The notes beneath the pieces are model-generated. The model made no database searches, was not told the origin of the DNA, and saw only the letters and a program-made list of their open reading frames with translations. The position numbers and the translations under genes were made by a program. This document shows positions 1-64,000 of a stretch of DNA of 64,000 bases, in pieces (the stretch's first letter is position 1; every line of letters begins with the position of its first letter). Where the stretch lies: positions 7,492,501 to 7,556,500 of the forward strand of contig JAFFSR010000227.1 in assembly GCA_017163975.1 (NCBI GenBank), in the 5' to 3' direction. The stretch comes from Anastatus disparis (Eukaryota > Arthropoda > Insecta > Hymenoptera > Eupelmidae).

Positions 1-3000
1 AGCTATACTGCAAAATTCCTTTATTTTTTTATGTCAATATGTAAATTATAAAGTAAAGGGGTTTCACAGTATAGCTTATGGAGATCAATAAAGTTTCTTA
101 TTTAAATAAAATGTTTTTACGAGTTCACAATTTATTATTGTATAATCTTTTATTGACTGAATTTTAAACACTCATTCGATATCATCGCTTCTCACTATAA
201 GTAATGGATTCAGATTTTTAAGCAAAAATTAATACTTTTCACTTTTGTAGCGAATATTAGCACAACATTGCTACGAAAAGTAACACATATCAATTTTGTC
301 CCCTTAATAAAACATTTAAACGATAATCTGATGATTAGTCAGCGAAATGTGCTACCTTTTTCGAGACAATCTAAACATGTTACTCTTGGCGACAAATGGT
401 GCAGGAGGATACTGGTTATTGTAGCACAAATAACGATGTAATCAAATACTTAAAGACAATAAAAAATCACTCAATTTTATCATTTACTCGTAACATATCC
501 TATCTTCTATACAAATTTATTTTAAAAGAATATGACTTAAGTAATCAGATAAATTAAAAAAAAAAAAAAAAAACAGCCCGTAAAATCACCTTGATCTATC
601 ACAATACAAAGAAAAAGCAAGGTGCCCGTCGCAGTTGGCAACTTATAAACGCACCCGGTCGTCGACGGCGACAGAAAATCAAGAGAGAAACAGGAAACCA
701 CAGCCAAGCAAACAGAGAGACACAGACACACGTAAACATTCGAGAAGAAGAGAAGGAAAGAAAAAAGATAGATAGAGAGAGGGACAGATATTATAAACCA
801 ACAGTCTTAAACTGCTAACAGAACAAGTTGCGGTCAAGCCGCGCGTTATATTCATTTACCTTAGCGTTAATCATTGGGTGTTTTAAATGGATTGTAATAC
901 GATGCCCCAGCCGTCCTTCTTTTATATACCAATTGATCTCTCTTATATATTATGAGAAGTTCATATATATATATTAGTGCAATATCGATACCCATTCTCT
1001 TTACAAGCCCATATATCTATACTGCTTTTGATACATATTATGCATGCGGTCCGTATAATATCCCTCCGCATTGTAATTCGATAGATTTGCTCAAAAAAAA
1101 AGAAGGAGAGAGAGAGAGAGACGATGATTGAGAGTTTGGTATAATGTAGTGGTGACAACATGTATATACGCATTATGTACGCTACTAACGCATAAGACTG
1201 GTAACTGCAAATTATGGGATTAATTGAAATCGCAAGTCCCACGCATGGTTTTGCGCGTTATTATGGCTCGTGGTTTTTCATCTCTTGTATGGCCGTTTTA
1301 TAAAAGCCAGTTTTGCGGCTAAGAAAAGTCAATGATTTTTCATTCGCTGAGAATTTGTATGCTTGTGCGCTTAATGGCTTCGATTACTGCTTAGATTTTT
1401 CGTGATTTTTTAATTTTTATAATTCAGATTTTGGAATTTTAATTTTTGACTTATACTTATCAACTTTAATTTTGATCGTCGTGCACTTTATAAGATGTTA
1501 TATTTCATTTTTTTTACAGATTTTCAATTAAATACTGTTATAACTAGAAATACTGTTTATTAATCTACATCGATTATGAAGAATAAATTCCAAAAGACTA
1601 GACACAACAAATTTTTCACAATCTTATTATCTCCAAATCTTCATCAAACTAACAAATCAACTAAAAAAAATGACCATCTCTAGTCCTGTCAAAACCACAA
1701 AAAAATTCCTTTATCATATTGACCATCAAATCGACATTTATAATCCGGGCATCTCTTCGAGCTCATCAATTCGTTAAACATATTATAATAAAAGCTTTAT
1801 ATATTTCGTTAAATATACAGAAAAAAAGGTAATAAAGTGTCAAAAGAAAAAGGAAAAAAAAAAAAAAACAGTAAGATAAACACGAGGATATATAAGCTTA
1901 TTATAAGCGCTTACCTTATCTCAATATCGCTTTCTTCTCTTTACGGGACGATTTTTATATACATATAGGTACACACGCTAGATTGAAGTCGACGGGCCGA
2001 AGAAGCACAGCTAACTGCCTGGAGGTATTGTGTATCAAAGAATTCGTCCGTTTTTTCTGCCTTTTTTTTAAAGGTTTATTTTATGTAGGAGTTTTTATAT
2101 ATATATATATATATATCGTGCAACACCCTTGAAATCTTTTTTTCCGTGCGAAAGGTAGAATTTCTCTTGTTTTTTTTTTGTTTTATCTTTCTGATTATTA
2201 TGCTTTGTGCCTTTACTTGATGATGATTGAAGGCGACATGAATGGGACAATTTTTTTGTTAGTTGGTGTTACTTGAAATTGGTTAAACGTTTTAGCGAGG
2301 ATCATTGGCAAAAGTTTGCACGTGTGGAATAATTAAATTTTGAGTTTACTTTTTTTTTAAATATTTTTTGATTGTATTGTTTTTGAAAAATAAAATATTG
2401 CACACAATAGTTTTCATAAAGCTATTTGAAATTAATTTTGATATTAAAGTATTTCGTTTAAGATAAAAACTTAAAATGTGATATCCAATAATTTATCAAA
2501 AAAATTAAATTTATAATTTTTCTAAATGTTAAAAAGGTTCATTTATTCATATTTTTATTCCTCGACATTTTTCATCTCAATAAAATGAATAAATACCCAA
2601 AAATCTTTTAGATTGATAATTTTTCTTTAATCTTCTTCAATTCAGCATCTCAAGCTATAAATGTATAAAAATCCAACGAAACATTGACCCCCCTAAAATG
2701 ATACTTTTGCGGTGATGCTGAAGTGAATCTTAAGCGATACCAAGAGCGGTCTCTTTAATACCCGCACGCATAAACACAATCCACAAGAGAACAAACGTTA
2801 GTCGGCCACAATAATTTTCAGTTCCAATTTAACCCAAGCATCAAGCAATCATGCTGTGCAAACAAAATGAAAAAAAAAATATATATATATATATATAAAC
2901 TAACCGTAGAAACATTAGCGATTTTACCAATACTACAAATATATGTTTGCATGCAGAGGCATAAGAATTTTTATATACGCATTTTACATAAGTGTTGGTG

Positions 3001-3709
3001 TAATAGCAGAAGGAAAAATCATTCGGTAGCAATTGGCATCGATAATTTCTTCGATTCTCAGCTCACCTTTATTTCGTTCCTCGCAATTTATATATAAAAA
3101 GAGCAAGAAGTTTATAAGATTTTATATATATACATGGCAGTAGCGTTCACGTCTCGAAAAAGAATGCAAAGTGGTTACGGATATATAAAGGCTAATACCA
3201 ATAGCTTGAATAAGAGAAAGAGAGAGAGAAAGAGCAATTTGTGCAAAAATAACGATCGTTCGTTCGGTTTTGCTAATATAAGCTTCACGTGTTATTTTTT
3301 TTTCATCTTTTCTTCTTTCTCTTTTCTTCTTACCGCGGTTTCTTTTTTTACTTTTTATCTTTTTCTTAGTTGGTCAATGCATTTCACGGAAATTCGCATC
3401 GTTGCCTTTCATTTTCCGGTACATCAAACTCATCGTTCATCATGCTTATGTATATGCGCATGAATATAGAATTATTTCAATAATCGCTTCGGTTATTTTA
3501 TTGCTTCTGCCAATCTTTATAGGTTATGTAAAAGGTTAATTAGTAATTATGGTTATTTATGAAAAATAATAGTTTGGTTATTGGTTTTCTACATATATTC
3601 ATTACGCAATAAAAAAAGTTAATTTAATAAAATTAAAAATTTTGCATTTTAGAAAATTGACCTAACCTGTCAATCATTGCATGAAATTAAAAAATTACTC
3701 ACTATGATT
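1..3709. other. gene-poor non-coding DNA
   Basis: No coding exon could be supported here. The open frames are short, low in complexity and rich in Phe, Lys or Tyr-Ile runs encoded by homopolymers and (TA)n. The stretch holds poly-A/T runs (for example 557-573 and about 1856-1868) and short (TA)n tracts near 2096-2117 and 2880-2896. CpG dinucleotides are frequent in the more complex blocks. It could be intergenic or the inside of a long intron; the sequence alone does not decide. Confidence 0.6.
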
Positions 3710-3867
3710 CCCTGGTAAAAAATTGACCATTTTTTGGTTATTACTGATGATGTAAGTACATTAATATAAATTCTGGAAATATTTTAAACAGAATTTCCAG
3801 ATGAGTGTCATTTTGACATGCTTAGATCAGCAATTATGACCATAAATTGGTTAATTTTCTATCAGGG
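3710..3867. mobile_element. short MITE with CCCTGGTA ends
   Basis: A 158-bp near-palindrome. The left end reads CCCTGGTAAAAAATTGACCA and the right end is its imperfect inverse, ending CTATCAGGG. The arms meet around AATTCTGGAAAT / AGAATTTCCAGA near 3770-3800. No open frame is present. The ends match those of the 362-bp MITE at 39,133-39,494, which has a clean TA duplication. Here the flanks are TT on both sides, so the duplication is degraded or absent. Non-autonomous; the mobilising transposase is not identified. Confidence 0.6.
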
Positions 3868-5462
3868 TTATTTAATTACTAATTAATTTAAGTTCAAAAT
3901 AATTAATTAAATATTGAATCATACAAAAAATTTTTTTTTTTTTTTTGATTTAGCAAGAAGGAAAAAATCACGTTACGTAAATTTATGAGTTAATCTAAAG
4001 TATGTTAATTAAAATTAAACGAAACCACCTAAAAACAAAGAAACTCTTACACGCATATTACACGAAACATAATTTTTTTTTTTTTCACTCAAAACTTTAC
4101 TCAAACGACCAGGTAATTTAACGTCACTAATTTAACGCTAAACGATTCAAAAGTTAATTTGTCTTTCTCTATCTTTTTTCTTTTCCACCTTACATATACA
4201 ATATTCTTGTTTCCCCATTGAAAAATATAATTCGACAGCATTTAAAAGTGGGTGGGTTAAGACATTCTCGGCAAAGAGAGGCCCTTAACTTTCTTTTCTC
4301 CTCGTCTCTCTTTCTCTTCTCTTCTCTATACATACATATACACGAAGAAAACAAATGAGACTTGGTAAGAAAAAAAAAAGGGAACCAAGTGTCGGCTCCT
4401 TTTGACGTTATATCCTTTGACGCGCCGAGGTCAAGCTCGAAAGTATATATATATATCTCCATACGGTAGCTCCATAAGCTAAAGGTTCTCTCGCGAACTT
4501 GGGTTCTTCTATTTTTTATTCCTTCTTCTTCTTTCTTTTTTATTTATGCTAAAGCTCGTCATATCTTTAGCTTCGATGGAGCGCGTAATAATGACTAGCC
4601 ACGAACAATAGAGAGAAAGAGAGAAGGAAAAGAAATAGAAGAGTTAATGACGATGCCCTCTTCGATCGATTGTGATTATCGTTTGCAAGCGCATATATGT
4701 ATACGCGAGGGGAGAACTTTGGAATGATAAAGAACCTCTTTTATACACTTTACGAGCGTGTCGATTTAGCATTAATAATAATAATGACGACTTGTCGTTG
4801 TAAAGTGGTGAAAATTATTCACTGCACAAGGCTTGGACTTATGTGTGTGATGAGGATTGACGTAAAAAAAGAAGAAACGATGAAGAATTAAACATTCATT
4901 GCCATGGGAGAATGAGCGTGTAAAAACTTTTGTGTGGAGAAAAAGATGGTTGATAGTTTTTTGTAAAGTACTTTTTTCATTTTTCTATTTTCGTAATTAT
5001 TTATTTTATTGATATTTTCGTTAATTTTTTGTATTTTATTTCTTGGAATATTGTTAACCAACATTCTGTCATATTAAATATTTCCAGAATATGTACAAAG
5101 TTTTTTATAAAAAAAAAAAATAAAATTGAAAAAAAAATGTAACTTAAATAAATACTTTAATAGATTTAAAATTTATTGAAAAAAATATATTATTATTGAT
5201 GAGAATGATTAAAATATAAATTTTAAAAATTACAAAATTTTGATAATAAAAACTAAATTTATAAAAATTTCTTCAATTTTTCAAAGTTGCTGATGTCAAT
5301 TTATTCCAATATTATCAATATGTATAATGTGTTGATAAATTCATATTTAAATAGAAGATTTTGATAATGTTAAACAATTTAAAAAATCAAAAGTTAAAAA
5401 AACAAAATGATGAAAATAAAAAACTTCGAAAATTACGCATATTTAATTAACCAATTTTTTTT
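3868..5462. other. non-coding DNA
   Basis: No gene is seen. The left third is AT-rich. About 4,180-4,900 is more complex, with CT/GA-rich tracts and frequent CpG. About 4,940-5,460 is almost pure AT. The open frames on both strands have no recognisable domain and start or end in simple sequence. Confidence 0.6.
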
Positions 5463-5658
5463 TTTAATTTTCTTTAACGTTGCTGTATTTATGCTATCAT
5501 ATCGATGCTAATCAGCGACGGAGGTCTTCAGTGTGTTTGTGAATAAAGCACATGCAACGTACAGTGGTGCTTGTATCAATCGGCTGAGAGCGGGATTCGA
5601 ACTCGAGATCTCGAGATTATGAATCCATCGCTCTACCGACTGAGCCACTGACGACCTC
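5463..5658 (-). mobile_element. tRNA-derived SINE, copy 1
   Basis: Read on the minus strand, the unit begins with a tRNA-like head: an A-box-like AGTGGCTCAGTCGGTAG (5633-5649), a B-box-like GTTCGAATCCC (5592-5602), then a tRNA-unrelated body of about 110 bp ending in an A-rich tail. The head cannot fold into a full tRNA with a paired acceptor stem. A second copy in the other orientation at 25507-25707 shares head, body (the conserved GATTGATACAAGCAC block) and tail (CAGCGACGTTAAA). The two similar copies about 20 kb apart identify it as a dispersed Pol III-driven SINE, not a tRNA gene. Mobilisation would need a partner LINE, which was not identified. Target duplications were not resolved. Confidence 0.8.
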
Positions 5659-7857
5659 AAGACTTTTACAATGTTAAGTCAATATATTATTAAACTTATA
5701 ATAGAGAGATGATAAATTTGCCAATGGATAAATAAAAGTAGCATTCATCCAATGTGTAAACATAATAAAAGACAGTTTTAAGTATCCTAGCAAAATTATA
5801 TTAGAATGATTTTATAGCTCATAAAAATTTCATATATAACAAGAAATTTGAAAGTTCAACCCTACGAATAAGAGAATTAAAATTCGAGTTATTCATAAGT
5901 TTGAATCGTTTTCTCATTTCAATACAATTTTATGTTTTATTTGGTCAAACTGTTGAGTGAAGTGAGAGATTATGAATTTATTTTTTAAAGTTTATATTCT
6001 CTTGAAATCTTTTTTATTTTTCTTCTAAATTTTTATTTTCTAACATAAAAAAACGAGTTGATTAAAAAAATTCAGTAAGAATACAGGCTAAAATACTAAA
6101 CTGAACAATATTATCTTCAGCAAATATTTGAAAGTTAAATAATTAAATTAAAAAGTTAGATAATATTTAAACTAAATCATCAGTTTATCCAATCATTCAA
6201 GATTTCTATTCTTTATTTCGTAAATTCGATTAACCAATAAATCGCAAAATTACACGTTCATCGCTATCACAACTCTGCTCATTAAAGTCGAGCTCTTATT
6301 ACTCTTTCATCATCAAAGAAAGCCATGAATATCCAAAGTGTTATATAATAACATATTAGATATGCACAAATTAGATCTTTTCAAAACATAACGTTATATC
6401 CATATAAGCTAAAGTATAGTTACTGTTTAACTCGATTTTCAAAGTTATAATAACGGCGATCGAGTGCTCTATCCGCGAGAATAATTAAACGACTGTAATT
6501 AAAGACAACAATCGAGTATGAACATAACCTCAAACTTCTTTAATAATCCAAACGCGGTAAGCTTTATTATATTACTTTATAATACAGAAGAAAGACAACA
6601 CAACAGAGAAAAAAAGGGTATTATGCGGTAGTAAACTGTAACAATAGCCCGAGAGAGGCGGCTTTATTGTCGATGATAATATTGATTAATTATTAAATAT
6701 GAAAAGTCGCTTACACACTCTTTTCTTGCCTTCGAGGGTCGTTAAGATGAGTTTCATTAGGTTCTTCATCATTTTTTTTTCCTCTCTCTTTTTATATTCA
6801 AACCTTTACCTTTTAATTTTCTTTTCGAGTCGCGTAAGTATTGGTAAACCAGTTACGCCCTTATGCACTCGTTCGAAAATTTTTTTTATGAGGTTATATT
6901 TTGTCTCGGCTGTTTTTTTTTTATATATACACATATTCAGAAGGCGCGATTTATAAGTAGAAAAGATTAAAAAAAGGGTCGCGTCTTATAACAGCTGATC
7001 CAATAAGGTTGATTATACGCAGCACTCGTCTCTTGTTCTATAATATGCCTTTCGATCATGATCGATTCTTGGTGCAACCAGGAAAAACATTAATTTCGCT
7101 TGTCTTTGATCAATCTTAATTGAGATTTTTTTAAATGTATACACAAGATGGTAAATGTACTGTGTCAGTAACGCGTATTTTAATATTTTTTTTCTATATT
7201 GCTAATGGTTCTATATTTTTATTGATAATGAATATTAAAAAAAGATTAATAGAACAATAAGCTATTTTTTATCAGAATTACATAGATCATTAACGTAAAG
7301 AATATCCAATATACTTTTATTGTCATTGAATTTTAAATTTTCGTTTACACTTATAAATCATTATTTTCATGATACAATGCATAATCTTAAGACTAAGAAT
7401 AAAAGCGTGTTTTAGACGCGAGCAAAGACGGTAAAGAAAAAAAAAAGAGGATCTTACCGAAGGATTATAAAAACGACCCTTCTCTCTTATTCTTGCTTTT
7501 AAAAAGAATAATAGAAAAGTCATCGATAGGAGGCGGCGGCGTGCACAGCCATTCGTTTGTACAATGCCGTGGCTTGGAAAGTCTTGTAATTAATAGTCTT
7601 TCTAAACCTTATAGTAACATGTTAAAAGGGACAACAGCTGATAGACACTGACATAAGCTATTAAAATATTTTTCTCTTTTAATTTCCGCTGTAATAGCTT
7701 TGTTTAAAATGTAATTGATGAAAAATTTTAAATTAAATGATTGGTTAAAATTAAGGCATCGGGACTGTGATAAAGTCTGGAAAAAACTTAAATTTAAATA
7801 TTTTTTTTCTTTCTTATAATATTAATTAATGAAATTTCTTTTTACCTTAAATATATA
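5659..7857. other. non-coding DNA
   Basis: Mostly AT-rich sequence with a few CpG-containing blocks (for example 6,240-6,700 and 6,960-7,080). Open frames around 6,699-6,956 and 7,323-7,523 are Phe/Leu- or Lys-rich translations of T/A runs with no domain. No RNA gene or repeat is recognised. Confidence 0.6.
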
Positions 7858-8314
7858 TTAAATACAAGACTTTGGTCCATGAATAATTTTAAAGAATCTC
7901 ATTCGATGATTGAAATCCTTTTTTTTAGTCAAATACTTAATTTTGGTGGTTATCGCAGACTTTTTCAAAAAATTGCCTTTCAAATTTGCAAATATCTTCA
8001 ATTTATACATCTTCATAAAATAACAGTACCGGAATTTCATACATATCTAAAATTTACAGTAATATTTATTTTTTGCAATATTTTCAACTTTTTTCAAATC
8101 AAACTTTGAAATTCTTTTTTTTTTTTAACTAAAACTGTTATTTTGTAAAGATATAAAAAATGGAAGATCTCTGGAAATTTCCAAGTCAATTTTTTGAAAA
8201 TTAGCTGAAAAAGCCTGCGGTAACCAGCAAAATCAAGTGTTTGACTAAAGAAAAGGATTTCAATCGTCAGATGAGAATTTTGAAATTATTCATGGACTAA
8301 GGTCTTGTATTTAA
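7858..8314. mobile_element. 457-bp MITE with long inverted repeats
   Basis: The left terminus TTAAATACAAGACTTTGGTC is inverted at the right end as GACTAAGGTCTTGTATTTAA. The arms stay similar for about 110 bp, including GATTGAAATCCTTTT and the AGTCAAA..TT..GATT blocks. TA flanks both ends (7856-7857 and 8315-8316), the target choice of Tc1/mariner-type and several other cut-and-paste elements. The core has no transposase. Arm divergence of perhaps 10-15 percent by eye suggests an old insertion. Confidence 0.75.
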
Positions 8315-10910
8315 TATTTAGAAAAAAGTTTAATTAATAATTAATTATTAATATTACAAGAAACACATCACAGTTTTCATACCTTAAGTTTTTAGTTCGT
8401 TGTAATTTATTTTAATTTTAATAGAGTATTTGTATATCAATGAATTCATCTAAAGTTTAATAAAAAAAATAATTATTATTATTTTAAATAAAGAAAATTT
8501 CAAAATTTCAAAGCTAAAAATTATCGCTTAATACATTACAGATTCGAGGGGCTAGTAAGTTCATCGTGTCATTCTATCCAAACTCCCTTTCCCTTTTTTA
8601 GTGTATATACAGTGAAAAGGCCGAGCGACGGTCGAGAGTATAATTAATTGAGTTTGACTTACCGCATGAATAACAGGCGACTTTGGTAGATTAATTAAGC
8701 GAAATTTTCTAGGGCTATACCGCCACTACCTACCTACCCCTTTTTTCCTGTGAAATTAACCGCCGAAGGGATTTTGTCACCTTTTAAAAGCTATCGCTTC
8801 CCTCCTTAAGAAGGTGAGACATTCTTTATATACGATAAAGTATTAATGGTCTCCTTTACCGAGAGATGTATATACACTTCATAAAGTAGGTAGTTCTAAT
8901 CCTTTATTAAATTATGGGATAATGAGTCTGACAATATAAGTTAATGGATTTTTTTTTTATCTTTTGTATTAAATTGAAATTTTTTTTTAAATTTAATGTT
9001 GAAAAAATTTCTTACATCTTAATTACTTCTTTACATTATTAATCATGAAATTCAATTCAGTAATTCTGTAGCTTTATGGACTTATAATATCAATATTATG
9101 TTGTATGTCTTTTACGAATCAATAATAATTTTGAAGATCGTTCATAAATTACTTGTACAGTGTGTACGGTACTTTTAAGAATATTTAATTTTAATGCAGT
9201 TATTGTTCAGTAGATTGAAACTAAATTATTAATGGTATAAAGTTTATAAACAATTTGAATTTTTTTATAAAATTTTACGCTTTAATTATTTGTATCATGC
9301 TTTATTCTTTATATTTTCTTTTTATTTAAACAATTTCCAAACCGTATAAACAAAAAAATTTCTGAAAAATGGTACTCTGAAAGTTTAATCTTTTTTTTTA
9401 GCAAAAAAAAGCCAAAAAAAAAAATTGTCGCTCACATAGAACGAGTCAGAAGACGAGGCAAGAAGAGATAAAAGGGAGCAAAGAGAAGTCAGAGTGAGGC
9501 TACGCGGAATAAAAGAAAAGCGAGCAGCAGTAGCAGCAGCAGCAACGGCACAAGAGTAATGCCAGGGGAAGCAGTTAAATCCATGCTGCATGTGTGTCTC
9601 TCTCTCCTCCCTCTCTTTTCTCTAAAAGAGAAATCTCTACTCGTCCTATGCGCGGCTCATTCTCCCCTTTTGTTTCCCGGTGTAAAGGCTAAAGCTTTTG
9701 TTTCGGTTATACGAGCGAGGATATCTCTTTGCACACTGTATCCAATAAAACGAGAAAGCCTCGCCACTTTTGTACAATGCTTTGCCCGCGTATAACATCG
9801 CTCTCTCTTTCTTTCTTTCTCTTTTACTCTACACTGTCCATGTACACGAAATTTACATAATTTCACGTAATCTCTACCATTTTCGTTTGCAAGCTCGCAT
9901 TCCGACTAACGTGCCTTGTAGAATTTTCACTTGGAAAAAAAGTGCCACTGAGAATTTTTTCGTACTAATATTTTTTTTTCTTTACTTTTTTCGTTCTTTT
10001 TTCAAGTTAGTTAATGAGTTTGTTAAATTATTATCACATTATTTTCATCCAACTCTCTTTTTTTTTTGTAGTTATGAAAAATCTTTATGATATTCCTTCT
10101 TACATTTTGCAATATCTGCGCGGATAATACAGGCAAGTCGATATTGTATTCTTAAATAAAACGATAAGTATAAAAGTTTGTAAAATATACGTACAATACT
10201 TTCAAGAGGCATCCCCAATCAAGCCTAACGTTACTCCAGGCGCAGTAGTAAAGTGTTCAATTTAGTTAGCCGTTCGATAATGCTACGCGCCAAGCAGTAA
10301 TGCGGTAGCAGCATATATTGCTTATAGAAAAATCATTTTTACAATACATAAAAAGAAACGCAAGCTAATACATCCAAGCATATCGAGTACATCGGCGAAT
10401 CATCTTCTCGAGGATTGCGTAAAAAAAAAGAGGAAAATTTTCGATTTTATAACTATAAAATACATCTCGTTGTATTACATGGAAATCATATGAGCAAATA
10501 CAAGTTCCGCGATATGTTTACCTTCCTCGATTTTTTTTTTCCAAGCACTTTAAAATCAATCTCTTTAATTTCACAATCACGTTGATTAACAACAATCATC
10601 GTCATCATGTAAACAGAAGTACGTAAGTATCGTCTACGCGGATTATTTCAATCTCTCTGCGCTGCTGCAAGTGCAAGCGAGCGCGACGATTGTGTATGTG
10701 TGATTCCTATTGAAGAAAGTCATTCCGAGCAATTTGCAACCTGCAAGTTTCTATAGAGTGTGTATATATATTCCTTTTTTTTCTGCATGATATATACAAA
10801 ATGCATTTTCAAGCCTATAACGAACTGATAGATTTCGCGCATACTCAAGGAATGCGATTGAAAAGTTGCGTATGCAGGTAGTCAAAGAGGAATAATCAGC
10901 GGTTTAGATT
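8315..10910. other. non-coding DNA
   Basis: No gene is supported. AT-rich tracts alternate with more complex CpG-containing blocks (8,540-8,900; 9,400-9,900; 10,200-10,720). The open frame around 9,385-9,591 on the minus strand translates a GCAGCAGTAGCAGCAGCAG trinucleotide tract into alanines and is not convincing. T-runs and CT-rich stretches generate the other open frames. Confidence 0.55.
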
Positions 10911-11025
10911 GTTCGGCTCAGGTGGTAAAGTACTTGCCGTCTAATAAAGGCTTGTTTAAGAATTTATATTATTCGAATCTTGGTTAGAGTGAAAAAATTT
11001 TTCCAGGGAATCATGATTTTAAAAA
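10911..11025 (+). repeat. tRNA-like SINE relic
   Basis: An A-box-like GGCTCAGGTGGTAAAG (10915-10930) is followed about 40 bp later by a B-box-like ATTCGAATCTTGG (10971-10983). A short tail runs into an AAAAAATTTTTCC segment. The spacing fits a Pol III type 2 promoter with an enlarged variable region, but the flanks do not pair as an acceptor stem, so a functional tRNA gene is unlikely. It differs in sequence from the two-copy SINE at 5463 and 25507. It could be a decayed tRNA pseudogene. Confidence 0.45.
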
Positions 11026-11736
11026 GCAAGTGGCAAGCTAAAAAATCTTTGATAAGGTATTTCAAGTAAAAAGACAATTGTAAGCATGTGAAAACTGCAA
11101 TACCGACTGAGAACCATTATTTGCGGTTATGGTATGAAATGAAATTCCCATAGGTGGATTCAAGTGAATTCGAATATATTGAATGGATTTTAATGTTATG
11201 ATCTATTAATAATTTTTTACAAAACGTAAATTCGAGTTATAAATTACAAAAAGTTTTTACTTTGTTTTTGATAGAAGGCTGTTATTAACTTTTTAAAATC
11301 AAATTTACAAAAAAAAAAAAAAATAAGATTTTCAACGTATAACTATTTCTCTAACAATATTGCTTTACCTTTAACTTCAATCTAGGCAAAGTCAGGCTTA
11401 CAAGAATTTTCGAAAAAGAAGGAAAGAAAGAAAAAGAACGAAATAAGAAAAAGAAAAAAGGTTTGCCATTATATTAGCCAAAAGGTCGCGCATATATACA
11501 CGCGTTGCGAAGTGTTAGACATTTGATTAATGGCGTCAGCGCTCATTGGTCACGCTACTAATAAAGGAGCGTTCACACGTATTAAAGCTGGACGCGTACG
11601 CACGTACACATATACATTCAAGAGAGAGAATCACCCTTATAACGCGAACGATATAACGAGGGAATAGCGTGCCGTGCTCATAATTGAGCCAGAGCAGCTA
11701 CAATCCAATCGCTCTTAATCATTCGAATTCATCTCA

Positions 11737-11768
<32 letters not shown>

Positions 11769-14700
11769 TTTGCTTTATGCTCATATATATGTATGTATGT
11801 GACGCCATTACCGTCTCGTTTCGCTTAGCACATATCGCGAAAACGCTTGAATTTCTACAAGAGCGTATATACGGGATGCATATTAACTGATGATTGTTTC
11901 ACTCGTCGTTTTTCTTTCTCTCCTCTCCTCTCCTCCTTTTTTTTCGCCTGTGTCTCTTTTATTTTTCTCCTTCTTTTACCATTCTTTTTTTTTTTTTGTA
12001 GATGTGCGAACGTGAGGATTATTGTATTCGAATGGTTGCGCTTTTATGCTTTATGAGGAAGCAGCTATGCGCCAGTGCAAGAAGAGAGTCGCGCTGCTAT
12101 TTTTCCTTATGTAATGTGATGATTGCTAATGGGTGTTAGGTATGTTGAAGTGTTATAAGGGCAGGATGTTATATGCATTTTGTAATTAAATAGAAGAAAT
12201 AATACGCTGTGGTTTTAATTTTATTTGTCTTTTTTTTTTATCTTTGCTACACATGCGGTTTAACATTTAATCTGAAATGTCGTCTTTAATTTGTTCTATT
12301 TTAACAAACCTTATGGTAATTTAATCAAATTAAATAAAAAAATTTTTCCGTTTTAAATATTATTATCATTAATCAGAGCTGTATTAATTACCAGCGGTGA
12401 AACAAATGTTAATGTACATTAATTAAAAACGTTTGCGATGGTAACAATAATAATGATAAAAAATTAACGACAAAACGCATGAAACAAAGCTGAATTTACA
12501 TAAGACGAATAAATTAACGCTTAATTTTATTACGTTACAAAAAATCGTGTAAATTAATCCTGTAAATTAATCAATCACAAGCCTTTCGAGAGAGAGAAAA
12601 AAAATATATATATACTCGTTCGTTATTTTACGTGCAGCGTAATTAAAAATAAAATTGTATCATGTAACTGACGGAAAGGTCACCACCTAAAATTACACGT
12701 AGAAGATAAGCTTATAACTTATTCTCAATTTTTCCCTTCATCCGCTCAAAGCGTCATAGTCTGTCAAATAGCAGACATACATATACGCATAAATACGCAC
12801 ACGCTCACATGATAAACTAGTAAAATGATGTAAGTATAATATTATCTAAGAACAGCATTACAAGTACATATAATAATAATATCATTCTTGATTCTGACTA
12901 CATACTTTATTGCATACTAAGGAGATATATCCATTGAATTGTGTACGGCGTATGTATATATATATATATATATATAGAAGAAACCCCACATAGATGATCT
13001 CAAGTTTTCTTCTTTTAATACCACGATCGAAAAGGCAATCGATACATTTTATATAGCGAAACGCATTCGATCGGTAATGGTCGAGTGGTTTTCCGATCGC
13101 CAACACACTATCAAACATGTACATGCACACACATAACGACGATTGATCATTTTCAAAACTTCATGCCCGTTTCTTTAGCTCTCAATTTTTTTTTTCATAA
13201 TTTTTATCATCTATATACGTATGGGTATGTATTATAGTCGTTGAAAAAGATGGAATTACACACGATTATTAAACTTTATGGCAAAAGGTGGCATATATTG
13301 GCAGAGTTTGCCGATCGGTTTTAAATAAAGTATCGGTTTACCTTTATATATATATATATATATACGTACACTCATTTTAACGATATGCGCGCACATACTA
13401 GAACGTTAACACACGCATTGCCGACAAGTCGCGGGAAAAATGTTTATGGTCGATCGATTGAAAAACAAATTAAAGTAAACGCATGCTAAAGTGTCTTGAG
13501 GTTTTTCATATGAGATTATTATTGCGTGCATGTTTAAGATGTGTGCATATATAGATATATACGTATATTCTTTTGAAAATTTTTTTTTTTCTCTTATTAG
13601 AATGTTATAAGGTTATCGATTACTTTTCAATTCGTATTTAAACTTCATATAACTGGGAGAAACTGTTGGATACCGATTATATTAATGAGAGGATAGGTAT
13701 TGGTAACGCAATATTACTAACTGGTTTCAGTCGGTGTGGTTCTTATATTCTTTTTTTATTTATTTCTTTTCTTCGAGTTTTCTTTATATTTTGTTATATT
13801 GACGATGCCATTTGAAATGCTATTTGTAGTTGTTTTGAATAATTGTACTTGTTTTCTTGATGTATTGCTGCTTAGGTGATTTTCATGTGTAACTGTTAAT
13901 TGTTTTTTCTTTTTTCTTTAATAGTATAATGTAATTTTATTGCTTTACAAGCTTATGACAGCTCGATTGCGCATGATACAAGACAAGAATTATTGAATGC
14001 ATTGATATGATAAAAAGAATGCGTATGGATTCGAATGGTCTTTAATGGAACGTGAAAAAAGAATTACGGTATATTAAATTAAAAAATATATTGCTTTAAA
14101 TTAGATTGTATGTATGTTTCATACATAGTCTGTTATTAATTAATAAGGTAGCAGATAAGATGTATAAATATTTTAAATGTTAGCTATTTATACAGGAAAT
14201 TTTATAAAAGTTTTTAATGAAATTTCTCAAACTACCGTTTAATAATAATTACTTTTATTTTATTCATTTTATTCATAATATTACTATATTCTTAAAAATG
14301 TTTAAATTTTTGAGGTCTTTAATTAAAGTAATTGAAAAACTATAGTTTGGTTGGATCTTTATTCTAATACAATTTTCGTTATTATCGATTATTTCACTTT
14401 AACAGGCTATCATTTGAAGCTGTAAAGTCTCATACATTTTACAATAGACTGAATTAATTTTTCCCAAAAAAGTTATTTATTTATGTACTCTCATTGTGTT
14501 ATAATACCGCAATTTTTCTTTCATAACTGAAATTAAGTAAAAAAGAGCTTTTTTCGTGATGAAGAGTGACGTACTTAAAGGATTCACTTGCTTATTGAAG
14601 ATCGCAATTATATTCATCAGTTCATCATCATCATATTGTAAAAAAATTTCCTTTTAGTCAATTCAATGACAATAAACAACGAATTCGCTCTATATACATC

Positions 14701-17700
14701 GCGCCTGAATATAACGAAAACAAATTGATACTGAATTGGCCATCTGTCAACACATGCGCTCGCGTGTTCGCCACCTTTTGCTAAGTCGAAATCCAAAAAA
14801 TAAAAAAAAAACAAAAAAAAACAAACAGAAGAAAACATGTTACACCAAAAAGCTAAAAAAAAAAAAGAAGAAAAAACTTTTTAACAGCAGCTATAGTCAT
14901 GCACACGCGAAACCAAACTACAAAAGCCGAGAAATAAAAGCGATGAACGCGGCAAAGCTGCAATAAACGCAATTTTTTCGTTCCTTTTTTTTAAATCTAT
15001 ATATAAATATAAAGGCTGATGCACATGCGTATAATTCGTTTATCACCGGCGTATATATTTCGATGATGCGCGCGGCTAACGTATTATAGGCAAAATTGTT
15101 TAATTGCGTGGCCAGTGGCTGGGTGTGCATGTGTGCGGAAACGGTTTACGCCTTTACACCTTTTTCAAATGAAATCTATATAAATATATATATATATATA
15201 CATGTTTTAGCAAAATCCAACGCCTGGAGGTGTTGCGGCTTGTGCTCTTTTTCAAAGCGTTAAGGATTGTAAATGCTCGATTTCTTTTAGAAGTTTCGTT
15301 TTGTTTTTGTAACGTTAACTTGATTGAGTAACAAAATACTTGGTTTAGTATTAGGAGACTTTATTTTTACTATTTAATGGTCGACTATGTGAATTCTTTT
15401 TTTTTCAATCTTTATTTTTTAAGGTTTTTATATTACTATTGTTACGAAAGGATTGTTTTCATATTCGTAATGCAATATTCAAATGTAATACAATGCTGGA
15501 TTGTAATATTATTCGTAAACTCCTTTTTTTACTACTAATGAACATTTTATAAGCATTTTTTATATTATTTGTTATAATAATAAAAAATTATTTAGTTAAA
15601 ATTTTAGTTTTGCAATAATTTAATTTAATTGATCATTTGAAATAACGAAAAAAATTTAAGAATTTTTAGATGTTTCTATCATTACGTTATTCAAATATTC
15701 TAGCTAAAAATATTGTAATTAACAGTTAACCACTTTTTCCCAGCACCAAATGAAATTTCTTTTCAAAGCTTCGGGAAAAAAAAGCGTACCTTTATGAAAA
15801 AAAAAAAATAAAAAGAAAAAGTCTTTGCTAATGCAAGATTCATCGCACTAAACCATCGTTCACACTCCGTCGCAATAATTTTGTCCCCGAGCCTCTGTAC
15901 ATAACGAGAGAAAAGCGCTTAAAAGTATCGCTTCAAAGAGCGTCGGGACAAATTACCGAGAAGTTTACCAATTCGAGCCATCTTTACTTTCTCTATTTTT
16001 GTCTTTCTTTTTTTTTTTTCAACTCTGAGTATAATCTCGAAAGGGGATTTTTTTAAATTGGCTTCTTTGACGAGGTGCCGTCTAGCTTGGGATGAGTTTT
16101 ATCATCGTATCGGAATAATTTGCGCGCTTTGGCGCGACCCTCTTTTTTTTAGATTTTTCTTCTCTCACTTTTTCAAACGATCGACAGGGACGCTGAAATT
16201 TATGCAGCATTATCAAGTTTTTCTTTCGCTAAATCTTCGGTTTTATCTGTAAAACACTTTTTTTATTAAAAAGGCAATAAATAAAATTTCACGATGATTT
16301 ATAAATCTTTACTACTTCATCGATGGATTTATTTTTAAGAAAGAAAATATATAATTCGAAAATCTTAATTTACCAAAATCATCAAATTTTGTTTCAATAC
16401 AAAAACATATTAAAACAGTAATCAATTTCAAAAGGCCATTGTTGAAGAATGGAAATTAATTTTTGGTATCGTAAACAAGTAGCAATAGAAATTTCTTCGC
16501 AAAAATAAAGTTATAAATGAGCGTTAAAAAAACCTTAAGCATCTAAATATTTTTACGGCTCTTAAGCACCATTTAATAAATCTCTTTTGATATTTGAGAA
16601 AGTAAAAAGAGAAAAATAAACGAAACTTTAATTTTAAGTGAGAAATCATTGCCAAGCGTAACTGCCGTCGCATCAATAATTTGCAGTAGCATCAGCCTTA
16701 ACAACCTTAATCCATTTCTTTGTTAAAGGACAACATTGCACAGTCAAGATAAATAATCACAAAAAAAAAATAAAAAGTAAAAAAAAATGAACGAAAAATG
16801 ATGGCTTTTAAAACTACCCTTAGTCAGCATGAGTTAAAAACGTGATTTGTCATTTGACAAACACATAATTAGCGATGATAATCAAATCCTCGTTCGATGT
16901 GTGTAAAACGGGTAGCGAGCGCACTCAAACGTCTTAATAAAAAAAAAAAATAAAATGAAAAATTTAAGTGGACGAGCACTTGGTATTTTGAATGAACGAG
17001 AAAGTTTGCAAGGAGAAAGAAAAAAGAAAATAGGCGTGAAAAACATTGACGAATTACGGGCGCGAGAAATCTTTTTTTAAAAGGACGTTTTATAAACGCG
17101 AGAAAATGTAATGTCTTGTATATACGCTCCTTTGGCGTTATGAGATTAAAGCGGTTAAATAGCGTCTGTTGCTCTTTTTAAAAGAGCGTAAATACGAGCG
17201 CGTTAGAAGGATGGCTCGAAGCTTGGTAAACTTTTTCATTTTCCGTAATGATTACCGTTTGCGCTGAGTGCTCGAGATGTGTACGTGATAATCGTTTTTC
17301 TTTTAGGTTTATTTTTTAATCGTTGTTATTCTTTCATATTCTTTATTGATATTTAATTGTTGTATACTTAATTGTATGTTTATTGTGTGTACAGAGAATT
17401 TTTTTTATTCTAATGATACTTTTAAATACATCGCAGCCAACAATTAAGTTCATTAACTAAATATTACTAATTAAGCGAAAAAAAATCTTAAATTCAGCTT
17501 CAACTCATATGAATAGTCGAACAATAATAAATAGCTTTCGAAAAAATCATATATATATTCAACTTTACATTAATATCGTAAGAATTTGTTGAAAGATATT
17601 TTAGACTTTCGTAACGAAGATTGAAAGAAACAGAACTAGGAAACATCTAAATATTCGCAGAATTAATAACAATAATAATGAATAATAAAGTTTGAAGAAA

Positions 17701-18345
17701 CAATTCAATCGTAAATAAATTTAATTTTTTTTCCTTCACATCATAGAAATCATTTCAACAATGGCCTTACATTATTTAAATTAAAATCTTAAAAACTAAG
17801 AGGAGAGAAAATAAAACAAAAAACAATCTCATTATCAAGGAAGTTTTCCTTGCATCATAACGCAAGGGAAAAACAATAACTCAACTCGTCAACTCTCTCA
17901 ATGTGCACGTCAAAAAAAAATATGAATCGTAAGAGAAACACATTCCCTCGTAATAAATCACAATATAAATAAACTTATACTTAGTCTCGCGTCATTGTGC
18001 CAATATGCTTAATTTTTAATAAGCAAGAGTAAAAAAAAGAGAAGAAAGGCTTGCATATAGATCTTCTCAAAAAATAATGAAAAAATAGAAGAAAAACCAA
18101 AACAAAATATTAGATGAAGGAAAGATTATAAACATAACTACATATTATATATGAATTACGCTCAAGAGTTTGAGGAAATGAAATTTTTACTATAAAAGAA
18201 AAGAAAAGAGGAGAAAAAAAAAATAATCTAAAGAAGCCTTCGAACTATCTTTGAGAACCGGGAAGATGGCTCTGGCATAACATAAGGTAAAATAAAGTAA
18301 TTGTTGCCATTACAGGTGTACGCGGCGCGTGTAAAAAAAACTTAA

Positions 18346-18346
<1 letters not shown>
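11026..18346. other. non-coding DNA with microsatellites
   Basis: No coding exon is recognised in these 7 kb. Simple repeats include (CT)n at about 11,742-11,768 and (TA)n at about 12,953-12,976, 13,346-13,364 and 15,186-15,200, plus many A or T runs. Complex CpG-rich blocks separate AT-rich spacers, for example 11,460-12,170, 12,700-13,140 and 15,840-16,250. Such an alternating pattern would suit a regulatory-rich intergenic region or a long intron, but nothing here proves either. Confidence 0.55.

Positions 18347-18395
<49 letters not shown>
18347..18395. repeat. (TA)n microsatellite, about 49 bp
   Basis: An uninterrupted TA dinucleotide run, the longest in the left 27 kb. It explains the Tyr-Ile open frame on the minus strand here. 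Confidence 0.95.
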
Positions 18396-18400
<5 letters not shown>

Positions 18401-21400
18401 TATACCTTTAAAAGTTGAGGCTAGAAAGAGAGAAAAAGATGGTAGCATACTATACACACTTGATGTGAGAACCCACTCAATTATCTTTCAAAACTAAAGC
18501 TATTCAGATCTTTTCGCGCGGCGTATATAAGTTAAGTGAGATGGAAAGAGAGCAAGAGAGAAGCACAATGGTTTGCGTGTATCTCCAGGCGAATTAATTT
18601 TAGATGTCTTAATTGCATCGGTTAATTGTTCTGGAAAACGTAATAAGAAAACTTAAAGGCCTTATAACGTTGAAAAAGAATTTTTTATCTTTAGAATAAG
18701 AAGCCTAATTTACTTTAGGATCTTTATATTATGGATTGTGTATTGTTCAATGCTGTATGTATATATATATGTATATATATAGTGTACATTAGAATGATTT
18801 ATAGGTATACTATAGGCATATTTTTTCTGCTTTTTTTACTGAAAAAAGGAGATATTATTGCTTTCACTGAGGCACACTTCCGCTTTTTATGCTACTGGTT
18901 AATTTTTCTAACTACGTATACTCTAATGCTCGTTCGATGCGCTAATGGCCTAACGATTTTGCGCTGCGAGAAGCACGAGATCATTTTTTTAAAAACATTT
19001 TAAGGATTAAGAGAGCAAATAATTAAATGATTTTCACGAATTTTTAGTTTTTTTGAATGTAAAAAATTGGTTTCTTTTTTTATGAAGATTGTTCTATCGT
19101 GTATTATTTTTGAACATCGATTATCAGGTTTTTTAGATTTTATTTTAATTGACTTTCATTTTAATTTATTAATTATTAAATTTTTATTTATTAATTTCCA
19201 AAATTATCGTTTTATTAATTGTAAAAATCATGAGAATTAATCAAGCGCTTTTGTAATAAATTCAGATTTTCTGCAATTAATAACAAAAATATTATCTGAT
19301 CCAAAAAAATTATCAAAGAATATTTTAACAATCATTTTATTACAAATTACAAGCACAAATTCTATTATAAAAAATTTGCAGCTCCTATTTTTCTTTCCAT
19401 AAATTTGTACTTAAATTTTAATGATTTTATAAAAATTTACTTGAACCTTCTTGAATATGCCGACAAAAAAAAATTTTAACATTGAACGGTCAATATTTAA
19501 ATAAAACTCTATTATCCTTATATTATCTAATTAGTTATTAGAATTTTAATATAAATTACCAATCAAAATAATTAAAATTAATATTGAAGATTTTGTAAAC
19601 AAATATAATTTACATGTTAAAAACGATATTCAATCCATAAAACTGTACATTTTACACAATACATTCAAAACGCAATATTCAAACACTTTATCACAAATAC
19701 AATAATCAATCCTAGACATACAAAAATAATTTAGCTTCACAATAACCTATAATAGATAATTAAGTGAATACTATTTTATTTTTTTCTCTATAACTTGCAA
19801 TTCGTATCCTCTTTTTTTTCTGTTCTTTTTTTTCGTAACAACCATCATAATTGAACTTATATACGCGTATCCGCATGAATAAATCCGTTATATACGTTTA
19901 ACACGAAGACGCAGCCTACAGTAGATATATACACACAGAGCGGCAAACTTTCAATTAACGAGCGTTAAAGCGCAAAAGAATTGTATGTATCTCTTCCTAT
20001 TGCAAAACAACTTTTGAATTTCCGTGCACAACCTTTTTTTTTTTTTTATAATTTGCTTGCATAAATTAAATCAAGAGTATAAAAAAAAGTGTAAAAATAA
20101 CGTGAAAATAAAAGAAAGAGAGAGAGAAATATAAACGTAAGGTGGTATTAGATGAAACGTTTCGTTGAGCATAAGACTTTTAATTGTTAAAATTCAAATT
20201 GTGACTTGGTTGTGTTATAGCTCATTTTTATTATTATTTTCTTTTAATAAGGCTTAAAAAAAAAAAAAGAAAAAAGAAAAGAAAGAAAAAAAATCGCTCA
20301 ACTGAATCAGCAATGATTAACCGCGCGGTGTACGGAAATTATAAAGCTCGCTGAGCCTAGCGTAAATGTACATTTTACTCTCGCTTTCCTTCTGGGAAAG
20401 TTGGCGTTAATTATAATGGACGTTAAGTAATCGTCGACATTAAATATACTCACACCATATGTATATATAATACTTCAATATAATGTAGTAAATTTTTGTT
20501 AGCGCTATAGAATCGCAAGCGTTAGCTCGCTCGCGCTTGTATGTACATTGAGTTTGAGGAAAGAAAAAAAAAATATTGAAGCTAATGTGACTTTACAAGA
20601 GGTTACACGCCATAACGATTAATTAATCTTTCGCATGGAAGCACTTTAAGCGTGTATGTATGTATGTATATGTACAAGACGTCGATGAAAGTTTTTCGGC
20701 TTTTACATTGTGATTCTTTGTTAGGAAATAATAATTGGGTGGTTTTCTAAATTAATTAATGTAAGAAAAACAACAAAAAAAACTTTCATTTTACTCGTCT
20801 CCTGTGATTTATCGTTTGTTACGTTGCGATATTAATATTTTCAACGTTTAATTGTCATACATGCTCGACATAACTTTTCTAAATATGGCTAATTTATGCA
20901 TAATTGTTCAAAGGAAGAGCTTGATATAATGATGAAATTTTTTTCTTTTGCATTTAAGAATTTAACCATGTATCCATAGAGAGATGTATTAACCGTCTGT
21001 TAATATAATTACGTAAAATGTTTTTATCGAGAAAGTCGAGCGTACTTGGAAATTGTTAAAAGATTTAGTCTGCTCATTTGTTTCTACTTAATAAGATTAT
21101 ATTTATTTACTCTTTTATACAGATATGCTTTATTTTCTGTTCATTTTTTTTTCTTCTACTCTGCTTTATTTATTCAAGTGTGTAACTGTAATGTTAATTA
21201 TAACTGTGCGTTTAAAGTTTGTATAAAAAGTTTGTATAAGTAGATAATGTCAGAGGTCGGTAAGGCAATGCCTTGGCAAATGCATATTTATGTAACCAGA
21301 GTATAGAAAATTATGATTTTATTTAGTTCTTTTTTTTTACAAGAATAACGTTTTGTGAAATTATTTTAATTGATTACTTCATTCTTTTGAGTTCGAAATT

Positions 21401-24400
21401 AGCATTTAAAAATTTGTACGTACTATAAATTTGTAATATTTACATTTTGAATTGTTAACTTGAGAAATTTTTTAACGTAAAAAATTAAATTCTCGTGTTC
21501 ACAAAATTCGTGAAAATAAAGTTTTTCATATGGTAATGCTCTAAAGATTATGAAATTACAAATTTTTTTATTTATCTAATTGACACATTAAAAATAATGA
21601 TTTAAAACTTTAAAGTTGAAATTTTTTGAAAATAGATTAATTAAATAATTATATTATTTTCGTGTAAAATTTAAATTTAGTCATCACTAAGATTAAAGGT
21701 AATTACTTTTTTATATCTTTATTATATGAAATCCTTAATCAAATTCATATCGGTTTTACTGTTTAATATTCGTATATTAGATAAAATTTTCAATGATTGA
21801 TTATTAATTGAGCTTGATACGACTTTTAATTTTATTTGATTCTCTAAAATTATTTGAAAGATAGTTTTATACATAAATGTCAACTATGATTATGTATGGA
21901 AAAATCTATTAGGTCCATAAGAGATGATTTGAAAAAAAGCAAGTCTAATTTGGTGTGACATAATTGTTCAATATAAATTATTATATTGCTCTCACATATT
22001 GTTATTATACGATATTTCAATACATTATATTTCTGTTGTTAAACATTTAATTTAAGTTTATCAACAAGTCCTGTTAATTAAAAGGTATCCATCTATTCCC
22101 TTTAACAAGAATGATTCAAATCGTTTTGGGTTTATCTTAACAATAAGTAAAATTAAATTTTCATATAATAAAAAATTCAAACATTTTATCCATAGAAAAT
22201 TTAATATAATTTCAAAAATTTTACCCCAGAATTTATCCATTTTTATATTTAACATCATTATAAAAACTCTTTATGGAACTAAATTTGCTACTCGAATAAA
22301 ATATATATCAATCCTAAATAATTAACCTTAGAGCTCTTATCGCTACACGTAATTTGACCGAAATCACCTTGACAATAAAATCGTCACGAGAATCAGCTCG
22401 TAAAAGCTCAATGCCCATTAGCAATAATTTCAAATCTTTTTATACCAATGAAACTTCAATAAGAAAACACGATAGACCGAACCTCTTTTATTTTCTTTCG
22501 TATCTCGATGCATTATAAAAGAAAAGACACTATAGAAACCTTGTTTAACGCGACCTAATGAATTTTCATGGATAGAATACAGCCAGGTCACGTTACATAT
22601 ATTCCTCAAAAAAAAAGGAAAAAATAGAAGGAAGATTACTAACTAACCCTCTCGTCATACAATAACAACTTTAGAAAGATAGAAGGAGTATATATATATA
22701 TCTTTAACATATACAGGATCGATTTAGACATAGTGATATAAGAAAAGACTTGACATGCCTTGGATTAACACGTCTAGAGCGTTAAGTAGCGTTATACTCT
22801 ATATACATACAAGTATAAGAGCTTATATTGCCATTGCGCGATAAGATTTTGCAAAAACAAGGAGCAAACGTGGGATAGGCCTCGGTTTCTTTTAGGACTG
22901 GTATATATGCAAGTTTTAAAGCACATGCAACGGATAGTAGACGAAATAACGAGTGTATTATATGTACATACCTTCTATAACACACACACACACACACATT
23001 GAAAAACCTTAACGTTACTTGTATATTGCAGTTCGGCGGTGGTACCTATGGCTTCTTCGCACGACATGCCAATAAAAAGGCTAGCGTTGAATATAAGACA
23101 TAAGAAACATAAGAGAAATGAGTAGTATGGAGGTGCCTGTAAAATGCTAATTTCGATGTACATGTATGTACATGTGTGTGTGTACCTTCAACTCAAGGCG
23201 TAGCGTACTACATTTCTGACGCGTTTTCCAAACGGATTTCACCTGGCTCTAAGGAAACTGTTTCCGTTGTAAGCTCTTCCTAAGCCTTCCGGGATTAAAG
23301 TATAAACAGTCTATATATGCATGCTATTTTTGCCCATTGCGCATGGTGCATTTAGTTTTTGAATGTGTGCGCGATGCTGTTAAAAAGTAACGGAGATGTA
23401 ATTGCAAATTATGGGGGTTTGTTCGTGTATTTCTAATTCCCTTTTTTTTCTTTTCAAAGGATTGTTTTTCTTTTTAGTAATGAGTTACACTTGTAATGAT
23501 TTGAATAGTTTGAAAAGAAATGGCGAAGGTATATTAAATTTATGTAGTGTAAAAAATTTATATATTTTACTACAATTAAAATTAGTTTTTCATGATTTTA
23601 ATTTTATATTCTTATTTTACTAACAGACTTATTTTTCAAAGAAAAAATGAACAATATTTAAAAGTTAATACAAATTACTAGAAAATTTTAAGAAATAACA
23701 TTTTTTAAATCATTGTAGAGGAAAATGTATTTTTATAATATTTAAATGTATTTTTTTAAATATTTAATTTAAAAAAAAACTGGAATTTCCAAATGAAAAA
23801 CATACTAACAATCTTTGAAAGAGGAAATAAATAAAAAGCGTAAACTTTAATGCCTGTTAAAAGCACTAAACACTGTACTTTATAAGAAATCAAGAAATTC
23901 CATAATAAAAAGCCACATCGAATCGCGTATTTTTCTCTCTCGTAATCACCTCATACATCTATCGAGAGAAAGACTCTTCCTTTATATTACACACGTGAGA
24001 TCGTATCAATTTTTTCAAAAACCCATCTGGAACTTAACTAACCTCTTTTTTTTTTTTAATTTTTTTTTTATCTTTCACCTTGTGGTAATTTCCGCATTAA
24101 ATCATCGTTAATACAGTGCTTACCGTGAAATCATAAAAGCGCGTTCAATGTGCACCAACTGTCGCTTTAGTACAATGCAACGTTCGACGTGTTCGTATTA
24201 CCAAACAAAAGGATGGAAAAAAATTTTTTTTTAAAGAAAATAATAACAACAATAAAAAAAAAGAATAACAAAATAAAGTGAATGAAAAGATTAATCGATC
24301 GACCTTCGGCTTTGCCGTGATAAATAGTATGCATGTAAGTTCAGCTTAATAAAGTAATTACAGATGCGTTATAAAGTACAATAGCGAGATCGAAATTCGA

Positions 24401-25506
24401 ATTCTTTGACGAGCCACTACGTATATATGTATGAAGAATATATGTATAAAAGGTGCGACGATAATGATAATAACGATAATCGTCGTATATGCAGTACCAA
24501 GCCGCAAAGTCATTACCTGTTGTATACCGGTTCCTCACCCATTTCTTTTCACTTCTAAAGTGTATAAAACTTTGAGTGTGTGTACACTTGTATATTTATG
24601 TATGTATGTGTGTGTGTGCAAGTAAGCTTTTAAGATCGATGCTGATTTTGCGATCGTGAAATCGCAGAGTAATGCGCTCGAGCAAAAGATTCTCAAAGTG
24701 TATATATAAAGCGAGAACTTGTTGTTTTTTATTTCTTCCTTTTATTTTTAAGTATAATATTGAAAAAGTCGTTAAGTGAGCGAGAGAATTGGTAATTGTC
24801 CTCTGGATAAGAATAATCGAGTCCTATTATAACTGCTTATGTTTTTTCTGTGTAAAAAGCCAAAGAGGGAGAGAATTTACTAAAGATCTCTTTTCTTTTG
24901 TCACGTAAGACAGCTCACTTCCTAATTTAGAGAAATGATTTTCTATCTTGTTTGCCGCTATTTCAAATGTTAGAATGATTGACAATCTACTTTTGTAATC
25001 GACGTTAAGATTTTCTCAATCTTTCATCAAGTTGGTTAATCTAATAATACGAAATTTGCACCCCGCTGTTTTTAATTTTCTGGATCCTTTTAATTTTAAA
25101 TTTGGTGTAACGTACTCTTTTTCTATCAAATGTTTTTTTAAAATTTATTATGATTATTAAAACGTTATGATAATTGTATTACTTTTATGACGATTTTATC
25201 TTTCTCATCGTCAAAAATTAACGTTTATACTTTACTATTATGTAATTGATATACAGTAAACATTTTTGGATGGCAAAAAGATTTTTAGATTAAAATTTGT
25301 TTTATTTAACTGTAAATAGTTTATTTTTTAATAAAATGATTTTCTCTTGATAATTAATTTTATAACATCTTTGTCGAATAATTAAAATTCAATTTTGAAA
25401 TTTGTGCATTATACGTATTATTCTAGAATTAATAAATTGAAAGTAAATCCTGGAAGAATTTTATTGATTAACTCAGTTCTGTGATGCAAGAATATGATTA
25501 GTTGAG
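18396..25506. other. non-coding DNA
   Basis: No supported gene. It contains an (AC)n run at about 22,979-22,996, (TG)n around 23,174-23,184 and 24,605-24,618, and many homopolymers. AT-rich spacers (19,010-19,860; 20,880-22,320; 24,930-25,500) alternate with more complex CpG-containing blocks (22,330-23,400; 23,820-24,900). Open frames of 60-90 codons lack recognisable domains and show no consistent exon structure. Confidence 0.55.
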
Positions 25507-25707
25507 AGATCTCAGTGGCTTAGTCGGTAGAACCATAAATTCACAATCTTGAGGACCCCAGTTCAAATCCCGCTTTAGGTTATCGATTGATACAAGCACT
25601 GCTGTACTTTACATCTGCTTTGTTCACAAACACATTGACAATCTCCATCGCTAATTAGCATCTTAATGATAGCATAAATACAGCGACGTTAAATAAAAAA
25701 ACAAAAT
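25507..25707 (+). mobile_element. tRNA-derived SINE, copy 2
   Basis: Same family as the minus-strand copy at 5463-5658. The A-box-like AGTGGCTTAGTCGGTAG lies at 25514-25530 and the B-box GTTCAAATCC at 25561-25570. Next comes the shared body with ATTGATACAAGCACTGCTG and TTAGCATC.TAATGATAGCA, then CAGCGACGTTAAATAAAAAA. The copies are clearly alignable end to end but differ at many positions, so both are old. Both insertions are followed by an ATTGGTTA-like sequence, which may be part of the element tail. Confidence 0.8.
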
Positions 25708-27143
25708 AATATTATTGGTTACGAAAATTATAAATATATTTTTTATATATTTTATTGGATTTAAAAGATTTAAGAAAATATGATTAAACAATAAAATATT
25801 TTTAAATAATGATGAATATATTTTTTTAAAATATAAGTGTGGACAAATAAATAGTCATAAATAAAAATATATTTTTACCTTCTTTTGAAATCACACGTGC
25901 ATCTATATCAATCATTATGCAACATTAATAATTTAATTTAAATTTCATTAATATTAACGAAAATGATAAAAAATATTATTTATAAATAACCAAAATATAT
26001 ATATAATGTAGTATGCCTTCATCTCCATCATACACGATTTATGTAAAAAAAAATACTGAACGTGCAGCTTTATATTTGCAAGTAATTTGTGCTTTGTAGA
26101 AAAAAATTCGCGAAACGCATGCATACATATATACGTCGTTCTTCTCGGACTGATATCAATCATATATACCTCCTCTTACCCTTTTATACTTACATTTTAT
26201 TACGGACTCCTTCATTTCTTTCAAGCCAATCGGGACTACGCTTTATATGATGCATTAAGGAGGCAAACATATGCAAGTGCAGAATATGGATGGGCTCGTA
26301 ATTACCATTGTGTAAAGCTACATACTTACCTTTAGAAATTGGATCTTGCTTTACTAATACAAGGCTTTGTTTAAAGCTTTTGCCGCTCTGAAAATATTTG
26401 ATGTTACTGAACATTTGTCACATGAAAAATGATCTTTTATTTAATTTTTCAATGATATTTAATATGCAAAACTTAGAATATTAAATTGATGAATAAGAAA
26501 TTTTTAATGTTAAGTGTAGTCAAGTATACCAGGTTTCGAATCTAGAAGAAAAAGTAATCAAATAATTATTTTAATATTAATAAATTACAATACTTGAGAA
26601 AATAAAATTAACGCATAAGTTCGATTATTTCTTTAAAAAAAACTACATTGGATATTGTATGTTACAATTTTAATTCATTATTAGTACAAGCTCATGCCAA
26701 ACAATATCATAAATATAAAATATACAACATAAATACTATGTACATATGGTATTTTATTATTTACATTTGATGTCGATGTTTATTCTAATTTTTCATGTTT
26801 ATAATAGAGTTTTAATGGCTTAGTAATTCAACTTATAAAAAATAAGTCAAGCAAATAAGTTAACTATTAATTCATACATATTGTATAACAAAACGGATTA
26901 AGGCTTCTGTTTTTACTATTTTATTCTTGATACCTGGATATGTAAAAAGTTTTCAGATTAATCAAGCTATATAAATCAAAATGACACCATGATTCTAAAA
27001 AGATTTTAAATATTTTATAATTATACTACATGCAGAAAATATGTTTATAAAAAGTACAATAAAAAAATTTTTTTAAATTACCATGACGATCAGTAATCTT
27101 GGGATGAAGTGAGGGGCTACAGAATAAGTTAATATAATTAATA
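25708..27143. other. AT-rich non-coding DNA
   Basis: No gene is seen. Open frames on both strands around 25,954-26,414 overlap each other and lack domains. The CpG content falls from here to the right compared with the first 25 kb. Confidence 0.5.
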
Positions 27144-27716
27144 TTGGCAGCCAGAATTTCTATATCTCAAGATAAAATTAATAATTCATTACTGGCTCGT
27201 GAACCACAGAGCTTATATGAACATGATAACGAAATCGAACCAGTGCAGTTAGGGCCCCATGCAATTGAAGAAGCTACAGAACAAGAAGAAGAACAAGAAG
27301 GAGAAGTCGCACTAGAGCCACCTACGGAGACAGAATATGAACAAACAGGCGGGTCGTTAAAGAGACGTAGAATAGAAAAAGCAAAAAGGCCAGGACGTCC
27401 TAAAAAAATTTCCAGAGAACGCAAACCAACTTTTTCAGATAAGTCTATAATTTTGGTAAAATGTAAAAATTGTCCACTGTGGCCTGCTTTTATACAAAAA
27501 AGGGAAAAAGGAAAATATAAAGTATATCTCTTTAATAAAAATGGTTTATCGTCAAAATCACACTAACTAGAAATAGCTTACCTTCAAGCATATTCGGAAA
27601 CAGATATGAACGAAAGCTCAAAAGATATCACAGACGTGACTATCTTAAATGAATGGGAAGATGCAAAACAGGGATGCAAAAAATATCTTGAAAAGAATCC
27701 ATCAACAACGATATAA
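27144..27716 (+). pseudogene. AT-hook plus PWWP-like fragment, one internal stop
   Basis: The open frame has no ATG at its left edge; a plausible splice acceptor (TTGGCAG) lies just at the start, so it may be an exon. Reading on, it encodes an acidic Glu-rich segment, then a basic stretch with KRPGRPKK, which fits an AT-hook that binds the minor groove. A PWWP-like core follows (SIILVKCKNCPLWPAFI, with PLWP in place of PWWP, then KGKYKVYLF). A TAA at 27564-27566 interrupts the frame. Beyond it the same frame stays open to 27,716 and ends with a KKYLEKNPST stretch that resembles the C-terminal end of PWWP domains. PWWP domains read methylated histone tails. The assignment rests on pattern recognition only. 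It is likely a fragment of a chromatin gene or of a mobile-element cargo gene. Confidence 0.45.
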
Positions 27717-27840
27717 TTTTTTTAAAGACATTTGTACAATCTATTATATGAAATATAATAGATTATAATAAAGTACATTATTAAAAATTAAAAATTATCA
27801 TGTAAATGAGATACCAATAAATTCGATACCATACAATTAA

Positions 27841-27969
27841 ACAGTACATGTAACTGATCCGACTGAAGTTGAAAGGCAAATCATCAGTGATGGGCAGCCT
27901 GGAGCAGACATTGTATTCAATATGTATCCACCCGAAACAAATTGCGAAGGCATTATTATACTACAGTAA
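27841..27969 (+). pseudogene. short coding-like fragment
   Basis: A 43-codon open stretch without ATG. Its composition looks protein-like (VTDPTEVERQIISDGQPGAD, then NMYPPETNCEG), unlike the homopolymer-driven frames nearby. It ends at a TAA. A little downstream (about 28,017-28,113) another open stretch encodes HHHHESPENSDGSGTGESS and runs into a consensus donor GTAAGT at 28,114. These may be leftover exons of one gene. I do not recognise the family. Confidence 0.3.
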
Positions 27970-27988
27970 TAATTTTAAAATTATTAAA

Positions 27989-28290
27989 TTAATATTTAAT
28001 AATTTTCATTATTATATGATCACCATCACCATGAATCACCAGAAAATAGTGATGGTTCTGGAACCGGAGAAAGTTCTGATGAAGTAAATAAGATGATAAA
28101 AAGAGTCGTGATGAGGTAAGTATTATCATTGACAACACCATATTTCTATGTTCTTGGCAAGTATTCACTTTATTACTCAACCAGTCAAGCCATGTTACAA
28201 ACAGGGGATGCCTCCCTTAGAGTCAATAGCCACGAGAATATCTCTGGTTATAGACTTCAGACATTGTATAACTGATTCTTGGTATTACTG
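27989..28290 (-). pseudogene. minus-strand coding fragment, paralogous to its plus-strand neighbour
   Basis: Open on the minus strand through the left arm of the 28,227-28,354 hairpin. It encodes a peptide with ITRDILVAI that is clearly related to the TTRDILVAI peptide encoded on the plus strand by the right arm. The two fragments are joined head to head with only a few bases between them. The family is unknown; I treat it as part of the viral-like patchwork. Confidence 0.35.
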
Positions 28291-28354
28291 AGCAATACCA
28301 AGAACCAGGTATGCAACATCTGAGGTACACAACCAGAGATATTCTCGTGGCTAT
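28227..28354. repeat. imperfect inverted repeat in coding fragments
   Basis: The left arm 28227-28250 and right arm 28331-28354 are perfect 24-bp inverse complements. The inner 37 bp of each arm also match imperfectly, around a central ACTGAGC. Both arms are readable as related peptides on opposite strands, so the structure is a head-to-head duplication of a gene fragment and not a terminator or a MITE. Confidence 0.75.
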
Positions 28355-28713
28355 CGGCAATGAAACTTTTAATGAATTGGGATGAAGGATAAATTATTTC
28401 CTGGAGTGAAGAATAGCGCATCGGCGATGGACCGACTCGATGCAGTTAACACCACAAAAGCAGTAACAAAAGGTAAAGTTGTCTTTCCACAACTCGTCAA
28501 CGGGGCTACCGAATCGCATTTTAACCTAATTGCCTGGACTATTCATCTCCCATACTAATGTTCGGCAACACTTTCGTAGAAATGATGTCAAATAAAATAC
28601 TTAAATCGCTAAGACCTATATTATCATACTTCCATACTTATGGGCGGTCAACCACTTTCGTAAAGTATGTATATCACCAAAAGAAACTAAATGATGAGTT
28701 TGCAAGCCATTGA
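28286..28713 (+). pseudogene. viral-like or unknown gene fragment with two frameshifts
   Basis: Reading starts in the right arm of the hairpin (TTRDILVAIGNETFNELG), shifts frame near 28,381 and continues (GMKDKLFPGVKNSASAMDRL). It shifts again near 28,555 and runs to a TGA at 28,711 (NTFVEMMSNKILKSLRPILS, then GRSTTFVKYVYHQKK). The three pieces have coherent protein-like composition and together make about 140 codons. No motif decides the family. The style (short, tight, disrupted, next to other such pieces) suggests an endogenised RNA-virus structural gene, but this is inference. Confidence 0.4.
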
Positions 28714-29043
28714 CTCGACATGGCTAATGAAAGTAAACTCAACGTCTTTCAATTTGTTAGGCAAGTAATAATCACGCAAACCATCTAAAATTAACCTTTC
28801 ACTAAAAATAAAATGTTTGAGAGAATGAAAATATTTTGTAGCTAGGAAGTGATGATAAAACTCATCACTACGTGGCATGGATATGTACTTACATACTCCA
28901 GTATAATCAACTCCAGTTAATACTAACTGTAGAGGTACCTTAACTTGATATTTTCCTAGACTACTATATCCAAGACGTGAAAATCCTAAACTCATCACCT
29001 TAATCAAATTCTTAAGAAGAGGGACTCGGCCAAACCATCTATT
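28687..29043 (-). pseudogene. minus-strand coding fragment of unknown family
   Basis: Open for about 118 codons on the minus strand (RWFGRVPLLKNLIKVMSLGF, then VKVPLQLVLTGVDYTGVCKY). It starts without an ATG close to where the next plus-strand fragment begins, and ends where the previous plus-strand fragment ends. This abutting, alternating arrangement is the hallmark of the whole 28-32 kb patch. No family is recognised. Confidence 0.4.
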
Positions 29044-30111
29044 TCAGATACGTCACGCGAAACACATCGTCAAATTGCAGCGGTGGACACTAGTGTGAGT
29101 CGCAAAGTTCCTGAAGCAGCATTCGCTTATTATACAGCAGTTCTCAGTTACGCACGGATGCTCAAAGTTTTAAAATCATCAGGACGGAGAATTTCCGCAG
29201 AAGAAGAGGCTTTTATGGATTTAGTTTACGCGGGCGACTTCACACCACCTGAACCAATCGCATACTATTTGAAAGGATTTGGAAACTGCAAATTACAAAA
29301 TCAGAGAGACTTACGTTTTAGAGCAAGGAATCGACCTATTGTAGCGTCAGCTGATGGAAGTATTGGCTGGTTTGGTCGAGTTACACATCAAACACATTAT
29401 TTATATGCTAGTTACCCTTGCTTAGCAGTTTATGTAAAAAGGATCCAGAATGATTTTAATTATACGCAAGATAGAGATTTGGATCCAGCATGGGATTTAC
29501 CTGATGACATTAGACCATTGGAAGAAGACGCAGGAATGCCAACCGATAATTTACTCGGATATGCGAGGTCACAGGTATTATCTCCAGCTCAAATTCAATG
29601 GTTAAGAAATGCTGGTTTTAATGAACATTTTGAATTTGAAAGTGAGCATGACACAATACCATTCATCGGAGGATTAATGAACGCAGTCCAGCAGGAGATA
29701 AATTGTGCTAGAGTCAAGACGAGTGAGGTGATCTCAGATAGCGAGGGATCTATAGCAAAAACGGTAATAACACAGCTACCACAAGTACCTGAAGTGGCAA
29801 GACGAGAAGGAAGATGCCCTTTAGTAGCGAGACACGCTATGGACGTGAATGGCTCAATTGTAGTAGCATCAAAATCACTTCGCTACTTACAATTTCATAT
29901 GGTTGATAACGATGAGGACGAGCCACTAAATACATGGGCGATTTATGACTTCAACAATTATAGTTTGGTCCCACAACAGTGGAGGAATACGGCTAACAGT
30001 TTATATGATGGAACATCTAGCCTAGTTAAAGAAGTCTGTTATCGAACTGTTTCTTACGCTACTGAAACAGAAGTTCGGAAGTTGGTTTCAGTGTTAATGC
30101 CAACGGAGTGA
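28990..30111 (+). pseudogene. about 370-codon ORF fragment, viral capsid-like candidate
   Basis: The longest intact piece of the patchwork. The frame is open from 28,990 to the TGA ending at 30,111; the first Met-like codon (29,083) is a GTG inside it, so no true start is visible and the piece looks truncated at its 5' side. The protein is soluble in composition, with no membrane segment, and contains AAFAYYTAVLSYARMLKVLK, PPEPIAYYLKGFGN and a C-terminal RKLVSVLMPTE. The Pro-Pro-Glu-Pro-Ile..Tyr-Leu-Lys-Gly-Phe-Gly stretch and overall style remind me of coat proteins of small RNA viruses of arthropods or fungi. I cannot name a family and would not exclude a transposon-encoded or host protein. 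Confidence 0.45.
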
Positions 30112-30158
30112 CAAAGGAGTAATTAATAAGTTTATTTATTTATTATTTATTTATTTAT

Positions 30159-30984
30159 TTATTTTATTTTTTTCACTACATAATCTGATAATAATTTACT
30201 GACAAGTTTAAGACGACTACTCTTTCTAGTGTCGTTAGATGTTTGTGACTTAGGTTTATGATCTTCTCGATCTAAATGTTGAAATTCATCCTCTGTCAGT
30301 GTGTCGTGGAATACTTCTTCTGCTTCTTTAACAATCTATAGTTGGTCTATCTTCTCTAAAACATTTATTAAGTGCTGTGGAACACTAACTAACCTGCTAT
30401 CTTGTAATATCGTTACGTACTCTAATGAAATTTGAGACCCAAACGCTGATCTCCATTTTACTTTAATATGTAATTCTACATCCGAACTACCATTCACATC
30501 AATAATACAAAGGTTTCCCAATGTGTCAGCTTGAATACTTTTCATTTCTTGTGATTCATAATAATGAACATGTTGTTGATGTGAAGATGGATATATATAT
30601 CCGACACCTGCATAGCTGTTCTTCATGGCAGTCGACGATGGCGTCGCTAATTCATGTGATTGATCTGCATTTCCTATAAAATCTATGGGTAACAATCTAA
30701 TAAAGCAACCGGAATAATCCGAAACGTTCCATGCTGTTATACTATTTACTTGAAATTCTATACCACATCCTGTATAACTTTGTTCCTTTTGTGTATATAG
30801 ACCTGCTTGTTTTACAATTAAACTACCTAATTTTGTTAAAGTGTACGTTAATTCTGTAGATGTTATTTTAAGTTTATCACGTACTATTAATTCATTCCAT
30901 GGTTGGAGTTGGAATACTGGTGGTGAGAGTGAAGGCTTAAAAGTTTTGCCTTTAATGACGTATAAATTTATGACTTTAATTATT
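30159..30984 (-). pseudogene. minus-strand ORF fragment with one stop, capsid-like candidate
   Basis: On the minus strand the frame is open from about 30,984 to a TAG at 30336-30338. It then continues in the same frame to 30,159, so one nonsense change splits an otherwise continuous reading of about 275 codons. The main part has the beta-rich composition of a jelly-roll coat protein (PPVFQLQPWNELIVRD, CGIEFQVNSITAW, CFIRLLPIDF, NSYAGVGYIYPSSHQQHV); the tail after the stop is Lys-rich. A structural role in a virus is inferred from composition only. The flanking TTTA repeat lies at 30,130-30,165. Confidence 0.4.
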
Positions 30985-31666
30985 TAATAACGTTCCTGTG
31001 CGTGGTACAATCTATCAACTTTATAGAATAGGCTTGGCATTGTTTCAAGCTAAAGTAAAAGTTGTACAGCGGACAGTAGTTACTATATTAAGTAACGAGG
31101 ATGATTATCATCGCAATGCGATGAGTGAGGACTGGATTCAGGCTGCTAAGAGTGTAATCGCGATTCCTGATCAACTAAGCCTAATAATAAATGTAATCGG
31201 AAAAATAAAAGTCTTCGAATCTATGTATATTCCGAAGATGGCACGAGATAATTTAACAGTGCATAATAATTTAATTCCGCAAAGTGAACAGATAGTGTTC
31301 ACCAATCTCCGCCAGATTGTCGTTCGATTATCGAACCCTGGAACTAATCGATTGGCACGGCAACATTTCTACGATAATAGTCCTATTCCAGGAGCTATTT
31401 GGAATATGACAAATGACGGACCCTTGTTAATAAATTATGAAGAGATATGTCCAGCTAATTATAGCACAGTTAATTTCCAGGATGACGTTAACGATTTACG
31501 AGCTAAGATGAATTTTCTAAACAAGAAAGCTCCTAAATATTTTACCAAACTAGTGAATTTTGAACCTGACGGAACAAAATCAATGTTAACGTGCAATAAA
31601 CAATGCGGATTAAGGTGCATCGACCGTTTGGCTAGAGAAGAACTCAACGTAGATAGAACTAGATAG
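30980..31666 (+). pseudogene. ORF fragment whose 3' half recurs at 61,660
   Basis: Open for 228 codons up to a TAG at 31664-31666, with no ATG at the left edge. Segments include FTNLRQIVVRLSNPGTNRLA, WNMTNDGP, EEICPANYSTVNFQDDVNDL and a Cys-rich MLTCNKQCGLRC. Positions 31,367-31,651 (285 bp) are repeated with about four differences at 61,660-61,944, where the frame runs 48 codons further. In the present copy the reading is cut at 31,651 by the junction with the next, oppositely oriented piece. The left copy keeps the N-terminal side and the right copy the C-terminal side. Function unknown; probably viral-like. Confidence 0.5.
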
Positions 31667-32046
31667 AAGTTCAATTGTGGCGTCTTTAAACATTTCGTGT
31701 AAAGCAACTGACGCTTCCAATGGTAAATTTGGTGTTTTGTACGGCCTCCCGGTAAGCTTTTGGTAAATGCATGAGCTATCTGTATTCGCACTGCATTACA
31801 TTCAGGATCACTTTTATCATAAATCGGCACTTTTTGATATTCAATGTAATTATGTTTCACTGATCGTACACACCGAACCGATTTCACGGGCAAGTACTGT
31901 AACGTGTCTTTATTCATGGCGTACCGTTTATATTGTTCTATTTCCTTATCCTCATTGTCTTTTTTTGCTCTTTTACCACGTCCCATTTTTTTTTGTTCCT
32001 GCATATCTTGCGGCGGTTCTATTTCATCGTCACTACTCATCGTCAC
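31667..32046 (-). pseudogene. minus-strand acidic/basic ORF fragment, probable frameshift
   Basis: Starts with an ATG at 32,044-32,046 (MTMSSDDEIEPPQDMQEQKK), then a Lys-rich GRGKRAKK segment and a KSVRCVRSVKHNYIEYQKVP segment. Near 31,755 the better-looking reading moves to another frame (LTGRPYKTPNLPLEASVALH), which runs to the junction at 31,651-31,667, so a single indel probably breaks it. The frame that stays open across the junction reads the antisense of the neighbouring fragment and is meaningless there. No family is recognised. Confidence 0.35.
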
Positions 32047-32294
32047 GTAATTAAAATTTACACTAACACCAAATATTTAATAACCGTCAATCCTTTTCTA
32101 GATTTCTTTGTTAAAGTAGATTTCAGCTTGCCCAACTTGTCAACTTCGTAGTCGCGATCCAAATGACAACTGCGGTTAGTCGCTAAGGCAATATAGCTCT
32201 GTTACTACAGCAGCGCCGCCACCATTGTGAACGTTGCATGATATTCTGAATTATCAGTAGTATACATTATTTAACTGTAAAACTTAGATACATA
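32047..32294. other. short spacer, nothing recognised
   Basis: Non-coding sequence between the patchwork ORFs and the MITE. No repeat or motif was found. Confidence 0.5.
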
Positions 32295-32818
32295 CACTCG
32301 ACGGACACTGATTCGCGACCCCATTTTCGCGCCTTTAAACGTTATCCATTGAGTTTAGGATGGTTGCGCGACCATGTTTCAAAAATAAGTTTCCATCTAG
32401 ATAAATATAATTCATGCTAACTATAAAACAAGGGAACATAAATAAAGGAATGGCGGCAAAATTCAAATGGGCATTAATTCGAATATAAAAAATGACAAAT
32501 GATAAAACAATAAATAAATGTTAAAGTAAGCATATTTTTATAAAGCATTCTTTACATATATTATGTAACCATATGCGATGACAATCATAAGAAATCATAG
32601 CTTTTTCATTACTTCAGTATTAAATATTTGCTCATTTAAATTTTACCGCCATTTCTTTATTTATGTTCCCTTGTCTTATAGTTAGCATGAATTATATTTA
32701 TTTAGATGGAAACTCATTTTCGAAACATGATCGCGCAAGCTAACCTATATTTCAAAAACTCAACGGATAACGTTGCAGATATTCAAAAAGGGGGTCGCGA
32801 ATCAGTGTCCGTCGAGTG
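32295..32818. mobile_element. 524-bp MITE with CACTCGACGG ends
   Basis: The left end CACTCGACGGACACTGATTC is inverted at the right end as GAATCAGTGTCCGTCGAGTG. The arms remain alignable for roughly 200 bp, including GTTTCCATCTA.ATAAATATA and TTCATGCTAACTATAA blocks. TA flanks both sides (32293-32294 and 32819-32820). The AT-rich core carries no transposase. The plus-strand frame at its right end reads only into the neighbouring (TA)n. Confidence 0.8.
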
Positions 32819-32829
32819 TACATATGACC

Positions 32830-34511
<1,682 letters not shown>

Positions 34512-34769
34512 TTTCTTAAAAACAACCAATCAGCGACTTCGTCCAAAAGTATACCATACAGAGCACGGCACAAAGAACATAGTGTAGACGGGTCCTAAGT
34601 CACGTCTATGAATTTGAGCCCAAATCACTCAATAGAACGAATCAAAATCTATGTTTCTATATGTATCCATATTCGATGGTTTAATATTCCATGTTTATAT
34701 TTTTAAATAGGTAAATTTGCAAATTTAATTATTCATATTTAAGCAAGTGAGAAATCGTTCACAGTAAAA

Positions 34770-36879
34770 ATGGGTTTTGCAACAACAAATACTAGATATG
34801 ATAGATGTTGTAACCCTTACAAATTGAAAAATCATCGTAAAACTAAGTCTTTACGGAAAATGACTGCAGATCTTAAAACAGTCTTGAACCATGTTCAATT
34901 AGGAGAAAGATTATGTACTGAGTGCAGAAAAAAAGCTTGGGAAGAATTAAATAAAATACAATGTAAGCATTCATATATAAAAATTTTTTTTGGAATTTTA
35001 TTTTGTTTGAATCTTATGAATATACCTTATATGAATTTTGCATTTAATAAGTGTGTGTTGGATGTAGTGTTTTGGTTAGTTTTGCTACTGTTTTCTTAAA
35101 GAATTAATAAAAAAGAATTCATGATTATTTCTTTCTCTTCCATTCATTATGAATATTATTTTTTAGAGTACTAATATATCAAGTATATGATTCTTCTAAG
35201 AAAATTTATTAGACAGATATTACATCAAAGCTTGATACAGAATATTAACACAAATTCTAATCACTACTTCTACTAACTTTCTAGTTCTCTTAAGATTAAA
35301 GTTTTTTTAAACATTTAAATTGAACCGTAATACGATGTATGCTTCTATTAACATAACATTAAGTTTACTCTAATAACTCGTAGAATTAGTTTTTATGCAT
35401 ATTAACTTTTTCATTTATCAAATAATTCTCAATTTACACTCCAGAACACAGCCTCCAGAAGGATACGAAAAATAAAATTCTTTTTTGCTCCATTACTTTT
35501 CTAATCTAACTTTTTTTTCTTTATCATACATTAGCAATGGAAGTAGATATCGTACCTACTCAATCTTCAGAAGAATGTGTGTCTATAATTAGTGATAATT
35601 ATTTTAATAAGGATTTAAATGAAATTTTAGATGTATTGATTGCAGATAATTCCTGCTCAGCAATTGCCTTACCATCAAAAACCATCAATCATGCTGTTGA
35701 TTTATTGAATAACCTACAATTAATTTTTCATGATCCATCAAGTTCAAAAAATTTAAAATTTAAAATTCTATCTGTTTTGCCTAAAACATGGAGTTATACT
35801 GATATAACATCATATTTTGATGCTTCGGAAAACATGATCAAATGTGCTAGAAATATTATTGAAGACCAAGGGGTTCTGTCATCACCTCCTAATAAAAAAG
35901 GTTCACTTGTTATTTTTATTTATATAATTTCAATTTTTTATATTATTTAATATGTTTAAAGTTATAGTGTTTTAAAAAATATGTTAAATTTATTAAAGTT
36001 AAAATTTCAAATGCTACTTTAAAGCTAATAAAATATTTTTTGTTTAGGTAAATCTATTGCTTGTGAATTATCTTCATTAGTTACAAGTTTTTATTTAAGA
36101 GATGACGTGAGTTGGATTATGTCTGGCATGAAAGATGTCATATCTGTAAGAACGATTGATGGGATTAAAGAAAAGATTAAAAAACGACTGGTTTTATTGA
36201 ATTTAAAGGAATTGTATCAGTTCTTTAAATTAGAACATCCAGGAAAAAAAATTAGTTTTAGCAAATTTACCACGCTTCGCCCTCAAAATTGTGTATTAGC
36301 AGGAAGCAGTGGCACGCACAGTGTGTGCGTCTGTTTATACCATCAAAATGTAAAATTGATGATAATAGGTATTTTTATTTTATTATATTATATAATATCT
36401 TAATGAAAATAATCAAAGTTTTAATTGTAATTGTTGGAGCGAATCACTTGACAGAATAAATATCAAGGAAATCTTATCGCTTGAAGCGACACCTGCTATC
36501 GAACAACTCGCACCGGCGGCACGCGTGCAGTCAGTCTAAGACAGATGTTGCTAGAGCCAACACGCTTCTTACGTTTCTTACCTGATTGCCTAGAGTGTAT
36601 TTTTATAACGTAGAGTTTTATCTAGTTTGTTTATCTTATTTATTATAGATTAAATACAGCGTCAATCTAAATTACTTTACCTAACTTTTTATTTATTCAA
36701 CCCACTAATAAATAAAATAATAAAAATAATCCTACAGGTTATGGGCGAGTGGGTACCGCTTCCACGTATTTTCTTTGTGAGATTTTTCCTCGTTTAATTG
36801 TGTCTTTGTAATAGAAAAACACTCGAAGTGTAAATGTGAAAGTGAGCCATTTGAGGCCGAACAACACAATTTACTAAAG

Positions 36880-36917
<38 letters not shown>

Positions 36918-39900
36918 ATAGAAACAAAGGGTAACGTTGCTTTGTGCAAAAATTGGTGGATTGCACGTGGAGTGCAGAGTGAGGTGAAACGTGTAGAAGT
37001 TTCTCTCGCATCATACTATGGCTTTAAGTCAAAATTTGTGTGTGGCAGGTTCGTTCCATGGTAAGTAAATGTTAATTTTTATCTACTATCGAAATTGAAA
37101 TTTAGAGGGAGAGACAATTGAAAATTAGAAATTTCAATTTAATAGAAAGAAAATTTGATAAAATAAATTAAAATATATATATATATAAAAGTTTGAATAT
37201 AGAAATCGTAAGATAGAAGCTAAATACGTTGAGTGTTTTCTGAGAATTTGACATACGCCGAAAGGAGGGGAGGTAAAAGGCAATATCTAAAAGCCTGCGT
37301 TTCTTAGAAGCGTCCTCTCTATTCGGGCGTATTAGAAGGTGAAGTGTAAAAGAGAGACAGATATAATATTTTAAGTAAGTATATACTGCCTTAACATGAC
37401 AAGGACTATATACGCGGAAGACATAAGATAGTGAAAAAGAAAAGTTTTTTTTGTGTTGGAAAATCAGAACACAATTAATTTCTTAATTAAATTAAATTCT
37501 TAAAACCTTTTATATAAATGATTTGTGAAAGAGATAAATTCGTAGATTAAAAACATTGAATTTTCTAATAATAACTCACAGATTTTCTTAACCTAAAATT
37601 AACAATCGAAGCTACGCTTACCGGAAAAACATTTTGAATGAAAACTTATTAATTAATTAACCCTTAGGTGCTGATCTTGAGGAGTTCAGACAAATAATTT
37701 TGCGAGAGTGGAATACTATCGAAGAGCAAGAAGGTTCGTTCAATGCCTACCGATTGGACACTGTCACCCTGTCAAGGCACTCAAATGGTGCACTATTCTT
37801 CTGGTTGTCAGAGCACCAGTTGAGGAGATTCGACAAAAATCTGAGTGATGAAGAATGGCAGCTCATTGAGAGAATCTGGCCGAGGAGAGAGAAATTCTAT
37901 AATTTCAATTTGGTATATCAGGCTGATTCTATAACGCGGTCTGAAGTCATCAGCATGATGGAAGCTCAAACAAAATTATTTTTGAAAGGGATGGAAATGT
38001 TAGTAGACAAGCTAACAGTTCCTCAAGAAGCCAGAACAATAGAGTTCTCGTCACAACCTGACACAACACTCAGACCTGGAAAGCCCATTATCAAATCAAA
38101 CTACTTATTAAAAAGGGGCATAACTACGTCTACCCCTATGGTTAGACCCTCAGCCCAGGTGTCACCTGAAGCGGAGCTGGAAGAAGGTGAAATTCCAGAC
38201 AACCAAACAGGGAGCTGTGGAGCGCCCAGTGAAGATGAGCAAAACAACCCTTTTCATCTCAACTCGAAATCTCGAGACAATAAGTATCCACATGATAATG
38301 TAAGTTCTAATGTTAATTTTGAAAAACTTAATAATTTAAGTCAGTTAGCGGTAGGAAATTTAAGTGAGTTGATTGAAAAAACGTGTAGAAAAATTATGAT
38401 AGAAAAAGACGTAGATAATAAAAATAAATTAGATAATAGTAAAAGTATAAATGTAAACAAAACAAATTTAAATGATCTCACAGATCAATTAAAAATAGAA
38501 TTATCTAGTAGAGATCAAGCAGTTACTAGAAATTATAAACTCTCTAAAGACATAAAATTTGAAATATTTGAGGACTACTTGAAGTCTGAAATTAGAATTA
38601 GAAAACTAGGTTATGTTTTTGAAAATAACTTTGATTTACCCGCGTAAAAATCGAAAATATGGGCAATATATTGCTAATATATTGGATATTTATATTATCA
38701 ATACATTGCCGATATATTGGATCTACAATTATCCAATATATTAGCAATATATCTGCAAGACAACACGATCCAATATATTGGCAATATGTTGCCAATGTTT
38801 ATTTTTATTTTTCTATAGCAATATATTGCCAATATATTGCCAATGTTTATTTTTATTTTTCTATAGCAATATATTGGCAATATATTGCCAATGTTTATTT
38901 TTATTTTTCTATAGCAATATATTAGAAATATATTGCCAATGTTTACTATTATTTTTCAATAGCAATATATTTCTAATGCATTGCGTATGTTTATTATCAT
39001 ATTTTAATAATGGTATATTTATAATATTTTTCTCATTTTTACGAAAAAAATTTAGTTTTATAGTCACGGTAATATATTGAGTAATGCTTTTATAAAAAAA
39101 AATCTTAATTTTATTCTATTTACTTAAATTTACCCTGGTAGAAAACTGGCCATGAAAAATGGTATATACGTTACTGATTGGCTTAATTTACACTGTTAAA
39201 AAAATATTAAATTTAATGTAAAATATGAAACTAGCTTCCAATCCGTGTCATTAATTTTAAAAATTAATTCTAAAAATTATGAAAAAATTATTAATTCTTA
39301 TGCAATTTTCTGGTAAAATTAAGATAAAATTATTGATTCTCAGAATTATTTTTTAAAATTAATAACACGGATCGGAAGCTGGTTTCATATTTTACATTAA
39401 ATTTAATATTATTTTTAACAGTGTAGAAGTTATGGCTATGTTTCTAATACACGAACAACGGTTGGCGAAAAATTGGTAACAATTTCTACCAGGGTAATGA
39501 AATAAAATATAATGACATACAGTATTTTTTAATGCGAATTTATTGAAACAATTATTATATTTTAAAAAATTAACAAAACAAAAGTAAAACAAAATATTTA
39601 ATTATATTAATTAAACTATGGTTTTGGGTTGCGTAGAGTGGCGCACGTCATATTTACAACATTTGTGAATTGGGCTGGCTTCAATCTAGAAGTGCACTTC
39701 TTATTAACATAATCTGAAAATAAATTAAAAAATTAGAATTTAAATCAAGTTTTTACAATTGAAGATAAATAAACTAATCAAAATAATACATACATTCCAC
39801 AGCACTAATAATGTCTGATGGAATCGGTCTTGTTTTTCTCGATTTCCCTCTAGCACACATACCCTTCAAATTTTCTATTCCTACTAATTCTTTCAGCAAT

Positions 39901-42900
39901 TTCCTTGTTAGTTCTTTTGGCATCTCCAAATACCTTTGCAAGTAGGTCAATTGAGCCTGCTCAATCCAAACATTGTACACGCTGCAAACCTGTACCTTTC
40001 CATTTCCAGCTTTTCGACATTTTTCAAGGGGATCTTCGTCCTGTGAATCATAAAATTTTTAATTATGTAATGAATGTTCGAAACCCCTATAATGTATTAA
40101 TCAAAATAAAGAAATTACTTCTTGATGAAACATCCCTTCGTCTAGCTCTCTTTGTCTATCTCTTTCTCTTGATCTTACAACATCTTGCACTCTTTGTCTC
40201 TCTCGTTCTCGCTCTCTTCGTTTCTCTTCTTCAGCCTCCCTTTGTTTTTCTCTTTCTTCTGAGGCCTCTCGTTCTAGATTTATTTGTCTTTCTCTTTCTC
40301 TTGCTCTTACATTCGCTTGATCTCGTACTCTTTGTCTCTCTCGTTCTCGTTCTCGCTCTCTTTCTTCTTCAGCAAGCCTCTGTTTTTTCTCTTTCTTCTG
40401 AGGCCTCTCGTTCTAGATTTATTTGTCTTTCTCTTTCTCTTGCTCTTACATTCGCTTGATTTCGTACCTTTGTCTCTCTCGTTCTCGTTCACGCTCTCTT
40501 TCTTCTTCAGCCAGCCTCTGTTTTTCTCTTTCTTCTGAGGCCTCTCGTTCTAGATTTATTTGTCTTTCTCTTTCTCTTGCTCTTACATTCGCTTGATTTC
40601 GTACTCTTTGTCTCTCTCGTTCTCGTTCACGCTCTCTTTCTTCTTCAGCCTCCCTCTGTAACTCTCTTTCTTCTGAGGCCTCTCGTTCTAGACTTATTTG
40701 TCTCTCTCTTTCTTTGGCCTCTCGTTCTAAATCTATTTGTCTCTCTCTTTCTTCTTGGATCATTTGTTCTCGTTCTCTTTCTTTTTCTTCTTCGATCTCT
40801 CGTTCTCGCTCTCTTCGTCTCTTTCTTTCTTCTTCGATCATATTATCTTGATTTATATTATCACTAATTTCTGCCGCATCTCGTGCTCGCGCTCTTTGAA
40901 TCTCTCTTTCTTTCGCTTCTTTGGATTCTATTTCTTGCGTTCGTGGTCTTTTGCTTTCTTCCAATTCTTCGGCCTTTCGTCCTAAATTTTTTTGTTTTAG
41001 GTTTTCTTCCTCTACCATGCACTTTTCTCCCTTTTGCATTGATTTTTTTATCTTGTTTTCTTTTTTTCCTTCCTTGTCTGAATTTTTCCGTTTTCTTAAT
41101 ATTTTTCTTTCTTCCAGATTTCCTTCATTCTCTGAACTGGTATCGGAAAAAATAGATGCTGATTCCATGATTTTGAAATCCATTTCGCGTGATCGCTCAA
41201 ATTTCATATTTTGACTTCCTTTATCTTTAGTCATTAAATCATTTTTTTTTAATAAAGTGTTTCTTTTCGACACATTTTTGTTTTTTATTAGAATATCTCC
41301 GTCTTTTGATAGTGGCAAGTCTTCTAAGTACTTTTGATCATCTATAATGATTGAAATTTTAATTATTAGCTTTTAATAATTAAATTGTATAAGTATAAAA
41401 ACTAAATTCTAAATTAAATTCTAAAAAGGTAAAAAAGTCATCTTTCTAAAAATCATACTTTGAGTAGAACAATTAATAAAATAATAATTTAAATTAACTA
41501 AAATAAAAATTAAAAAATTAAATATATTAGAGTATTAGTGCATAATGCTATGATTTTTTAACTTTTTTAAATAAGATTTTTACATGCAAACTATTTATTT
41601 ATTAAAACTAATTAAAATTAATATCATTATAACAAGATTAATTATAAGGCTGACCACTGACTAAAGATGAAGAACTTTTAATAAAAAAACAAATATATTT
41701 TAAAAAGAGAAATTTTATTAAGAAGCAATGATTTAAAAAATGAAGAGAAATCATATCAAAATATAAAATTCCATAGTTTAAAAATTAATTTTACGTGATC
41801 TTTTAAATTTTATTTTTTACTTGATTTTTCTTTATTAATTAAATCACTGTTATTTAATAAATTTTTTCATTTCAAAATTTATTCATTTTTTTATTAAAAT
41901 TTCTTCATTTTTAGTCAGTATTCAGCTTTTTAAATTGAGTTTTAATTATCTTTCACTATAGAAATAGTATGCCTATAAGAAATAAATTTAAAAGGTTAGA
42001 AAAATTATAACATTTTGTACTAATACATTAAATTTTTTGTTTAATAGTTTACACTATTTAAATAATTTTCTTATTGATTATATTTAGTAAGATGATTTTT
42101 TTAACCTCTTTCAATTAGCTTCCTAAGTGCATACTGTTTGTTTATTAAAAGCTAATTAAAAGTAAATCATTATAATTGATGAAAGGGTTATATTTTAAAA
42201 AGGAAAATTTTGTTAAAGCCGAATGGTTAATAAAATACAGAAAAAGTAAGTCAAAATATTGAATTTGTAAAATCACGTAAAATTTATTTTCAAATTATGA
42301 AACGTTGCAATTTTGTATTTTGACTTGATTTTTCTTTATTTTAAAAGCGTTTTTATATCAAGTTTTTTATTTATAAATATATTCTGTTTCAAATAAAAAT
42401 TTTTTCATCTTTATTAAGTGGCAAACATTTCAAGTTATCTTGATCAACTTTAATGATTTAAGCGTTAATTAGATTTTAATAAACATATTGTATTAATGTA
42501 AATAGCCAATTCCCAAAGGTTAAAAAAAATTAATGTTTTCAAAATTCATACTTCAAATAAAACAATCAATAAAATATAAATTTAAAGAAACTAAAGTAAT
42601 AATTAAAAAGGTTAAAGCATTAGGTGTGTTTGTGAACAATGCTATGATTTTTTAACCTTTTAAATTTTACTTGATACGTGCATACTTTTTATTTATTAAA
42701 AGCTGATTAAAATTAAAATTACTGTAGTTGGTTACTTAAAAAACTCACTATTGATTAGAGATAAAGAAATTTTTATGAAAGAGGAATATATTTTGAAAAG
42801 GAAAACTTAAAAAAAATGAATTAAAAATAAAATAAAGTCAAAATTTGTAATCGGTACATTGTGAGCTAATACTTAAATTTTTGTAATACTAATTTTAATA

Positions 42901-45900
42901 AATTTTAAGTAATTTTTTAATAAATTATTTTAGTTGAAGTATGTATTCAAAATAAAAATGATATATTATCAACTTACAACTTTTTTTTATAATTTTGGCT
43001 TGATACATTTTATCATCTTTGTACCTCACCATCGTGATTTTTCCCTCTTCTGCGTCTGGGCAAAGATCTTCTTTCTGAACAACACTTTTCGTTTTTTGAT
43101 CTACCCATAAAACTAACACGAACATTTTCAGCTGCGGGACTTTTACGACTTCTTATTATAAGGTTAAATTATTTATTGATCGTAACTTTATAGGCATTTG
43201 TTTATAAATAAACAAATATTTGGTTATGGTCGCAATAAAAAACAACATCTCCTAATGGCATCTATCGTCGAAAAAACGAGTCAAAGGTTAAAAACTTAAT
43301 GGTTAATGATTATGGCTAAGCGACCGACCAGATATGATAATTATAGTTTATATTTTAAAAAACGATCGAAAAAAATTTTCGAATGTAAACCAACACCGCT
43401 TTTCGGCGAAGTAATGCTTCAAGGCGAAATTCCGGCTGAAGCACAATTTAATGTAAGTATAAATTATTCATTTATAATATCAATAAAATAAGATGCAGCT
43501 ACTTTGCTTTCGTTTCTTATTCCTTGCGCGACGAACCATTCGAATTTACAAGACGAATTCAAACTCAGTGCATGAACATACACTACAATCTATTAATATT
43601 TAACATCAATATTTTTTAGCCAACACAAACAGCTACTAATAAAGAAAACTCCGGTTGCGATGAAAATTCTTTTTTGGAGGAGGAAATAGAAGGCGTATCA
43701 CCGAACACAGAGAAAGTTATCAAAGGTGAATTAAAAAAATCACATTAAATTTATGTTCAAATTCAATTTTATATTTTGACTTGTTTTTTTTTTAGTTTTT
43801 AAATCATTCTTTTTTCATAAAGTTATTTCTATTCAAAATATATTCTTTTTTTATTAAAATTTCTTTATCTTTAGTAAGTTTTTTAAATAGTCTCTATTAA
43901 CAAGAAAGATTTAAATTTTCATTAGCTTTTAAACAAATAGTATGCACATAGAGAGTAAATTTAAGGAGGTTAAAAAAAAATCATAAGACTGTTCACTAAT
44001 ACACTAATACATTAAATATATTCATTAATATTTTATTTAATTTCAATTATTTTTTATAGATTATTCTATGATTTTCAGAAAGGTAATTTTTTTAACCTTT
44101 CTGAATTTTCTTCTTATCATGCAGATTATTTGTTTATTAAATCTAATTAAAATTTAAATCATTGTAGTTGATCAAGATCGCTTAAAAGACTTACTACTAA
44201 CTAAAGATGAAGAAAATTTCATAAAAAAAGAACATATTTTGAAAAAAATACTTTATTAAACAAAACTTCAAAAAAAATATATATATCAAGTTAAAATCAA
44301 AACATTCTTTAATTTAAAAATCAATTTTACGTTATATTTCGAATTTTCTTTTTGATTTTCTTATCAAATTATAAGTATAAATATTGTAAAAGCCGTAAGA
44401 ACCTATGTTATATTTTTAAATTCCCAGAATTTTTTCCTCTTTGAATTGATCAATGATCTTATATTTTTTAAAATGCAATGAAACACTCGTTACTTATACT
44501 TTTCTTGATCATTTTTTCTAAATATTCAATTTATTTATCAAAAGTCGCAGGAGTTAATGATCTTAACGATCATTTATGTATCATTTACGAGGACTTTTTT
44601 AAATCTATTCTGCAATGCAACAGTCCGAACATGCATTATTCTGTATTTTATATATAAAATATTTTTATTTTATTTAGATAACTACGTTCACGACAATGAA
44701 TTTGAAAATATAAGTAATACAAGCTCCCAAAGCAGTGACGACGAAGAGGACGAAGATGATGAAGATAATGATTGCGAAAACTTTTCACTATTGGATCAGG
44801 AGCTTTACCATGGAGCTTCTATCACAGTCCGGGAATTCGTTTTATCCATGGGTCTCTTAAAATCAAGTTTACGTCAACCAAATAAACATACAAGCCTCAC
44901 GCTTGAATTCATTTCCACTATTTTACCGCAACCTAATAACTGCCCAACAAGTTTTTATAAGTTTCAAAAATATTTAAATAATATAGATGATTCAATTTAT
45001 AAAAAACATGTATATTGTACAGATTGCGTTTCATTGACACATAATGTTGATCACAACGTTGACAATGACGAATTTCATGAAAGCGATGAGATTTTGGAAA
45101 ATATTGTATTGTGTGATTGTGATGAAAAACCGAATTATTTTATTGAAATACCACTCATGCGCCAATTAAAGTCTTTGTATAATCGTCCTGATTTTTATAA
45201 TAAGCTAAACTACACAGATGATTTTTTAAATAATGAAAATGAATGTCTCAGGGATATATATGATGGTTCTGTGTATAAAGAGTTGAAAAATAATATTTTA
45301 TTTGAATCAAATAATCTTACATTTATGTGGTACAACGATGGGATTAGAATTTTCAAATCATCAAAATTTAACATTTGGGGTTTTTTTCTTATCATACTTC
45401 AACTTCCTTACAAAGATCGGTATAAGCTGGAAAATATTTTATTAGTTTCTGTGTGGTTTGGCGACAAAAAGCCTATGCCTAATTTGTTTTTAGAATTTTT
45501 AAGAAAACCTTCAAGGGAATTATGCAAAGGTGTTGAGTTCTTTGTGAAAGATTTGAATAAAATAATTACTGTTCGTGGGATAGTTATGTGCGGTACAGCT
45601 GATTTACCAGCTAAAGCTTTATTTTTGGGAATGAACCAATATAATGGGAGGTTCGGTTGTCAAGTGTGCGTACAAGAAGGCTGCATGGTAGAAAGAAGGC
45701 GCGTATATCCGTTTAAAGAGAATTTAATCCTGCGTACAGAAAATGATATTATAAACTGTTCTAAACAGGCTCTTGATGTTAGAAAACCAGTTTGTGGGGT
45801 AAAAGGACCATCAATAATATCAAAAATTTGCTATAAATTTATTACATCTGCTGCTGTTGATGTAATGCACGCTGTATTTGAAGGAGTAGCTAAAAGATTA

Positions 45901-48900
45901 GCAGAGCTGTGGTTCGAACCCAAATTTAAAAATGAAAATTACAATGTATCTGATTTAATTGACACTGTAGATAGTAAACTTACTTTGATCAAACCACCTT
46001 TGTATATAGTTAGACGTCCTAGGTCGATAAAGTCACATTTCAGCTATTGGAAAGCGTCAGAGCTAAAAAATTGGTTTTTTTATTACTCTCTACCTGTTTT
46101 ATGTAATATTTTACCTAATGAATACTTTAATCATTATATGTATCTTGTTCTGGCTATTTATATATTATGTAAAGAAAAAATTGCGTATGAAGAGGTCAAT
46201 TTTGCCGAAATATTAATCAATGAATTTACAAGTAGATTTGAGCAACTTTACGGTATTAAGTATATGTCTTGCAACTTGCATAGTTTAAGACATTTACCTG
46301 AGGTAGTGCGTCGCCTTGGTCCATTATGGACAACTTCCTGTTTTCCTTTAGAAGACATAAATGGGAAAATTAAATCATTAGTGCATAGCAGTAAAAACCC
46401 TGAACTGCAAATTGTTTTCAATTTAGATATGCACGTAAAACTTTATACTCTAAGTTATGAATGGTTAAAAAAAGATAGCGATACTTACAAATTTTGCAAA
46501 ACACTTTTATCACCGCAAAAAAAATTAAGATTGACTAAGATTGAAAATAATATATTTGTAGCTGGCAATGCAAAAAAAATTAAACAATCAGATGCTCAAC
46601 AAATTCTACTGGAGAATAATTTAACAGGCACAAACATATTTTCTTTCAATAAATTATATAAGAATGGATTATTGTATACTTCTGAATCGGCTCAAAAAAA
46701 TCAAAAAAATGAATCTTATTTTGTTACGTACACAAACATGTTAAATTATAGTTATGGCAAAATTTTAAATTATATACGCATCACTAATTGTAATTGCAAC
46801 AAAATTTGTGAATGTTCAGGAAAAAATTATGCTTTTCTCAAAAAAATTATCACAACAAATCCATTTTCCGTTAATGTACCCAGAGGTACTTTAAAATATA
46901 TCCATGAGTGCAAAGAATTAGATGATTCGATAACGTTAGTAGATGTTAAAAATTTAATAAATGTCTGTATACGAATGAAATTAGAAAATGAAAAGTCTTA
47001 TATTTGTGAGCCTGTAAATAATCTAGAAACGGAGTAAACGTAATTTGTATATTGTAAATAATTATTGTAAAATATGTATTGAAATATGTTTAATAAAAAT
47101 GCTTATTTGAAAATTTTTTATTCTGTTCAAAATTGTTATTATCAAATTATAAATGTACTATTGAATAATTTCAATATGACAAATATATGATTATAATTAT
47201 ACATCAAAAATTTAAATTAGAAAGTATTAGCAATATTTTTTCAATATATAACTATTGGAATATAATTTTGAACATAGGCAATATATTACCAATATATTGC
47301 TATTGAAAAATAATAGTAAACATTGGCAATATATTGGCAATATATTGCTATAGAAAAATAAAAATAAACATTGGCAACATATTGCCAATATATTGGATCG
47401 TGTTGTCTTGCAGATATATTGCTAATATATTGGATAATTGTAGATCCAATATATCGGCAATGTATTGATAATATACATATCCAATATATTAGCAATATAT
47501 TGCCCATATTTTCGATTTTTGCGCGGGTATTGTTTGATGATAATAAGATAGCTGAAGATAAATTTAAAGTTAGAGATATAATTATAAATCACATAAATTC
47601 TGATTATTATAATAAAATTATACACTTAAAGGAGCCTAAAGAAATCTTAGATAAATTGAAAGAAATTAAAAGACTAGAATCTAGAACTACGAGTATCTCA
47701 GCTAAGCAAGAGTTATTTTCTTTGCGTTTCAAACCAAAGAAAGAAACAGCTGCTGAATTTATTGATAAATTCGATGAAAAAATTAGAATTTTTGAAAATA
47801 TACCAGATGCTGGTACAATACAAGAGAAAGAAAAACGAGACTGTTTTATTCAGGCTGTAGTTGAAGCAGTTCCTGAAATTTTAATAACTGATTGTATTTT
47901 TAAAGAAACAACCTCAAAGGAAATGTCTTTCAATCAACTAAAAAGTCACTTGTTACAGGTGGATACTATCAAGCTCGGAGAGATATCGAAACAGCAACCA
48001 CAAACAACTGCCTTTTACACCAAAGCAAAAAGAGTATTTTGCAAAGGCTGTGGAGCTGATGGACATATAGAAAGAAACTGTCCAAACCCGGGCAAAAGAT
48101 TCTGCTACTCTTGCCATAAGATCGGCACTCATGTTGCACGTGACTGCCGAAAAAGAAAAGGTAACACTGACAGAGAGTCAGTCAGCGAGGCCAAAAGAGG
48201 ACGTTGTGGTCGCCTTCTGCAGGGAGAAAAACATTGAGATTTTCTTCCTCAAAGAGAACTGATCGCAAGCGTGAAAACAGCAACAAATCTAATCTCACTA
48301 ATAGAACAAAATACAATGGAAATGTTGGTTCAAACCATAGTAATACTGTTGGTGATCCTCCGAAAACCTACTCTTTACAAGCCATTGCTGAAAATTATAA
48401 GGGTAAGTGTAATAATCAATTTCTAATAGATTTTATAGCTGATTCAGGTGCTACCGAGCACCTGAATCAGCTATAAAATCTGTAACTCAAAAATTTATTT
48501 AGACAAACTAAATAAAAATGTAAAAACTAAGATTAAATGCGCCGATAAGAACAGTAATTTTAACACGGAAGGATCCGGTAAAATTAAAATTGACATAGAA
48601 AAGGATAGAAAAGCTGAATTGAAAAATACTTTATATTCTGAAAATCTGTCTAATAACTTGTTGTCTTTAAGGAAATTTGTGGATAATGGCTTAGAAATTT
48701 ACTTAAATAATAAAGTTATTGAGATTTATGATCCTAAAATCAAAGAGAATATACTCACCGGAGAGTATAAATGTCCCTTCTGGACAATTAAATTGAAAAT
48801 CAATAAAGATTATAATTCTGATATAAATGAAGTCACATCCTTTTACAATACAAGAAGCAAAGTTTACAGTCAATCTGAAAACTCAAATATAGAAAATAAC

Positions 48901-51900
48901 GTAGAAAATAAAATCATTCTTGACAATGATAAAACAGACAAACAAGAATTAAATACAGATTTTCTAAAAACCTTGAGCAATCGAAAAACTCATACTGTAG
49001 ATTCAGTAGATAATGCTAATGTAATTCTAAATAATAATATAGTAAAACAAAATAACTTTGATAATAAGAAACTGTCAGAAATACTTCTATGGCATTATAG
49101 ATTGGGACATGCGTCGAAATCCTACTTGCTAGAATTAATAAAGAATAACAGAATACAATTAAACAAAAGGGAATTAGTTGAAGATAGCAGTATAGCCAAA
49201 TGTCAAACTTGTTTAGAAGCAAACAGTAGCAAATTGAGTTTCTCAAAAACTAGAACGAGAGCAACTAAACCTCTGCAAATAATACATGCAGACACCATGG
49301 GACCAATATCACCTCAGTCTCACCCAAGTGGATACAGATTTATTCTGGTAATTATTGATGATTACTCCAGAGCAGCTTTAGTATATCCAATGAAAACCAA
49401 AACAGAAACTCCTGAACACTTAGAATCGTTTATTAAGAGTCTAAGAAATTTGATTGGTTCAGAAGAAAAACTCAGTTACCTTCGATGCGATAGAGGAACT
49501 GAATTCACAGGACTGGAAACAGTTACTGTACTAAAGAAATATGGTGCAGAACTGCAACTTGCCTGCCCTGATACACCTCAACATAACGGTGTAGCTGAAA
49601 GGTTCAACAGAACCTTAGAATCAAAAATTAGAGTAATGATGCTGGACTCAGGATTGCCGGCAACTTACTGGGATTTAGCCGCAAAAGCTGCAGTGTATGT
49701 ATACAATAGAACACCACATAAATCTGTAGAAATGCTAGCACCATTAAAAATGATTTTAAAGGAGAAGTCTCTGCCTTTAGATCAAATGAAGAGATTTGGA
49801 TGCCTCGCTTTCGTCAAAATACATAGGAATACTGCTACAAAATTTTCACCTCAGGCTCTAAAGGGCTTCTTAGTCGGATATGTTGATACTGGCTATGTAA
49901 TTATAGTGCCTGATCATAGTAACAAATTATATGAGAGTAAGCACGTTAGATTTGTTGAAGATCTAACTTACAAAGACGTAATCAAAAACATAGAGAAATC
50001 TGAATTTAATGTAAATTCATTAGAAATGGATTGTTCTAACGAACAGAATGAACTGAATGTGATATCTGATGAACCAATGTTAAGTCCAGAGGGAGAACCT
50101 CACCAGCAACCAGTTGTAAGAAAAAGAGGGAGACCTAGAAAAGAAGCAACTGTATTGTTCTTTTTGAATGATGATACAGAAACGTCAGTCTTAGAAAATT
50201 ATGATGAAGTATTGAGTGATATTAAATATCATGCTCTCTTAGCGAAAATTCAAGGTGATCCTCAATCTTACAGGGAAGCTGTTAACTCAAAAGAGAGTGA
50301 AAATTGGATCCAAGCGATCAAGAATGAACTGGAAGCTCTTAAAAATAAGCAAGTATATGTTCCAACAGAGAGATTGGAAACTTATGCAGAAAATAGAAAG
50401 CCAAATATAATCAGTTCTAGATGGGTATTTAAAAGAAAGATAAATGAACTTGGAGAGCATAAGTATAAAGCTAGACTAGTCACTAGAGGATTTCAAGATA
50501 GAAATACTTATGATTTGAGAGAGACATATGCACCTGTTTCTCGCATTGCACTTATCAGAGCATTCCTGTCGATTGCTAATAAGTATAGACTTAAGATAAT
50601 GCAACTAGATATTGAAACTGCATTTCTTTATGGAGATCTAAGTGAAGAGATCTACATGGAAATTCCTGAAGGAATAGAATTGAGTAAAGATATGAGAAAG
50701 AAATTTGTCTGGAAATTGAATAAATCTCTATATGGATTAAAGATAAGTCCAAAGAAATGGAACGACAAATTTTCTGAAGCTATCAAAGAACTTGGTTTTG
50801 ATTCAAATGACATAGATTCTTGTCTTTTCTTGAAACGCTCAAGCAATGATTTCACAATAGTGATTTTGTATGTTGACGATATATTGATAGCTGGCTCAAA
50901 CGATAAACTGCTAAACGAAACTAGAGATAAGTTGAGTGAGAAATTTAAAGTAAAGGACTTGGGAAATCCTAAAGAATTTCTTGGTATTAAGATCACTAGA
51001 GACTTTAATGAACAAACAATTAGATTGAATCAAACTAAGTTCATCAGTAAGATGCTTCATAGATTTGGATTTGATAAATGTACACCTACATGTACACCTA
51101 TGAAACAAAGTGATGTTTCAAACTTATTGAGGAAAAATAGAGAAGAGAACGAGTATACAGAGGTCGCTACACCTAATAAACAATATAGAGAAGCTGTTGG
51201 TTCCTTGTTGTACTTGGCAAGCTCGACTAGACCAGACATATCTTATGCAGTCAATGTCTTGAGCCGTCATCAAGTCAACCCCACCAAATATGATTGGGAA
51301 ATGGTAACTAGAGTCTTCCGATATTTATCAGAAACTAGACATTATGAGCTGATCTTTAGAAACACCTCGAATGATATGGAAGCATTTTCAGATGCAAGTC
51401 TGTCAGATTGTAAGAACTCCTTAACAACATGTGGTTATGTTATTAGATTGTTTGGGAATGCTGTGTCCTGGAGAACACACAAGCAGCCTAGTGTAGCTCT
51501 CTCAACTTGCCAATCTGAATATGTAGCTATGAGCGAGACGTGTCAAGAGATCATGTCAATGCATAACTCCATCAAACTAATGATTAATAGAGATCTATTT
51601 CCAATCACGTTGTACTGTGATAACATGTCTGCAATATCATGTGCGAAAGTCAACGGTGGAAACCGCTTAAGACACATGGTAGAAAGACGTGAGAACTATG
51701 TCAAAGAATGTGTAACTAGAAAACACATTAATATTGAATGGATAAAGTCAAAAGAACAATTAGCTGATATTTTTACTAAAGCTCTAACAACTCAGTTGCA
51801 TGATAAACTTACATATGAAATTTTAAATATGAATATAATGTAAAGTAATAATAATCCTTTCTCATTCTGTTTTAGACTCTTCTGATGATGAGACCAGTAT

Positions 51901-52738
51901 CAATGGTCAGAACAATGAATCTTGGGACTAGGAAAAGTCAAATAGAAAGTATTCAGCAAGTGAGAGGGAGTGTTGGAGCGAATCACTTGACAGAATAAAT
52001 ATCAAGGAAATCTTATCGCTTGAAGCGACACCTGCTCTCGAACAACTCGCACCGGCGGCACGCGTGCAGTCAGTCTAAGACAGATGTTGCTAGAGCTAAC
52101 ACGCTTCTTACGTTTCTTACCTGATTGCCTAGAGTGTATTTTTATAACGTAGAGTTTTATCTAGTTTGTTTATCTTATTTATTATAGATTAAATACAGCG
52201 TCAATCTAAATTACTTTACCTAACTTTTTATTTATTCAACCCACTAATAAATAAAATAATAAAAATAATCCTACAGTAATATCTAATTTTTTTTCTAGAT
52301 AGTCATTTATCTGATCTTACAAAAAATGAAGATCATAAAATAACAGCATTCACAGATTGTTTTAATCTTTTAATATGTGATTCAGCATATAAATTATGTC
52401 ATTTTAACAAATGTGAGAAATGTCCAGGAGTAGATAATTTACAACAAATTTTATTCAAAGTTTTTGAAGACAATAATATTAGTTCAAATAATCCTATTTC
52501 AACTTGTAAAAATTTATTCCAATGGCTGAGTACATCTGACAGAATGCCAAATATTAATTTTAAATATTCAACGCAAGAGGACTATAATAGAAATAAAAAA
52601 TTTTTGACAAAGAGGTATCAAAACAATAACCGTGTAAAAAATATTCAAGAGCAACATTGCCTAATTCCAACTAATGGTATTGTAACATCAAAATTATATT
52701 CAGAAGATAACGTATATACAAACACTGTTATTTTTTAA
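34770..52738 (+). CDS. spliced gene of the large TIR element, family not identified
   Basis: Proposed exons are 34770-34962, 35535-35900, 36048-36368 and 52299-52738. All joins keep phase 1 and sit at GT..AG borders, giving 439 residues. Exon 1 is Cys-bearing (RCCNPYKLKNH, then LCTECRKKAW), probably a zinc-binding head. Exon 3 carries the distinctive CVCLYHQNVKLM motif. Exon 4 has LLICDSAYKLCHFNKCEKCP, again zinc-like. I have seen similar CxCxxHQNVKLM proteins as uncharacterised repeated genes in invertebrates, which fits a transposon protein. The usual catalytic acidic residues cannot be assigned here, and the C-terminus may be truncated. Copia sits in intron 3, stretching it to about 15.9 kb. 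It could be a transposase or an accessory protein. Confidence 0.55.
36432..36736 (+). repeat. copia 5' LTR
   Basis: TG..CA-bounded, 305 bp. Differs from the 3' LTR at two positions that I can see (CTATCG versus CTCTCG, and GCCAAC versus GCTAAC), which indicates a recent insertion. It contains the promoter and polyadenylation functions expected of an LTR, but no confident TATA or R boundary could be assigned. Confidence 0.95.
36737..36753 (+). promoter_or_regulatory. copia primer-binding site
   Basis: GGTTATGGGC directly follows the 5' LTR. It is complementary to the anticodon-loop half of initiator methionine tRNA, the internal priming site also used by Drosophila copia. The match stops after about 10 bases. 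Confidence 0.7.
36754..37017 (+). other. copia leader with 35-bp poly-A run
   Basis: Untranslated leader between the primer site and the first gag ATG. Contains an uninterrupted A run at 36880-36914. No ORF. Confidence 0.6.
38639..38990. repeat. left end of EnSpm: TIR plus 48-bp tandem units
   Basis: After the TIR tip, at least six exact CAATATATTG palindromes and many one-off variants occur. From about 38,791 the motif is embedded in four tandem units of 48 bp (anchor GCCAATGTTTA at 38791, 38839, 38887 and 38935), which also explains the repetitive open frames on both strands here. Such subterminal arrays are binding sites for transposase in plant CACTA elements; the same role is inferred. 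Confidence 0.85.
39133..39494. mobile_element. 362-bp palindromic MITE (CCCTGGTA family) inside the EnSpm
   Basis: Ends CCCTGGTAGAAA and TTTCTACCAGGG, flanked by TA (39131-39132 and 39495-39496). Arms match through ACACTGTTAAAAA.TATTAAA and TTCATATTTTACATTAAATT blocks to the middle. Same terminal motif as the MITE at 3710. No coding capacity. Confidence 0.8.
39616..43125 (-). CDS. BEN-domain coiled-coil protein of the EnSpm
   Basis: Minus-strand exons 42978-43125, 40119-41341, 39794-40040 and 39616-39713 join at GT..AG sites with consistent phases (571 residues if read through). Exon 1 (MFVLVLWVDQKTKSVV...) resembles the N-terminal module found before BEN domains in insects. Exon 2 encodes a charged region and a long ER-rich coiled coil with 46-residue repeats. 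Exons 3-4 encode a BEN-like domain (PKELTRKLLKELVGIENLKG, IPSDIISAVE), a fold for DNA or chromatin contacts. Within exon 2 a one-base loss near 40,467 and a one-base gain at 40,383-40,388 offset each other, but the frame between them meets a TAA at 40446-40448, so this copy is broken unless one change is an assembly error. It may help the transposase or silence host defences; that is inference. Confidence 0.75.
40205..40730 (-). repeat. 138-bp tandem repeats in the BEN-gene coiled coil
   Basis: The anchor GAGGCCTCTCGTTCTAGA recurs at 40261, 40400, 40537 and 40675, spacings 139, 137 and 138 bp. Each unit encodes a 46-residue block (SEEREKQRLAEEERERERER). The 139 and 137 spacings mark the +1 and -1 indels. 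The leucine/serine-rich plus-strand open frames here are antisense shadows. Confidence 0.85.
41342..42977. repeat. intron of BEN gene filled with alternating inverted degenerate repeats
   Basis: Segments related to the 5' end of BEN exon 2 (41,210-41,400) recur as degenerate copies: same orientation at about 41,810-42,000 and 42,300-42,500, inverse at about 41,560-41,770, 42,110-42,230 and 42,650-42,820. Two more lie in the transposase intron: about 43,780-43,930 (same) and 44,090-44,270 (inverse). Shared blocks include a TTTATTAAAA.CTAATTAAAA.T core and an AAAGATGAAGAAA.TTT core. Confidence 0.65.
43306..47037 (+). CDS. EnSpm/CACTA-type transposase
   Basis: Exons 43306-43452, 43620-43725 and 44678-47037 join in phase at GT..AG sites to give 870 residues (868 from the second ATG at 43,312). 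Exon 3 starts with an acidic SSDDEEDEDDEDNDCENF tract. It then carries the conserved core of animal EnSpm transposases: CGTADLPAKALFLGMNQYNG followed by CQVCVQEGC, DVMHAVFEGVAKRLAELWF, and LHSLRHLPEVVRRLGPLW with FPLEDINGKIKS. The Asp of TADLPAK, the Asp of DVMHAVFEG and a Glu of the last block are candidate DDE residues. It would cut the element at its TIRs. No stop or frameshift is seen. The long leader seen before 44,678 in the same frame is intron. Confidence 0.88.
47290..47527. repeat. right end of EnSpm
   Basis: Inverse of the left end with only scattered differences over the outer 185 bp, ending in ..CGATTTTTGCGCGGG. It carries about two of the CAATATATTG-rich units. A short AT-rich 3' flank of the transposase gene precedes it. 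Confidence 0.85.
48204..48476 (+). pseudogene. copia protease, truncated
   Basis: Lies in the -1 frame relative to gag and overlaps its last 34 bases at a GAGAAAAAC stretch. That could be a frameshift site or a mutation, since most copia elements use one ORF. It has a Ser/Asn-rich linker, then FLIDFIADSGATEH, the aspartic-protease active site (DSGAT) typical of copia. Three codons later it hits TAA 48474-48476, inside the right arm of a perfect hairpin (48428-48481), so the protease body is separated from the downstream pol frame. Confidence 0.8.
48428..48481. repeat. perfect 25-bp hairpin on the protease active-site codons
   Basis: Left arm 48428-48452 and right arm 48457-48481 are exact inverse complements around a 4-base loop ACCG. 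The left arm encodes the DSGA part of the active site. The right arm creates the stop and shifts frame into pol. Confidence 0.9.
48481..51843 (+). CDS. copia integrase, reverse transcriptase and RNase H polyprotein
   Basis: Open for 1,120 codons without interruption. It begins in the protease tail with no own ATG, so it was part of a longer reading. Domains in order: GAG-pre-integrase/zinc region (HYRLGHAS near 49,093, then CQTC), integrase core with the D-D-E set (HADTMGP near 49,285, CDRGTEF near 49,487, GVAERFNRTLE near 49,590), an RPRK-type basic segment, reverse transcriptase (QLDIETAFLYGD near 50,606; YVDDILIAG near 50,870) and RNase H (FSDASLSD near 51,390, ALSTCQSEYVAMSE). All key residues are present. 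It makes cDNA and inserts it. This copy lacks a complete gag and protease upstream. Confidence 0.92.
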   Translation, partial: CNSKIYLDKLNKNVKTKIKCADKNSNFNTEGSGKIKIDIEKDRKAELKNTLYSENLSNNLLSLRKFVDNGLEIYLNNKVIEIYDPKIKENILTGEYKCPFWTIKLKINKDYNSDINEVTSFYNTRSKVYSQSENSNIENNVENKIILDNDKTDKQELNTDFLKTLSNRKTHTVDSVDNANVILNNNIVKQNNFDNKKLSEILLWHYRLGHASKSYLLELIKNNRIQLNKRELVEDSSIAKCQTCLEANSSKLSFSKTRTRATKPLQIIHADTMGPISPQSHPSGYRFILVIIDDYSRAALVYPMKTKTETPEHLESFIKSLRNLIGSEEKLSYLRCDRGTEFTGLETVTVLKKYGAELQLACPDTPQHNGVAERFNRTLESKIRVMMLDSGLPATYWDLAAKAAVYVYNRTPHKSVEMLAPLKMILKEKSLPLDQMKRFGCLAFVKIHRNTATKFSPQALKGFLVGYVDTGYVIIVPDHSNKLYESKHVRFVEDLTYKDVIKNIEKSEFNVNSLEMDCSNEQNELNVISDEPMLSPEGEPHQQPVVRKRGRPRKEATVLFFLNDDTETSVLENYDEVLSDIKYHALLAKIQGDPQSYREAVNSKESENWIQAIKNELEALKNKQVYVPTERLETYAENRKPNIISSRWVFKRKINELGEHKYKARLVTRGFQDRNTYDLRETYAPVSRIALIRAFLSIANKYRLKIMQLDIETAFLYGDLSEEIYMEIPEGIELSKDMRKKFVWKLNKSLYGLKISPKKWNDKFSEAIKELGFDSNDIDSCLFLKRSSNDFTIVILYVDDILIAGSNDKLLNETRDKLSEKFKVKDLGNPKEFLGIKITRDFNEQTIRLNQTKFISKMLHRFGFDKCTPTCTPMKQSDVSNLLRKNREENEYTEVATPNKQYREAVGSLLYLASSTRPDISYAVNVLSRHQVNPTKYDWEMVTRVFRYLSETRHYELIFRNTSNDMEAFSDASLSDCKNSLTTCGYVIRLFGNAVSWRTHKQPSVALSTCQSEYVAMSETCQEIMSMHNSIKLMINRDLFPITLYCDNMSAISCAKVNGGNRLRHMVERRENYVKECVTRKHINIEWIKSKEQLADIFTKALTTQLHDKLTYEILNMNIM
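51960..51970 (+). promoter_or_regulatory. copia polypurine tract
   Basis: GTGAGAGGGAG abuts the 3' LTR and fits the plus-strand primer site. Confidence 0.8.
51971..52275 (+). repeat. copia 3' LTR
   Basis: 305 bp, two visible differences from the 5' LTR; followed by the GTAAT target duplication. Confidence 0.95.
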
Positions 52739-52809
52739 ATTTTTTATTTTACAAAGCTAAATTTCATATGCTAATAGAATAGTGATACTATTATAACAGT
52801 ATTTCCTCC

Positions 52810-54088
52810 TCACTTCTAGTGTTGAAATTTGTAATAATATGATGACTTAACCTTTCAATAGTATAATTTAACATTAGAAAATGAAATGATTAATATAAAA
52901 CAAATTAGATATTGATATTCTTAATTGTAAAAACAATCCTATTTTTTATTTTTGAATTCAGTTCTCGATATTCATATTTTGTTTCAATGAATTATAGTTA
53001 AAAATTTAAATGTGAAATACTTGAATATTAATGGATAAAAGCCTTTTTCAATTTTGTAATTTATGATAAATAAATTTTATATGTAGTAAATCTTATATTT
53101 TTGATTTTTATTTTAACTACATCATACAAATTCCAAAGATTTTATTAAAAATTCTTGTTTGCAATTAAATTTGACTAAAATCTTCCTTCAGCCTCAGCTT
53201 TTTTCAATTAAAAAATAAATTCTTATATATAATTTAAAAGTTATAAAGCTGAGGAGCTTGTTCGCTTTCTTTTTATAAGTTTCTGTTGTATATTTTTAAC
53301 TTGATGGTTTAATTTATTGTAAGATCACAATTTAAATTAATTTTTTTATTCAATATTAATTAAATAGCAGTTTAGAATGCAACTGTGAAATTATTTAATA
53401 ATTCTTTAATCAGTGTGCTTTGATTTTAAATTTATATGTGGTTACGATTGATTATGCAAATGTTGACTTATTAATTTAACTTTATTCTACACTAATTTAG
53501 ACTCAAATTATTAAAATATAATAACATTTTTAAATATAATAATGATATTAAAATAATTAAAAATTATCAAGAGTGTCGAAAGCAAATTAACAATAAAAAT
53601 TTTGAATATCATTGAAAACATCATTTTTGGTAAAATTAAAAGTTTCTTAGCTGCTTACAGAGTCATTTTCCCATATGGGAAAAAATTTCAGTCAAAGATC
53701 ATATACAAGCAAACATTTTAGTGCCAAATGAGTGAAATCAACCTGGGCGAACTCGAGTGATTGAAAATCACATCAAAATATATAATGGACCAATCAGAAG
53801 ATGGCAACTTTGGGATTGGAAAAAATTTGTGTAGTTTCTACACATAATTTCCAAAAAAAATGTCTTTATACATTTTTTTCTAAAACACTTAGTTTTTAAA
53901 TAAAAAAATATTAAAGATGATAATTTCACAAAAAAATTGAGAAAATCCCAAAATTCAATGATCTCTAGCTCTTGATCTCTTTGACCTAGAGCTCTAAAAA
54001 TTTTTTTGAGTATTTTGGGTATCAAATAGAACATCTTCTCAGATTTTTAGCGATTTTTATTTTTTGACCAGGTGAGTTGACATGCCCC
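52810..54088 (-). repeat. right terminal inverted repeat of the large element
   Basis: Inverse of 32992-34511 without the 229-bp insertion, so it keeps the empty TATC site near 53,035. It ends GACATGCCCC and is followed by a short (AT)n. One side of the tip lacks 5 bp found on the left. Confidence 0.9.
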
Positions 54089-54337
54089 ATATATATATAT
54101 ATGAAGGGTAATAGCTTTGCTTTTTCAATTCGCGGAATTTGAATAACAGAACGTAACGGCTAACATCAACATGGCGGTAATTTTATACTGGTTTGAACTG
54201 GAATAGGAACACTACGTTTGAAATTCTATTTATTTAAATTATTTGTTAAGATAAGATTATTAATATAGATGGCACTGTATTCTAATCGAAGTAAACGGCC
54301 CATGAGAGTTTAGTCAGTTGCAAGTCTGTTGCGAACA
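54089..54337. other. spacer and putative promoter of the RecQ-like gene
   Basis: (AT)n remnant up to 54,102, then non-coding sequence. No clear TATA element assigned. Confidence 0.4.
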
Positions 54338-56518
54338 ATGGAGGATTTACGTGATATCTTGATACGTAAAGAAGAATTTCGTTTAAATCAAGCAGAGATA
54401 ATCAGTGCAAATTTAAGTAATCAGAATGTTTTTGTAGTTAAAAGTACTGGTTATGGGAAAAGCCTAACCTTTCAATTAGCTGCATACAAGTGTAACGGAG
54501 TGTATTTAGTTATATCGCCACTGAATTCTTTAATTACAGAACAATTTGCTTATTTAAAAAAATTAAAAGTAAAAGTATTATTAGTTATTATTATTTTGTA
54601 TAAATAGTTTTAATTTTTCTATTTATTGTGTAGATTTCTGTGTTAAAAATTATCAATCGAGTTGGCATTAAATTTGAAAAGTGTTTGCAATCTTTGATTG
54701 ATAAGCCCGAGCAAATCAATAAATATAAATTGATTTATGTCTCGCCTGAAAAAGTATGCAATTTGGATATCGTTAAAAACTTGTTATGTAAGTTGTACAC
54801 AAAGAAAATATTACATAGAATAATCATTGACGAATGCCACGTAATGATCTTATGGGGCTTATCGTTCCGATACACATGTTTAGAAGTTATGGAAGTTATT
54901 GTACGAGAATTGGAGATATATACCCCCTGGACTTTTTATTCCGCCACCTTCAACTATATTGATATCCATTTTATTAAGGACATTTTAAATAATAGAAATA
55001 ATTTTCTCGATTATATTAGTAAGTATTTTTTACAAATAAAAGTATTGTAAACTTATATTATTTGAAACGTTTTTATACATTATTTTATTTATAACAATTT
55101 TTTTTATATTATACATTAACAAGTTGATCATATTTTAAATATTCATTTTATAATATGTTTTAAATAATCCGTGATCTATAATTTATACAATATATATTAC
55201 GCGTAGTTCAAATTTTAATAAATTAATAACTGAACAACTAGTATTCGTGAGATTTCTATACCTTTTATATTAAAACTTGATGCAATTGTTTTATTAATAT
55301 TATTTGTAATTTAAACAATATTATATTGTGCAATAGCAATATCTATAATTAATCCTTTTTCTGCAATTTTTAAAGGTATGCAACCTCGATATAATCTCAA
55401 GTATTTCATTATAAACATGGACAAATTTATTTCAATTGTCGATAAAAGACAGGGAATTATAGATTATCTAACCCAGTTAATACTTACAAATCCTTTTGAC
55501 AACAGGGAAGAAGAGCTTCAAGTCATGATAAATTCATTAGACAATTTCACTTATGATGAAAATTATAATAATAGATACAATTTTGTCCTTGCATTAATGC
55601 AAACTATTTTGAAACAAATTATTTTACATTTACAATCAGGGGGGGGGTGTAACATATACAATGCAGTAATTGAGTTTCTTATAATTTATTAGTTATCAGC
55701 ATTTTAATGACAATAACATTGTTATTTCAGTAGGATAGTTGATCAATGTTGATTGATATATATATAATACGTTGTCATTATATTTTTTATTATATTTTAT
55801 TTTTATTTAATATTGTAAATATAATTATTAAACTGTTAATATGTTTTGCATTTGTAATTGATTAGTTAGTAATATTATTATTTTGTGTATAGTTTATTAG
55901 AAGAAGTGTTATTGTTTATTAATCATTATTTTCTATTTATAGATTACTTTAAATGAGTATTATAAAATTATATTAAAATTATTTATAAATATATTGACAT
56001 ATGTTTTATTTTTATTTATGTTTAGGTTAAAGAACATCATAACTTCGTCGAAGGAACCCCAAGCAGTTATGGATATCGAGCATGTTCGGCGGCAGAGAGA
56101 ATTGTATAATTTAAATTTGTTTCTTCTTGATAATCGTCATTGTCGGCATGATATGGCCAACAATCATTTCAAGTTAAATAATGAATCCGAGCGATGTGCG
56201 AATAGTTGCGATAATTGCATATGGGGTGGTATAGGTCTTCAGGATGCAGTAACTATCGATGTTGGAAATGCCATTGATTGCATTATCCGCAATTATCTGT
56301 ATTTAAAAGATAAACTGCATTGTGACAAAATTTCTTTGCAGTTATTGTATTATATGTGCCTCGGTAAATATTGCAACAATGAAGTAGATATCTACAATAC
56401 GATCATTCGTTATCCCGGATTTGGCAATCTCCTACACTATAATGAACATGTCTTTAGTTATATTTTTGAATTCCTAATTAATGAATTGTGTATATTTAAA
56501 ACGTATATAGAAAAGTAA
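54338..56518 (+). pseudogene. RecQ-family helicase relic lacking the second helicase lobe
   Basis: Exons 54338-54568, 54634-55018 and 55376-about 55,690 join in phase. A last exon starts near 56,026 and ends at 56,518. Exon 1 has a RecQ-type FRLNQAEII head, the Walker A STGYGKS (residues 36-42) and VISPLNSLITEQ (58-69). Exon 2 has YVSPEK, the DECH box (143-146) with the RecQ-like aromatic loop MILWGLSFR, and FYSAT. The last exon matches the RecQ zinc-binding region (RHCRHDMANNHF..CANSCDNC), then an RQC-like winged-helix stretch. Motifs IV-VI of the second lobe are absent between 55,450 and 56,026, where only an unrelated-looking frame with a GGGGGGG run is found. The enzyme should unwind DNA 3' to 5', but this copy cannot. 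RecQ, not Pif1 or Rep helicase, is the best fit. Confidence 0.75.
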
Positions 56519-56522
56519 TGGA

Positions 56523-58202
56523 ATGTCAATTTTTGAACCTTGCGTGTTCGTCGTTTATTACGATCAACTTTACGACGAGGGTATCGGGCGTATGTATATC
56601 CAGTTGGACTACGAAATTTATAACCAATTACTAGCAGACAACAACATGAATAACTTGAAAATCAATAACGTTTGTAAGTATGGATTATTTTTCTTTATTT
56701 AAATTATTTGTTTAATTAATTTATTTATATTTCAGGTACTTCCTTCATTATCAAAAACAGTAGTTTGACCGGTTATATTACTGCCCTTATCAAAAAGTGT
56801 CTAAAAGTAATTTTATTAAGAATTGCTGTTATAGTAAATGTCAAGTATTATCAATTGAGAGAAATATATATAACAACAAAATTAATGAAAAAAATAAAAA
56901 CGATTTCAAATAAGGAATCATTATTATTATGTCTGCCAGAGCACGATCTAACTTTTGAAGGACGGTCCGAAGAATTTATCACTGAATTGCTTCTGGCTTG
57001 TATTTGTTACTATAACAAATTATATCCATTAGTGTATGGTTATAAAATTTTGTACAATCCCATGATTTCAGTCGAGCAAAACTTCGTATATAGTGCTAAT
57101 TGTAAACTTTTATTCAATAGATTGTATAATCTTCAATCTCACAAGGAAAATCTGCCCTTTATAATTGAGCAATGTCGTGATTTTAACAACGATAATTTCC
57201 TCGGATATTTTTACGAAATCGATTTAGATGTCGAGGAACAAGAGATATTCGATAATTCTCAATTAATTTTTGATTCCGACGCAGAAGGAGAAGAAATTAT
57301 TGTTGATAGTACCCAATTGTCTAGTGAATCCATTGATTTTTCGGATTCAGAAGCATCCGATGATGAATGGATTTGTCATGAAATGTGTTATGTTGGAGAT
57401 GCCATTGATTATCGTTTCGACAATGCAGCAATTGCGGATAAACGTAGTATTCTGGACAAATCAATTGTAGTTAAACATAAATGGCTTGATAAAATCAAAA
57501 GCATTAATGCTTGTATTCCTACCGACAGCAAGCTCAATTGTAAAGTCGAGCAAGAATTTTCTAATAAAACAGTGGAATCGGAATTATTGGTGTCACCAGT
57601 GGGTGCTATTAAATCCGAAATAAAAGTAGAGACTAGTGAAGATGGAATTGAGTATAACAAATACAATGATGAACTTTTGTGTACATATGTGAAAAAGAAA
57701 GAGATCAGTCAAAATAAAATTGAAGTTGAAAAATTAATCGTTGCTAGAATAGATTATCTGTTTCAGAATTTTCTTAAAGAAAATCCACTTTTAGTGAATC
57801 ATATTAAAGAGAAAATTGAAACTCGACTAAATCACACCAACAGATCAACTACTTTAGAACAGGAGTTTACTATTAAAGCATTTTTATCTATTGGTGGATT
57901 TAGTTCACTCTCCATGTGTTTTTCCATAAAGGACCATGTTGCAGTTCTTTTAGTAAGTACAATTAAATCAATTATCAATTTTTTAAAATTTGCAAAATAG
58001 GTAATAAATCATTTATTTTCAGAGTAAATTCTTAAACAGAGATATATCTAGGATAACCAGCCTTTTGACATCAAGAATAGCCGGCTATAATAAACAGAAA
58101 TTAAAGGTTCACCACTTGAACGATACGGAGATATCAATCATTAAATCATTTGTTTGTGACCTTTTAAAGGTTCAACGGAAAGATAGTCGGAGAAAGTCTT
58201 GA
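56523..58202 (+). CDS. unidentified 515-residue protein between RecQ and primase genes
   Basis: Exons 56523-56673, 56736-57952 and 58023-58202 join at GT..AG sites in phase and leave an uninterrupted frame from ATG to TGA. It starts 5 bases after the RecQ-like stop. The N-terminal part is compact and aromatic (MSIFEPCVFVVYYDQLYDEG). The middle has CLPEHDLTFEGRSEEF. There is a long acidic tract (SDSEASDDEWICHEMC) near 57,350. The C-terminus is helical and basic (KVHHLNDTEISIIKSFVCDL, KVQRKDSRRKS). No signal peptide is evident; one hydrophobic run near 56,810 may be an unspliced stretch. I do not recognise the family. Being intact between two decayed replication genes, it may be the element's most conserved specific protein, for example a DNA-binding or recombination factor; that is inference. 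Confidence 0.6.
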
Positions 58203-59779
58203 TGATGAAGAGAAATAATTAATAACACATTATTAAACATATGCGTAATATATAAATAAATTGTAATACGCTCAATTTTAAAATTGCATATTCTTATGTT
58301 TATATTTATTATCTCTATTAACTGTCAATTAAAACAGTGAACATATATTTGATTCTACTAAGTTCATTTTGTGGAAATTGTCCAAGTTCTGGTCATTGGA
58401 TATTTAATATAATTGTTTTGTAGATTTTAATAAAATTTAATATAGATTTTTATATAATTTAAATATCAATATTTGTTAAATTGTTACATAAGTTATGCCT
58501 TGATAAAGTTATAATATGTTCGATTTTTCATCGCTTTCAAGTTATTTTTGGTTATGAGCAATTTGTAAATGGTTATATATCAATACATATTAATACAATC
58601 AATTTGTAGATTGCATATTGTTTAATTCTAGATAATCGATTGGTAGATTGTTTATAGTTCAGTCTTAAATATCAATACTTATTAAATTGTTATTTTTGAA
58701 TTAATTATAACGTGAATAATTTGTAAAGCGTGCTCAAGTCATTTTCGCGTTTGAACTAGTAAGTCATAATATATGAATAAATTATAATATGAACGATTTG
58801 TAGATTGCATATTCTGTATTTTTAAATTTATTATTCCTTTGTAAACCGTCAATTAAATGAGTGTACGTATATTCGATGGAGCAAGTTCAATTCTTGGATA
58901 TCGTTCAAGTTTTGGTCATTGAAGATTGAAGATAATCGATTCGTAGATTTTAATAAAACTTAATATATATTAAGTTTTAATTACATTTTAAATATCAACG
59001 TCGTTAAATTGTTGCTTGAGTTATAACTTGATTAAGTTATAATATGTTTGATATTTCAAGTGCTTCAAGTCAATTTTAGTTATTAGCAATTTGTAAATGG
59101 TTATATACTAATAAATTTTAACACGATCAATTGTAGATTGTATATGTATGAATTTTATGGCCATTATGTTTTTGTAAACCGTAATTGAAACAGTGTTATT
59201 TTACTAGTTTGATCAGTCGGGTATATAATATTTATGGAAAAAACTCAACTATAAATCACATCGATAACAAGGTAATCAATTTTCACTTCTGTGTTTAATA
59301 AACCAGTCCCCGCTCCTCGTTGATTTCGGAACTTGGGCAATCGTATTATTTCAAAAGTCTGGAGAAGAGCCCCGTTTCACCTACCAATGATATTATATCT
59401 GTAAAAATCGTTAAATGAATGGAATTCGAAAGCCCACACTCTCGGTTATTTTCTAACAGGTTCGATTTCTAAGTTGTGCAAATGCCAAGTAAAAAGTTAC
59501 TTTCCTACGGGGTATTAGAACTTAAATACAAAGTTTCGGATCAATGAATATTAAGATCGATTTTTTAAACTATATGTAATATAATCAATTTGTATATTTT
59601 TATACCTAATCTTCATAATTCAAAAGTTATATAATTGTTGTTTATGCCTAAATTATGATAAAATTGATTTTCTATTTGATCTTTTCTAAATTGACAATTC
59701 AACATATTAACGCTATGTTATTTAAAATCAAGTTTTTCACGGTCGATTTCGTGTTTGCGATTGTAACGCCATCTGGATT
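58203..59779. repeat. AT-rich spacer with a 527-bp degenerate tandem duplication
   Basis: Blocks recur at an offset of about 527 bp: AAGTT.TGGTCATTG (58,379 and 58,906), AGCAATTTGTAAATGGTTATA (58,557 and 59,084), and AAC.GTCAATTAAA (58,320 and 58,847), with a partial third unit from about 59,130. No coding exon. About 59,280-59,560 is more complex single-copy sequence of unknown nature. Confidence 0.6.
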
Positions 59780-61226
59780 ATGTTTGTAATGTTCAGAGCA
59801 GATAGCATACAAATCAGAAAGAAGATGGCTTCCAATAAGAACGTTAGTGTAACCGAAACCGCCAAAATTTTGGCAAACAAATCGTTCAATAGCCTTAAAT
59901 TTAACAAATTAAAAAGTGCTATCGATTTTTATTATTTAAATTTAAAAAGTAATCGTGAATTTTTGATAATCAGCAATGAAATCGACGAAAAAGGAAACCG
60001 ATACTTCATCATCAAAGAGAGAATGTGACTCATAAAAAATCATCATAAACTTGCTCAGCCCAATCATTTTTATGAGGTGAGTTATTAATTATCTTACGAA
60101 AAATATATAATTTAATAATTCATTATAATTACAGGTTATCTTTGATAGTGCTACATTATATTTTGATCTAGAGTTTAATTTGCAATTGTGTTCTCGTGGC
60201 TCAGGTGATATTTTTCTTATCTCATTCTTTGAACAAATCGAAGTATTATTAAATAATATACTCGATGTGGACGCTGTTAGAATTCATTATTTGACCTTGG
60301 ATGCATCCAATGATACAAAATATAGTAAACATATAATATTTCATGTTTGTCGTTATTGATGATCTCCGATATAAATTGTTAACTGATATCAAAACACCGT
60401 TTCACAAGAAATTTTATAAATTCCTAGAATCATTTTTCGGTTATATTTCTGCAATTACCAATGAGGAAGAAGAAGTACAAACAGATTTTGACATGTTGAA
60501 GGAGCTAGTTACGACAAAATTATTATTAGGTAATTTATTTTAAAATCAGTTATGTTAATTATTCTTTTTTAAATTAAAATTATTTTTACAGATGATACTA
60601 CCAAAAAATATTTCCACATTATTGATTTCAAGGTATATAATGTTAACCAAAACTTTAGAATGTTTGGGAGTTGTAAATTTGGTAGTAATCGTATATTGTT
60701 ATTCGATCCACTGCATTCTTCTCCAATATACGAAGATTCAAGTAATGAAGAAATATTATTAAATTCATTAGTAACTAATGTTGATGACGGAAATATTATT
60801 CTTGGAATGCAATTGATAAAAAAGATTTATAAAAAATTTTTCAAAATTGATGGTCATGAACAAAGTGTTAAGACGGAGATTTCATCTACTTTCAAAGTAT
60901 ATGCAATCGACAATAACATGGTTATGAACTATTGTACGGTGAATAACCTCATTAATAACAAAAAAGACAATTTTTTATTTGGTATTCAAGAAATATTTAA
61001 TTACTTTAGTAAATATTCACAAAATTCGAATATTACCATGATTGACAAGAAAAACAATATTTTTATTGTTGGTACTAATTGCCATTATTGTATAATTGAA
61101 CAAAAAATGAATCGTAGTAACTGCATAAGATTTATAATTCGTGGTGATTGCAAGCAAATTGAATTGAGATGTTTTGGTTGTCGTAATGCAACTTATTTGG
61201 TAAATGCTTATGCGAATACTAATTAG
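59780..61226 (+). pseudogene. PrimPol-type (archaeo-eukaryotic) primase relic
   Basis: Exons 59780-60076, 60135-60529 and 60592-61226 meet at GT..AG sites. Exon 2 opens with HFYEV|IFDS and the catalytic LYFDLEFN (D-x-E, motif I of AEP primases). It then has LTLDASNDTKYSKHIIFHV, which corresponds to the S-x-H motif II block of eukaryotic PrimPol. Exon 3 has DFKVYNVNQNFRMFGSCKFG, the motif III region, and a C-terminal Cys cluster (NCHYC, then GDCKQIELRCFGC) in the place of the UL52-type zinc finger. An in-frame TGA (60026-60028) and one extra base near 60,345 break it. The enzyme primes and extends DNA on damaged or single-stranded templates. The order and spacing of blocks are those of PrimPol; the divergence from animal PrimPol looks large, so a mobile-element or viral form is more likely than a host paralogue. 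Confidence 0.78.
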
Positions 61227-61659
61227 TAATCAATTTCTAAATACGCTATTGGATATATACAATTAATGAATAGAAAATAATCTAAGAAACTGTCTAATTT
61301 AAAAACGAAATTATAACCAAGAGAAGTAACGTTTGAATCGATGTATCAATTAATATTGTTTCTTTGATAAGTAATAAATTGTGTATTTAATAGTGTTTGG
61401 TGTTGATCACTATTCACAGCTATATTCTGTGTTTTAGTTTAATTTGTATCAATTAATATTGTTTCTTTGATAAGTAATAAATTGTGTATTTAATAGTGTT
61501 TGGTGTTGATCACTATTCACAGCTATATTCTGTGTTTTAGTTTAATTTGTCTAAACGAATGTACGTTAAAGTTAGTTTAAAATTTTATATTACATTGGTA
61601 TGTGTAATATCTCGTATTAGTTATTCCAAAAGTTTCGGATATATTAGTTTATGTAATCA
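61227..61659. other. spacer containing a 103-bp tandem duplication
   Basis: Non-coding; see the duplicated unit inside it. Confidence 0.6.
61343..61549. repeat. two perfect 103-bp tandem copies
   Basis: The unit starts TATCAATTAATATTG and ends TTTAGTTTAATTTG (61344-61446 and 61447-61549). I see no difference between copies, so the duplication is very recent, or an assembly artefact. Confidence 0.9.
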
Positions 61660-62088
61660 TTCTACGATAATAGTCCTATTCCAGGAGCTATTTGGAATAT
61701 GACAAATGACGGACCCGTGTTAATAAATTATGAAGAGATATGTCCAGCTAATTATAGCACAGTTAATTTCCAGGATGACGTTAACGATTTACGAGCTAAG
61801 ATGAATTTTCTAAACAAGAAAGCTCCTAAATATTTTACAAAACCAGTGAATTTTGAACCTGACGGAACAAAATCAATGTTAACGTGCAATAAACAATGCG
61901 GATTAAGGTGCATCGATCGTTTGGCTAGAGAAGAACTCAACGTATATTATGGTCGTGCAAAGTTAGAAGGTGAGATTGATGAATATTTTAACTTAGTTAA
62001 TCTTACTGCACAGGAACAAATTGAGTGCCAAAGAACAAGCCGGGCGTCCGGCAAAAAAGCTGAAGAAGAAATAGTATACTCATACTAA
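61660..62088 (+). pseudogene. second copy of the 31.4-kb ORF fragment, extending further 3'
   Basis: Positions 61660-61944 repeat 31367-31651 with about four base differences. Beyond the shared part the frame continues 48 codons (YYGRAKLEGEIDEYFNLVNL, ERTSRASGKK-like tail) to a TAA at 62086-62088, presumably the true C-terminus. It has no start: the left border falls at TTCTACG in mid-frame. Two fragments of the same sequence on either side of the RecQ-primase block and the transposon nest suggest either duplication or repeated capture. Family unknown. Confidence 0.55.
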
Positions 62089-62319
62089 GATCAAGGTATT
62101 CCTTGATAAGGTCGACATGCCTACATCAAGTCCTACTATTTATCAAACGCAACATACTGTATCTTATATCTTTCATTTGCGCGAAATTGCAACGCATTGT
62201 ACATTATATCTTTCATTTGCGCGTTCATAATTAATTAGTCACGATGAAAAATTAATTTGCCTTCAACCTTTCTAATTTTATATTACATCTTATGAGTTAC
62301 AGTGTAAAAATTGTTGTGA
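62089..62319. other. spacer with a short direct repeat
   Basis: TTATATCTTTCATTTGCGCG occurs twice (about 62,164 and 62,203). Nothing else recognised. Confidence 0.5.
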
Positions 62320-63412
62320 TGCAGCAGGACTGCCGTGACAAGCCACGACTCATCCTCATCGACTACATCACGAACGCCGACAAATAAAATAGAGACTAAT
62401 GACAACTTCATCCCCGTGAAGTCCAAAAAAAAGGTCCAGTCAAGCCAGCAACTCCAGCAAAGATGACAACTCTGTGAGAAGCACGAAGAGAAAGAAAGCT
62501 TCGATCAACGAGGTAAGAATTAGCAACTCATTTGAGATTCTAGCCTCACATGATAAAGAAACATCCCTTAATGATTCCCCAATTATTACTCCCCTAACTA
62601 AAAAGAAAGAAAATATTAGCCCGATAAATGTTCGCGTGGATGAGTTAAATTTTCCCAATGCCATCCTTTAAAAGGTAATGAATGATTTGGAATATAAAGC
62701 TATTGTTTATAAACAAAAACATAGCTTTATGTCAATTCGAGTTTCTACTCTAAACGACTATAGGAAACTTCTCTTCGAGTTAGACAGGATAGGGTTCGAA
62801 TACTATTTATTTAAACCAGCAGAATAAGTCCCACCTATAAAACTAGTTATTAGAGGACTGCCTACTACTTTTCCCACTAGAAATATTAAACAAGAGTTAA
62901 CTGAACTAGGCTACAATGTCCTAGATGTAGCACAAATGAAAAGAGGCAATGGAACAAACACTGTCTCTCTTCCCCTCTCCTTAGCAATATTGGAAAATAA
63001 TGATTAAACTAAAGAAATCAAAGATCCTAAAACCATTGGATTTATCAAGATCAAACTTGAAAGCTATGTCAAACCGAAAACACTTGTTCAGTGCTTTAAC
63101 TGCCAAGGTTTCAATCATGTTTCCAGATTTTGTTATGTGATCCCCAAATGCGTAAAATGTGGTGAAACACATAAATCCAATGATTGTGAAAAACCTAAAG
63201 ACAGGAAATTCATAAAATGCGCAAACTGCGTTAAAAATCACAGGGCTGACTACCGTGGTTGCAAAAATTACAAAATACACTCCCAACTAAAACAAGCCTC
63301 TAACAAAACCCAAAAACAAAAACAAAAACGAGTACAGACAACAACTAACATTGAAAACTCAAATCAATTTCCCTCGCTACGATCCACCCAACCCACTAAA
63401 ATTCCCTTGTGA
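62320..63412 (+). pseudogene. LINE (Jockey-like) ORF1 relic with PRE_C2HC and zinc knuckles
   Basis: One frame runs from about 62,460 to TGA 63,412 with three in-frame stops (TAA at 62,669, 62,825 and 63,005). Recognisable parts are a Ser/Lys-rich N-terminus, a PRE_C2HC-type region (IKLVIRGLPTTFPTRNIKQE, then ELGYNVLDVAQMKRG), then three zinc knuckles (CFNCQGFNHVSRFC, CVKCGETHKSNDC, CANCVKNHRADYRGC). This is the ORF1 of insect non-LTR retrotransposons such as Jockey or related clades, an RNA-binding chaperone. No ORF2 (endonuclease/RT) follows, so the element is 3'-deleted, or only ORF1 was copied. Confidence 0.82.
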
Positions 63413-64000
63413 TTAATAATATATTTAATCAAATTTCACTGTATATGTTTTAATTATAAACTACTAGTATAATAATTAAAAGAATATTAAATTTTATAGT
63501 AAGATTTAATATCTCGATTATTACTACTGTTTGTATATTAGATTAGAAATTTAATGACCGAATTTCATTTTTATGAATTAACATTTACAAAAAAATAATA
63601 ACTATTGATTTACATGATTTACATATCAATAGTAAAGGAGACCAAGGGATAAACAATCAAAAATTTCTACTTCTGTTACTTTTACGTTTCGTGTAAAAAG
63701 CGAATTTTTTTGCATTTGTCGCTTCACGCCTTGCATTATGAAGCGATGCAAGGCGCAAAGGAATTTCAGAGCTTTGCTTTACTCAGCTCCAAAATTTCTG
63801 AGCGTCGAGCTACAGCAGCCCAAAGGATAGTAAAATAATGTGGCGAAATAGTTTTTTAATGTATATTACTTTGCAAAATTGCACGTACTAAGTGCACGAG
63901 TATTTCTGTGTATGGTATCGTTTATTAAATATTTTTATTGGAATACACGCATTACTCAGTTTATCGTTCTTGTTTTGCATTTGCGAAATGGTTGAAGAAA
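63413..64000. other. non-coding right edge with nested hairpins
   Basis: AT-rich to about 63,660. Then a more complex patch with a perfect 10-bp stem CGCCTTGCAT / ATGCAAGGCG around a 9-base loop (63,727-63,755) and a weaker inverted pair TTTCAGAGCT / AGCTCCAAAATTTCTG nearby. Possibly one end of a MITE that continues beyond the window. Confidence 0.45.

Follow-up and report, generated by a model that had tools for sequence, protein, structure and literature searches.

In the genome of Anastatus disparis, RecQ helicase and PrimPol genes were found linked at several loci, one of which lies in the window, the whole stretch of 64,000 nucleotides analysed here. With a probability of about 50%, we read the block in the window as an integrated copy, now truncated and decayed, of a RecQ-PrimPol selfish replicon with several genes and many copies. 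Several old lineages of its family and at least one young lineage would then exist in this genome. As the literature yielded no element with the same set of genes, such a replicon could represent a previously undescribed type of genome parasite. The original prediction, made from the letters of the window, had proposed a decayed self-replicating element or an integrated DNA virus relic. The former fits our data, whereas for the latter no virion gene was recognised.

RecQ and PrimPol genes in the window

The RecQ motifs were located on the plus strand where they had been predicted, with STGYGKS at 54443-54463, DECH at 54829-54840 and CDNC at 56207-56218. DECH also occurs a second time in the window, at 3800. 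Exon 1 (54338-54568, plus strand, as are all exons of both genes), containing the Walker A motif STGYGKS, matched the DEAD family PF00270 (E = 2.3e-10) and 15 other places in the genome at E ≤ 0.001, host helicases among them. Exon 2 (54634-55018), containing the DECH box, has splice sites and a PF00270 match below the cut-off (E = 3.2e-4), and exon 3 (55376-55690) is a remnant in which tblastn covers only residues 8-87 of R3. Helicase motifs IV-VI, or a Helicase_C tail, were not detectable in the block (best E = 0.21); the same motif IV-VI search was positive at five of six other loci. The zinc-binding/helical exon (56026-56673) is frameshifted, being matched by tblastn in two pieces in different frames and by RecQ_Zn_bind (PF16124) with a score below the cut-off (E = 2.3e-4).

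Three genes had been predicted in the block, the third an intact unknown of 515 residues. We find two, as this unknown (56736-58202) is best read, from its sequence context, as C-terminal exons of RecQ. Most of it is an exon at 56736-57952 with GT/AG introns on both sides, followed by a probable last exon at 58023-58202 with an acceptor at 58022, an open frame and a stop codon. The assignment to RecQ is based on the GT/AG intron after the zinc exon and the lack of a conserved ATG, and on homologues lying directly after the RecQ zinc exon in copies C225, C359, C339 and C242/C254; the exon in C359 is 23% identical to 56736-57952 (tblastn, E = 3.9e-6). The junctions examined are consistent with GT/AG splicing, except for the end of RecQ exon 3. 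Single-sequence fold prediction for the RecQ extension was uninformative, with a mean pLDDT of 32.

Two diverged tandem units (58246-59145), about 521 bp apart and 79% alike, separate RecQ from PrimPol. The PrimPol motifs LYFDLEFN (60156-60179), SKHIIF (60324-60341) and NFRMFGSCKFG (60651-60683) were likewise confirmed on the plus strand. Exon 1 (59825-60076), which ends in a donor site, matched P0 at 43% (tblastn, E = 9.8e-10) across a premature TGA at 60026-60028. Exon 2 (60135-60529) contains motif I (DLE) and motif II (SKH) and was matched by tblastn (E = 1.6e-12) in pieces in two frames, with the frameshift after SKHIIF; a five-member profile of this exon matched human PrimPol in PDB (E = 1.6e-9). 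Exon 3 (60592-61226), with motif III (D), NFRM and Cys pairs, is 30-38% identical to its matches in the same genome, and its four-member profile matched human PrimPol in PDB with E = 0.008. No relevant Pfam match was found for exon 3 or the start of exon 1. The genes in the window are broken: motifs IV-VI are not detectable, both the zinc exon and PrimPol exon 2 are frameshifted, and there is a premature TGA.

Borders of the insert and nested transposons

The borders of the block, described in the original prediction as not visible, are both marked by a direct repeat of 285 bp (31367-31651 and 61660-61944), in which 281 of 285 bases are equal without gaps (98.6%). The element piece between them (31652-61659) is interrupted by a transposon nest of about 21 kb. 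The repeat is a duplication of ORF sequence, the window copy being inserted between the halves of an ORF that bears a duplicated stretch, and in a DNA search of the whole genome it matched only these two places, both in the window. The flanking ORF F (28990-31663 and 61657-62085) was considered as an element gene and rejected, since it is absent from the other element loci compared. In a search with its right-hand part, the sole other genome copy was the duplicated 285 bp; F had no relative in IMG/VR, and its single-sequence fold prediction was likewise uninformative, with a mean pLDDT of 35. The first exon of BC (family B; 31652-32040, minus strand) is truncated where the insert begins on the left; in tblastn, 31622-32046 matched the C4 copy in its B exon with E = 1.8e-31.

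The nest (32978-54102), recognised from its repeats and domains, is a later insertion into the element. Its outer part is a TIR transposon (TIRs of 1,077 bp, 97.5%), within which lies a Copia element (LTRs of 306 bp, 99.3%; RVT_2 in its ORF, E = 3.6e-63), and innermost is a tnp2-type transposon (inverted repeats of 312 bp, 92.6%; PF02992 in the inner ORF, E = 6.9e-7). The TIR transposon was rejected as the carrier of RecQ, which sits 235 bp beyond its TIR. An LTR or LINE retroelement was also rejected, as Pfam found no reverse transcriptase in the element ORFs and the nested Copia accounts for the RVT_2 domain in the window.

At the DNA level, only the RecQ stretch and a short repeat near C359 connect the window to the other element loci compared. 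The closest relatives of the insert in the assembly reach at best 38% for PrimPol and 72% for RecQ exon 1, the latter in C4, which yielded no PrimPol. In favour of an integrated replicon copy, the assembly offers no close donor for the insert, even though the two repeats beside it still agree at 98.6%.

Copies across the genome

Multi-copy RecQ-PrimPol blocks, for which a search of the same genome had been suggested, were indeed found. The genome contains 10 PrimPol places of the element family, 11 RecQ-exon places and 7 linked pairs. At 7 of the 10 PrimPol places (all except C317, C259:3.307M and C389), a RecQ zinc exon lies 1.9-4.5 kb upstream on the same strand, compared with about 0.001 expected by chance. 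RecQ places at C371, C254, C240:2.9M and C4:6.73M are without a nearby PrimPol match. Host PrimPol is a separate locus with one PF03121 match (C9), and host RecQ, taken as four of the five PF16124 matches, is on C135 and C218. The linked pairs and the separate host genes disagree with the simpler account named in the original prediction, that of single-copy host genes with no second locus.

Copies C242, C254 and C240 are 98.8-99.6% identical in long matched DNA. Between copies, dN/dS was 0.03-0.27 in 24 of 45 exon pairs, with 0.03-0.08 for the B and C1 exons, and dS was saturated in the other 21. These values indicate purifying selection on the element exons when copies are compared.

Gene content of the fuller element

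From the better-kept copies, a gene block of about 33 kb was assembled, comprising E, PrimPol, RecQ, BC, a PrimPol paralogue and BC'; this map is a composite of several copies, not one full-length copy. Up to three copies of the family E, BC, BC' were found per element. The fuller form comprises a spliced, active-looking PrimPol (P), its paralogue (A) and a RecQ with a long C-terminal extension. P retains the DxE, SxH and D motifs together with the zinc Cys in the C242, C225 and C359 copies, while in C317 the patterns matched only a variant, NKH. Profile comparison identified A as a PrimPol paralogue (hhalign scores of 56.7 against a shuffled maximum of 18.3, and 50.7 against 26.3), and at three active-site positions A has YEIV/YNIV, RKR and NPFF in place of the catalytic motifs. 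RecQ motifs I, II, V and VI are all present in the C242, C225, C339 and C254 copies, and at least one of them is missing as an exact pattern in C359, C242b, C4a, C4b and the window. RecQ of C242 matched PF00271 with E = 4.9e-21.

Element-specific tandem arrays were found at the left end in C242 and C225 and at the right end in C254, C242 and C240, with the array motif in a single orientation relative to the genes at both map ends. None of the 36 array matches listed is farther than about 100 kb from element sequence. In C242b, arrays also occur between A and BC', so the position of the arrays is not fixed. C339 has the order BC tail, array, P, as expected if both ends of the C242/C254 map join, and one element copy is palindromic.

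Pfam scans of the element ORFs covered the composite almost end to end, a scope in which short exons may be missed. No capsid, terminase, protease, polymerase, integrase or transposase was found in these ORFs, nor was a Helitron Rep-Hel protein, the helicase of the element being RecQ. An added recombinase, as suggested in the original prediction, was not recognised either; no tyrosine recombinase domain was found by Pfam, which could miss divergent recombinases or transposases. Virion or packaging genes were not recognised in the element ORFs, among which BC, E and the RecQ extension have no known fold and no Pfam match, so that one of these three could be a transposase. The relation between E2 and C1 is weak (hhalign probability 9%). 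A PWWP fold for the BC tail was rejected, as Pfam was empty for BC tails and no match in the PDB profile search was better than E = 0.47; a separate ORF (27138-27563) had a sub-threshold PWWP match (E = 0.0059). A 5_3_exonuc_N match in an acidic ORF (E = 9e-4; 19 bits against a cut-off of 34) was judged to be chance.

The C359 and C317 copies share a nearby ORF that by eye resembles a Polinton-type DNA polymerase. The two ORFs are 44-50% alike over most of their length and differ in relative position; they had no Pfam match at 0.01 and are absent from the other copies compared, and may represent a neighbouring element or a lost gene. The PrimPol exon 3 profile had no homologue in the protein collection (E ≤ 0.01). 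Neither did one RecQ ORF (E ≤ 1e-5) although RecQ is widespread, which indicates that the search is insensitive here.

Alternative origins of the element

The element loci could instead be endogenised pieces of an undescribed, spliced nuclear dsDNA virus of arthropods, which we consider possible but doubtful. RecQ, PrimPol and BC would then serve to replicate the virus, and the arrays would be repeats at its ends or dispersed along it, with virion genes too diverged to recognise or located on other parts of the virus. Such an origin would agree with purifying selection between lineages within one genome (dS from about 0.6 to saturated), a window insert without a close donor yet flanked by a duplication 98.6% alike, variable tandem arrays at both ends, the palindromic copy and the polymerase-like ORF near two copies. 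It is opposed by the lack of a Pfam capsid, terminase, protease or polymerase in the scanned ORFs, the lack of an IMG/VR relative with one PrimPol exon as the query, and the spliceosomal introns of RecQ and PrimPol. Polintons/Mavericks and Polinton-like viruses are, like the element, large and multi-gene, and some carry AEP or primpol genes, as described in PMC4642659; different from these, the element has a RecQ helicase and spliced genes and no recognised PolB, retroviral-type integrase, capsid or packaging ATPase. According to PMC6431247, Teratorn is a giant element of animals that likewise encodes a primase and a helicase. Teratorn also carries structural genes of herpesviruses and a transposase of the piggyBac type, neither of which was seen in the element. 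Beyond a distant PrimPol/UL52-like kinship, no herpesvirus gene was seen either.

It appears unlikely that the element is a giant DNA transposon, in which BC, E or the RecQ extension would be an unrecognised recombinase and RecQ and PrimPol accessory replication genes. Transposons with RecQ are published: PMC9587614 describes KolobokH of fungi, with RecQ beside a DDD/E transposase, and Kolobok-1_CCri, with RecQ on the opposite strand, and PMC3627910 reports RecQ in Academ. KolobokH, Kolobok-1_CCri, Academ and AcademH resemble the element as eukaryotic mobile DNA with a helicase gene, and BC, as two to three strongly constrained paralogues per element (dN/dS of B and C1 above), would suit a recombinase. 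However, Kolobok and Academ carry a transposase, whereas Pfam recognised no transposase of the DDD/E or Academ type, integrase or tyrosine recombinase in the element ORFs, and the sole target duplication seen is 285 bp. Furthermore, the element has PrimPol and a degenerate paralogue, and the word "primase" is absent from PMC9587614. Multiplication of a host RecQ-PrimPol cluster by segmental duplication is very improbable and already disfavoured. The element genes are spliced, and C242, C254 and C240 could be such duplicates, but host RecQ and PrimPol are different and at other loci, many copies differ by saturated dS, the arrays are element-specific, and the window copy lies between ORF halves with a duplicated stretch.

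Proposed replication of the element

Within the selfish-replicon reading, we tentatively propose a capsid-less animal nuclear replicon of about 35-50 kb with arrays, having its own PrimPol, a non-catalytic PrimPol partner, RecQ and array-type origins, persisting as a latent-herpesvirus-like episome and entering chromosomes only accidentally via host repair. RecQ would open the duplex at the arrays, P would prime and perhaps extend, with A as its non-catalytic partner, and BC would bind the arrays or chromatin. As no polymerase was recognised, the self-replicating form would depend on host polymerases, which would complete synthesis. The DNA would persist in the nucleus as a circle or a terminally repeated linear molecule, and chromosomal entry via breakage and host end-joining would leave truncated inserts, in the window with a long target duplication, which was seen at this one copy only. 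Neither a circular nor an extrachromosomal form was seen in the assembly. In the latent episome of gammaherpesviruses, a unique region adjoins variable tandem repeats in one orientation. The layout of the element is similar and nuclear persistence is proposed for it, a resemblance only.

If this is true, there is a class of self-replicating DNA in animals whose defining feature is a RecQ-PrimPol replication module, and not a transposase, reverse transcriptase or capsid. One could then test whether PrimPol is able to initiate replication in an autonomous element, what keeps a catalytically dead PrimPol next to an active one, and whether selfish replicons include relatives of cellular PrimPol. 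The element genes share catalytic motifs and zinc exons with cellular PrimPol and RECQ1/BLM; different from these, they are multi-copy, linked and very diverged, and their RecQ has a long extension.

RecQ and PrimPol genes in the window

All six motif strings on which the original prediction of RecQ and PrimPol-type genes at 54338-61226 relied (STGYGKS, DECH and CDNC for RecQ; LYFDLEFN, SKHIIF and NFRMFGSCKFG for PrimPol) were found where it had placed them. RecQ exon 1 matched the Pfam DEAD family (E 2.3e-10), while two further matches, of exon 2 (3.2e-4) and of the zinc exon to RecQ_Zn_bind (2.3e-4), fell under the curated Pfam cut-offs, yet stood in the correct order. Pfam gave no relevant match for PrimPol exon 3 or for the beginning of exon 1. 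Against the PDB, a PrimPol exon 2 profile from five family members matched human PrimPol over the DLE and SxH motifs (E 1.6e-9), and an exon 3 profile from four members matched it over the motif III region (0.008).

The prediction had included a third gene, a 515-residue unknown; only two genes are now counted. Because the supposed unknown begins behind a GT/AG intron (56674-56735) with no conserved start codon, and because a homologous exon directly follows the RecQ zinc exon on contigs C225, C359, C339 and C242/C254 of the same genome, we infer that it is a C-terminal extension of RecQ, its end being reached, past a further intron, at 58023-58202.

Copy number and linkage

Searches covered the 939-Mb assembly, in which the window occupies C225:7492501-7556500, and all counts of places are lower bounds. 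PrimPol exon 3, the window's own included, occurred in at least eight places with the window query and at least ten with the C359 query, and the RecQ zinc exon in at least 11. In seven of the ten listed PrimPol places, the RecQ zinc exon sits on the same strand 1.9-4.5 kb upstream, against ~0.001 expected by chance. Listed PrimPol places without an upstream zinc exon are C317, where a piece of the RecQ extension is present, C259:3.307M and C389; listed RecQ places without a nearby PrimPol match are C371, C254, C240:2.9M and C4:6.73M. Host PrimPol gave a single PF03121 match, on C9. PF16124 matched five times: four matches, on C135 and C218, are attributed to host RecQ, and the fifth, on C4, belongs to an element copy. 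The alternative that the window merely holds single-copy host genes, with no second locus joining them, is contradicted by the seven linked places and by the position of the host genes elsewhere. Adjoining a RecQ copy on C4 is an open frame of more than 2,000 codons (C4:6738949-6744999, minus strand).

Gene set of the fuller element

The copies on C242, C225, C254 and C339 gave a composite map: array, E (+), P (-), RecQ (-), BC (-), A (+), BC' (+), array. Here, P is the PrimPol with active-site motifs, A is a protein without them, and E, BC and BC' form a putative protein family. The ~33-kb span of the block is a composite of copies rather than the length of one intact copy: C225 supplies the ~20 kb that reach from the array as far as A, and C254 the ~13.6 kb leading from A to the other array.

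Profile comparison identifies A as a PrimPol paralogue: the two scores, 56.7 and 50.7, stand against maxima of 18.3 and 26.3, respectively, over sets of 100 column-shuffled controls, and against 9-21 for unrelated pairs among the analysis profiles (n = 13). Since FYEIV or FYNIV, RKR and NPFF replace the DxE, SxH and D sites (the first readable in two of three copies), catalysis in A has probably been lost. Judged by raw hhalign probability, BC' resembles BC in both the B exon (90) and the C1 exon (92), and its tail does so too (29% identity, E ~1e-6); on the same scale E has a likeness to BC/BC' in B (66) and scarcely any in C1 (9).

Nothing in the element was recognised as a polymerase. An ORF shared by the surroundings of C359 (504-2198 of the extracted locus) and C317 (~5200-6600), on the minus strand and 44-50% alike over most of its length, looks by eye like a Polinton-type DNA polymerase; it had no Pfam match at 0.01, is absent from the other element copies examined and differs in relative position between the two.

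Tandem arrays

A 343-bp piece that borders the C242 copy on its left matched 14 times in C254 (2323972-2338716), mostly ~1.12 kb apart, eight times at C242:11807759-11816914, three times in C240, four times left of the C225 copy, six times in the second copy on C242, which is palindromic, and a single time at C225:8.07M. All 36 listed matches lie within ~100 kb of element sequence, with none elsewhere among the matches listed, and array orientation is consistent with gene orientation. In C339, a tandem array of a related motif (period ~550) lies between a BC tail and P, as expected from joining both ends of the C242/C254 map. In the palindromic copy an array lies between A and BC', and the arrangement is therefore not fixed. 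Read directly, the arms of the palindrome are 3.6 kb long and match at 99.8%; they reach ~11 kb with mirrored match places counted. This copy (C242:11767184-11797127) apparently sits inside another element copy, in its right arm.

Decayed element copy in the window

The borders, originally reported as not visible, could be placed: the element piece is bounded by a 285-bp direct repeat (31367-31651 and 61660-61944) with four differences. An open frame, F, extends upstream from the left repeat and downstream from the right one, in one frame, and a DNA search of the genome found no further copy of its right-hand part beyond the two repeats. This is most simply read as insertion of the piece into F, with 285 bp of target duplicated.

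Between B (a BC exon) and RecQ lies a 21-kb transposon nest. Its outermost member, a TIR transposon (32978-54102) in a TA repeat, contains a Copia element with LTRs at 36432-36737 and 51971-52276 and an RVT_2 match (3.6e-63), inside which a tnp2-type transposon is innermost. With the nest subtracted, B and RecQ are ~1.2 kb apart on opposite strands, the same as in the C4 copy, and ~8.9 kb of element remains (31652-61659 less the nest). At its left edge the insert breaks off BC towards the end of the first exon. Frameshifts interrupt the zinc exon and PrimPol exon 2, a stop interrupts PrimPol exon 1, and RecQ motifs IV-VI are undetectable in the window block (best E 0.21; positive in five of six other loci tested).

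Divergence, selection and nature of the element

The copies on C242, C254 and C240 agree at 98.8-99.6% over long matched pieces. Between lineages, dN/dS was finite in 24 of 45 exon pairs, at 0.03 to 0.27, with synonymous sites saturated in the other 21; selection has thus preserved protein function in the old lineages, as would be expected if an element has to replicate itself. Judged by its duplication, whose halves differ by 1.4%, the window insert is recent. Among the matches listed, its relatives reach at best 38% identity for PrimPol and 72% for RecQ exon 1 (on C4, where no PrimPol was found), so that a close donor is absent from the assembly, which speaks for an extrachromosomal source or for a donor since lost.

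The gene set, copy number, linkage, selection, arrays and one long duplication are established; the element is real, multi-copy and selfish, and its gene set could not be matched to a known kind. An episome is the boldest reading the evidence allows: RecQ and PrimPol would act jointly in a replicating element, with A as a partner of P, the arrays as a replication start site, and integration through host repair. The element may instead be a transposon. RecQ is described in KolobokH, Kolobok-1_CCri and Academ (PMC9587614 and PMC3627910), and a giant-transposon review suggests that the union of a polymerase and a primase could give very large elements after integrase acquisition (PMC6431247). The long duplication and truncated insert do not suit a cut-and-paste transposase, although a single case carries little weight. 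It may also derive from a virus. In wasps, ichnovirus loci pair a D5 primase-like gene with a DEDX-helicase-like one (PMC7379367), a pair different from RecQ and PrimPol. A bacterial mobile element with a primase-polymerase is also described (PMC9751324). Full-text literature searches, with most subscription papers and preprints outside their reach, turned up no element of eukaryotes that joins RecQ to PrimPol, so absence is not proven.

Other features of the window

ORFs on both strands at 28690-31663 and 61657-62085 (373, 215 and 228 aa; GC up to 0.39 vs ~0.27 around) look by eye like pieces of an endogenous virus; they had no Pfam match, those tested had no PDB or IMG/VR match, and a fold model was uninformative. 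At 63008-63409, a Gag-like ORF, without a Pfam match at 0.01, carries several zinc-knuckle-like Cys/His stretches and is of non-LTR type by eye. An ORF at 27138-27563 has an AT-hook-like stretch and starts with a PWWP match below threshold (E 0.0059); it may be what remains of a BC tail or of another gene. A MITE-like, 528-bp self-inverted repeat (32293-32820; 75% over its length) lies between B and the TIR element, and an exact tandem duplication of ~103 bp (61342-61550) lies just 3' of PrimPol.
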